Counted from the stretch's first letter, positions 1-41,650 are shown. The stretch: 41,650 nt of DNA from Rhodothermales bacterium (GCA_014879465.1 JACSSA010000120.1:1-41650); one strand, 5' to 3'. The notes: generated from the sequence alone by a model not told the origin. A program made the numbers and translations.

Positions 1-57
1 GGCCTCGGCGGCGGCGAGGGGCACGAGGGCGAGCAGCAGTGGCAGGAGGCGCTTCAT
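1..57 (-). CDS. N-terminus of an exported protein (partial, runs off the left edge)
   Basis: The complement of 55-57 is an ATG, and the 19 readable codons give a typical signal-peptide start: MKR followed by a Leu/Ala-rich hydrophobic stretch ending Ala-Ala-Ala-Glu-Ala. The ATG overlaps the stop codon of the PP2C gene in an ATGA arrangement, so it is probably translationally coupled and the last visible member of the signalling operon. Nothing can be said about the mature protein. An exported product fits the theme of this operon, in which three upstream proteins carry membrane anchors. Confidence 0.6.
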   Translation of the reverse strand, partial: MKRLLPLLLALVPLAAAEA

Positions 58-1265
58 CGGCCGGGGAGGCTGGGGGTGAGATCGGCGGGCGGCGAGGCCG
101 GTCGTTCGACGGGCGGCGGCCACACGTCGCTCGACGGCCCGGCGGCGCTGTCGCGGCGGGCGGGCACGGCCATCAGCGTGTCGGCTCCGCTGGGCGTGTG
201 CGCGAGCGAGTCGCGGCGGAGCGAGTCGGCGCGGAGACTGTCCACCCGCAAGCTGTCGGCGACGGCCCTGGGGGAGGGCAGAGGAGTTTGCGTTTTCCAG
301 AGCGCATACCCGCCCACGCCCGCCACGGCAAGCAGGCCCACGGCGAGCGGCCACGGCGACCGGCGGGGCGGTCGGTCGGGCGTCGTCGGCGCGGCCGAGC
401 GCGGCGCGGCGGGCATCGCCGAGGCGACGATGCTGGCGGTGTCCGGCTCGTCCAGCGTCGTATAGGTCGGGCGTAAGACGGTGACGCTCGGTTCGGGCGA
501 TGTGCCCGGCACGCCACCGACGGTCAGCACCACCACCGACACGTTGTCTTGGTGTGGTTTCTGGCGGGCGAGCGTGTCGTCTACAAGCGTTTGCGCAATC
601 TGGCCGAATGGCAGCGCGGCAAGGCGGCGGGCGATCTCGTCGTCGGCAAGGGTGCCGTGGAGGCCGTCGGAGCAGAGAAGCACGCGGTCGCCGGGGGCAA
701 GCGGTTCCGCGCCGCCGTCCACTTCCTGCACCCGCTCTTGGCCGAGGAAGCTGGTGAGGGCGCGGGCTTCGGGGTGGCCAAGGGCTTCGTCGAGCGAGAG
801 CAGCCCGGCGTCCACGCTCTTGCGCAGGCGCGAGGCGAGCGTGTGCTCGGTGTTGAGCTGGCGGAGGCGGTCGCCGTGGAACAGGTAGAGGCGACTGTCG
901 CCGACCGTGCGCCATGTGAGCATGCCGTTTTCGACGAGCACGGCGACGAACGTCGTGCCCATTTCGCCCGCCGCGCTCTGCTGGCGGGCCGCCTGCACGA
1001 CCGCCGACCCGGCGGCGGTGAGGGCGCGGTGCAGCACGTCGGCGGGGGATTCGGTGGGCGTCCGGCGTGCGAGCGCTGCGCTAAACGCCTCGACGGCCAC
1101 CCGCGACGCTTCGGCTCCACCCACCATCCCGCCCATCCCATCGGCCACCACCGCAGCGACGGTGCCGGGCGCGAAGCCGGGCACCGTCTCGACGGTGCGG
1201 ACGGCGTCCTGCTGCTGCGAGCGCTGCCCGATGTGCTGGGCCGATTCGAGGGAGGTCGTAGACAT
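54..1265 (-). CDS. PP2C-family Ser/Thr protein phosphatase with C-terminal membrane anchor
   Basis: 403 aa. The catalytic domain spans about residues 8-250 and shows the PP2C metal-binding signatures: QQD at 18-20, ADGMGG at 41-46, GDSR at 122-125, SDGL at 199-202 and DN at 240-241. PP2C enzymes remove phosphate from Ser/Thr using two metal ions. After a Pro/Ala-rich linker there is one hydrophobic segment at about 305-323, so the phosphatase should be cytoplasmic and tethered to the inner membrane, with about 80 residues outside. That tail has four tandem DSL units (337-354) and is then Pro-rich. It is the last complete gene of the kinase-FHA-vWA/FHA-PP2C operon, 8 bp after the vWA gene, and probably opposes the kinase encoded at 3626-5233. 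Family assignment is certain; the membrane topology is inferred. Confidence 0.95.
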   Translation of the reverse strand: MSTTSLESAQHIGQRSQQQDAVRTVETVPGFAPGTVAAVVADGMGGMVGGAEASRVAVEAFSAALARRTPTESPADVLHRALTAAGSAVVQAARQQSAAGEMGTTFVAVLVENGMLTWRTVGDSRLYLFHGDRLRQLNTEHTLASRLRKSVDAGLLSLDEALGHPEARALTSFLGQERVQEVDGGAEPLAPGDRVLLCSDGLHGTLADDEIARRLAALPFGQIAQTLVDDTLARQKPHQDNVSVVVLTVGGVPGTSPEPSVTVLRPTYTTLDEPDTASIVASAMPAAPRSAAPTTPDRPPRRSPWPLAVGLLAVAGVGGYALWKTQTPLPSPRAVADSLRVDSLRADSLRRDSLAHTPSGADTLMAVPARRDSAAGPSSDVWPPPVERPASPPADLTPSLPGR

Positions 1266-1273
1266 AGCAGAAG

Positions 1274-2974
1274 TTAGCGCTCAAACGTGACGCGCAGCTC
1301 GGTTTGGCCGAGCCGCACGAGATCGCCGTGTTCGAGCCGCCGCGGCCCGGCCAGCGGCACCCCGTTGACCACCGTGCCGTTGGTCGAGCCGGCGTCGGAA
1401 ATCAGCACGCCGCCGGGCGTGTTGATCAGCCGAGCGTGCCGTCCCGACACCGACGCGTCGCCCTCGATCACCACGTCGGCCTTCGAGGCGCTGCGGCCTA
1501 AGAATGCTTCGGTGTGCAGGGTTACGCGCTGCGACGTGTCGCCACGCATGGCGGTGAAACGCAGGACGACCGGGTCGGGGGAGGGTGGAGGCGTGGGAAC
1601 GGCAGGTGTGACGGCCACGGACGGCGGTGTGACGTCCGATGACGACGGCGAAGCGGGTGCGGACGCGTCAGCGGTCGGGCCGGGGGCTGGGCCGAGTTGT
1701 TCGTCTTCGCGGGCGATGCTGGCGGCCACGTCTTCGGGCGGACGCGGTGCGGCAGGCGGCGGGTTCTCGTTGGTGGCGGGCGCAGGCGGCCGTGCGAACG
1801 GGCGGCGACGGGCAAGCAACCATGCAGCTCCGAGCGCGGCCACGAGCAGCACGCCGAGGCCGTAGAGCCACGCGGGAAGGCCTTTGCGCGAGGCCGTTGG
1901 GGTGGGGTGGGAGGCGCTGTCGGCGTGTGCTGCGGCCGAGTCGGGCGGCGGCAAAAACCGCACGTCGAGGCCGTCGGAGAGGGTGCGCCCATCGGCGGCG
2001 GAGAGCGTAAGCTGTACGCGCTGCACCGCGCCGTCGGCCGCACAGGCGTCGCATAGAGCCGTGGCTACGAACGCCTCGCCCAGCCGGGTGCGCAGGCTGT
2101 CGAAGGCCGCTGTCACGTCCGCCCCGTCCACCCGTAGCAACGTGCCACCGGAGGTACGGGTAAAGCTACCGAGCGCGTCGAGGCCTGCGGTGTCGCCGTC
2201 GGGTGGGCGTACACCGAGGGCGTAGAGCGGCACCGGGTTTTGCTGGAAGGCGCGGAGGACTTCGTCGCGCTGAGCGCCACCAGGAAAATCGTCGAGGCCG
2301 TCGGAGAGGACGACCACGGCGCGCCGGGCGGGCAGGTCGGGGTCTTGCCGCCGAGCGAGGTCAGCCCCGCGCACGAGCGCTTCGTGCAGGCCGGTTTCGG
2401 CCTCGCTGGACGCGAGGTTGTCCACCGCAGCCCGCGCCGCGTTGCGGTTGCCTGTAAAGTCTTGCACCACGCGCACGGTCTGCCCAAACGCCACCACGGC
2501 TACCCGGTCGGCAGCGTTCATCCGGTCGATCCATTGCGCGATGGCCTGCTGCACCTGTTCGAAGTCGCGGGGGCGCAGCGAGCGGGATACATCGACCAGA
2601 AAGACGTAGGCGATCCCATCGGCGGCGGCCACGGGCGCGACGGACTCTACCGTGGCTGCGATGCGTCCGACGGTGAGCCGAACGTTCGCCGTGTTGGGAC
2701 GGGCAACACGGCGGCCGTCGTCGGTGCGGGCGTCGAAGAATACGCGGAGCGTGGGCAGCGGCCCGGCGGCCTGCACCACCTGTAGCGTAGCGGCCTCTGC
2801 GGCGTCCGGGCGTCCGGTCGTCCGCGTCGTGGTCGGGCGCGGCGTACGGCTGCGGTTAGGCGTGACGGTGTCGGCCCGTGGCGTCGTTGGGGCGGGCGTT
2901 GACTGCGCCAGCGCGCCCGGGACGAGCGTGGCGGCGAGTGCCATCGCCGAGATCAGGCGTCGGAGGCGTCCCAC
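1274..2974 (-). CDS. Exported vWA domain protein with membrane anchor and cytoplasmic FHA domain
   Basis: With the GTG start at 2974 the product is 566 aa and begins MGRLRRLIS followed by a hydrophobic run ending ALAQ, a good signal peptide. The ATG at 2944 is an alternative but lacks the basic n-region. A Thr/Pro-rich stretch precedes a vWA domain (about 122-300) with a MIDAS DxSxS motif at 128-132 and a second Asp in LSDGLDD (224-229). A transmembrane segment lies at about 367-388. After a long Pro/Ala linker comes a C-terminal FHA domain (about 470-566) with GRS at 493-495, SGRH at 510-513 and NG at 532-533, the phosphothreonine-recognition pattern. The vWA part is therefore predicted periplasmic and the FHA part cytoplasmic. 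The GTG start would overlap the preceding FHA gene by 22 bp. It probably links a periplasmic ligand to kinase output. Confidence 0.85.
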   Translation of the reverse strand: MGRLRRLISAMALAATLVPGALAQSTPAPTTPRADTVTPNRSRTPRPTTTRTTGRPDAAEAATLQVVQAAGPLPTLRVFFDARTDDGRRVARPNTANVRLTVGRIAATVESVAPVAAADGIAYVFLVDVSRSLRPRDFEQVQQAIAQWIDRMNAADRVAVVAFGQTVRVVQDFTGNRNAARAAVDNLASSEAETGLHEALVRGADLARRQDPDLPARRAVVVLSDGLDDFPGGAQRDEVLRAFQQNPVPLYALGVRPPDGDTAGLDALGSFTRTSGGTLLRVDGADVTAAFDSLRTRLGEAFVATALCDACAADGAVQRVQLTLSAADGRTLSDGLDVRFLPPPDSAAAHADSASHPTPTASRKGLPAWLYGLGVLLVAALGAAWLLARRRPFARPPAPATNENPPPAAPRPPEDVAASIAREDEQLGPAPGPTADASAPASPSSSDVTPPSVAVTPAVPTPPPSPDPVVLRFTAMRGDTSQRVTLHTEAFLGRSASKADVVIEGDASVSGRHARLINTPGGVLISDAGSTNGTVVNGVPLAGPRRLEHGDLVRLGQTELRVTFER

Positions 2975-3621
2975 GAGAAGCGATCGGAGCAAAGGGGAAG
3001 GAACAGCAGGACCGTCTTGCCTACCTCGATACGGTCGTACGGCGCAAGCGCCGTGGGCACATCTACCGAAGCGCCGTTGCGGTAGGTGAGCGACGCACTC
3101 TCGCCGGGGGCCACACGGAAGGCGTTGGCCCGTGGGTCGTAGACGATTACGCAATGCTTCTCCCGCGACACCGTGGTGTCGCCGGTGAGGGCAATGTGCA
3201 TCTGCGGCGAGCGGCCCACAAAGTTGCGCCCGGCGTGGAGGCGGTAGTCGCGCCCGCGTTCGGGGCCATCGACGCACACGAGCCAGCCCACCACCGGATC
3301 GACGCCGGTGGGCATCCGGTCGTTGTAGGCCACGGTGCGGCCTTCTTCCGGCGATGTGCCGGGTATTAGCGACGAGGCGGGAAGCGGCGCACCGCCTGCG
3401 CCGAGGCGCACGGTGGCCCCTTCCGGCGAAGGCCCGCAGGGGCGTGGGCCGGGCACATACAGGTCGGGCGCTTCCTCGGTGAAGTCGAGGCCGGGAATGC
3501 GCGGCGGGTTAGCCCCCGGCGGCACCGATGCGCTCAGCGGAACGGTAGGGCCGGGGTCGGGCGAGGCTCCAACGGGTGGACGGAAGGGGTCGTCGGGGTT
3601 GAACGGGGGAGGTGCGGACAT
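2953..3621 (-). CDS. FHA domain protein
   Basis: 222 aa from the ATG at 3621, chosen because the kinase gene stops at 3626-3628, four bases upstream; the open frame extends further but only into the kinase. The N-terminal half is Pro-rich and low in complexity. The C-terminal half (about 115-210) is an FHA domain with a GRSP motif, VSREKH in place of the usual S-x-x-H loop, and an Asn-Gly (YRNGAS). FHA domains bind phosphothreonine peptides, so this is a likely adaptor or substrate of the neighbouring kinase. There is no signal peptide or membrane segment, so it is presumably cytoplasmic. Family assignment is firm; the partner assignment rests on context. Confidence 0.9.
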   Translation of the reverse strand: MSAPPPFNPDDPFRPPVGASPDPGPTVPLSASVPPGANPPRIPGLDFTEEAPDLYVPGPRPCGPSPEGATVRLGAGGAPLPASSLIPGTSPEEGRTVAYNDRMPTGVDPVVGWLVCVDGPERGRDYRLHAGRNFVGRSPQMHIALTGDTTVSREKHCVIVYDPRANAFRVAPGESASLTYRNGASVDVPTALAPYDRIEVGKTVLLFLPLCSDRFSWDASDA

Positions 3622-3625
3622 CGGC

Positions 3626-5233
3626 TCAGAGGTTGAAATCGAACGGAACCACCACCGACGCTTCGACCGCTTCGCCGCCGCGTGTGGCCGGTTCAAAACG
3701 CCATTGCAGCACGGCCTTGACGGCGGCGGCGTCGAACACCGGGTCGGTGCTTTCTTCCACGCTCACATCCTTCACCGTACCGTCCGTGCCCACCAGAACC
3801 TTCACCAGCACCCGTCCCTCCAAGCCTTCGGCGGCGGCCTGTTCGGGGTATTGCGGGCGCACTTGCTCGACGGGGCGCGGTGACGTGGTCGCGACGAGTG
3901 CCGGGTCTTGTGCGGGCGGCTGCGACGGGTTTGGGGTGAACGTACCGGGGTCGGCGGACAGAGGGTCTTGCGAGGTGGATTCTGTCGAGGTCGGGGAGGG
4001 AGCATCCTGCTGGACAGGCGTCGCCGAGGTGGATGGATCGATCAGATCGGGGCGCTGGGTGAGCACATAAAAGCCTCCACCGAGCAACCCCAGCACCACG
4101 AGCGCCGCAACGACCGGCCCGGCCAGGCTGCGCCTCGGCTCTTCTTGCATATACGATGGCGTGGGCGCGTACATCGGCTGCGGGGTGTACGACGGCGGGT
4201 CGTACGACGGCGTGGGCGCGTAGGCGGGCGGTGCTGCAACGGGCGGCGCGTACGCTTGCGTGGGCGCGTACGCAGGCGTGATCGGCGGGGGCGTTTGAAA
4301 CGGCGTTGGCGCGGGAGGAGCGATGCCGCCGGCAAGAGCTTGCTCGAACGCCGCGACGTTTTGCGGGCGGTCTTCCGGACGAAGCGCGAGGCCCCACATC
4401 ACCGCGCGGGCGAGGGCCGGAGGCAGCGTCTCGCCGTACCGCTCCCGTACGGCCACGTCTACCGGCTGAAGCTCGTCCTGCACAATCCGCCCGGTGGACT
4501 CTTGCGGGACGAGGCCCGTCAGCATCCGGTACATCGTGGCGGCGAGGGCGTAGAGATCCGTCCACGGCCCCTGTCGTCCTTTGCTGGCGTACTGTTCGTA
4601 GGGCGCGTAGCCGGGCTTGAGCACCACCGAGAGGCTGCGCTGGCCGCCTTCGGCTTCGGCCACCGCCTGACGGGCCGCGCCGAAGTCCAGCAAGACGACC
4701 TGCTGGCGGTTCGTGACGTACACGTTGGCCGGATCGACGTCGCGGTGCAGCACGCCGGCCTCGTGGATTTCGCCAAGCGCGTCGAGCAGCGGGCGGGCAA
4801 TGGCGACGGCCGTTTCGGCGGGTACGCGGCCACCGACACGTTCGAGGTGGGCGGCCAGCGTACGGCCTTCCAGGTAGTCCATCACCAAGTACGCTGTGCC
4901 GTTCTCCTCGAAGAAGCTGCGCACCCGCACGATCGACGGGTGGTGGAACCGGGCGAGCATCCGCGCCTCGTCGAGAAACCGCTGACGGGCGTGGTCGAAG
5001 CCCGGCTTGTCGTCGGGGGTGATGGGCACGACCGTCCGTCCGTCGTGGGCGCGCCGGGCGAGGCCACGGGGGAAGAATTCCTTGACGGCCACGCGAGCTT
5101 CCAGCTGCGTATCGATGGCCAAGTAGGTAATGCCGAAGCCGCCGGGCTTGCCGAGCGCCCCTTCGATGCGGTAGACGCCGCCAAGGAGTGTGCCCGCCGG
5201 GAGCAGGATGGAGTCAAGCGTGGAATCTGCCAT
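3626..5233 (-). CDS. Ser/Thr protein kinase fused through a TM segment to a TonB C-terminal domain
   Basis: 535 aa. The kinase domain is about 18-300: Gly-rich loop GGFGITYLA (31-39), ATP-anchoring Lys51 in VAVKEFF, catalytic loop HRDVDPAN (163-170) and DFG at 183-185. Position 167 is Asp where Ser/Thr kinases normally have Lys. A Tyr-Ala-Pro-rich linker (about 320-362) leads to one transmembrane helix (about 371-391), a Ser/Thr/Pro spacer and a C-terminal TonB_C-like domain (about 455-535) with RPQYPEQA, the GTVKDVSVEES strand and the WRFEPA motif. The predicted topology is kinase inside, TonB_C outside. It is the first gene of the operon with FHA, vWA-FHA and PP2C genes. TonB_C domains normally contact outer-membrane receptors or act as periplasmic interaction modules; here it may be a sensor. 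Domain calls are firm; the signalling role is inferred. Confidence 0.92.
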   Translation of the reverse strand: MADSTLDSILLPAGTLLGGVYRIEGALGKPGGFGITYLAIDTQLEARVAVKEFFPRGLARRAHDGRTVVPITPDDKPGFDHARQRFLDEARMLARFHHPSIVRVRSFFEENGTAYLVMDYLEGRTLAAHLERVGGRVPAETAVAIARPLLDALGEIHEAGVLHRDVDPANVYVTNRQQVVLLDFGAARQAVAEAEGGQRSLSVVLKPGYAPYEQYASKGRQGPWTDLYALAATMYRMLTGLVPQESTGRIVQDELQPVDVAVRERYGETLPPALARAVMWGLALRPEDRPQNVAAFEQALAGGIAPPAPTPFQTPPPITPAYAPTQAYAPPVAAPPAYAPTPSYDPPSYTPQPMYAPTPSYMQEEPRRSLAGPVVAALVVLGLLGGGFYVLTQRPDLIDPSTSATPVQQDAPSPTSTESTSQDPLSADPGTFTPNPSQPPAQDPALVATTSPRPVEQVRPQYPEQAAAEGLEGRVLVKVLVGTDGTVKDVSVEESTDPVFDAAAVKAVLQWRFEPATRGGEAVEASVVVPFDFNL

Positions 5234-5374
5234 AGCCGGAAAGGTAGCGCCGAACGAGGACGTAACGCACCGGTAGGCGTCGAGCGGGCGCGGAGAAGGT
5301 GAAGATTAGGGGCTGGCCGCTGGATGGAGGTAGATCGCGCTCGCTCGGCAGCGGTCAGCAGCCGGCATCGTCCT

Positions 5375-6796
5375 TTAATAGGCATTCTGGTGGACGAAGC
5401 CCTTGAACACGGTCAGCAGCACGATCTTGAAATCGAGCTTGAGCGACCAGTTCTGGATGTAGTACAGATCGTACTCGATCCGTTTCTCGAGGCTCGTGTC
5501 GCCGCGCCAGCCGTGCACCTGCGCCCAGCCGGTGATGCCCGCCGGGACGGTGTGCTTGAGCATGTAGCCCGGCACGCGTTGCCGGAATTCGTCCACAAAC
5601 ACCGGGCGCTCCGGGCGCGGCCCGACCACGCTCATCTGTCCGATGAACACGTTCCAGAACTGAGGCAGTTCGTCGAGACTCGTGCGCCGCAGAAACGACC
5701 CCAACGGCGTGGCCCGCTGCTCGCCCGGTTTCGCCCACACGGCACCCGTTTCGGCTTCGGCGTTGACGGGCATGGAGCGGAATTTGAGCATCCCGAAGCG
5801 CTGGCCGCCGAGCGTGACGCGCTCTTGTCGGTAGAAGATCGGCCCCGGCGACGACAGCTTGACGCCCACGGCGATGACGAGCAGCAGCGGCGAGAGCAGC
5901 ACCAGCACGGCGGCCGAGAAGACGACGTCGAACACCCGTTTGAGCGCCCAGGTGAGCCGCCTCGGCACCTCGTCGATCAGATGCAGCACCGGCAGCCCGT
6001 CGAGGTCGGTGGCGCGGGCGTTGAGCACGCCAAGGTCGGGAAGGTCGGGGACGTAGTAGACGCGGGCGGTGCGGCTGGAGAGGCCCTCCATCAAGGCTTC
6101 GATGCGGGGCGCGGCTCCCAGCGGCAGGGCGAGGTAGACGTCGTGGATGGGGCGGCCTGCCGCTTCGGCGGCGTCGAGGCGGGCGAGCGTTTCGTCGATC
6201 GGCCCGTCTACCGGCAGATGGGTGGAGCGGGGCACATCGTCGAGCACGGCCACGATCTCCATCCGCGCCCAAACGTAGTGGGCGAGCGTTTGGGCAATGC
6301 GTTCGCCCACGCGCCCGCTGCCCACGAGCAGCACCCGCCGCTCGGTGCGTTGCCGGCGCATCCACCCGTAGAGCATCGCCCGCGCCAAGATCAGCAGCAG
6401 CGGCACGAGCAGGCCAAAGAGCAGCAGGAAGCCCCGCGAGATGTTGAACGAGCGGTAGAACGAAAGCAGCGTGGCCGCCAGCAACAGCACCATCGCCGAC
6501 GCTTTGAGCGCGCTCCATACAATCCGAAACAGGTGCAGCCCGCGCTCGGCGGCGTAGAGGCCGGAGAGGTAGAACACGAGCGAGCCGCCCAGCATGGCCC
6601 ACGGCAAAAGCCACAGGTAGGCGCGTACGGGCGTGTCGTCGGGTGGGACGAACCACGCCGGGCCAATACCGTGTGCGTGCAGCCACGGCAGCACGTCAAA
6701 GCGCAGCACGAACGCCAGCCCGAATGCAACCGCCACCAGCGCAAGGTCGGCGAACAGAAAAATGCGCTGGAAAAGTCGGCTTTGCTCTTGGAGCAT
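5375..6796 (-). CDS. Undecaprenyl-phosphate sugar phosphotransferase (exopolysaccharide initiating enzyme)
   Basis: 473 aa, a usual length for the WcaJ/WbaP-type polyprenyl glycosylphosphotransferase family. The N-terminal part has about four to five transmembrane helices, followed by a Rossmann-like region starting RRVLLVGSGRVGERIA. The C-terminal catalytic domain begins after another membrane segment at KRVFDVVFS and carries the family motifs KFRSM, DELPQFWNV, SVVGPRPE and KHTVPAGITGWAQV. These enzymes transfer a hexose-1-phosphate from a UDP-sugar to undecaprenyl phosphate at the inner membrane and so start exopolysaccharide or O-unit assembly. No other polysaccharide-assembly genes are visible nearby, so it seems to be a stand-alone gene. 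The ATG at 6796 is preceded by a possible promoter box. The sugar specificity (glucose or galactose) cannot be read from sequence. Confidence 0.93.
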   Translation of the reverse strand: MLQEQSRLFQRIFLFADLALVAVAFGLAFVLRFDVLPWLHAHGIGPAWFVPPDDTPVRAYLWLLPWAMLGGSLVFYLSGLYAAERGLHLFRIVWSALKASAMVLLLAATLLSFYRSFNISRGFLLLFGLLVPLLLILARAMLYGWMRRQRTERRVLLVGSGRVGERIAQTLAHYVWARMEIVAVLDDVPRSTHLPVDGPIDETLARLDAAEAAGRPIHDVYLALPLGAAPRIEALMEGLSSRTARVYYVPDLPDLGVLNARATDLDGLPVLHLIDEVPRRLTWALKRVFDVVFSAAVLVLLSPLLLVIAVGVKLSSPGPIFYRQERVTLGGQRFGMLKFRSMPVNAEAETGAVWAKPGEQRATPLGSFLRRTSLDELPQFWNVFIGQMSVVGPRPERPVFVDEFRQRVPGYMLKHTVPAGITGWAQVHGWRGDTSLEKRIEYDLYYIQNWSLKLDFKIVLLTVFKGFVHQNAY

Positions 6797-6852
6797 ACGG
6801 GGCGGCAGGCTGTGGGCTGCAAGCGTTGGAACGACCGAAACCCAACCCGTTA

Positions 6853-6860
6853 CAAAGATA
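6853..6860 (-). promoter_or_regulatory. Possible -7 promoter box for the sugar transferase gene
   Basis: On the minus strand these bases read TATCTTTG, matching the TAnnTTTG -7 element used by the housekeeping sigma factor of Bacteroidota. It would give a leader of roughly 50 nt before the ATG at 6796. I see no convincing TTG at the expected 19-21 bp upstream spacing, so this is a partial match. The 162 bp between this gene and the divergent serine ammonia-lyase gene must hold both promoters. Confidence 0.35.
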
Positions 6861-6958
6861 CAACGCCGGTTGGAAACGAACCCGGCCCGGAAGGGCTTTC
6901 AGCGCATGCGGCCGGCTGCTCCCGTTGGGCAATCGGTCGCCCGTCGCCAACCGTCAAG

Positions 6959-8368
6959 ATGGATCGCATCAGCGCCTTCGACATGATCAAGGTGGGCATC
7001 GGCCCGTCGTCGTCCCACACCATGGGGCCGTGGGCCGCGGCGCTCCGCAGCCTCGACGATCTGCGTAGTGCCGGGCTTCTGGGTCGCGTAGAGCGCGCCC
7101 GCGTGACGCTCTACGGCTCGCTTGCCAAAACCGGCCTCGGCCACGGCACGCACATGGCCGTCACGCTCGGACTGACCGGCGACGACTACCTCACCACCGA
7201 CACGGCCACCGCCGTAGCCCGCAGCCGCGCCGTCCGCGATGCCGGGCGGCTTCCGCTCGCGGGCACGCACGAGGTGGATTTCGACATCGACAGCGTCTTC
7301 CAGCCGCTTCCGTTCCATCCCAACGGCGTCACGTTTGCGTTTGCTCTCGACGACGGCGCGGTCTTCGAGGCGACGTACTACTCCGTCGGCGGCGGCTTTG
7401 TGGTGAAGGAGGGCGAAGAGGCCGAGGCGGCGCAGGTGACGCTCCCATACCCGTCCGATCTTCCTGCCGAGTTTCTCCGCCACTGCGCCCAAACGGGCCT
7501 TCCGCTCTCCGAAGTCATCCGCTGCAACGAGCGGGCGTGGCGCACCGACGACGCGGTGAACGCCAAGCTCGACACCCTCCACGCCACGATGCGCGCCGCC
7601 GTCTACAAAGGCTGCCACACCGAGGGCACGCTCCCCGGCGGCCTCGACGTGAAGCGCCGCGCCCCGGCGATGGCCCGGCGGCTCTTGGGGCTGGACGGCA
7701 GCCATGTGCTCCCGCAGGACGTGTGGTTCTCGGCCATTGCCGCGCAGAAGCCTCCGTTTCAGCAGATGCTGCGCTGGGTGACGTGCTTTGCGCTCGCCAC
7801 GAACGAGGAAAACGCCGCCTTCGGGCGCATCGTGACGGCCCCCACCAACGGCGCGTGCGGCGTGCTGCCCGCCGTGCTCTTCTACTTCATGCTTTTCGAG
7901 GGGCACAACACCCCGGACGCCGCGCGGCGGTTTTTGCTCGTGGCGGGCGAGACCGGCAGCTTCTTCAAGAAGAACGCCACCATCTCGGCGGCGATGGGCG
8001 GCTGCCAAGCCGAGATCGGCGTGTCGAGCGCGATGGCGGCGGCGGCGCTCGCCGAAGGCCTCGGCGGTAGCCCGGAGCAGGCGTTCATGGCGGCGGAGAT
8101 CGCGATGGAACACCACCTCGGCCTAACCTGCGACCCCATCGGCGGGCTCGTGCAGGTGCCGTGCATCGAGCGCAACGCGATGGGCGCGATCAAGGCCATC
8201 ACCGCCGCGCACCTGGCCGTCGAATCCGACCCGAAGGCCGCGCGTGTCTCGCTCGACGCGGTCATCCAGACGATGTGGGAGACGGCGCAGGACATGAGCG
8301 CCAAGTACAAAGAGACCAGCGACGGCGGCCTCGCCCAGCGCATCTCCGTCAACGTCGCCGAGTGCTGA
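6959..8368 (+). CDS. sdaA: L-serine ammonia-lyase (iron-sulfur type)
   Basis: 469 aa, starting at the ATG at 6959; the open frame continues upstream but only antisense to the sugar transferase gene. The N-terminal domain has the serine-loop motif SSSHTMGP (residues 18-25). The C-terminal catalytic domain has APTNGACG, a conserved GGCQAE, TCDPIGG, VPCIERN and a final [14 protein letters not shown] motif. The cysteines in the CDPIGG and PCIERN motifs are the expected ligands of the [4Fe-4S] cluster. The enzyme deaminates L-serine to pyruvate and ammonia in the cytosol. The protein ends in AEC, a C-terminal Cys like that of the Legionella enzyme. It stands alone, divergent from the sugar transferase gene and 50 bp before an antitoxin-like gene. 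Identification is firm. Confidence 0.97.
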
Positions 8369-8418
8369 GGCGAACCGACACGGCGGTTGCGCGTGCGAGA
8401 GGCAAACGGGTGCTTACT

Positions 8419-8634
8419 ATGGAACTCACAAACGTGCAGATCGTCACGAACGAAGACGGCGAGCAGACCGCCGTGCTCGTCCCCATCGACGTGTGGCGCG
8501 AAGTAGAATCGTGGCTGGAGACGGCGCACCTGCTTCGCAGCGACGCTATGCGCGAGCGCCTGCTTGCAGCACGGGCTTCCACAATGCGTATCCCGATGAA
8601 CGAGGTGGCGCGCGAGTTTGGGGTAGAGGGATAG
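8419..8634 (+). CDS. Short YefM/Phd-like antitoxin, N-terminally reduced
   Basis: 71 aa from the ATG at 8419. The stretch EQTAVLVPIDVWREVESWLE followed by HLLRSDAMRERLLAA resembles the C-terminal toxin-binding half of YefM antitoxins, where the usual text is LLRSPAN-x-RLL. The N-terminal DNA-binding helix region of Phd/YefM proteins is missing or much shortened, and the protein ends with a small extension containing NEVAREFGV that could form a short helix. It lies 167 bp upstream of a clear YoeB toxin, which supports a role as antitoxin. An alternative is a degenerate antitoxin that no longer regulates. Family call is moderate. Confidence 0.65.
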   Translation: MELTNVQIVTNEDGEQTAVLVPIDVWREVESWLETAHLLRSDAMRERLLAARASTMRIPMNEVAREFGVEG

Positions 8635-8801
8635 AACATTTCCGCCAAGTGTGCCGAAACGAAGTGACTGTTCGGCTGTGTATGCTTGATAAAGGGCTGT
8701 TTGATGTGAAAATGGACGCTTTCTGTATTTCGTATCTTGTTTAGGAGAGACGGCGCAGGTGTGCTAAGCACCCTCTTCACGCCGTGTCTACTCTCAAGGT
8801 T
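8635..8801 (+). promoter_or_regulatory. Spacer between antitoxin and toxin with palindrome and possible promoter
   Basis: This 167 bp gap is relatively AT-rich compared with the rest of the window and has no supported gene. It contains TTTG at 8700-8703 and, 22 bp on, TATTTCG at 8726-8732, a loose match to a Bacteroidota-type promoter. It also holds the perfect palindrome GTGCT-A-AGCAC at 8761-8771. The same half-site GTGCTTA occurs at 8410-8416, just before the antitoxin ATG. These could be operator sites for autoregulation and a separate toxin promoter, but the evidence is sequence symmetry only. Confidence 0.3.
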
Positions 8802-9062
8802 ATGCGAAACGTAACGTTCAAGCCGCAAGCGCTTGAGGACTCCGGCTGGTGGATCCAACAGGATCGCAAGGTCGCGCTCCGCATCTGGCGGCTGCTGGAA
8901 GAGACCGCCCGAACGCCGTTCGAGGGGACGGGCAAGCCGGAGCCGCTTCGCGGCGAACTGCAAGGCTGCTGGTCGCGTCGCATCACGGACGAACACCGGC
9001 TGGTCTACGAAGTGTCGCACGACGAAATCGTGGTGCTGGCCTGCCGCTACCACTACACCTGA
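8802..9062 (+). CDS. yoeB: YoeB-family mRNA interferase toxin
   Basis: 86 aa from the ATG at 8802; a GTG at 8784 would add six residues. The protein is similar to YoeB over its whole length, including RTPFEG, GKPEPL, WSRRIT, EHRLVY and the C-terminal CRYHY. The residues equivalent to the E. coli catalytic set are present as Glu47, Arg66, His84 and Tyr85. YoeB is a ribosome-dependent RNase that cuts mRNA in the A site and slows growth when its antitoxin is lost. The neighbouring gene at 8419-8634 is the likely antitoxin, though the two do not overlap as is usual. The gene ends only 7 bp from the convergent ABC permease gene. Confidence 0.95.
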
Positions 9063-9069
9063 GGCGCGC

Positions 9070-10200
9070 TCAGTCGGCGGTTTTGCGGTAGCGCAGCACG
9101 GCCAGCGGCAGCACGACGGCTCCGAAGGCGACGGTGGCGGCGAGGTGCCCGGCGACCTCCCGTGCGGTGGCCCCGCGCAGCAGCACGGCACGGATCGTCT
9201 CGGCAAAATGCTGCACGGGGTTGCACGCCGCCACGGCCTGCGCCCACGCGGGCATCGAGCGCACGGGCGTAAAGATGCCACCGAGGAAGAGCATCGTGAC
9301 GAGCGCGAAGAACGTCAGGAACATCGCTTGCTGTTGCGTCTGCGCGGCGGTGGAGATGAGCAGCCCGAGGCCGAGCACGGCGGGCAGGTACAGCGCCGCC
9401 GCCGCAAACACGAGCAGGGGCGAGCCGACAAACGCCACGCCGAAGCCGTACCGCACGATCAACAGGCCAAGCGCCAGTTCCAACAGGCCGAGCGCCCAGA
9501 ACGGCAGCATCTTGCCAAGCAAGAACGTGCTGCGCGTCAGCGGCGTCACGTTGAGCTGTTCGAGCGTGCCGATCTCGCGCTCGCGGGCGATGTTCTGCGA
9601 CGTGAGCAGGATGCCGATGATGCTCACGAGCGAGGCCAGAAGCCCCAGCGCCATCGACGGGCGGTACGCGCCGGTGGGGTTGAACAGCCGCCGCGTTTCG
9701 ACCTGCACGCCGGGGCGGGCGCGGACGAACCGTTGCGTCATCGCGGGCGGCGACGTCGCGGCTTCGGCGCGGGCGAACCCGGCGAGCACGTTGGCGGCGT
9801 AGCCCTGCACCACCCCCGCCGCCGCGCCGTCTTCGGCGTTGAGCACGAGCTGGACGGTGGGCGCGCGCCCCGATCGGAGGTCGCGTGCGAACCCCTCTGG
9901 AATCGCCAGCACCGCCCCGGCCTGCCGGCGAAGCAGGGCATCGTCGGCGCGGGCAGGCGACGGCGTGTCGAGCACGACGCCGAAGCGTCCGGTGGACGTG
10001 AACGCTTCCACGAGCCGCGCCGAGGCCGTCGAGCGGTCGAAGTCCACCACGGCGAGGTTCGTGTGCTTCACCTCGAACGTCATCACCTGCGCCAAAAGCA
10101 GCAGCTGCACCATCGGCGGCAGCACGATCTGGATGCGCATCACCCGGTCGCGCAGCACCTGCACGATCTCTTTGCGGACAAGGGCGAGAAGGGCACGCAT
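9070..10200 (-). CDS. ABC-2 type efflux permease, second of two (YbhR/YbhS-like)
   Basis: 376 aa from the ATG at 10200, matching the conserved start LVRKEIVQVLRDR; the open frame runs further but only through the spacer. There is one N-terminal membrane helix, a large extracytoplasmic domain (about 40-170) and five to six C-terminal helices containing the REREIGTLEQLNVTPL motif typical of this family and an NPVQHFAETIRAVLLRG tail. It forms the membrane channel with the permease encoded just upstream and is driven by the two ATPases of the same operon. The substrate is unknown; relatives are linked to export of drugs or lipophilic compounds. It is the last gene of the TetR-TolC-HlyD-ATPase-permease operon. 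Confidence 0.9.
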   Translation of the reverse strand: MRALLALVRKEIVQVLRDRVMRIQIVLPPMVQLLLLAQVMTFEVKHTNLAVVDFDRSTASARLVEAFTSTGRFGVVLDTPSPARADDALLRRQAGAVLAIPEGFARDLRSGRAPTVQLVLNAEDGAAAGVVQGYAANVLAGFARAEAATSPPAMTQRFVRARPGVQVETRRLFNPTGAYRPSMALGLLASLVSIIGILLTSQNIAREREIGTLEQLNVTPLTRSTFLLGKMLPFWALGLLELALGLLIVRYGFGVAFVGSPLLVFAAAALYLPAVLGLGLLISTAAQTQQQAMFLTFFALVTMLFLGGIFTPVRSMPAWAQAVAACNPVQHFAETIRAVLLRGATAREVAGHLAATVAFGAVVLPLAVLRYRKTAD

Positions 10201-10261
10201 CGGAGAGGATAGACGATGAAGGGTAGGGAGAGGCCTCGTAGGGGGCGATCTCGATCGGTTC

Positions 10262-11353
10262 TTACAAGCGGTCTTTGAGCGAGCGCGAGGCTGCGACGAG
10301 CAGCAGCGCCGCCATTGCAAACAGGACGATCAGTTCTTTCGCCAGCCCCGTGAAGCCAAGGCCTTTGAGCATCGCGCCGCGCGCAGCGAGGATGTACCAT
10401 GTGGCCGGGACGATCTGCGTGACGGGACGAATCCACGCGGGCATGCTGGAGATGGGGAAGACGAAGCCGGAGAGCGCGAGCGTGGGCAGGAGCAGACCGA
10501 GGAGCGTGCCCATCATGGCCGTCCGCTGGTCGGGGGTTTTGGACGAGATGAGCACGCCGAGCGCGAGCGAGCCGAGCATGTAGGCGAGCGTGGCCACGAG
10601 CAGCGCCGCGAGGCTGCCGCGCATCGGCACATGGAAGACGAACCGCGCCACCGCGAGCGCCGTCAGCGCGTTCACGAAGGCGAGCACGAGGTACGGCGCG
10701 ACCTTGCCGACCACCATCGCGCCGGGCCGGAGCGGGGAGACGAGCAGCACCTCCATCGTCCCCGATTCCTTCTCCCGCGAGATGGAAAGGGCCGTCATCA
10801 GCGCCGAGACGAGCGTGAGCACATACGCCAAAAGCCCCGGCACGAACAGCGCCTCGCTCTTCATCTCCGGATTGAACCGCATCCGCGTCGCCACGCGGAC
10901 GGTGGGCGCTCGCGCGCCCTGCTGCGCCGCCCACGTCTGCACGACCTGGCGGACGTAGCCCTCGGCGGCGGCGGCGTAGTTGGGCGTCGTGCCGTCGGTC
11001 ACCACCAGCACTTCGGCCGTGCCCCGCGCAAACGAGGCCCCAAACGCCGCCGGGAGGACGAGCGCCACCGACGCCCGTCCCGTCCGCAGCGCCGGCTCGA
11101 TGGCCGCCGGTGCCCCGTCCACCCCCACGAGCCGCAGCGCGGGCGTCGCCGCCACGGCCCGCGTCAGGTCGAGGCTCTGGCCGTCCCGGGCGGCGTCCAC
11201 GACGAGCACGCGCACGTCCTGCACGTCGGTGCGGATGGCGAAGCCGAAGAGCAGCACCATCACCACCGGCAGGGCCAGCAGCACGCCGAGCGTCTGCCGG
11301 TCGCGCAGGATGTGGCGCGTCTCCTTGACGACGAGGCTGCGGAAGGCGGACAT
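10262..11353 (-). CDS. ABC-2 type efflux permease, first of two (YbhS-like)
   Basis: 363 aa from the ATG at 11353, beginning MSAFRSLVVKETRHILRDRQTLG, the characteristic cytoplasmic N-terminus. One helix follows, then a large extracytoplasmic loop (about 45-165) and a six-helix block with SREKESGTMEVLLVSPL and a C-terminal VPATWYILAARGAMLKG motif. It is a paralogue of the 9070-10200 product, and the two should form a heterodimeric channel. A 90 bp spacer with short direct repeats separates it from the ATPase gene, longer than the other gaps in this operon. Confidence 0.9.
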   Translation of the reverse strand: MSAFRSLVVKETRHILRDRQTLGVLLALPVVMVLLFGFAIRTDVQDVRVLVVDAARDGQSLDLTRAVAATPALRLVGVDGAPAAIEPALRTGRASVALVLPAAFGASFARGTAEVLVVTDGTTPNYAAAAEGYVRQVVQTWAAQQGARAPTVRVATRMRFNPEMKSEALFVPGLLAYVLTLVSALMTALSISREKESGTMEVLLVSPLRPGAMVVGKVAPYLVLAFVNALTALAVARFVFHVPMRGSLAALLVATLAYMLGSLALGVLISSKTPDQRTAMMGTLLGLLLPTLALSGFVFPISSMPAWIRPVTQIVPATWYILAARGAMLKGLGFTGLAKELIVLFAMAALLLVAASRSLKDRL

Positions 11354-11375
11354 GGGGGAAAGTTGAGGGTGGGGA

Positions 11376-11398
11376 GTTGGTGGTTGTCGGTTGGTGGT
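11376..11398. repeat. Short direct repeat GTTGGTGGT
   Basis: GTTGGTGGT occurs at 11376-11384 and again at 11390-11398 in the spacer between an ATPase gene and the first permease gene. The surrounding sequence is simple and G/T-rich on the plus strand. It may be a decayed intergenic repeat. No function can be assigned. Confidence 0.4.
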
Positions 11399-11443
11399 CG
11401 TGTCGAGAGAAAAGGCTTTCGGACACCTGCCCACCGCCAACGG

Positions 11444-12205
11444 TCAACCGTTTCGGGCAAGGCGCAGGAAGACGCCGTCCATCGAGTCGGTGCCAAACCG
11501 GGCCTTGAGTTCCGCGGGCGTGCCGAGGGCGGCGAGGCGTCCGTCTACCATGATGGAAACGCGGTCGCAGTATTCGGCCTCGTCCATATAGTGCGTCGTC
11601 ACGAACACCGTGGTGCCGCGCTGGGCGGTGGCGTAGATCGTCTCCCAAAACTGCCGCCGCGTGGCGGGATCGACGCCGCCGGTGGGTTCGTCGAGGAAGA
11701 CGACGGCGGGGCGATGAAGCAGGGCCACGCCGAAGGCCAGCCGCTGCTTCCAGCCGAGCGGGAGGCGGCCCACGCGCTCGTCGGCGCTGCGTTCGAGCGC
11801 GAGGTCGGCCAGCAGCGCGTCGAGGCGTTCGCGGACGACGGCGGGCGGCAGGTTGTAGAGGCCGCCGAAGAACCGGACGTTTTCGCGCACCGTCAGGTCG
11901 TCGTACAGCGCAAACCGCTGGCTCATGTAGCCGATGCGCCGCTTGACGGCATCGGGGTCGGCGGCGACGTTGATGCCGGCCACGAGCGCTTCTCCGCTGG
12001 AGGGTGCAAGAAGGCCGGTGAGCATCTTCATCGCCGTCGTCTTGCCCGCGCCGTTGGCCCCGAGGAATCCGAAGACCTCGCCCTCGGCCACGTCGAACGA
12101 AAGCGCATCGACGGCCACGAACGTCCCGAACGTGCGCGTCAGGTCGCGTGCCCATACCGCCGTGCCGGGCGGGATGTCGAACGAAGGCGCTGGGGCGTTA
12201 GACAT
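11444..12205 (-). CDS. ABC transporter ATP-binding protein, second NBD of the efflux system
   Basis: 253 aa from the ATG at 12205, which overlaps the end of the preceding ATPase gene by 8 bp; the longer open frame only reads through that gene. The Walker A motif is GANGAGKTT, the Q-loop is in YMSQRFALYDDL and the Walker B is VVFLDEPTGGVD, followed by an H-loop (VTTHYMDEAEYCD). The signature region reads VGRLPLGWKQRLAFG instead of a plain LSGGQ, which is usual for this subfamily. In E. coli YbhF the two nucleotide-binding domains are one polypeptide; here this is the C-terminal half as a separate gene. Confidence 0.93.
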   Translation of the reverse strand: MSNAPAPSFDIPPGTAVWARDLTRTFGTFVAVDALSFDVAEGEVFGFLGANGAGKTTAMKMLTGLLAPSSGEALVAGINVAADPDAVKRRIGYMSQRFALYDDLTVRENVRFFGGLYNLPPAVVRERLDALLADLALERSADERVGRLPLGWKQRLAFGVALLHRPAVVFLDEPTGGVDPATRRQFWETIYATAQRGTTVFVTTHYMDEAEYCDRVSIMVDGRLAALGTPAELKARFGTDSMDGVFLRLARNG

Positions 12206-13169
12206 CGGGGCGGGCCATGCGGTGGAGGAAGACGTCTTCGACGGACGGCGCGACGGGCCGCACATCCACATCGGCAAACCCGGCGGCGACGAGCGCGTCG
12301 CGGACGGTCGCGGCCAGATGTTCGTCGGCGCTTGGGCCGGAGGATCCGGCTCCGGTGACGTGCATCCAATCGCCAAAGATTTCGGCGCGGGCCACGCCGG
12401 GCGTGTGGCGGAGCGCGGCGAGCAGCGCCACGCGATCCATCGTGGCCGCGCCGGGCCGTTGGGCGCGGACCTCCACGAGCGGCGCGGGGAAGGCGCGGGC
12501 CACGGCGTCGGGCGTGTCGGGCGGGCCGAGCAGCCGTCCGTCCTGCACGAGCGCGATGCGGTCGCAGCGGGCCGCCTCGTCCATGTACGGCGTCGAGACG
12601 AGCGTGGTGATGCCGCTGTCGCGGAGCGTGGCGAGCACGTCCCAGAACTCGGCGCGGCTCACGGCGTCCACGCCGGTCGTCGGTTCGTCGAGCAGCAGCA
12701 GGCGCGGGCGGTGGACGAGCGCGCACGAGAGCGCGAGCTTCTGCTTCATCCCGCCGGAGAGCGCCCCGGCGCGTCGGTGGGCGAAGGGTTCGATCTGGGC
12801 GTAGATCGGCTCCACGATGGCGCGGCCCTCGGCGACGGTCGTGCCGAAGACGTCGGCGAAGAAGGCGAGGTTCTCGGCGACGGTCAGGTCGGGGTAGAGC
12901 GAGAACCGGCCGGGCATGTAGCCGAGCCGCAGGCGGAGCGCGCGGTAGTCGCGCACGAGGTCGAGCCCGTCGAGGGTGGCCGTGCCTGCGTCGGGCAGCA
13001 GCAGCGTGGCGAGCAGGCGGAAGAGCGTGGACTTGCCCGCGCCGTCGGGGCCGACGATGCCGAAGAGTTCGCCGGGGGCGACGTCGAACGACACGTCGGC
13101 GAGCGCTTCGACCGAGCCGAAGCGCTTCGACAGGCCGCGCACGGCGACGGAGGCGGGGGCATTGGGCAC
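12198..13169 (-). CDS. ABC transporter ATP-binding protein, first NBD of the efflux system
   Basis: 323 aa. Walker A is GPDGAGKST, the signature motif LSGGMKQKLAL and Walker B LLLLDEPTTGVD, followed by the H-loop analogue VSTPYMDEAARCD, in which the switch His is replaced by Pro (S-T-P instead of T-T-H). This could mean one degenerate ATP site, as in many asymmetric ABC exporters. About 80 residues follow the NBD and contain a region related to the accessory domain of CcmA/YbhF-type ATPases. Its stop overlaps the next ATPase start by 8 bp and it begins 3 bp after the membrane-fusion gene, so the two are co-translated. Confidence 0.93.
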   Translation of the reverse strand: MPNAPASVAVRGLSKRFGSVEALADVSFDVAPGELFGIVGPDGAGKSTLFRLLATLLLPDAGTATLDGLDLVRDYRALRLRLGYMPGRFSLYPDLTVAENLAFFADVFGTTVAEGRAIVEPIYAQIEPFAHRRAGALSGGMKQKLALSCALVHRPRLLLLDEPTTGVDAVSRAEFWDVLATLRDSGITTLVSTPYMDEAARCDRIALVQDGRLLGPPDTPDAVARAFPAPLVEVRAQRPGAATMDRVALLAALRHTPGVARAEIFGDWMHVTGAGSSGPSADEHLAATVRDALVAAGFADVDVRPVAPSVEDVFLHRMARPDV

Positions 13170-13172
13170 GGG

Positions 13173-14321
13173 TTAGGGTGTGTCTTGGAGGAAGCGCACT
13201 TCGCCGGGCATCCCGATCTTGACCGTGCCCTGCGGGTCGTTCACCTTCACGTCGAAGGCGTAGACGAGCGTGGCGCGTTCGTCTTTCGTCTGGATGGGCG
13301 TGGGCGTGAACTGGGCGTTGGCGGCCACGAACACCACCTCGCCGGGGAGCGTGCGCAGGCCGCCCGCGCCGTCGTCTACCCGCACCTCGACGCGCTGGCC
13401 GAGGCGGAGCCGGGCCAGTTGGTTGCCGGTGGCGTAGGCCCGCAGCTTGAGCGCCCCGAGCGCGCCGACGGTGTAGAGCGGCGATCCCGGCGCGACGACC
13501 TCGCCCGGCTCGGCCACGGTGGTCAGAACGGTGCCCGCCACGGGGTTGCGCACGGTCGCGTTGGCCAGCCGGGCGTCGATCCCGGCGATCTGCGCGTCGA
13601 TGCCGGCGACCTGATCGTCGAGGGCGGCGGCCTGCGCCTCGGGCACGCCCGCTTGGGCGGTTTGGGATGTGCTCTGGGCCGATTGAACGCCGCCTTGGGC
13701 CGTCTGGACGGCGGCTTGCGCGTCGGCGGCGCTCGCTTGGGCGCGGATGCTGGCGACGCGGGCGCGGGCTTGGTCGCGTTGGGCTTCGAGGGCGGCCACT
13801 TGCCCTTGTCGCTCGTTGCGCTCGCGGTCGGTGGCGGCGCGGGCGGCGTACAGGCGCTCGGTGCGGGCGAGTTCTTCGCGTGCCGTGGCCAACTGCGCGT
13901 CGAGGGCGCGCAGCGCGGCGTCGGCCTCGGCGACGGTGGCGAGCGTAGCCGCGCCTTGGGCAAGGGCGGCTTGGCGACCGGCGACGGCGACGGCCTCGCC
14001 TGCCGTGGACACGCCGCGCCCGGCAAGGGTGGCACGGGCTTGGGCGAGCAGCGCCCGCTTCTGGCCGAGAATCTGGCGGCGTTGGGCCACGAGCGCATCG
14101 CGCTGGGCGACCAACTGCGTCGTATCGACCACGCCCACGGCCTGCCCGGCCGTCAGGGCGTCGCCCTCGTGCACGTCGAAGGCGAGAAGCCGTCCTTCGG
14201 CCTGCGCCGAGACGGTGGTTTCGGTGGCTTGGAACGTGCCGTAGGCGTCGGCATCGTCGGCAGAGCGGCAGCCGGCGAGCGGCGCGGCAAGCAAGGCGAG
14301 CGAAAGGAAGGTGCGGGTCAT
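13173..14321 (-). CDS. HlyD-family membrane fusion lipoprotein of the efflux system (YbhG-like)
   Basis: 382 aa. The N-terminus MTRTFLSLALLAAPLAGC ends in a lipobox (LAGC), so the mature protein should be a lipoprotein anchored at Cys18. A biotinyl-lipoyl-like half (about 38-65) is followed by a long Ala/Gln-rich coiled-coil hairpin (about 70-230) full of AQ repeats, then the second lipoyl half (VRNPVAGTVLTTVAEPGEVV) and a beta-barrel domain. It would bridge the inner-membrane permeases and the TolC-family channel encoded immediately upstream. The arrangement matches YbhG of the CecR-controlled YbhGFSR system. Confidence 0.93.
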   Translation of the reverse strand: MTRTFLSLALLAAPLAGCRSADDADAYGTFQATETTVSAQAEGRLLAFDVHEGDALTAGQAVGVVDTTQLVAQRDALVAQRRQILGQKRALLAQARATLAGRGVSTAGEAVAVAGRQAALAQGAATLATVAEADAALRALDAQLATAREELARTERLYAARAATDRERNERQGQVAALEAQRDQARARVASIRAQASAADAQAAVQTAQGGVQSAQSTSQTAQAGVPEAQAAALDDQVAGIDAQIAGIDARLANATVRNPVAGTVLTTVAEPGEVVAPGSPLYTVGALGALKLRAYATGNQLARLRLGQRVEVRVDDGAGGLRTLPGEVVFVAANAQFTPTPIQTKDERATLVYAFDVKVNDPQGTVKIGMPGEVRFLQDTP

Positions 14322-14335
14322 GGCAAACGCAGGAT

Positions 14336-15619
14336 CTAACGACCAAGAAGAAGACGAAGGCGGGCCTCGGCCTGCGCCCGTTCGATGCGGTGGCGGGCCT
14401 GCACCAGCCGCGCCTCCTCGACGCCGCCAAGGGCACGGACGTAGTCGGGCACCAGCGCGACGCCTTCGTCGAGCCGGGCGCGGGCCACGCGCAGGATTTC
14501 TTCGCGGAGTTCGAGGATGCGGGCGTCGTCGCCGGGCGTCGTGGCCAAGCGTTCGAGCGTGGCCCGCTCGTCGTCCCCGTCGCGGGCGAACCGTCGGCGT
14601 AGCGCCTCGGCCTCCAGCCGCGACGACTCGGCGAGCGTCCCCGCCAGCGCCGCTGCTCGGCCCGACGAGCCGTAGTCGAACGGTGTCCAGCGCAGCCGCA
14701 CCCCGACGAGGCCGAACGGCTTGGTCTCGTCACTGAACGGTTCGAACGGACTGGGCCGGGCCACGCCTGCCTGCCCGAACACGCTCACCGACGGCAACCG
14801 CGTGGTTCGGGCCAACTGGGCTTCGGCAGCGGCGCGGGCTTCGGTTCGGGCCAGCCGCTCCAACTCCGGGCGTGCAGCGTCGGCGGCAAGCCGCGCCGAC
14901 GGGTCGGGCGGCGGCAGGGCAAACGGTCGAGCGTTCACCGGAAGGCCTGTAAGGTCTTCAAGGAGCGTCCGGGCGGTGCGGGCCTGCGCCTCGGCTTCCT
15001 GCACCCGCTGCCGGGCGCGGAGGCGTTCGGCTTCCAGCGCCGCCACATCGGCATCGAGCGCCGCACCGTTCTGAGCGCGCGCCCGCATCGCCGCCGTTTG
15101 CGCGTCGAGGTCGGCCACGGCCAGCGCGGCAATGCGGGCCTGCGTCTCCGCGAGCAGCGCCGCGAAATAGGCCTCGGAAGCGGCCTCGCGCAGCGGATAG
15201 AGCGTGGCGCGGAGGCCGGCGAGGTCTTCCGCCTGCCGGGCCGTCTCGACCGCGCTCCGCTGTGTCCGACGACCGCCGTCGAACACGTTCCAGTCGGCCT
15301 CCACCTGCGCCCGCGCCTGCACATGCGGAATGTCGGGGCCGGAGCCGCCGGGGAGTGCAATCGGCAGTTCCGGCACGCCGCTCTGGGCCGTCGTCTGGGC
15401 CGTCGCCGCGAACTGCGGATAGCCCTCGGCACGGATCGACGCCTGCCGCAGCCGCGCGGCCCGTTCGATCAGCGCCGCCGTGCCGGTGCGCGGGTCGTGG
15501 CGTTCGGCCGCCGTCTGCACGTCGGAGAGGCGCAGCGTGTCGGACGTTTGCGCCGCCGTTGGCGTTGCCGCCAGCGCGAGGAGAAGGGTCGAAGGGAGGA
15601 TTGACCGGACGGTTAACAT
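14336..15619 (-). CDS. TolC-family outer membrane efflux channel
   Basis: 427 aa with a signal peptide (MLTVRSILPSTLLLALAATPTAAQ). The protein is a tandem of two long Ala/Glu/Arg-rich coiled-coil regions with a short beta segment in each half (VEADWNVFDGGRRTQRSA and VGVRLRWTPFDYGSSGRAA), the internal duplication typical of TolC/OEP proteins. It forms the outer-membrane exit duct of the tripartite pump. It sits between the TetR gene (18 bp) and the HlyD gene (14 bp), so this operon encodes its own outer-membrane component. Confidence 0.93.
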   Translation of the reverse strand: MLTVRSILPSTLLLALAATPTAAQTSDTLRLSDVQTAAERHDPRTGTAALIERAARLRQASIRAEGYPQFAATAQTTAQSGVPELPIALPGGSGPDIPHVQARAQVEADWNVFDGGRRTQRSAVETARQAEDLAGLRATLYPLREAASEAYFAALLAETQARIAALAVADLDAQTAAMRARAQNGAALDADVAALEAERLRARQRVQEAEAQARTARTLLEDLTGLPVNARPFALPPPDPSARLAADAARPELERLARTEARAAAEAQLARTTRLPSVSVFGQAGVARPSPFEPFSDETKPFGLVGVRLRWTPFDYGSSGRAAALAGTLAESSRLEAEALRRRFARDGDDERATLERLATTPGDDARILELREEILRVARARLDEGVALVPDYVRALGGVEEARLVQARHRIERAQAEARLRLLLGR

Positions 15620-15637
15620 CGGGGCAAAAAGAAGAGA

Positions 15638-16282
15638 TCAGGGCGCGAAGGCGCGGAGCAGCGTGTCGGCCAGCTCGGCGCGTCGCCACGCGGCAAGGCG
15701 GTCGAGTGCGGCGGCATCGAGGCCGAGCAGCGTGTTCAGCATGTGCGACCCTGCGAACGGAAAGACGGCCAGCGAGAGAAAGGCCACGAGGAACGTCTCG
15801 GCCTGTGTGGGGCGGAGCCGTCCGGCAGCAGCCTCGGCATCGAGGTCGGCTTGAAGCGCTGCAACGAGCTGTTGCTGCGCCGTCTCCACCGGCAGCACCG
15901 CGTGCAGCAGCCGGGTGAGGCGGGCGGCATCGGTGCGCAGCTCGCACATCACAAAGCCGGGCAGAAACGGGTTGGCCGTGGCCGCGTCGGTTTGCAGCTG
16001 GATGGCGCGTAGGAGCTTCTCGCGCAGCGGGAGGCCGGAGACGAAGGTCGCCACCATCGGCGGGAATAGATGGCGTGCGGCTTCCAGAAAGACCGCGTCG
16101 GCGAGGTTCTCCTTGGAGCGGTAGTAGTAGTGCAGGAGCGCCTTGTTGACGCCCGCCTCGTCCGCGATCTCCTGCGTGCGTGCTGCCGCCACGCCGCGCC
16201 GGACGAACACGCGCCGCGCCGCGTCGAGGATTTGGGCTTCGGTGGAGCGGTCGTCGGGCACGTTTTTTTGTGATTTGACCAT
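15638..16282 (-). CDS. TetR-family transcriptional regulator of the efflux operon
   Basis: 214 aa from the ATG at 16282. The N-terminal helix-turn-helix domain (about 12-65) has the family pattern AQILDAARRVFVRRGVAAARTQEIADEAGVNKALLHYYYRSKENL. The C-terminal helical ligand pocket is less conserved; its start, LREKLLRAIQ, and the closing helices resemble CecR/YbiH-type regulators. It is the first gene of the efflux operon, 18 bp before tolC, and is probably an autorepressor that responds to a pump substrate. A small palindrome GTTC-C-GAAC lies at 16308-16316, 26 bp upstream of its start, and is a weak candidate operator. Confidence 0.92.
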   Translation of the reverse strand: MVKSQKNVPDDRSTEAQILDAARRVFVRRGVAAARTQEIADEAGVNKALLHYYYRSKENLADAVFLEAARHLFPPMVATFVSGLPLREKLLRAIQLQTDAATANPFLPGFVMCELRTDAARLTRLLHAVLPVETAQQQLVAALQADLDAEAAAGRLRPTQAETFLVAFLSLAVFPFAGSHMLNTLLGLDAAALDRLAAWRRAELADTLLRAFAP

Positions 16283-16908
16283 ACGGATAATCCAAACGGG
16301 TAAGAGAGTTCCGAACATCGCACTTTTGGGAACAGACGATACCCCCAGCCAGCGGGAGGCCAGTCTCGTGCGGCCTCGATCGCGCCTCGACCGCGCCGCT
16401 GTCGCTCCAAGCAAGCTGGCGTAATGTCAAGTCATACAAAAAGCAAGAAAATCAAGAGTGCGGAAAAGACGAGCGTACCGACTATACCCATCAAGCCTAC
16501 CCCTAAGCGGCTTTCGGTAGGCACCGTCTCGTTCTCCGGTCAACCCCACGAACGTGGGAATTCAGAGTTATTTCGGACAAATGGATCCTCATCTCTGCGA
16601 GGACGGTCGGAGCCACCTCGTCGGACTTAGCTGCGTCTGGATAGCACGTTTTCCGCTCGGATTGCCTCGCGCCACTCCTCTGTTTGCCGGAGCGCGCAGT
16701 CTTCTTTGTAGCTTCCGAAGCCCTGCGCAAAAAGATGCCGTAGCGAAGTGGAGCGCTCCTGTTCGTCCCGCGTCTCGTTCAGGCGTATTGAGCTGGAAAT
16801 AGGCGAAGGGTGTGCATGTTAGAAAGAAGTGTGCAGGGAACTTGGTTGCCGGAGCGTTTCAAATATGAACGAGAGGTAAATAAAAGTGGAGGGGGCGGTG
16901 AAAATCCC
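16283..16908. other. Gene-poor, relatively AT-rich stretch
   Basis: More than 600 bp lie between the TetR start and the promoter of the IclR gene without a confidently supported gene. Base composition is noticeably less GC-rich than in the flanks, especially around 16430-16600. Short frames exist (for example 16424-16630 plus and 16503-16730 minus) but have no start context or recognisable similarity. One minus-strand frame (16627-16818) looks protein-like and is listed separately as a possible remnant. TTCA-N4-TGAA at 16857-16868 is a small palindrome upstream of the IclR promoter. Confidence 0.6.
16627..16818 (-). pseudogene. Possible C-terminal remnant of an unknown gene
   Basis: A 63-codon open stretch on the minus strand ends in TAA at 16627-16629. 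It has a protein-like, charged, non-repetitive composition (for example LRHLFAQGFGSYKED and EEWREAIRAENVL), unlike the Arg/Pro/Ala text of shadow frames here. It begins directly after an in-frame stop and has no ATG, GTG or TTG before the conserved-looking part, so it would be a truncated fragment. I do not recognise the family. It may equally be chance. Confidence 0.2.
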
Positions 16909-16940
16909 TTGACATCCGGGGGGTCAGCCGCGTAGGTTTT
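16909..16940 (+). promoter_or_regulatory. Candidate promoter of the IclR regulator gene
   Basis: TTG at 16909-16911 and TAGGTTTT at 16933-16940 are separated by 21 bp and resemble the -33 TTG / -7 TAnnTTTG promoter of Bacteroidota, with the last base of the -7 box not matching. The predicted start of transcription falls in or just before the palindrome at 16948-16960, so a protein bound there would block it. Confidence 0.45.
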
Positions 16941-16947
16941 CGGATAC

Positions 16948-16960
16948 GAAACGCTGTTTC
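16948..16960. promoter_or_regulatory. KdgR/IclR-type operator palindrome
   Basis: The sequence GAAAC-GCT-GTTTC is a perfect inverted repeat, and the flanks extend partial symmetry (AT at 16944-16945 and again at 16963-16964). KdgR, an IclR-family repressor of pectin and uronate catabolism in enterobacteria, binds sites with the same GAAAC/GTTTC half-sites. It lies just downstream of the candidate -7 box and 13 bp before the ATG of the IclR gene, an ideal position for autorepression. The site is seen directly; the bound protein is inferred. Confidence 0.55.
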
Positions 16961-16973
16961 AAATCTGGAACCT

Positions 16974-17768
16974 ATGCAGGCGACTGATACGTACATCATC
17001 CCCTCGGTAGACCGCACCCTCGACCTGCTCGAACTGCTGGCCGAGGAGACGAACGGCCTTAGCCTCGCCGAGCTGGCCCGCCGTACGGGTTTTCCCAAGA
17101 GCACGGTGTTTCGCATCCTTGCCACGCTGGAGGCGCGCCAGGTGGTGGTGCTCGACCTGCATACCCGCCGTTACCACCTTGGCCACCTGCTCTGGTCGCT
17201 GGGGCATCGCTATGTAGAGCGCTCCGACCTCTACGAAAAAGCCGCGCCGGTGATGCAGCGCCTCGCGGAGAAGTCGGGCGAGACGGTGTTTCTGGGCAAG
17301 CTCGAAGACGGCGAGATCATCTACATGCGCCGCATCGAAAGCCCGCGCTCCATCGCCATCGTGAAGAAACTGGGGCAGCGCGTGTCTGCGCCCTCTACCG
17401 CTACAGGCCGAGCCATCCTCGCCTTCTTGCCTGCCGCCGAACTCGACGGCATCATTGAGCGCCACGGTCTCGACGCGTACACGGCCTCGACCGTGACCGA
17501 CGTGGCAGAGCTGCGCCGGAGCCTCGCGCAGGTGCACGCCGACGGATTTGCCATCGTCAACGGCGAGTACAACAGCGAACTGCTTTGCATCTCGGCTCCG
17601 GTGTTCGACCACACCGGCCACAGCCGCGCCTCCATCACCATCGCGATGCCCGGAAGCGCCGCCCCGCCGGTGCCCCGGCAGCGCGAGCTGGGTGCTCTGG
17701 TGCGCGAGTACGCCGGCCGCTTGTCGTGCGAGTTGGGCTATCTGCCCGGCCGGAGCGCCACCCTTTAG
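16974..17768 (+). CDS. IclR-family transcriptional regulator of the carbohydrate locus
   Basis: 264 aa, a typical IclR length. The winged helix-turn-helix is at about 10-70 (SVDRTLDLLELLAEE, LSLAELARRTGFPKSTVFRIL, YHLG). The C-terminal effector domain (about 85-255) has the usual motifs LAEKSGETVFLG, SAPSTATGRAILAFLP, GFAIVNGEYNSELLCISAPVFD and SITIAMPG. IclR regulators of the KdgR branch sense sugar-acid catabolites such as 2-keto-3-deoxygluconate. It is the first gene of the right-hand plus-strand locus and probably controls it together with its own gene through the palindrome at 16948-16960. The effector is not identifiable from sequence. Confidence 0.93.
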   Translation: MQATDTYIIPSVDRTLDLLELLAEETNGLSLAELARRTGFPKSTVFRILATLEARQVVVLDLHTRRYHLGHLLWSLGHRYVERSDLYEKAAPVMQRLAEKSGETVFLGKLEDGEIIYMRRIESPRSIAIVKKLGQRVSAPSTATGRAILAFLPAAELDGIIERHGLDAYTASTVTDVAELRRSLAQVHADGFAIVNGEYNSELLCISAPVFDHTGHSRASITIAMPGSAAPPVPRQRELGALVREYAGRLSCELGYLPGRSATL

Positions 17769-17770
17769 AA

Positions 17771-17778
17771 TAACTTTG
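17771..17778 (+). promoter_or_regulatory. TAnnTTTG box ahead of the TonB receptor gene
   Basis: TAACTTTG is an exact match to the Bacteroidota -7 consensus and lies 3 bp after the IclR stop codon. No TTG is found at 19-21 bp upstream, so it is only half a promoter. If used, the transcript would have a leader of about 65-70 nt that contains the hairpin at 17802-17817. Confidence 0.35.
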
Positions 17779-17801
17779 ACGCGTTGCTGCGTCGTTCACC
17801 T

Positions 17802-17822
17802 CTCGCCGCGAGGCGAGTTTTT
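17802..17822 (+). terminator. Hairpin plus T-tract between IclR and TonB receptor genes
   Basis: CTCGCC-GCGA-GGCGAG forms a 6 bp GC stem with a GCGA tetraloop and is followed directly by five T residues (17818-17822). This has the form of an intrinsic terminator. It lies only 30 bp before the ATG of the receptor gene, so it either ends the IclR transcript or, if the receptor promoter is at 17771, sits in the receptor leader and could attenuate it. Confidence 0.6.
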
Positions 17823-17852
17823 CCTCGACCCCTCCCAACCCATAGGCCACGT

Positions 17853-20813
17853 ATGAGACGCCTTCGCCTCTCGGCCTTCATCGGCGCTGCGGCGCTGCTG
17901 GAAGCGCTTACGATTCCTGCCTTTGCGCAGAACGCCCGCCTCGTGGGTCGCGTCACCGACGCGGCCAACGGCGACGAACTGCCTGGCGCAACTGTGTCCC
18001 TCGTTGGTACCGCGCTCGGCGCGGTTACCGACGTAGACGGCAACTACGTCATCATCGGTATTGCACCGGGGATGTACGAAGTGCGGGTTTCCTACACCGG
18101 CTATACGCCGCAGGTAACCTCGCTCCGCCTCGTCTCCGACCGCCCGACCACCTACAACGTGGCGCTTCGTGCGACGGATGTCGAGGTCGAAGAACTCGTG
18201 GTGGAAAGCACCCGTCCGGTGGTTGACCCGAACCAGACGACCAGCCGCGCTATCGTAACCGGCGAGGAAATCGCCGCGCTTCCGGTGGCGAGCATCAACG
18301 AGGCGCTCTCGCGCACGGCCAACTCCTACGACGGCTTCGTGCGCGGCTCCCGCCGCTACGAAACCCGCACGCTCGTGGACGGCGTCGACGTGTCGGACGC
18401 GCTCTCGCAGATCGCGCCCAACGGCACCGGCACGGCCTATTCGGGCCAGGTCTACAACAACACCAACCGCGCAGGTGCAACGGGCAACAGCCTGTTCACG
18501 CTCAGCCCGGAAGGCGTTGAAGAAGTGACCGTCAACACCGGCGCAGTCGAAGCCCGCCTCGGTGCGGCTTCTGGCGGCGTGGTGTCGATGTCGCTGGCAT
18601 CCGGGCGCGGCCCGCTGCGTGGCACCGCCTCGTTCCGCGTGGCCCCGTCCATCGGGCGGCCCGGCCCCGACTCGATGGCGTTCTACAACGACGCAATGGA
18701 GGCGACGTACACCACCGTCGCCACCAACCAGCGCAACGCCAACGCGCCCACCGCCGGGCGCTTCACATGGACGCCCGAAACCTACCAGATCGGCGGCAAG
18801 CCTGAGGTGGACGCCCGCCTCTCGCTCGGCGGCTCGATCACGGACAACTGGAGCTTCTTCACCACCGGCCAGTGGTTCCAGAGCAACGGCTACCAGCCCA
18901 ACCAGTTCGACAAGCGCATCGGGGGGCAGTTCAAAACCACCTACACGCTCGGCGAGAAGACCACGATCAACGCCCTCGGCATTATCGAAGACCGGGGCCT
19001 CTGGGGCAACTGGAACAACACTGCCTACAACGATTACTGGCGCTTCTACCTGCAGGGTGTAGCGCAGAACGACGGCGGAAGTAGCCTCGGCTCGATCAAG
19101 GTCTCGCACCTGTTCTCGCAGACGCTCCTCGGCGAAGTGCAGTTCTACTCCACATACAAGCGCACCCGCTACGGCTATGTGGACGACAACGGCAACGGCT
19201 TCACCGACCTCGGCGAGAACGGCGACTTTATCGACTTCTCCGACCCGGTGAACATCGCGAAGTACATCGGGGTGGGCAGTGACTACACGAAGATGTTCAA
19301 CGAGAACGTCTCGGGTAACCCCACCGTGACGGGCATCACCATTCCGTCGGGCTTGCAGATTCCGGCGGCGTTCCCGGTGCCGTATTCGGAAGATGCCACG
19401 CAGCGCACGACCGGCTTCAAAGCCGACCTTTCGGCCCAGATCGGCACGCACCACTACCTGCAAGCGGGCATTGATGCCCGCCTCCGCAGCTTTGACTACG
19501 AGCAGGTGGCTGGGATTGACCAGACGGGCGCGAAGCTCAACAACGCCGTCGAGCCGTTCGTCTACCAAGGCTGGACGCGCAAGCCGTCGGAGATTGGCTT
19601 CTATGTGTCCGACCGGATGGAGTACGCGGGGCTTCGCGTGAACCTGGGTCTTCGGCTGGAGCGGGTGAACCGCGACATGGAGAAGATCAACGACTACTTC
19701 CACCCGTTCCGGCGCGACACGGTGAACATCGCCGCCGCTGGTGCTGCGGAGGTGCTTGCTGCCCGCAACGTGTTTGACCGCGGCGCGGCGGTGCCGGCCG
19801 ACTGGTTCTGGAACCCCAGCATCGGCGTGTCGCACCCGATTGGCAGCAAGGCGTCGATGTACTTCTCGTTCGCTCGCACGAGCCAACTCCTGCCGTACAC
19901 CACGCTCTACCAGTTCTACGACGGCAACAACTCGAACAACGTCTTCTACACCTACCAAGACCCCGAGCAGAAGCCGCTCACGTCCAACAACTACGAGTTG
20001 GGTGCGCAGTGGGAGTTTGCGCCGGGCTGGGGTGCGGACGTGAACGCGTACATGCGCTTCATCCAGAACTACGGGCAGGCGGGGCTGACGGCCAACAACC
20101 GCAACCTGACGGGCCAAACGACCCTCGTGGGCGGTACCCACACCTTTGCCACGAGCGCGGGCTACGCCGATGTGCGCGGCATCGAACTCGTGCTGCGCCG
20201 GGCACCGCTGAAGCTCATGCAGGACGTGCGGCTGGCATTGACGGCCTCCTACACGTTCTCGTCCATCGAGACGAGCAACTTTGCGGGCAGCAACGTGACG
20301 ACCTTCGTGTCCAGCGGTGCGGACGTTACGACGTTGCCCTTCGACGCCACCCGCGACTTCCGCAACTACCCGCAGAGCGTGCGCGGCGGCAACTCGTCGC
20401 TCACCGGCGGCTTTGACCGCACGCACCGGTTCATCTTGCGCTCCACGGCCAACCTGCCCTACGGGATCAACTGGGGCTTGACGAGCACGCTGGAGAGCGG
20501 GTTCCTCTACCCGCCGGTGGTGAACGTGGACCCGCGCAACCGCGAGCTGCTCACCGGCCCGACGAACTTCCGGATCGACACCCGTATCGAGAAGGCGTTC
20601 AACTTTACCCAGCGGTTCGGCCTCGACCTGTACCTCGACGTGACCAACCTCACGAACGCGTACAACATCGTGGCCTACGACACCTCCACGCCGACATCGT
20701 CGGCGGCCTTCCAGGTGGATGGATCGCCCGGTACGCGGCTCATCTTGCAGGACGGCACGGCGGTCTTCAGCGTACCGCGCACCGCCTACTTTGGCACGCG
20801 CCTGCGCTTCTAA
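17853..20813 (+). CDS. TonB-dependent outer membrane receptor (CarboxypepD-regulatory-like, plug, barrel)
   Basis: 986 aa from the ATG at 17853 with a signal peptide ending AFAQ. Residues about 28-112 are a carboxypeptidase-regulatory-like domain (VGRVTDAANGDELPGATVSLVGT, GNYVIIGIAPGMYEVRVSYTGY). A TonB box-like and plug region follows (VVESTRPVVDPNQTTSRAIVTGEEIAALP, TRTLVDGVDVSDAL, VEEVTVNTGAVEARLGAASGGVV). The rest is an outer-membrane beta-barrel that ends in the terminal aromatic FGTRLRF. Such receptors import substrates across the outer membrane with TonB energy. There is no SusD partner; instead the next genes encode a large secreted protein and a PorV-like barrel, which probably form a surface unit with it. 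It is the first gene of the block regulated around the 17771-17822 leader. Confidence 0.93.
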   Translation: MRRLRLSAFIGAAALLEALTIPAFAQNARLVGRVTDAANGDELPGATVSLVGTALGAVTDVDGNYVIIGIAPGMYEVRVSYTGYTPQVTSLRLVSDRPTTYNVALRATDVEVEELVVESTRPVVDPNQTTSRAIVTGEEIAALPVASINEALSRTANSYDGFVRGSRRYETRTLVDGVDVSDALSQIAPNGTGTAYSGQVYNNTNRAGATGNSLFTLSPEGVEEVTVNTGAVEARLGAASGGVVSMSLASGRGPLRGTASFRVAPSIGRPGPDSMAFYNDAMEATYTTVATNQRNANAPTAGRFTWTPETYQIGGKPEVDARLSLGGSITDNWSFFTTGQWFQSNGYQPNQFDKRIGGQFKTTYTLGEKTTINALGIIEDRGLWGNWNNTAYNDYWRFYLQGVAQNDGGSSLGSIKVSHLFSQTLLGEVQFYSTYKRTRYGYVDDNGNGFTDLGENGDFIDFSDPVNIAKYIGVGSDYTKMFNENVSGNPTVTGITIPSGLQIPAAFPVPYSEDATQRTTGFKADLSAQIGTHHYLQAGIDARLRSFDYEQVAGIDQTGAKLNNAVEPFVYQGWTRKPSEIGFYVSDRMEYAGLRVNLGLRLERVNRDMEKINDYFHPFRRDTVNIAAAGAAEVLAARNVFDRGAAVPADWFWNPSIGVSHPIGSKASMYFSFARTSQLLPYTTLYQFYDGNNSNNVFYTYQDPEQKPLTSNNYELGAQWEFAPGWGADVNAYMRFIQNYGQAGLTANNRNLTGQTTLVGGTHTFATSAGYADVRGIELVLRRAPLKLMQDVRLALTASYTFSSIETSNFAGSNVTTFVSSGADVTTLPFDATRDFRNYPQSVRGGNSSLTGGFDRTHRFILRSTANLPYGINWGLTSTLESGFLYPPVVNVDPRNRELLTGPTNFRIDTRIEKAFNFTQRFGLDLYLDVTNLTNAYNIVAYDTSTPTSSAAFQVDGSPGTRLILQDGTAVFSVPRTAYFGTRLRF

Positions 20814-20851
20814 GCCTTCTGCCACCCCTCACGAACGACTTTCTTTTTGCT

Positions 20852-23467
20852 ATGAAAACGCTTCTTTCGGTCGGGATTGGTGTGCTGGGCCTTGCCCTGC
20901 TGCCCGTCGCGGCCCTCGCTCAGAGCGGGCGCATGCCCTCCTCGCGGCTGAACATCCTCGGCACGCAAGCCGAGGCGGCTGGCGATGGTTATCTCACCGG
21001 GGCCGACTTGTGGAACACGGTCAAACCCTCCAACACCGCCGATCCGGCGCGGCTGGGTAGCCCCGGCTCGGCCAACGGCTTCGTTGCCTACCTGATGTTT
21101 GGCTCCAGCGGCAACTGGCAAGAACCGGGCGGCCAGTGGCCCAGCGGCTACCCCTACACCAACACGTTCCGCAACGCGCCGCGCATCATGTTCCCCGCGT
21201 TCAAGGCCACGGGCTGGCCGGGACTGTCGGGAACGGCCCTCCCCACGGGCGACGCCAGCGCCGACCGGGCAGGTGCAGGCGGCACGAGCCGGTTTACCTT
21301 CCCCGCCTATAAGGCGACGGTGGTCGGTGCCAGCGATCCTACGCGTAACTACAAGCGCCCGGCACGCTTCGTGGACGCGGGCCGCACCCACCTCGTCTAC
21401 GAGGCCGGGTGGCCCACGACAGCGGGCATCGACTTCAAGATCCGCGCCCACCAGTTCACGCCCAACGAGCAGAATCTCAACGACTTCACCGTCCTTGAGA
21501 TCACGATGACCAACACAGGCATCGTGGACATCAACGGCGATGGCACGGCCGAGGCGACGGGCAACGTCGTGGATGGCGTGGCGATGGCGCTCTACACCGA
21601 CGTCGCGCCCTCGATCTTCATCGGCACCAACGGCGACCGTGCGTGCAACTGCATCAACGCCGGGCGTACGTTCGGCTACATCGCCGCGCCGGATGCGACG
21701 GGTGCGCCCTACGACATGTTCGCGTGGTACGCCAACGTGCCCACGAGCCTCACGGCGGGCCGTGCCACGCCTGCCGCAGGCAAGCGCAGCTTCGGCATTG
21801 ACAACTACAACCAGCTGCTCGGCTACTCCGATATCTGGAACGCGTGGACGTTCCTCGGCGTCAAGCAGGGGTCCATCTCCGACAACAACCTTGGAGCCAT
21901 CACGTCTTCCACCGCCGACAAGCTGACGGCGTTTGGTACGCCCGGCGTCGGCAGCGGTGCCCGGCGCGGCTGGTATGGCTCGGTGCAGTGGCAGAATGCC
22001 CTGTTTAGCCGCAACGCCTCCGACCGTGCCTTCCGCAGCGCCACCGCCACCTGGTACGCCGACTACGGCAAGACGAGCGACGGCTCGGCGGTGCCCGTCA
22101 ACCTTGCGCCGAACCCGGCCTTCTTCTCCGGTGGCACGGCGGACGACATCACGACGTTCACGGTGGGCAATCCCAATGCTCGCCCCAACGGCGACTTCAA
22201 GTACGCCTCGGAGGATCGGAGCAAGGCTATCGGCATCACCCAGCCCATCTGGGAGCCGATGTGGAACCCGCAAGCTTCCAGTGGAAACTTCTACGACGGC
22301 GGCATCGGGTTCAACAAGGAATACACCTTCGGCGAGGCCAATACCGCCGGCAACGGCCCGTATCGTCTGGCCGTCGGCGAGAGCATCACCATCGTGTGGA
22401 CGGCTCTTGCGGGCTTCCGGATGCAAGGCGTCGTGGACGCGGCCACGGCCGCACGCTGGGCGTGGGATCGTGGCTGGCAGATTGATTCGGCGCTGCCCGT
22501 TCCGGCAGCTCCGGAAATGAACGTCGAGAGCACCGCCGAAGGCAAAGCCATTATTCGTTGGAGCGATGTGTCGAGCGTCCGTCCGATCTCGGGCTACAAG
22601 ATCTGGCGTTCGGCCCAGTACAAGCGCCGCAACTACCTCGAACGGGGGATGCGTGCGGTGGACCGTTACCACGAGCAGCACACCGTGGGCACACCGTCCA
22701 CCAGCCTGCTGGACGCGGTGAACCCCAACTTCGACGCCCAGTCCATTTTCGTGGGCAACATCCAAGGCTCGTACCAGTTCGCCGAGTGGGGCGACTACGA
22801 ACTCGTGGCCAAGATCCCGACGGGTGAACTGAGCCAGTATGCCAACGCGAGCGGCGGGTACACCTACGGATGGGAAGACCCCAACTCCATCACCGGCTTC
22901 ACCTACTGGTACTACGTCTCGGCGTACATCGACGGCAGCTACACCGGACCGCTGGGGCGTACGGTCGATCACCTCGAATCGGCCAACTTCAACCGCAACG
23001 GTCGCAACGGCCAGAACGGGGTGAACGGCACGATTGGTCTTCAAACGCCGTGGTTTGGCACCTATCCGTACGCCACGTCCAACGCGCTCTATCCCAAGAC
23101 CGTGCAGGGACTCAAGAACATCGGCGCGGCCTTTACGGTGGTGCCGCCGGTAACGCCTGACAACCGGGTGGCCGACCTGCTCACCGTTTGGCCCAACCCG
23201 TACAAGATCACGGGCCTCAACGACGTGCGCAACGACCCGGCCAGCCACACGATCAACTTCTTCGGGATGCCCGCCAGCTACACGCTCACCATTATGGACG
23301 TGAGCGGGCAGATCGTGCACCAGGCCACCCAGACCAACGGTACCAACGGCCGGGCGCAGTGGGATCTGTTCTCGAAGGACGGCGTCGAGGTGGCCAGCGG
23401 CCTTTACGTCTACCATGTGTCGTGGCCGGGAGGCCAGAAGACCGGACGCTTCGCGATCCTGCGCTGA
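20852..23467 (+). CDS. Large secreted surface protein with FnIII-like region and type IX-like C-terminal tail
   Basis: 871 aa with a signal peptide (MKTLLSVGIGVLGLALLPVAALAQ). The first about 540 residues are rich in Gly, Asn, Trp and Tyr and match no domain that I recognise. About 550-600 looks like a fibronectin III-type segment (MNVESTAEGKAIIRWSDV, SGYKIWRSAQYKRRN). The last about 90 residues have the form of a FlgD-like or type IX sorting tail: VWPNPYKI, YTLTIMDVSGQIVHQ, WDLFSKDGVEVASGLYVYHV, TGRFAILR. It lies 38 bp after the TonB receptor and 33 bp before the PorV-like gene. It may be a surface-exposed substrate-binding protein that takes the place of SusD; this role is inferred only from context. 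Confidence 0.85.
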   Translation: MKTLLSVGIGVLGLALLPVAALAQSGRMPSSRLNILGTQAEAAGDGYLTGADLWNTVKPSNTADPARLGSPGSANGFVAYLMFGSSGNWQEPGGQWPSGYPYTNTFRNAPRIMFPAFKATGWPGLSGTALPTGDASADRAGAGGTSRFTFPAYKATVVGASDPTRNYKRPARFVDAGRTHLVYEAGWPTTAGIDFKIRAHQFTPNEQNLNDFTVLEITMTNTGIVDINGDGTAEATGNVVDGVAMALYTDVAPSIFIGTNGDRACNCINAGRTFGYIAAPDATGAPYDMFAWYANVPTSLTAGRATPAAGKRSFGIDNYNQLLGYSDIWNAWTFLGVKQGSISDNNLGAITSSTADKLTAFGTPGVGSGARRGWYGSVQWQNALFSRNASDRAFRSATATWYADYGKTSDGSAVPVNLAPNPAFFSGGTADDITTFTVGNPNARPNGDFKYASEDRSKAIGITQPIWEPMWNPQASSGNFYDGGIGFNKEYTFGEANTAGNGPYRLAVGESITIVWTALAGFRMQGVVDAATAARWAWDRGWQIDSALPVPAAPEMNVESTAEGKAIIRWSDVSSVRPISGYKIWRSAQYKRRNYLERGMRAVDRYHEQHTVGTPSTSLLDAVNPNFDAQSIFVGNIQGSYQFAEWGDYELVAKIPTGELSQYANASGGYTYGWEDPNSITGFTYWYYVSAYIDGSYTGPLGRTVDHLESANFNRNGRNGQNGVNGTIGLQTPWFGTYPYATSNALYPKTVQGLKNIGAAFTVVPPVTPDNRVADLLTVWPNPYKITGLNDVRNDPASHTINFFGMPASYTLTIMDVSGQIVHQATQTNGTNGRAQWDLFSKDGVEVASGLYVYHVSWPGGQKTGRFAILR

Positions 23468-23500
23468 CCGTGTCCCTCAACCTTTAGCGCCTCTATTTCC

Positions 23501-24526
23501 ATGACTCGTTTTTCCACCCGTACCGCCGCCCTTGCGTGGGGCACGCTGGCGCTGCTCGCAGCGCCAGCCTTCGGCCAGAGCAACGCCGGGCGCAACGGCG
23601 CCAAGTTCCTCAGCATCGGGGTAGGTGCCCGCGAAGCCGCTCTCGGTAGCGCCGTAACGGCGTTGCAAGGCGACGCGGTAAGCGCCTTCTGGAACCCGGC
23701 CGGCACGGCCCTGCCTGCCGGACAACAGTTCAGCGCCACCCTCGACCACAGCCAGTGGATCGCCGAGCTGCGCCACACCTCCGTCGCCTTCGGCTACAAC
23801 CTTGGGCGCAACGGAACCGTCACCGTAGGTATTCAAACCTTCGGGGCTTCCGGAATCGCGGCCAACCGCCAGAACGGCTACACCGACCCTGACCTCACCT
23901 CGCTCGTGACGGACGACAACACGTCCGAGACGTACGACTACCTTGACCTCTCGGCGAGCGCCACCTACGCCCGGACCTTCGGCGACCGGCTCTCGCTTGG
24001 GGCTACGGCCAAGATCGTCAACGAGTCCATCGACGGCGAGGGGGCTTCGGCGGTAGCGTTCGACTTCGGCTCGCTCTACAACGTGGGGCCGATGAACTGG
24101 CAGCTGGCTGCCCGGCTGAGCAATCTCGGTACGCCCATCCAGTTCTACAACCAAGCCAACCCGCTTCCGCTGACCTTCTCCATTGGGTCGTCGTTCTACC
24201 CGGTGAACACCGAGCAGGCGCGAGTGATGCTCTCCGCCGATGCGTTGAAGATCCAAGATGGAAATCAGCGCGTGAACGGCGGCGTGGAGGTGGCCCTCTA
24301 CGACCTGCTCTTCCTCCGGGCCGGCTACAAGTTTGGTTTCGGGAACGGCGCGACCAACGACAGCACGTCGCTGCGGCCGGCCGTTCGGTACAGCACCGAG
24401 AATTTCTCGGTCGGCGGCGGTCTCCAGTATCGCGTGGCAGGGTACGACCTCGCCCTCGACTACGCCTACACCAACATGGAGCTTGTGAACGACGTGCACC
24501 GCATCACCTTGCGTCTGCGCCGCTGA
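23501..24526 (+). CDS. PorV/PorQ-family outer membrane barrel protein
   Basis: 341 aa with a signal peptide (MTRFSTRTAALAWGTLALLAAPAFGQ). The family signature is at the mature N-terminus: GAKFLSIGVGAREAALGSAVTALQGDAVSAFWNPAG. The remainder is a run of amphipathic strands ending VHRITLRLRR. PorV in type IX secretion carries cargo to the surface attachment complex; many relatives in this phylum sit beside TonB receptors. It closes a three-gene outer-membrane block and is followed at once by a strong terminator. Confidence 0.88.
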   Translation: MTRFSTRTAALAWGTLALLAAPAFGQSNAGRNGAKFLSIGVGAREAALGSAVTALQGDAVSAFWNPAGTALPAGQQFSATLDHSQWIAELRHTSVAFGYNLGRNGTVTVGIQTFGASGIAANRQNGYTDPDLTSLVTDDNTSETYDYLDLSASATYARTFGDRLSLGATAKIVNESIDGEGASAVAFDFGSLYNVGPMNWQLAARLSNLGTPIQFYNQANPLPLTFSIGSSFYPVNTEQARVMLSADALKIQDGNQRVNGGVEVALYDLLFLRAGYKFGFGNGATNDSTSLRPAVRYSTENFSVGGGLQYRVAGYDLALDYAYTNMELVNDVHRITLRLRR

Positions 24527-24530
24527 TCGT

Positions 24531-24594
24531 GCGGTGCCCGTCGGGCTACGGAGGAGGCTCGACGGGCACCGCCCTCTTTTCGTTTCGCTTTTTC
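24531..24594 (+). terminator. Strong intrinsic terminator after the outer-membrane gene block
   Basis: GCGGTGCCCGTCG (24531-24543) pairs perfectly with CGACGGGCACCGC (24560-24572) across a 16 nt loop, a 13 bp GC-rich stem, and is followed by a T-rich tail (24573-24594, with runs of four, three and five T). It begins 4 bp after the PorV-like stop. The next ATG is only 1 bp beyond the tail, so the downstream genes either depend on read-through or have an internal promoter. Confidence 0.9.
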
Positions 24595-24595
24595 A

Positions 24596-26179
24596 ATGCT
24601 GACCGTCTCGTCTACGTCTGGCCGCTGGGAGCGCCTTGTGCATCAGGCCACGATGTTTCTGGAAGCTGACGTGACTGCCTTGCGCCTTGGTGGGCGCGAC
24701 GTGACGGGTTACCGAAGCCCCGACAATCCGGCGCTCTGGATTCGCGATCACGCCGACACGCTTCGCGCCGGGGTGTTCTTTCGGGCCGACGTGTGGAGCG
24801 CGGTGGAAGCGTTCGTTCGCACCCAAGGCCGCGACGGGCGCATCTTTGACTACGCCACCACCAAGCCTACGCCCACCCAGCGCGAAAACTGGGAGACGTG
24901 GGTGCGCATTCCCGTCGAGGCCGATGTGGAGTACCGCTTGGTCTCTGCCGCTCACCTTGCGTGGCAGGCCACGGGGGCGCTTCCGTCCGATTTGCTCTCC
25001 GCCTTGGATGCGGCGCTAACGTACACCCGCACCGACCCGGAGCGGTGGGACGAGGCCCATGGCCTCGTCAAACGGGCCTACACCGTGGACACATGGGACT
25101 TTGACCACTCCCGCGCCCACGCCGAGGGCCGTGCGCCGTGGCTCAACTTCCAGCTCAACGACGACACGCTCTGGGGCATCGGCCACGCCGACAACTCGGG
25201 CTTTGTGTTCGCGTGCGAGCGCCTCGCCGATCTGTACGAGGCCGCCGGTAAGGCGGAACGGGCAGCCTTTTGGCGGGCAGAAGGGCAGGGCGTGCGCGTG
25301 CGCGCCAACGCGCTGCTCTGGAACGGACGCTTCTATCGCCATTTTCACTTCCTCGTGCCCCCGCCCGCATCCATCGACGGCATCGACACCGACGAACAGC
25401 TGAGCCTGAGCGTCCCGGCGGCGCATCCGCGCGGCCTTGCGTCGGGCGAGCAGGGGCGGGCCATCGTCGACGAGTACCGCCGTCGGGCGGCCGAGGGGCG
25501 GAGTTTTGCGCCGTGGTGGGGCATCGACCCCGCGTTTCCCGCGGGGTTCTTTGGCGAAGACGCCATCGTGCCCGGCGCGTACTGCAACGGCGGGATTATG
25601 CCGCTCGTGGGCGGCGATCTGGCCCGTACGGCCTTTGCCACGGGGCGAGAAGCCTTTGGTGTCGAGACGCTCACAACCTACGCCGACCTCGTCGCGCAGT
25701 CCGGCGAAACCTACCTCTGGTACTTCCCCGACGGGACGGCGTCGAGCGTGGACACGAGCACTTCGCCCGAGGCCACGCCCACCGACGGCTGGGGCACCAG
25801 CGCGATGCTGCTCGGCTTGGTGGAGGGCTTGGCGGGCGTGAAAGACCTCGGTGCGGGCTTTGGCCACGTTCGCCTATCGCCGCGCTGGACGGCCTCCGGC
25901 GAAGACGATGCCGACGTGCACGTGGCGTACGAGGCGTCCGGGGCTGCGTTCGGCTACGCCTACCGCCACGACCGCGTCGCCCAGACGATTACACTCCACA
26001 TCGACGGCAATGCCGAGGTGGCGCTCAACGTCCTTCTGCCCGAAGGCACCACGACGGCGCGGGTTCGGTGCGATGATCGGGCCGTGGAAACGACGCTGCA
26101 CCGCGAAGACCTCAGCCCGTACGCGCAGGCCTCCGTGACCGTCGGCGGCAGGGCAACCGTGGAGGTGGTCTATGGCTAA
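24596..26179 (+). CDS. Predicted cytoplasmic (alpha/alpha)6-barrel glycoside hydrolase
   Basis: 527 aa, no signal peptide. The ATG at 24596 comes directly after the terminator tail and has no Shine-Dalgarno; an in-frame ATG at 24653 (MFLEAD) is an alternative start. The sequence has the marks of six-hairpin glycosidases: PALWIRDHAD (about 43-52), VRIPVEADVEYRL, DTWDFDHS, NDDTLWGIGHADNSG, and a C-terminal NGGIMPLVGGDLARTAF with a closing LYWYFPDG-type aromatic segment. About 90 residues of beta-sandwich follow. Conserved acidic residues near the RDH, VEAD and DTWDFD motifs are possible catalytic groups. I cannot assign a CAZy family. It overlaps the first permease gene by 8 bp, so it probably acts on the oligosaccharide imported by that transporter. 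Confidence 0.75.
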   Translation: MLTVSSTSGRWERLVHQATMFLEADVTALRLGGRDVTGYRSPDNPALWIRDHADTLRAGVFFRADVWSAVEAFVRTQGRDGRIFDYATTKPTPTQRENWETWVRIPVEADVEYRLVSAAHLAWQATGALPSDLLSALDAALTYTRTDPERWDEAHGLVKRAYTVDTWDFDHSRAHAEGRAPWLNFQLNDDTLWGIGHADNSGFVFACERLADLYEAAGKAERAAFWRAEGQGVRVRANALLWNGRFYRHFHFLVPPPASIDGIDTDEQLSLSVPAAHPRGLASGEQGRAIVDEYRRRAAEGRSFAPWWGIDPAFPAGFFGEDAIVPGAYCNGGIMPLVGGDLARTAFATGREAFGVETLTTYADLVAQSGETYLWYFPDGTASSVDTSTSPEATPTDGWGTSAMLLGLVEGLAGVKDLGAGFGHVRLSPRWTASGEDDADVHVAYEASGAAFGYAYRHDRVAQTITLHIDGNAEVALNVLLPEGTTTARVRCDDRAVETTLHREDLSPYAQASVTVGGRATVEVVYG

Positions 26180-27065
26180 TACCCTCACGTTGCTGCGCCC
26201 GGGTCGGCTCGATGCCGAGGCCCGCACGGCCTACACGATGCTGTTGCCGGTAATCGTGCTGTTCGTGCTGTTCCAGTACTACCCGATCCTCAAGACCATC
26301 GGCGTCAGCTTCTTCGAGTACGGGCTGCTGCGTCGCACCACGCCGTTCGTTGGGCTGGGCCACTACATCCGGCAGTTCCACGACCCGCTGTTCCTCTCGG
26401 CGCTCGCCAACACGCTCGTGTTCGTGGCTGGGACGGTGGCCGTGGGCGTAGTGCTGGCATTGGGGTTTGCCGTGCTTGTGGAAAAGGCCGGGCGCTGGGC
26501 GTCGGTCTACCGCACGCTCTACTTCATCCCCGTGGTGACGAGCCTGATGGCCACGGCGATGATCTGGCGCTGGCTCTACGCACCCAACGGGCTGTTCAAC
26601 TTCCTGCTCGGCCTCGTCGGCGTGGCCCCGCAGCCGTGGCTGCTTTCGGAGTCGAGCGCGCTCGCGTGCTTGATGGCGCTCACCGTCTGGAAAAACCTCG
26701 GCTTCGACCTCATCCTGTTCTCCGCCGCACTGCAGGCCATCCCCGACGATCTCTACGAGGCCGCCCACCTCGACGGCTCCGGGCCGTGGCAGGACTTCTG
26801 GTACGTCACGCTTCCAAGCTTGCGGCCCATCGTGCTGCTCGTCACCGTCACGGCCATCATTCGCAGTTTTCAGGTGTTCACCATCGTCCTGGCGATGACG
26901 CAGGGCGGCCCCATCAACGCCACCCGCACGCTCGTCTACCACCTCTACGAACAGGGCATCCAGTACGACGAGGTCGGGTACGCCAGTGCGGCGGCGGTCG
27001 TTTTGCTCGTGCTCATCGGCGGCGTCACCTATTGGCAGATGCGGTTGAATAAGCGGTTTGCTTAG
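26172..27065 (+). CDS. Sugar ABC transporter permease (MalF/UgpA type)
   Basis: 297 aa with six predicted membrane helices. The cytoplasmic EAA loop that docks the ATPase is present as EAAHLDGSGPWQDFWYVTLPSLRP (about residues 195-218). The N-terminal helix is preceded by a short cytoplasmic arm with AYTMLLPVIVLFVLFQYYPI, usual for the CUT1 class. It starts within the end of the glycosidase gene (8 bp overlap). Together with the 28546-29436 permease it should form the inner-membrane channel for an oligosaccharide delivered by the lipoprotein encoded at 29433-30734. Confidence 0.93.
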   Translation: MANTLTLLRPGRLDAEARTAYTMLLPVIVLFVLFQYYPILKTIGVSFFEYGLLRRTTPFVGLGHYIRQFHDPLFLSALANTLVFVAGTVAVGVVLALGFAVLVEKAGRWASVYRTLYFIPVVTSLMATAMIWRWLYAPNGLFNFLLGLVGVAPQPWLLSESSALACLMALTVWKNLGFDLILFSAALQAIPDDLYEAAHLDGSGPWQDFWYVTLPSLRPIVLLVTVTAIIRSFQVFTIVLAMTQGGPINATRTLVYHLYEQGIQYDEVGYASAAAVVLLVLIGGVTYWQMRLNKRFA

Positions 27066-27174
27066 CCTTTGCTGGGTGATGCCTCGGCGGTGCGCCTCTG
27101 CGCTCGGCCTCGACTTACTGGGACGGTCCGGTTCGTCCTCTGTTTCGCCTCTCGAACCTCGAAACTTCTCTTCC

Positions 27175-28494
27175 ATGGATCGTCGCCACGCTCTTGCTTC
27201 GCTGGGGGCTTCGCTCGTGGGCGCGGCCTGTGCGCCGCTGCCCGTGACGGCACGACCCGCGCCCGACGCGCCCGCGTCGCCGGCTGTGCCGCCGCTGGCC
27301 GTTCCCTTGGGAGAGACGCCGCCCGGCGATCCGTTTTGGGCGATGGTGCGGGCGCAGTACCCGCTCACCCACGACCGCGTCTACTTCAACACCGGCGGTC
27401 TCGGCCCGGCCACCTACTCGGCCCTCGACACCACGGCCCGCATCACCGCCGAGTTGCAGCGGCTCAGCGAGACGGGCCACAACCTGCTGGAGGCCAGCCG
27501 TGCTCCGATTGCTGCGTTCTTCGGATGCGGCGAAGACGAGCTGGCCTTCACCCGCAACGCCACCGAAGCCAACTCGACCGTCGCCTCCGGCCTCAAAAGC
27601 CTCGGCCCTGGCGACGAGGTGCTCTTCGACGCCCACGCTCACCCCGGCGGCAGCATTCCGTGGATGAGCCGCGCCGTCCAGTACGGCATCGTCTGCCGCA
27701 TCTTCGAACCCGATGCGCCTACGCCCGACGAGTTGGTGGCCCGCATCGAAGCCGCGCTCACGCCCCGCACCCGCGTCATCTCCGTCAGCCACATCACCGC
27801 ACCCACCGGCATCTTGCTGCCCATTGCCCAGATCGCCGAGCTGGCCCGACGGCGCGGCCTTTGGCTCCATGTGGACGGAGCGCAGAGCGCGGGGATGGTT
27901 CCGGTGGACGTGAAGGCGATGGGCTGCGACAGCTACGGCACGAGCGGCCACAAGTGGCTGGGCGCGCCGCACGGCACGGGCGTGCTCTACGTCCGCAAAG
28001 AACGCCTCGACGAGATCGCGCCCACAGAAGTGGGCGCGTACTCCGACAACGGCACGTTCGATCTGCCGAGTACGCTTAGCTATGCCCCCTCGGCGCGGCG
28101 CTTTGAGCCGGGCACCCGCAACGTTGCGCTGATCGCCGGGATGGCCGCCGCGGTCGCGTTTATGAGCCAGATTGGAATGGAGCGGGTAAAAGGCTACGGC
28201 CATGCGCTGGCGCGGCGGGCAGCCGCAGGGCTGCGTTCGATTCCCGGCGTCACCGTGCTCTCGCCGGCCCATCCGGCCCTTGCCACGAGCATCACCACGC
28301 TCAAGATGGCGAACGTGCCGTACGACCGGCTCTACAACTACCTGATCGGCACGCACAAACTGCGCTGCCGGATCGTGACCGAACGCGGCCTCGACGCCGT
28401 GCGCGTCTCGACGCACCTGTTCAACAACGAAGACGAGGTGGATCGGCTGATCGGGGCAGTCGCCACCGCCGCCCGCGACGGCGTTCCCGGCTGA
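27175..28494 (+). CDS. PLP-dependent enzyme of the class V aminotransferase / CefD-like family, probably exported
   Basis: 439 aa from the ATG at 27175. The N-terminus MDRRHALASLGASLVGAACA has a twin-Arg pair followed by a hydrophobic stretch, resembling a Tat signal; Cys19 could be an alternative lipid anchor. The enzyme fold begins near residue 67 (DRVYFNTGGLGP). PLP-binding groups are visible: Asp234 in LHVDGAQSAG and Lys260 in YGTSGHKWLG, with the RVISVSHITAPTG strand. Relatives include isopenicillin-N epimerase and cysteine-desulfurase-like enzymes. It lies between the two permease genes, 109 bp after the first. Its substrate is unknown; the location suggests an amino-sugar or amino-acid decoration of the imported compound. 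Confidence 0.85.
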   Translation: MDRRHALASLGASLVGAACAPLPVTARPAPDAPASPAVPPLAVPLGETPPGDPFWAMVRAQYPLTHDRVYFNTGGLGPATYSALDTTARITAELQRLSETGHNLLEASRAPIAAFFGCGEDELAFTRNATEANSTVASGLKSLGPGDEVLFDAHAHPGGSIPWMSRAVQYGIVCRIFEPDAPTPDELVARIEAALTPRTRVISVSHITAPTGILLPIAQIAELARRRGLWLHVDGAQSAGMVPVDVKAMGCDSYGTSGHKWLGAPHGTGVLYVRKERLDEIAPTEVGAYSDNGTFDLPSTLSYAPSARRFEPGTRNVALIAGMAAAVAFMSQIGMERVKGYGHALARRAAAGLRSIPGVTVLSPAHPALATSITTLKMANVPYDRLYNYLIGTHKLRCRIVTERGLDAVRVSTHLFNNEDEVDRLIGAVATAARDGVPG

Positions 28495-28539
28495 CGATTC
28501 GCCGACGTCGAAGGTTATCTTGGTCTGTGTCCCGATACT

Positions 28540-28552
28540 GAAACGATGTTCC
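28540..28552. promoter_or_regulatory. Weak second match to the KdgR-like palindrome
   Basis: GAAAC-GAT-GTTCC differs from the palindrome at 16948-16960 by one base in the right half-site. It overlaps the ATG of the second permease gene at 28546. The position on a start codon is odd for a repressor site but the match suggests a possible internal control point. Chance is quite possible. Confidence 0.2.
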
Positions 28553-29436
28553 AAATGATGAACACTGCCTCCGCTGCTCACCCGCGCCGCTTCAGCGTGG
28601 GGCGCGTGCTGCTGCACGGGCTGCTCATCGTCGGAGCCATCGCGATGGTGGGGCCGCTGGTGTGGATGGTGCTCTCGTCGTTCAAAACCAACGCCGACGC
28701 CGAGCGCTTCTTCGCCACGCCGCACGAAATCGGGGCCATCGTCCGTGCGTTCTTCCCTCGTCCGTTCACGCTCGACAACTACACGGCGGTGTTCACCGAG
28801 CGTCCGATGCTGCGCTACTTCCTCAACTCGGCGCTCTACACCGCCGGAAGGATGATTCCGGCGCTGCTGCTGTGCTCGCTCGCGGGGTTCGTGTTTGCCA
28901 AGATGAAGTTTCCGGGCCGCAACGTGCTCTTCGGGCTTGTGCTCGTCACGCTGATGGTGCCGATGCAGGTCAAAATTCTGACGCTCTACGAGCTGATGGT
29001 GCAGGTCGGCTGGGTGGATCGGTATTGGGCGGTGATTGTCGTCGGCCTTGCCGAGCCGTTCGGCATCTTCCTGTTCCGCCAAACCATCGCCGAAATCCCG
29101 GACGAACTGCTGGAGGCCGCCCGCCTCGATGGGGCCGGGCCGCTACGCATCTACTGGAGTGTGGTGTTGCCGCTCATCCGCCCCACACTCGCAGCGTTCT
29201 CCATCTTCCTGTTCATGTGGTCGTGGAGCGATTTCCTCTGGCCGCTCGTGGTGCTCAACACCGAGGCGCTCAAGCCCGTGGAAGTCGGCATCCTCGGTTT
29301 TGCCGACGTGAACAACCCGGATTATGTCAAGATGATGGCTGCCGCCACCGTGGCTGTTGCACCGGTGCTCGCCTTCTTTCTCCTGATGCAGCGGCAGTTC
29401 ATCAAGGGGGTCACGATGTCCGGACTGAAAGGATGA
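28546..29436 (+). CDS. Sugar ABC transporter permease (MalG/UgpE type)
   Basis: 296 aa with six predicted helices. The EAA loop is EAARLDGAGPLRIYWSVVLPLIRP (about residues 190-213), and the C-terminus QRQFIKGVTMSGLKG is the usual end of MalG-type permeases. The ATG at 28546 lies 51 bp after the PLP enzyme; a second ATG three codons later (28555) is also possible. Its TGA overlaps the ATG of the binding-protein gene, so the two are coupled. Confidence 0.94.
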   Translation: MFQMMNTASAAHPRRFSVGRVLLHGLLIVGAIAMVGPLVWMVLSSFKTNADAERFFATPHEIGAIVRAFFPRPFTLDNYTAVFTERPMLRYFLNSALYTAGRMIPALLLCSLAGFVFAKMKFPGRNVLFGLVLVTLMVPMQVKILTLYELMVQVGWVDRYWAVIVVGLAEPFGIFLFRQTIAEIPDELLEAARLDGAGPLRIYWSVVLPLIRPTLAAFSIFLFMWSWSDFLWPLVVLNTEALKPVEVGILGFADVNNPDYVKMMAAATVAVAPVLAFFLLMQRQFIKGVTMSGLKG

Positions 29437-30734
29437 TTGCAACCCGCCGACAACGCGCGCGGCGCATCCTGCGGGGCGCACTGGCCGGAATCGGGCTGGT
29501 GCTCGTGCTCGCATCGTGCCAGCCGAAAAACCCGGCGGTCGGGTCGGACGGACGCAAGATCGTCCGCCTGTTCATCCTGTTTCTGTCGCAGACGCAGGTG
29601 GACTATTACAAGTGGGCCGAGCAGACGTTCGAGGCGCGCAATCCGGACGTGGACGTGGTTGTGGAGCAGTTCCCCGGCACCAGCCTCAAGGACTTCGAGA
29701 TCAAGCTGCGCCTGCGGTTTGCCAGCCGCCAGGAGCCGGATTTGATGATGGCCAACGAGAACGTGCTTGCGCCGCTGGCGGGCCTCGGCCTGCTCGACGA
29801 GGCTCCCGCGAGCTTGGTGCAGCGCGTAGAGACGAACGGCCTCAACGCGATGATTCGCCGTGCCTGCTACACGGACGAACGGTGCTACGGCGTGCCCACC
29901 GACGCCGTCTGGCAGGCGATGTACTACAACAAGACCATGTTCCGCGAGGCGGGTCTCGACCCCGACCAACCGCCGAAGACGTGGGACGAGCTGCTGGAGG
30001 CCGCCGACCGGCTGACCGTGCGCGGCCCCGACGGCATCCCGACGCGGGCGGGCTTCTCGCTCCGCAAAACCGGCTTCAAGGCCGGCACGGCGGAAAAATG
30101 GTTCACTTTCCTGTTCTCCGCCGGCGGCCAGCCGTTCTCCGACGACGGTACCCGTGCCACGCTCGACACGCCCGAGGCCCGCGCCGCGCTCGGCTTCTAC
30201 AAAGCCGTGCTCGACCGCAAGATCGACGACGTGCGGCTCTCCGGCGACCAAGCGGGCTTTGGGCAGGGCACGGTGGCGATGTTCTTCCGCGAGATTCAGG
30301 TCAACCGCTGGATGAAGGAGACGCACCCCGACGTGGACTTCGGCGTGGCTCCGCTGCCGGGAGGGCCGCAATCCGTCAGCAGCGGCGGCGTCTACCTGAT
30401 GAGCGTGGCCAAGGAGTCGCCCAACCGCGCCGAAGCGTGGCGCTTCATCGACTTCTTGACCGCCGATGAGGCGTACAGCCGGTATGTGGCGCTTGGCGGG
30501 ACGCTGCCCGTGTACCGCTCCGTCGCGGAGTCGCCCGCCGTACAGGCCGATTCGGTGATGCGCGTTTTCCTCGCCCAAGCGTCCGCCTCGCCCGGTCACT
30601 TCCCGATGATCCAGCGCGCCGCCGACATGGTGGGTGCCTACCTCGAACGCTTCGTCTACGGGCGGATGACCGAAGACGATATGCTCACGCGGATGCAGCG
30701 CGACGTGTCCGCCGTCCTCGAAGCCAACGAATAG
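29433..30734 (+). CDS. Sugar ABC transporter substrate-binding lipoprotein (CUT1 family)
   Basis: 433 aa from the ATG at 29433, which overlaps the permease stop as ATGA. The signal sequence MIATRRQRARRILRGALAG ends in a lipobox LASC at about residues 26-29, so the protein is a lipoprotein. The core has the type I-b oligosaccharide-binding pattern: FEARNPDVDVVVEQFPGTSLKDFEIKL, FASRQEPDLMMAN, YGVPTDAVWQAMYYNKTMFREAGLDPDQPPKTWDELL and a C-terminal MVGAYLERFVYGRMTEDDMLTRM. It delivers the sugar to the two permeases. No ATPase gene is seen in the locus. Confidence 0.94.
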   Translation: MIATRRQRARRILRGALAGIGLVLVLASCQPKNPAVGSDGRKIVRLFILFLSQTQVDYYKWAEQTFEARNPDVDVVVEQFPGTSLKDFEIKLRLRFASRQEPDLMMANENVLAPLAGLGLLDEAPASLVQRVETNGLNAMIRRACYTDERCYGVPTDAVWQAMYYNKTMFREAGLDPDQPPKTWDELLEAADRLTVRGPDGIPTRAGFSLRKTGFKAGTAEKWFTFLFSAGGQPFSDDGTRATLDTPEARAALGFYKAVLDRKIDDVRLSGDQAGFGQGTVAMFFREIQVNRWMKETHPDVDFGVAPLPGGPQSVSSGGVYLMSVAKESPNRAEAWRFIDFLTADEAYSRYVALGGTLPVYRSVAESPAVQADSVMRVFLAQASASPGHFPMIQRAADMVGAYLERFVYGRMTEDDMLTRMQRDVSAVLEANE

Positions 30735-30820
30735 ATCCCGGTTGCCGGGTTCTGGCCGCTTGCTCCTCGTCTTCGCCCGCCGCTCTTTCGCTCGAACCGC
30801 TCTGCCTTCCGATGCCTTTG

Positions 30821-30843
30821 GAGACGACCCGGTGGGGCGTCTC
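30821..30843. repeat. Palindrome GAGACG ... CGTCTC (REP-like copy A)
   Basis: GAGACG (30821-30826) pairs with CGTCTC (30838-30843) across 11 nt that include CCC and GGG able to extend the stem. It lies in the 164 bp gap between the binding-protein gene and the fusion enzyme, which otherwise holds no gene. It is similar to a second copy at 33769-33790: both are preceded by CCTTTG and followed by TGACCTC after a few bases. Confidence 0.55.
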
Positions 30844-30898
30844 TACGTTGCTGACCTCTCGCCCCTCGTCCTTCAAACATCGCCCTTCGGCCTTTCCT

Positions 30899-32719
30899 AT
30901 GCTTCCCATCGCTGTCGTCACCGATGAAATCAGCCGCGACCTTCGCCAGGCGCTGGCGTTGGTGCAGGCGTGGGGCCTCGACCGGATCGAGCTGCGCGAG
31001 GGGGGGACGGCCCGGTTTCCGGCGTTTACGCCCGACGAGTTCGCCGCGCTTGATGCTGCACGGGCCGAGGGTACGAGGATCACCGCCGTCTCGCCGGGCA
31101 TCTTCAAGGGCGACATCCGCGACGCCGACCGCTGGCAGCGCGAACTGCACGACACGCTCCCGCGCACCCTCGACGCGGCGGCGCGGCTGGGCTGCGGCAC
31201 GGTGATTGCCTTCGGCTTCGAGCGCTTCGACGCGCCCGACGACGCCCGCGCCCGCGTCGTCGAGGCGTTTGCCGCCGCCGCCGATCTCGCTCAGGCTGCC
31301 GGAATGCGTCTGGCCATCGAGAACGAGCCGGGGTTTTGGATTGGCCCCCCCGAAGCCTCGGCGGCGTTGATGCGCGATGTGAACCACCCTGCGCTGGGCC
31401 TCAACTGGGATCCCGCGAATCTGCACTGGGGTGGCCATCGGCCCACCTACGACGATTTCCGCGCCGTCCTGCCGCATCTGTTCGGGCTGCACGTCAAGGA
31501 CTTCTACCCGCCCGATCCCGGTGCGCCGTGGCGGGCGCTCGGCGAAGGCGTGACGCCGTGGCCGGACATTCTCCGCTGGGTCGTGAACGAAGCGCATCTG
31601 CCGCACATCACCCTCGAAACCCACACCGAGCCGCTCGAAGACGCCTCGCGCCGCAGCCTCGTCACGCTGCGCGGCTGGCTGAAGGACGCGGCGAACGCCC
31701 CGGTTCGCGTGGGCCTCGTGGGCCTCGGCGGGCACGGGCGGACACTCCAGCACGCCGCCGAAGCCGCTGCGGGCGTCGAGGTGGTGGCCGTCTACGACCC
31801 GAACGCCGACGAAGCCGCGCTTGCCGCCGAGCGGTTCGGGGTGGAGGCATCGCCGTCGTACGAAGTGCTGCTCGACACGCCCGGCCTCGACGCTGTGGTT
31901 CTCGTCACGCCCAACGCGGTGCATCGTGCCCAAACCGAAGCTGCGCTGGCGCGTGGCGTGCATGTGCTGGTCGAGAAGCCGCTGGCAGGCACGCTCGACG
32001 ACGCGGCGGCGATGCTGGCTGCCGCCGACACGTCGGGGCGGGTGTTGATGGTGGGGCACAACCAACGCTACGGCGCACCGGCACAGGCGGCCCTTGAGGC
32101 GATTCGGGCCGGGCGCATCGGCGAGGTGGTGTCGATGGAAATCCACTATTCGTCCGACACGGGCGTGCGTTTACCCCCGGACGCGTGGCGGCTGCGGCCG
32201 GGCGAGGTGCCGCTGCTGCCCGTCACCCAGCTTGGATTGCACGGCCTCGACCTCGTTCACGCGCTTGTCGGGCCGATTTCGACGACGAGTGCCGTGGCCC
32301 GCAACGTCCGCATTTCCACGGGCGTGGCCGACAGCGTCGTGGCGCACTTCACCACCGGCACGGGCGCGTTCGGTACGCTCGTCTCGCACTACTGCACGCC
32401 TGTCCGGTTTGCATGGACGATCACCGGCACCGATGGTCTGCTCGACGGCACGGTCCACACGCTTGACCTCGTTCGTCCGGGCGAGCCGACCCAGCGGCTG
32501 GTGGACGTGACGGATACGCCGCTCGAAAGCTATACCTCGATGGTGGAGGCCTTTGCCGCCGCCGTCCGCACGGGCTCGCCGCCGTCCGCCGACGGCCGGG
32601 CCGGGTTTCTCGCACAGGCCGTCGTGGAAGCGATGGCCGCTTCCGCTTCGGCCCACGGTGCGCCCGTGGCCGTTCCTTCCGTTCCCACCGAGACGCCCGA
32701 TGCGGCGCTCCCGTCCTGA
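30899..32719 (+). CDS. Fusion of a xylose-isomerase-like TIM barrel and a Gfo/Idh/MocA dehydrogenase
   Basis: 606 aa from the ATG at 30899, directly before the conserved LPIAVVTDEISRDL start; the open frame extends 87 bp upstream but only through non-coding spacer. The first about 262 residues are a sugar epimerase/isomerase-like TIM barrel with metal-site residues in IENEPGF, LNWDPANLHW, GLHVKDF and ITLETHTE. From about residue 267 there is a Gfo/Idh/MocA oxidoreductase: NAD-binding VRVGLVGLGGHG, NAVH, EKPLAG, and a substrate half containing QLGLHGLDLVHAL. The two halves probably catalyse successive steps, such as isomerisation and NAD(P)-dependent oxidation or reduction at a carbonyl of the sugar. 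No signal peptide, so cytoplasmic. Confidence 0.9.
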   Translation: MLPIAVVTDEISRDLRQALALVQAWGLDRIELREGGTARFPAFTPDEFAALDAARAEGTRITAVSPGIFKGDIRDADRWQRELHDTLPRTLDAAARLGCGTVIAFGFERFDAPDDARARVVEAFAAAADLAQAAGMRLAIENEPGFWIGPPEASAALMRDVNHPALGLNWDPANLHWGGHRPTYDDFRAVLPHLFGLHVKDFYPPDPGAPWRALGEGVTPWPDILRWVVNEAHLPHITLETHTEPLEDASRRSLVTLRGWLKDAANAPVRVGLVGLGGHGRTLQHAAEAAAGVEVVAVYDPNADEAALAAERFGVEASPSYEVLLDTPGLDAVVLVTPNAVHRAQTEAALARGVHVLVEKPLAGTLDDAAAMLAAADTSGRVLMVGHNQRYGAPAQAALEAIRAGRIGEVVSMEIHYSSDTGVRLPPDAWRLRPGEVPLLPVTQLGLHGLDLVHALVGPISTTSAVARNVRISTGVADSVVAHFTTGTGAFGTLVSHYCTPVRFAWTITGTDGLLDGTVHTLDLVRPGEPTQRLVDVTDTPLESYTSMVEAFAAAVRTGSPPSADGRAGFLAQAVVEAMAASASAHGAPVAVPSVPTETPDAALPS

Positions 32720-32726
32720 TGCTGCG

Positions 32727-33749
32727 ATGATGCGAAAGCCTTCTATTCGAACCCTGCCGTGGCGGCTGTGTGCCGTGGGGCTGCTTGCGCTGGCTGCGGG
32801 TGCGCCGCCGGTGCACGCGCAGCACCTGACGCTCTATGCCTCGTTGAACAAGTCCAAGGGCTACGTCGTCGGGCGGCCGGTTTCGGCCAGTGGACTGCAC
32901 CGTTACGACGACGACACGACGTGGGCGCATGTGGGCTGGACCAACCCGCGCATTTCCGGCTTCGCCTTCGACCCGTCGATGCCGCAGCGCCGCTACCTTG
33001 CCGCGGGCAACGGGGTGATGGTCTCGCAAAACGGCGGGCAGACGTGGCGCATCCCGACGGACTGGCGCGTGACGGAGGTTCAAGACGTGGCCGCCGAGCC
33101 GGGCCGGGGCTACGCTGCCACCGCCTACGGCGTCTGGCGCAGCCTCGACGGCGGCCTCACATGGGCCGAAGCCAACGACGGCATTCCGACGATGGATCGC
33201 TATACGCAGGACATCGAGGTCGATCCGTCGCACCCCGGCACCGTGCTGGCCGCCACCGACCGGGGCGTGTACCGCTCGACCAACGCCGCCGCGTCGTGGA
33301 GCCGGGCGAGCGCGCCGATGACGGTCTACGATCTTGCGCAGAGTGCGTCCACGCCGCAGGTGTGGTACGCCGCCACCCACCGCGACGGGCTGTGGCGCTC
33401 CACCGACGCGGGCGCGTCGTGGCAAACCGTCGCCCCAGCGTTCCGGACGACCTCGTTCATGAACGTCGCCGTCAACCCGACCGACGCCCGGCGCGTGGCC
33501 GGGGCTTCGTGGGGGCAGGGCGTGGTGATTTCCACCAACGGCGGGCGCACTTGGACGAGCCGCACCGCCGGGCTGCCCGTGCGCAACATCTACGCCGTGA
33601 TCTACGACCCCCGCGGGCGCAACCGGCTGTTCGCCGCCACCATGGAAGGCGGCATCTACACGTCCGACAACGACGGCCGCACCTGGCGCTACGCGGGCAT
33701 GAACGGCACGATGGTGTTCGACTTTACCTTCATCCCCGACGCGCAATGA
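32727..33749 (+). CDS. Secreted beta-propeller protein with Asp-box (BNR) repeats
   Basis: 340 aa from the ATG at 32727 (another ATG follows directly at 32730). Signal peptide ends VHAQ. At least six repeats carry the Asp-box pattern S-x-[DN]-x-G-x-T/S-W: SQNGGQTW, SLDGGLTW, STNAAASW, STDAGASW, STNGGRTW and SDNDGRTW. This is the propeller type of sialidase/YCF48-like proteins. Six to seven blades would make a complete propeller. No catalytic sialidase Arg triad was identified, so a binding or structural role, perhaps holding the substrate, is more likely than sialidase activity. Its TGA overlaps the ATG of the next gene, so the two proteins are probably made and used together. Confidence 0.85.
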   Translation: MMRKPSIRTLPWRLCAVGLLALAAGAPPVHAQHLTLYASLNKSKGYVVGRPVSASGLHRYDDDTTWAHVGWTNPRISGFAFDPSMPQRRYLAAGNGVMVSQNGGQTWRIPTDWRVTEVQDVAAEPGRGYAATAYGVWRSLDGGLTWAEANDGIPTMDRYTQDIEVDPSHPGTVLAATDRGVYRSTNAAASWSRASAPMTVYDLAQSASTPQVWYAATHRDGLWRSTDAGASWQTVAPAFRTTSFMNVAVNPTDARRVAGASWGQGVVISTNGGRTWTSRTAGLPVRNIYAVIYDPRGRNRLFAATMEGGIYTSDNDGRTWRYAGMNGTMVFDFTFIPDAQ

Positions 33750-35635
33750 CGTACACCGCTGCCTTTGCGAGACGCCATGCAGGGCGTCTCTTGACCTCCC
33801 TTCTGGCGCTGCTTTTGGCTGCGCCGGTGCTGGCACAGGCCCCGCCACCGTCGGTGCCGTGGCATGTGTCGCCGCAGCTGACCGAGTCCGAACGCCTCGC
33901 CGCGTTCGACCACCGCCGCGACTCGCTCGTGGCCATGCTCGCCAATCAGGTGCCCGCCACCGACCTCACGCAGGGCGGCTACTGGAACATCGCCGCCGAT
34001 TTGTACCTCGGCCAAAACCTCGGGTGGGCGGCGGCGCGCCTCGATGCTCTTGCCAGCCAGCGCCCCAGCGGCGACATGTTCTGGATGTACCCGGTGACGT
34101 CGGTGATGTGCCTCGACCGGGGGCAGCTTCCGGCGGACACGCGGGCGAAGGTGCGCGACCTCTGGCGCACCTACATGCCGTACCGCGGCGACACCGAGAA
34201 CCACTGGGCGATGTACTACGCATCGCTCTACCTCGTGGCCGAACTCTATCCCGACGATGGGCCGGAGACGTGGTTCAACGGCAAGTCGAGCCGCGAAAAC
34301 ATGGACGAGGCGAAGGACTACCTCCGCCATTGGATGGAGTTGACGACGACCATCGGCCAGGGCGAGTACGATTCGCCGGGCTACATGAGCTTTTACGTCG
34401 CGCCGATGGCGATGCTGGCGGGGTTTGCGCAGGACGCCGAGGTGCAGCAGCGTGGGCGGATGATGCTCGAATACCTGCTGGCCGATTTCTACGCCGAGAC
34501 GCTCGACGGCGTCCATGTGGGCGGCTCGTCGCGAATCTATCCGAACCCGCTGCTCAACCGCTCGCTCGAAAACGGTTCCGCGCACGCATGGCTGCTCTTC
34601 GGCAACACGCCCTATGCGCTGCGCGGCGAGGCCTTCCTCGTGGGCGTGTCGGGGTTTGTGCCCTCCCGCGTGCTCCACGGCATCGCCACCGACCGCTCCA
34701 CGCCGTACCTCGAACGCGAGTTCAAGCGCACGCGCCACCGCATCCGGGGCGCGGCCCTCGGCGTGACGCAGCGCAACGCGCCCATCTACAAGCAGACGTA
34801 CGTTGCTCCCGAATACGCCGTCGGCAGCACGCAGGGCGGGGCCGAGGGCGGCACGCTTCAGCCCATTCAGCAACACACATGGGAGGTGGCGTGGCGGCTG
34901 CCCGACCCGCGCGTGGGCCAGAACCTCATCTTCACCCACCACCCGTACGACCAGCCCGAAGAAGGTGCGATGTACTTCGCCGAGCCGTACGAGATGGTGA
35001 ACGAGCTGATTATGCGCTCCAAAACCGAGTATACCCGCTCCGAGAAGTGGACGGGCGGCTCGCCCTACGAGCAGATCGCACAGGCCGACGACGCCGTGAT
35101 CGCCCTCTACGACATTCCTGCGTCGGATTCTGTGGATGCCGTCTCGGGCTTCTTTGGCGCGACGCTTGCCGATCGGGTGGAAGACGCTTCCGGATGGATC
35201 TTCGCTCGCGGCGGCGACGCGCTTGTGGCCTATCGTCCGCTCGCTCCCTACTCGTGGCGGTCCGCGGAGAACGGCGCAAGCCGCCTCTACAGCCCGCACC
35301 GCAAGAACGGCGCGGTGGTGCAGGTGGCCCCGGCGAGCGCCTACGCCTCGTTCGACGCCTTCAAGGCCGCCGTCCGGGCGCTCCCGCTCGTCGCTGCGAT
35401 GGACGGGACGCCCCGCGTGCAGTTTACCACGCTGCGCGGCGCGGCCATGGACGTGACCTACGGCCAGACGCCCCGGATCAACGGACAGGCCGTGGACTAC
35501 GCCAACTGGCCGCTCTACGACAGCCCGTTCCTTCGCGCCAACCGCGGCAGCCAGCGCTTGGAGATGCGCTACGGCAACACCGTTCGCACCCTCGACTTTG
35601 CCACGCTCACCGTCACCGACGCGGTGGTCGAGTAA
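33746..35635 (+). CDS. Secreted protein of unknown family; candidate polysaccharide lyase (alpha/alpha toroid plus beta-sandwich)
   Basis: 629 aa from the ATG at 33746, which overlaps the previous stop (ATGA). It has a signal peptide ending VLAQ. The first about 320 residues are helical with a toroid-like pattern of aromatic and acidic residues; the rest looks like beta strands. Notable motifs: GGYWNIAADLYLGQNL (about 73-88), DTENHWAMYY (150-159, with Asn152-His153-Trp154), GEYDSPGYMSFY (206-217), and QQHTWEVAWRLPD and TNHH-like FTHHPYDQPEEG in the beta part. An Asn/His plus Tyr in a toroid is the usual set for beta-eliminating uronate lyases such as PL8/PL5/PL17/PL38-type folds. I recognise no named family. 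The GH88 enzyme four genes on, which needs lyase products as substrate, supports a lyase; this is inference. Confidence 0.65.
   Translation: MTYTAAFARRHAGRLLTSLLALLLAAPVLAQAPPPSVPWHVSPQLTESERLAAFDHRRDSLVAMLANQVPATDLTQGGYWNIAADLYLGQNLGWAAARLDALASQRPSGDMFWMYPVTSVMCLDRGQLPADTRAKVRDLWRTYMPYRGDTENHWAMYYASLYLVAELYPDDGPETWFNGKSSRENMDEAKDYLRHWMELTTTIGQGEYDSPGYMSFYVAPMAMLAGFAQDAEVQQRGRMMLEYLLADFYAETLDGVHVGGSSRIYPNPLLNRSLENGSAHAWLLFGNTPYALRGEAFLVGVSGFVPSRVLHGIATDRSTPYLEREFKRTRHRIRGAALGVTQRNAPIYKQTYVAPEYAVGSTQGGAEGGTLQPIQQHTWEVAWRLPDPRVGQNLIFTHHPYDQPEEGAMYFAEPYEMVNELIMRSKTEYTRSEKWTGGSPYEQIAQADDAVIALYDIPASDSVDAVSGFFGATLADRVEDASGWIFARGGDALVAYRPLAPYSWRSAENGASRLYSPHRKNGAVVQVAPASAYASFDAFKAAVRALPLVAAMDGTPRVQFTTLRGAAMDVTYGQTPRINGQAVDYANWPLYDSPFLRANRGSQRLEMRYGNTVRTLDFATLTVTDAVVE
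33769..33790. repeat. Palindrome GAGACGCC ... GGCGTCTC (REP-like copy B) inside a signal-peptide coding region
   Basis: GAGACGCC (33769-33776) pairs perfectly with GGCGTCTC (33783-33790) around the loop ATGCAG. It resembles the GAGACGC-type palindromes seen dispersed between genes in several bacterial phyla. Here it lies within the coding sequence and encodes the basic Arg-Arg-His-Ala-Gly-Arg part of the signal peptide of the lyase-like protein. See copy A at 30821-30843. Confidence 0.6.
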
Positions 35636-35675
35636 CACGCCGCTCTTTAACTCTGCTCATCTTTCTTCTGCCCTT

Positions 35676-36473
35676 ATGGAGACGACCGCCTTTTTCCAAT
35701 CGCCCTACGACATCACCGACGAGCAGGTCGAGGCCTATCGCCGCGACGGCTATGTGCGGTGCGACAACGTGCTTACGCCCGAAGAGGTCGACGCCTTGCG
35801 CGCCGCGCTTGAGGCGGCCATGGAGCGCCGCGACAGCTTCAACCGCGACCTCGCCGGGGGCGGCGACAAGATCCTCCAGATGCTCAACCTCTGGGAGCAC
35901 GACCCGGTGCTCAAGGCCTACGCCACCAGCCCCCGCCTCGCCGGCATCGCCCAACGCCTCACCGGAAGCGAGCACCTGCACCTCTTCCACGACCAAGCGC
36001 TCGTCAAGAAGCCCGGCCCCAGCGCCGCCTCGCCGTGGCACCAAGACCAGCCGTACTGGCCGAGCAAAGAGGCCGGCATGCTTTCGTGCTGGATGGCGCT
36101 CGACGATGTGATCACCGACCGTGGCGCGATGCAGTTCATCCCCGGCTCGCACCTGTGGGGCGAGTTCGACCCGGTGTCCTTCGCCGGCGATGGCCCGCAG
36201 CTGAACGACATGATCTCCGACGAGCAGCGGGCGCTGTGGAACCCGGTGGTTGAGGAGCTTCCGGCTGGATCGTGCACCTGGCACCACGGCCTCACCTTCC
36301 ACTACACCCGGCCCAACACGACCGACCAGACGCGCCGCGCCCTCGTGGAGATCTACATCCCCGACGGCGTCACCTTCGCGGCCGACGAGAAGATGGAGCA
36401 CCCGCTCTCCGATACCATCACGTCGCAAAAGGGTGAGCCGTTGCGCGGCACAAAATTCCTGCAAGTGGCGTGA
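35676..36473 (+). CDS. Phytanoyl-CoA dioxygenase-like Fe(II)/2-oxoglutarate oxygenase
   Basis: 265 aa from the ATG at 35676. The double-stranded beta-helix metal triad is visible: His122 and Asp124 in SPWHQDQPYW, and a distal His in WHHGLTFHYTRPN (His209 is the best fit). The Arg in RRALVEIY is the likely 2-oxoglutarate anchor. Also typical are GYVRCDNVLTPEEVDALR at the N-terminus and MQFIPGSHLWG. The enzyme should hydroxylate or oxidatively cleave a small cytosolic substrate using O2 and 2-oxoglutarate. A second paralogue lies at 40627-41373. In a sugar operon a role in removing an O-alkyl or other decoration is conceivable but not shown. Confidence 0.92.
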   Translation: METTAFFQSPYDITDEQVEAYRRDGYVRCDNVLTPEEVDALRAALEAAMERRDSFNRDLAGGGDKILQMLNLWEHDPVLKAYATSPRLAGIAQRLTGSEHLHLFHDQALVKKPGPSAASPWHQDQPYWPSKEAGMLSCWMALDDVITDRGAMQFIPGSHLWGEFDPVSFAGDGPQLNDMISDEQRALWNPVVEELPAGSCTWHHGLTFHYTRPNTTDQTRRALVEIYIPDGVTFAADEKMEHPLSDTITSQKGEPLRGTKFLQVA

Positions 36474-36479
36474 AGTGAA

Positions 36480-36525
36480 CATCCTGCGTCGAACATTTCA
36501 CCGACGACGTGCCCGGCGCAGGATG
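36480..36525. repeat. 9 bp perfect inverted repeat upstream of the GH88 gene
   Basis: CATCCTGCG (36480-36488) and CGCAGGATG (36517-36525) form a 9 bp stem with a 28 nt loop, starting 6 bp after the dioxygenase stop. No T-tract follows, so it is not a normal intrinsic terminator. It lies directly upstream of the unusual TTG start of the GH88 gene and contains the ATG of a tiny frame. Confidence 0.6.
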
Positions 36526-36549
36526 CTTGAAACCCCGACACTCTCTTGA
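36523..36549 (+). CDS. Possible eight-codon leader frame coupled to the GH88 start
   Basis: ATG at 36523 begins an eight-codon frame (MLETPTLS) whose TGA at 36547-36549 overlaps the TTG start of the GH88 gene at 36546. The ATG is in the right arm of the inverted repeat 36480-36525. Such an arrangement could allow translational coupling at a weak start codon. There is no other support, and the frame may be chance. Confidence 0.2.
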   Translation: MLETPTLS

Positions 36550-37919
36550 TCTATCTCGACCCCGCCCTTACGCCTGCGAGCCTCCGCCCCGACCTTGACC
36601 GGTTGTGGGAGGTTTCGGCCCAGAAGATTCGCGCCCTCGACGCCCGCTACGACCCGGCGGACGGTGCCCCCGTGTTTACCGTCGACGGGCGCTACACCGC
36701 CCGTGGCTGGACGGAGTGGACGCAGGGCTTCCAGTTTGGCGCGGCGCTGCTTCAGTTCGACGCCACCGACGACCGGGCGATGCTGGAACTCGGACGCGCC
36801 CGGACGGTCGAGCGGATGCATCCGCACGTCACGCACTTCGGCGTGCACGACCACGGCTTCAACAACGTCTCGACGTACGGAGCGCTGCGGCGGCTCGCGC
36901 TCGAAGGCCGCTTCGACGCCTCCGAGTGGGAACGGCGGTTCTACGACATGGCGCTGATCGCCTCGGGCAGCGTGCAAGCCCGGCGGTGGACGGCCCTGCC
37001 GGACGATGCCGACGGGCGCAAGGCCGGGTACGTCTATTCGTTCAACGGGCCGCAGTCGCTGTTCGTCGACACCATCCGCTCGATGCGCTCGCTGGCCGTG
37101 GCCCACCAACTCGGTGGCGTGCTCGGCGGCGAACACGACGAGCCGGTGAGCCTGCTCGACCGCCTGGCAATGCACGCCCGCGCCACCGCCCGCTACAGCG
37201 TGTACTACGGCGAGGGCCGCGACGGCTACGACGTGCGCGGGCGCACCGTCCACGAGGCCATCTTCAACCTGAACGACGGCTTCTTCCGCTGCCCGTCCAC
37301 CCAGCAAGGGTATTCGCCGTTCTCGACGTGGACACGCGGCCTTGCGTGGGCGCTGCTCGGATCGGTCGAAGAGCTTGAATGGCTGGCCACGCGGCCCGAA
37401 GCCGAGCGCGCCGCCGCGGGCGACCTCGACGCCGTGCTGCTGCGCGCCGCCACCGCCACCGCCGACTTCTACCTCGACCAGACGCCCACCTGCGGTGTGC
37501 CGTACTGGGACACGGGCGCGCCGGAGCTGCATCGTCTCGGCGATTACCTCAGCCGCCCCGCCGATCCGTACAACGACTACGAGCCGGTGGACAGCAGCGC
37601 CGCCGCCATCGCCGCGCAAGGGCTGCTTCGCCTCGGACGGCTTACCGGCGAGGCGCGGTACACGCAAGCGGGCCTTGCGGTGACGAAAACGCTGCTTTCC
37701 GAGCCGTACCTCTCCACCGATCCGTCGCACGAAGGGCTGCTCCTCCACGCCGTCTACCACTGGCCCAACCGCTGGGACCACGTCCCAGAAGGCCGGAAAG
37801 TGGCGTGCGGCGAGTCGTGCATGTGGGGCGATTACCACCTGCGCGAGCTGGCGCTTACCGTCCAGCGCATGGCCGATGCCTCGGCCCCGGTTTATACGTT
37901 TTTCGGTCCTATCTCCTGA
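36546..37919 (+). CDS. GH88 unsaturated glucuronyl hydrolase
   Basis: 457 aa, no signal peptide, start TTG at 36546 (no in-frame ATG upstream before a stop that keeps the conserved N-terminus). GH88 features: WTQGFQFGAALLQF, the catalytic-Asp region GVHDHGFNNVSTYG (about 97-110), a second Asp in FNLNDGFF, QGYSPFSTWTRGLAWALLG, EPVDSSAAAIAAQGLLRL and the C-terminal GESCMWGDYHLRELAL. These enzymes hydrolyse the 4,5-unsaturated uronic acid from the non-reducing end of lyase-made oligosaccharides, by hydration of the double bond. So the locus handles a uronic-acid polymer cut by a lyase. The cupin gene follows 6 bp later. Specificity (ulvan, alginate, heparinoid or other) is unknown. Confidence 0.93.
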   Translation: MIYLDPALTPASLRPDLDRLWEVSAQKIRALDARYDPADGAPVFTVDGRYTARGWTEWTQGFQFGAALLQFDATDDRAMLELGRARTVERMHPHVTHFGVHDHGFNNVSTYGALRRLALEGRFDASEWERRFYDMALIASGSVQARRWTALPDDADGRKAGYVYSFNGPQSLFVDTIRSMRSLAVAHQLGGVLGGEHDEPVSLLDRLAMHARATARYSVYYGEGRDGYDVRGRTVHEAIFNLNDGFFRCPSTQQGYSPFSTWTRGLAWALLGSVEELEWLATRPEAERAAAGDLDAVLLRAATATADFYLDQTPTCGVPYWDTGAPELHRLGDYLSRPADPYNDYEPVDSSAAAIAAQGLLRLGRLTGEARYTQAGLAVTKTLLSEPYLSTDPSHEGLLLHAVYHWPNRWDHVPEGRKVACGESCMWGDYHLRELALTVQRMADASAPVYTFFGPIS

Positions 37920-37925
37920 CCGGCT

Positions 37926-38417
37926 ATGCCCCTTTACGACTTCGCCTCTGTTGAGGGTCGGTTGTTTCCGGCCCGCCGCCGCACCTCTAACCTCGTCAAC
38001 GGCTCGTCGCCGCTGACCTCCGGCGCGTTTTCCATGGGGATTGTGGCGCTCGAACCGCTCGGCGGGCAGGTGCCGTGGCACGACCACATCCAAGAAGAGA
38101 TCTATGTGATCTTGGAAGGCGCGGGAGAGGTTTGCGTGGGCGACGCGCGCCACGCCGTCCGGGCGGGAATGACGGTGCAGGTGCCGCCGAACGTCTTCCA
38201 CCAGCTCACCAACACGTCCGACGCGCCGATGCGGATGCTCTACTGCTACGCGCCGGTGGGCGAGGTGGCGCACTGGCGGCAAGAGCTTGACGGGACGCTC
38301 CCGGTGGCGGGGCAGGGCGCGACGCCGCCGCTGCCTGCGGGCGCGTGGCCGCAGCACACCGACGTGTCGCCCAGCCCGGCCCGCATCCCCGACGGATGGA
38401 CGCCGCCGGGGGAATAA
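37926..38417 (+). CDS. Cupin protein, possibly acting on unsaturated uronate (KdgF-like role)
   Basis: 163 aa, single cupin. Metal-binding pattern HDHIQEE (first motif, at about 56-62) and VPPNVFHQLTN (second motif) are intact, so a metal-dependent beta-barrel is likely. It begins 6 bp after the GH88 gene. KdgF, a cupin of pectin and alginate catabolism, linearises 4,5-unsaturated monouronates, which is exactly the product of GH88; a similar role is the best contextual guess. The protein is longer than KdgF and the similarity is only at fold level, so this is inference. No signal peptide. Confidence 0.85.
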   Translation: MPLYDFASVEGRLFPARRRTSNLVNGSSPLTSGAFSMGIVALEPLGGQVPWHDHIQEEIYVILEGAGEVCVGDARHAVRAGMTVQVPPNVFHQLTNTSDAPMRMLYCYAPVGEVAHWRQELDGTLPVAGQGATPPLPAGAWPQHTDVSPSPARIPDGWTPPGE

Positions 38418-38524
38418 ACGTCGCGGTATAGAAGACGCGCGCTTCCCTGAATCCTTGCCCGGCCCTCGGTGCCTCGTCCTCCGCAACTTCAACTCGACCT
38501 TTCGCAGACAACCGCTTTTTCGTT

Positions 38525-39676
38525 ATGCAGCAGCACCGTGTCGGCATCCTCATGAACGGCGTCACCGGACGCATGGGGACCAACCAGCACCTCATCCGCT
38601 CCATCGTGGCCATCCGCGAACAGGGCGGCATCAAGATCTCCGACGACGCGGTGATCTGGCCCGATCCCATCCTGATCGGGCGCAACGCCAACAAGCTCGA
38701 AGCCCTTGCCAAGCGCACCGGCATCGACCGCTGGACGACCGACCTCGACGCCGCGCTTGCCAACCCCGACGACACCGTCTACTTCGACGCGCAGACGACC
38801 GACCGTCGGGCCATCGCGGTCAAGAAGGCCATCGCGGCGGGCAAGCACATCTACTGCGAGAAGCCTGTGGCCACCACCACCGAAGAGGCGCTGGAACTCT
38901 ACCGCCTTGCCGAGGCCGCTGGCGTCAAGCACGGCGTCGTGCAAGACAAGCTCTGGCTGCCCGGCCTGCTCAAACTCCAGATGCTCAACGAAACCGGCTT
39001 CTTCGGCGAGATTCTGTCGGTGCGCGGCGAGTTCGGCTACTGGGTGTTCGAGGGCGACGTCGTGCCCGCGCAGCGTCCGTCGTGGAACTACCGGAAAGAG
39101 GACGGCGGCGGCATCATCGTGGACATGCTCTGCCACTGGCGCTATGTGCTCGACAACGTCTTCGGGAAGGTCAAGGCCGTGTCGTGCCTCGGCGCGACCC
39201 ACATCCCGACGCGCTACGACGAGCAGGGCAAGCCCTACGCCTGCACCGCCGACGACAGCGCCTACGCGACGTTTGAACTCGAAGGCGGCGTGATCGCCCA
39301 CTTCAACTCGTCGTGGACGGTGCGCGTCCGCCGCGACGACCTGCTCACGCTTCAAGTGGACGGCACCAAAGGCTCCGCCGTGGCGGGCCTGCGCGAGTGC
39401 TGGACGCAGGCCTACGGCACCACGCCCAAGCCGACGTGGAACCCCGACATTCCGCAGCCCATCGACTTTTACGCGGGCTGGAGCAAGGTGCCGGAACAGC
39501 GCCCGTACGACAACGCCTTCAAGGTGCAGTGGGAGATGTTCCTCCGCCACGTCGTGCTCGACGAGCCGTACCACTTTGGCCTCGTCGAAGGAGCCAAGGG
39601 CGTCCAGTTGGCCGAACTGGGCCTCCAAAGCTGGGAAGAGCGGCGCTGGCTGGACGTACCGGAACTGGAGGTTTGA
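38525..39676 (+). CDS. Gfo/Idh/MocA-family NAD(P)-dependent oxidoreductase
   Basis: 383 aa. N-terminal nucleotide-binding region starts HRVGILMNGVTGRMG and includes DAQTTDRRAIAVKKAIAAGKHIYCEKPVA (EKP at about 112-114). The C-terminal substrate domain has GGGIIVDMLCHWRYVLDNVFG, in which the usual Gfo/Idh D-x3-H motif is present as D-M-L-C-H. Members oxidise or reduce sugars, inositols and their acids. It is a separate gene from the fused copy at 30899-32719 and only distantly related, so at least two redox steps are provided. 107 bp of spacer separate it from the cupin gene. Confidence 0.93.
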   Translation: MQQHRVGILMNGVTGRMGTNQHLIRSIVAIREQGGIKISDDAVIWPDPILIGRNANKLEALAKRTGIDRWTTDLDAALANPDDTVYFDAQTTDRRAIAVKKAIAAGKHIYCEKPVATTTEEALELYRLAEAAGVKHGVVQDKLWLPGLLKLQMLNETGFFGEILSVRGEFGYWVFEGDVVPAQRPSWNYRKEDGGGIIVDMLCHWRYVLDNVFGKVKAVSCLGATHIPTRYDEQGKPYACTADDSAYATFELEGGVIAHFNSSWTVRVRRDDLLTLQVDGTKGSAVAGLRECWTQAYGTTPKPTWNPDIPQPIDFYAGWSKVPEQRPYDNAFKVQWEMFLRHVVLDEPYHFGLVEGAKGVQLAELGLQSWEERRWLDVPELEV

Positions 39677-39706
39677 ACGACGAAGCCGCTTCGTTTTCGG
39701 GCGCGA

Positions 39707-39727
39707 GGCGGTCGCGGCGCGACCGCC
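39707..39727. repeat. Strong GC hairpin between dehydrogenase genes
   Basis: GGCGGTCGC-GGC-GCGACCGCC is a perfect 9 bp stem with a 3 nt loop in the 134 bp gap (39677-39810) after the Gfo/Idh/MocA gene. No T-tract follows, so it is not a standard intrinsic terminator; it may stabilise the transcript end or slow polymerase. A 12 bp palindrome GAGGCGCGCCTC lies at 40581-40592 after the SDR gene. Confidence 0.55.
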
Positions 39728-39810
39728 TGCCGGCCTCGTAGAGGGCAGCCCTGATGGCGAAGGACGTTTGAACCCTGACAACAGCGAACGCCGTGAGCGT
39801 CCAACGACCC

Positions 39811-40581
39811 ATGAACACCCCTTCATCTCCTGTCGCTCTCGTCACCGGCGGAGCCTCCGGCATTGGCCTCGGCATTGCCCGTTGCCTCGCCCGCGACGGC
39901 TTTGCGCTGGCGCTGTGTGGCCGCCGCGACGAGTCCTCGGTGGCCGACGCCCTCGCCGAGCTTCGCCAGACGACCGATGTGCTGTATGTGCAGGCCGACG
40001 TGTCGAACCTCGGCGACCACGCCCGGCTGGTGGAGGCGGTGGTGGAGCGGTTCGGGCGGCTCGACGTGCTGGTGAACAACGCGGGCATCGCCCCGAAAGA
40101 GCGGCGCGATCTGCTCGACGCCACGCCGGAGAGCTTCGACCATGTGCTCGGCGTGAACCTGCGCGGGCCGTACTTCCTCACGCAGGCCGTGGCGCGGCAC
40201 TTTGCCGCTACGCCTGCCGACGGGCACCGCTGCATCGTGTTCGTGACCTCGATTTCCGCCACCGTCGCCTCCATCAACCGGGGCGAATACTGCATCTCCA
40301 AGGCCGGCCTTGCGATGGCGTCGCGGCTGTGGGCCGTGCGCCTCGCAGAGATCGGCGTGCCGGTCTACGAGGTGCGGCCCGGCGTGATCGCCTCCGACAT
40401 GACGGCGGGGGTGAAGGAGAAGTACGATGCGATGATCGCCGACGGGCTGATGCTCCAGCCGCGCTGGGGCACGCCCAACGACGTGGGCCGCGCCGTGGCC
40501 GTGCTCGCCCGCGGCGACCTGCCGTATTCCACCGGAGCCGTCGTGATGGTGGACGGCGGCCTGACAACGGAACGCTTGTAG
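39811..40581 (+). CDS. Short-chain dehydrogenase/reductase
   Basis: 256 aa from the ATG at 39811; a GTG at 39793 would add six residues. It has the classical SDR set: TGGASGIGLGIA cofactor motif, DVSN, NNAGIAP, an active-site S-x12-Y-x3-K (SISATVASINRGEYCISKAG), and a C-terminal MVDGGL. It most likely reduces a keto-sugar or oxidises a sugar alcohol in the cytosol. A KduD-like reduction of 5-keto-4-deoxyuronate is attractive given the GH88 and cupin genes, but sequence alone does not separate KduD from other SDRs. It follows the Gfo/Idh/MocA gene with a 134 bp gap. Confidence 0.9.
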   Translation: MNTPSSPVALVTGGASGIGLGIARCLARDGFALALCGRRDESSVADALAELRQTTDVLYVQADVSNLGDHARLVEAVVERFGRLDVLVNNAGIAPKERRDLLDATPESFDHVLGVNLRGPYFLTQAVARHFAATPADGHRCIVFVTSISATVASINRGEYCISKAGLAMASRLWAVRLAEIGVPVYEVRPGVIASDMTAGVKEKYDAMIADGLMLQPRWGTPNDVGRAVAVLARGDLPYSTGAVVMVDGGLTTERL

Positions 40582-40592
40582 AGGCGCGCCTC
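40581..40592. repeat. 12 bp perfect palindrome after the SDR gene
   Basis: GAGGCGCGCCTC is self-complementary and starts on the last base of the SDR stop codon. It is followed by GGGCGCGTCC. It may be a degraded member of the same GC palindrome class as the copies at 30821 and 33769. No regulatory function is known. Confidence 0.4.
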
Positions 40593-40626
40593 GGGCGCGT
40601 CCTTGCAAGCCCAATCTCCAACTGCT

Positions 40627-41373
40627 ATGCTTACGCCTGACCAACTCGCCCAGTACCACCGCGACGGCTACCTCGTCGTCCACGGCCTGTTTACGCCGGA
40701 CGAAGTCGACCGCTTCGTCGCCTACGAGCAGCAATCCAAGCCGGAGGGCTGGAACGAAGACCTGCGCCGCCACACGCACGACGACCTCTGGCGCGGCTAC
40801 GCCGTCAACCCGCGCATCGCCGAGGTGCTGGAGCAGGTGCTGGAGGCCGATCCGCTGGTCGTCCAGTCGATGTACCTCGAAAAGAAGCCGGCGGCAGAGA
40901 CGGCGGCCACGGGCGGGCAAGGTATCGCCCTCCACCAAGACCTGCACTACCTGCCCACCGACACCGGGCGGCTGATTGCGTGCTGGTGCGCCATGTCCGA
41001 CACCGACGCCGAGAACGGCGGGCTGTGCGTCGTGCCCGGTTCGCACACCGAGGGCATGTACACGACCCACAAGGCCGAGGACGCCTCGGAGCACGACGCG
41101 TGGGAGTTTGAGTACACGATGCGCGACCGCGACGGGCGCGAGTGGAAGGAGAAGATGTATTCGTTCGAGATCGAAGGCCTCGACCCCGAGCGGGTGCTTC
41201 GCCTCGACGTGCCCGCCGGATCGGGCGTCATCTTCGACGGCCAGACCATCCACGGCTCGTTCGCCAACCGCAGCCATACCCGCTACCGCCGCGCCCTCGC
41301 CTTCCACTACGTCCCGGACGGCACATGGGTGTACCGCACCGACGTGCAGGAAACGATGCCGGTGGAAGGATGA
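40627..41373 (+). CDS. Second phytanoyl-CoA dioxygenase-like Fe(II)/2-oxoglutarate oxygenase
   Basis: 248 aa from the ATG at 40627, beginning TPDQLAQYHRDGYLVVHGLFTPDEVDRF. Metal ligands His103 and Asp105 are in LHQDLHYLP and the distal His209 in QTIHGSFANRS; Arg in RYRRALAFHY is the probable 2-oxoglutarate anchor. It is a diverged paralogue of the 35676-36473 product. Its TGA overlaps the ATG of the Rieske gene (ATGA), so the two oxygenase genes are coupled and perhaps act in one oxidative step series. Confidence 0.92.
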   Translation: MLTPDQLAQYHRDGYLVVHGLFTPDEVDRFVAYEQQSKPEGWNEDLRRHTHDDLWRGYAVNPRIAEVLEQVLEADPLVVQSMYLEKKPAAETAATGGQGIALHQDLHYLPTDTGRLIACWCAMSDTDAENGGLCVVPGSHTEGMYTTHKAEDASEHDAWEFEYTMRDRDGREWKEKMYSFEIEGLDPERVLRLDVPAGSGVIFDGQTIHGSFANRSHTRYRRALAFHYVPDGTWVYRTDVQETMPVEG

Positions 41374-41650
41374 GCGACGCGATTTCGATTACCGAAGAGA
41401 CGCCCTTTGCGGTGCTCCGCAAGACGTGGCAGCCGGTGATGCGGTCGGTGGACCTTTCGTCGGGCGGCGTGGCGGGCGCGACGCTGCTCGGCGAGGCGCT
41501 GGTGCTGGCGCGTTTCCCCGACGGGCGGCTGCTCGCGGCCCCCGAAGCGTGCCCGCACAAGGGGATGGCGCTCTCGTGCGGCAGCGTTCACGACGACCGG
41601 CTGGTCTGCCCGTACCACGGCTGGGCGTTTGGCGAAGACGGCGCGTGCGT
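41370..41650 (+). CDS. Rieske [2Fe-2S] oxygenase, N-terminal part (cut by the right edge)
   Basis: The ATG at 41370 overlaps the dioxygenase stop. The readable 93 residues show an N-terminal Rieske domain with the cluster motif CPHKG (Cys61, His63) and CPYHGWAF (Cys80, His83), which is the pattern C-x-H and C-x2-H of ring-hydroxylating and demethylating oxygenases. A start of the form ETPFAVLRKTWQPVMRS is usual for the oxygenase alpha subunit. The mononuclear iron domain would lie beyond the window, so whether it is an oxygenase or a ferredoxin is not proven. It extends the iron-enzyme group of this locus. Confidence 0.88.
   Translation, partial: MSDAISITEETPFAVLRKTWQPVMRSVDLSSGGVAGATLLGEALVLARFPDGRLLAAPEACPHKGMALSCGSVHDDRLVCPYHGWAFGEDGAC

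Follow-up and report, generated by a model that had tools for sequence, protein, structure and literature searches.

Results

We analyzed a window of 41,650 nt that constitutes the entire contig C201 of the 219-contig genome of a Rhodothermales bacterium (G000), so that base 1 of the window is a contig end. At 54-5233, on the minus strand, four tightly packed genes encode a kinase with a transmembrane (TM) helix and a TonB_C domain, an FHA protein (FHA1), a protein with a signal peptide, a vWA domain, a TM helix and an FHA domain (vWA-TM-FHA), and a PP2C phosphatase with a TM helix. The gaps between them, in this order, are 4, -22, and 8 nt. Pfam domains, TM helices and the tight spacing bear out the four-gene set that had originally been proposed for this region. 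Upstream of the operon on the same strand lie a single sugar transferase gene and then an efflux operon, neither of which is an obvious functional partner.

The first gene (3626..5233, minus strand) encodes a Ser/Thr kinase in which Pfam and TM prediction place a Pkinase domain at residues 24-290 (E-value 1e-29), a TM helix at 374-392, a proline-rich linker and a TonB_C domain at 459-535 (3e-23). The kinase retains K51, HRD and DFG, and its catalytic loop reads HRDVDPAN where HRDxKPxN is usual. An inactive kinase was considered on account of this odd loop and the idea was dropped, since the K position is occupied by Ser in about half of 91 relatives, and by Ser or Lys in most. Because the window kinase has Asp at this position, its activity is not certain. 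The ectodomain proved to be the most variable part of the kinase: 59 kinases from such loci include TPR (8), FGE-sulfatase (7), Sel1 (7) and PASTA (4) ectodomains, the last being the mark of PknB/PrkC and absent from the window kinase, which carries TonB_C. TonB_C itself occurs in at most two of the 59, the window kinase included, as the tabulated families (complete for those with more than two members) omit it. Among the matches listed for kinases of the order, none extends past residue 488 of 535. TonB_C had been regarded as a core module of the system; it is instead incidental to the set.

FHA1 (2953..3621, minus strand) consists of a disordered N-terminus and a GarA-like FHA domain at residues 110-209 (Pfam E-value 3e-7), as judged from Pfam, alignment and a structural model. 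The model has a pLDDT of ~97 across the FHA domain, and among solved structures GarA and OdhI match it most closely. A Thr lies 11-12 residues before the [DE]PVVGW motif of the FHA domain in 72 of 82 FHA1 proteins, as compared with a Thr frequency of 7.7% in the linker. By this spacing, the putative kinase target in the window is Thr96 (GRTVA; codon at 3334..3336, minus strand), 12 residues before the FHA domain; a MAFFT alignment instead puts Thr70 (GATVR) in the Thr column of the family. The Thr segment is disordered in the AlphaFold2 model, with no sign of docking. In the FHA1 consensus the Asn of the phosphopeptide pocket is replaced (SRGLVYLN for STNGTxVN), so that self-binding may be weak. 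An N-terminal zinc-ribbon-like motif, C..GH, occurs in 71 of the 82 relatives and is absent from the window protein.

The vWA-TM-FHA gene (1274..2974, minus strand) encodes a signal peptide, a vWA domain within a beta-sandwich (residues 63-339), a TM helix at 368-389 and a canonical FHA domain at 469-565, as assigned by Pfam (VWA, 2e-16; FHA, 4e-16) and AlphaFold2. The longest ORF reaches 3277, and the GTG at 2974 is the start that yields the signal peptide. Hydropathy places the helix at 370-388. An RRR sequence after the helix predicts that the FHA domain is cytoplasmic and the vWA domain outside the cytoplasm. In the AlphaFold2 model (mean pLDDT 82), the vWA domain is inserted between strands of the beta-sandwich and is followed by the helix and then the FHA fold. 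The nearest solved structures found by Foldseek include inter-alpha-inhibitor heavy chain 1, Sulfolobus ArnB (8s05, ranked 4th-5th) and a mycobacterial FHA domain. In other vWA domains, the MIDAS is a ligand-binding site. The MIDAS residues D128, S130, S132, T194, and D225 are kept in 49, 45, 44, 40, and 48 of 49 vWA-TM-FHA proteins, respectively, and the FHA pocket residues R494, S510, N532, T534, and N537 in 47, 47, 47, 48, and 49; both sites are intact in the window. The MIDAS motif is degenerate or lost in three relatives of the order (L036-L038).

The last complete gene (54..1265, minus strand) encodes a PP2C phosphatase domain (residues ~1-250; PP2C_2 at 1e-15), a TM helix at 305-323 that is weaker (mean hydropathy 1.51), and a Ser/Asp-rich tail. 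Its metal-binding Asp residues are intact and invariant in the alignment. A signal-peptide gene had been said to follow; such an ORF does begin there, its start overlapping the PP2C stop as ATGA, but it is a mere fragment of 19 codons (1..57, minus strand) ended by the contig end. Contig C11 of the same genome begins inside a TM-FHA gene (C11:1-549) whose FHA domain fits a protease-TM-FHA family with 99.8% probability. Since, in addition, the gene directly after PP2C encodes a TM-FHA, other FHA or protease-FHA protein in 36 of 94 cases, it is plausible that the cut fifth gene and C11:1-549 are one TM-FHA gene, their adjacency being hypothetical. A join of the two contigs was dropped as an established fact, as no sequence overlap was found between the ends of C201 and C11, and the three trypsin-like matches of the genome are on other contigs, within long open frames.

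Full-length relatives of vWA-TM-FHA were found in four other genomes among 114 examined from the order, with 36% identity in G034 and 24-25% in G105-G107, and each adjoins FHA1, kinase and PP2C genes. In four further genomes of the order (G005, G006, G007, and G015), a related set comprises FHA1, PP2C and TM-FHA genes together with genes for a stand-alone vWA protein and a MotA/TolQ/ExbB protein; the window's genome has one MotA_ExbB match, on contig C204. In a sample of 395 genomes from the window's phylum, 14 had a match at 1e-10, and the strong ones (E < 1e-70) all belonged to the same order. When public genomes were scanned using the alignment of FHA1 and the pattern [DE]PVVGW[LV]V[CI], 452 stretches came up, of which 448 were confirmed to encode FHA1 relatives; the best 80 of these 448 came from Bacillota, several classes of Pseudomonadota, Synergistota, Acidobacteria, Nitrospirae, Bdellovibrionales, Ignavibacteria and Bacteroidetes.

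Gene context was compared in 82 loci, which were picked by FHA1 similarity and are not a random sample; genes were called with a simple self-trained script and domains marked with HMMs built from these loci. Many loci end at contig ends, and the counts are thus minimum values for the loci that were read. Besides FHA1, its same-strand run includes PP2C in 71 loci, a kinase in 65, a further FHA protein in 60 and vWA-TM-FHA in 46, and 17 loci have a MotA/ExbB-type protein in it. A single same-strand run unites all four genes (vWA-TM-FHA, PP2C, kinase and an FHA1 with the [DE]PVVGW[LV]V motif) in 37/82 loci, and the window fits this definition; vWA-TM-FHA is the gene directly after FHA1 in 25/82, as in the window. 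Neither vWA-FHA nor protease-FHA was seen in 24/82, many loci stopping at contig ends. Of 37 TM-FHA proteins in these loci that lack a vWA domain, 28 are trypsin-like, two are M48 and two are PrsW members. The recurring second partner is a trypsin-like protease-TM-FHA protein, not TonB_C. FHA1 and vWA distances correlate at r = 0.80-0.81 over 46 loci with a single copy of each (maximum of 0.26 in 2000 shuffles), a correlation that is partly explained by shared species history.

The check for a conserved gene order in other genomes, the absence of which would have spoken against the system, recovered a conserved gene content with a variable exact order, and the predicted membrane-spanning kinase/FHA/PP2C set is kept as a coherent unit in other phyla. 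Such genes often adjoin in bacteria, and together with the varying order this would suit an unrelated, ordinary kinase/FHA/phosphatase cluster with a vWA gene beside it by chance. We consider that very improbable, as the vWA-TM-FHA architecture stands beside FHA1 in several phyla with its active-site residues conserved; recurrence of the same domain combination across phyla indicates more than chance co-location. Other neighbors in relatives, such as GH3 enzymes and LTD/endonuclease genes, look unrelated. A link to Tad/Flp pili in Synergistota, guessed from gene sizes at locus L078, was discarded, as the sequence starts there resemble ABC-transporter or TRAP-like transport genes. Antiphage defense was likewise set aside: PADLOC gave generic kinase matches for the window kinase and weak ZorA/ZorB matches for MotA/MotB-like neighbors.

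Discussion

We propose, with a confidence somewhat short of even, that the operon belongs to a widespread inner-membrane phosphothreonine relay with an inside-out output through phosphorylated FHA1. The proposal draws on the observed gene set, its domains, the conservation of key residues and the co-inheritance of the genes. The kinase would sense an outside cue through its variable ectodomain (TonB_C here) and phosphorylate FHA1 on the conserved Thr of its flexible N-terminus, presumably Thr96. Phospho-FHA1 might then bind membrane proteins by their canonical FHA tails; in the window this would be the vWA protein, and elsewhere it would often be a trypsin-like protease. The outer domains of these proteins could thereby be gathered or activated, and PP2C would reset the relay. 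The topology of these proteins is a prediction, and we infer from sequence and models the phosphorylated Thr, the binding partners, the direction and the physiological role. A more specific version, in which FHA1 clusters TM-FHA proteins and so steers vWA-mediated assembly and trypsin-like proteolysis on the outer face of the cytoplasmic membrane, with a link in certain lineages to a MotA/ExbB-type proton channel and its partner, is tentative and on balance doubtful.

Originally, it had been suggested that a signal could pass from outside to inside through the vWA and TonB_C modules. In such a relay, the vWA domain (with TonB_C) would bind an envelope ligand and alter the cytoplasmic FHA domain, which would recruit kinase substrates or FHA1. 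The anatomy is the same, the MIDAS is intact and a single TM helix lies between vWA and FHA. However, it is the kinase ectodomain that varies most and looks like a sensor, the other TM-FHA partners are proteases, which look more like outputs than sensors, and TonB_C is not conserved; we therefore regard outside-in flow through the vWA protein as rather unlikely. We read the variability of the kinase ectodomain, together with a protease as the usual second TM-FHA partner, as input via the kinase and output via the TM-FHA proteins.

GarA is a substrate of PknB, and in GarA and OdhI the Thr, within an ETTS motif, can bind the protein's own FHA domain; such proteins inhibit enzymes of central metabolism, 2-oxoglutarate dehydrogenase among them, by binding to them. 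FHA1 resembles these proteins of the PknB/PknG systems in its fold, in having one FHA domain with a Thr N-terminal to it and in its membrane kinase partner. Unlike them, it has a GxTVA motif, 11-12 residues upstream, and is encoded with TM-FHA proteins; the NCBIfam OdhI model gave 26.1 bits against a cut-off of 200. The structural matches and the position of the Thr would fit FHA1 as a soluble self-switch of the GarA/OdhI kind, which on phosphorylation would fold its Thr back onto its own FHA domain and act on a cytoplasmic enzyme, leaving the vWA and protease proteins to read other phosphoproteins. We judge this distinctly unlikely, given that FHA1 adjoins and often overlaps TM-FHA genes, co-diverges with them and has lost the pocket Asn in its consensus. 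An FHA1 that acts on the TM-FHA proteins is the reading that we prefer.

The threonine phosphorylation pathway of type VI secretion (T6SS), PpkA-Fha-PppA, comprises a membrane kinase, an FHA reader and a PP2C eraser, and responds to a periplasmic signal (PMC10482370, PMC1262709); PpkA also bears a vWA domain (PMC1262709). The present set shares these three activities, a putative periplasm-derived signal and the presence of a vWA domain, and could on that account be a T6SS regulator left without its machine. Here, however, the vWA domain is on the TM-FHA protein and not on the kinase, a GarA-like FHA1 is added, and the set also occurs in Bacillota. VipB (PF05943) gave no match in the window's genome, while the E. 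coli control was positive; with 219 contigs this absence is not absolute. The vWA-FHA protein scored 37.7 bits against the T6SS FHA family TIGR03354 (TagH/Fha type), far below the cut-off of 120.25, and no T6SS gene was recognized among the neighbors examined with Pfam, a minority of all neighbors. The initial view that the operon is not part of type VI secretion is upheld by the VipB and TIGR03354 results, and a T6SS remnant is hardly credible.

The closest described FHA-vWA pair that we found is ArnA-ArnB of Sulfolobus, which belongs to the archaellum regulatory network (PMC6509490, PMC12852372). Both systems pair an FHA protein, with a zinc finger in ArnA and a zinc-ribbon-like motif in most FHA1 relatives, with a beta-sandwich vWA protein under kinase and phosphatase control. 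In contrast to ArnA, the window FHA1 lacks the zinc-ribbon motif. ArnB has neither a TM helix nor an FHA domain and is phosphorylated on its C-terminal helical bundle, whereas the window vWA domain is predicted to lie outside and is fused to its own FHA domain; where ArnB has a C-terminal four-helix bundle, the AlphaFold2 model of the window protein shows the TM helix and FHA domain. The phosphatase is PP2C here and PP2A in the Arn system.

The TerY-P triad comprises genes for a TerY-type vWA protein, a PP2C phosphatase and a kinase-zinc-ribbon protein. Gene sets for vWA, PP2C and kinase proteins with zinc ribbons also mark the actinobacterial GAP1-N2 systems (PMC7159879). As in our loci, vWA, PP2C and kinase genes are adjacent in these systems, where the kinase has a zinc ribbon or TM helices; the vWA protein there stands alone rather than being a TM-FHA protein, and FHA1 is not mentioned. 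A search of open-licence papers, with subscription journals not covered, found no description of the present bacterial set.

Kinase/FHA/PP2C sets are already known; in the present set, the readers are membrane proteins with a vWA or protease half that is predicted to be extracytoplasmic. This suggests an apparently unnamed link from intracellular phosphorylation to events in the envelope. The proposed relay lends itself to tests at single residues (Thr96, the FHA pocket, the MIDAS and the protease serine), and cultured relatives such as Methylomonas are available. If the relay is real, it would give bacteria of many phyla a phosphorylation-controlled means of acting on their envelope from inside.

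The ectodomain of the vWA-TM-FHA protein (window 1274-2974) carries a CxxC pair at aa 308-311, C-terminal of the vWA domain. Such a pair is present past vWA in the ectodomain of several vWA-TM-FHA proteins, and many Clostridia members are without it. The kinase also varies in its ectodomain: that of G034, another genome of the same order, has a C-terminal FGE-sulfatase (formylglycine-generating-enzyme-like) domain (L035 6841-8913), where the window kinase has TonB_C. Elsewhere, the trypsin-like form (protease-TM-FHA) is replaced by an M48 peptidase-FHA fusion (L055 7912-9087) or, at two other loci, by PrsW-type FHA fusions.

At L058 (8214-9777), a gene for a MotA/TolQ/ExbB-type protein is followed by one for a short TM-coiled-coil protein whose N-terminus bears the motif REINIFNxSxLDxxxGA, and the same pair occurs at L072, L104, L115, L124, L125, and L126. 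The short protein resembles, and is putatively, a MotB/ExbD partner; at L090, vWA-like sequence lies on this putative partner.

Same-strand neighbours of the set in the window (5375-16414) include a sugar transferase (5375-6796) and an efflux run of TetR, OEP, HlyD, ABC, and ABC-2 genes (9070-16414). In G034, an integrase core gene (rve; L035 14151-14855) adjoins the set, a possible sign of mobility.
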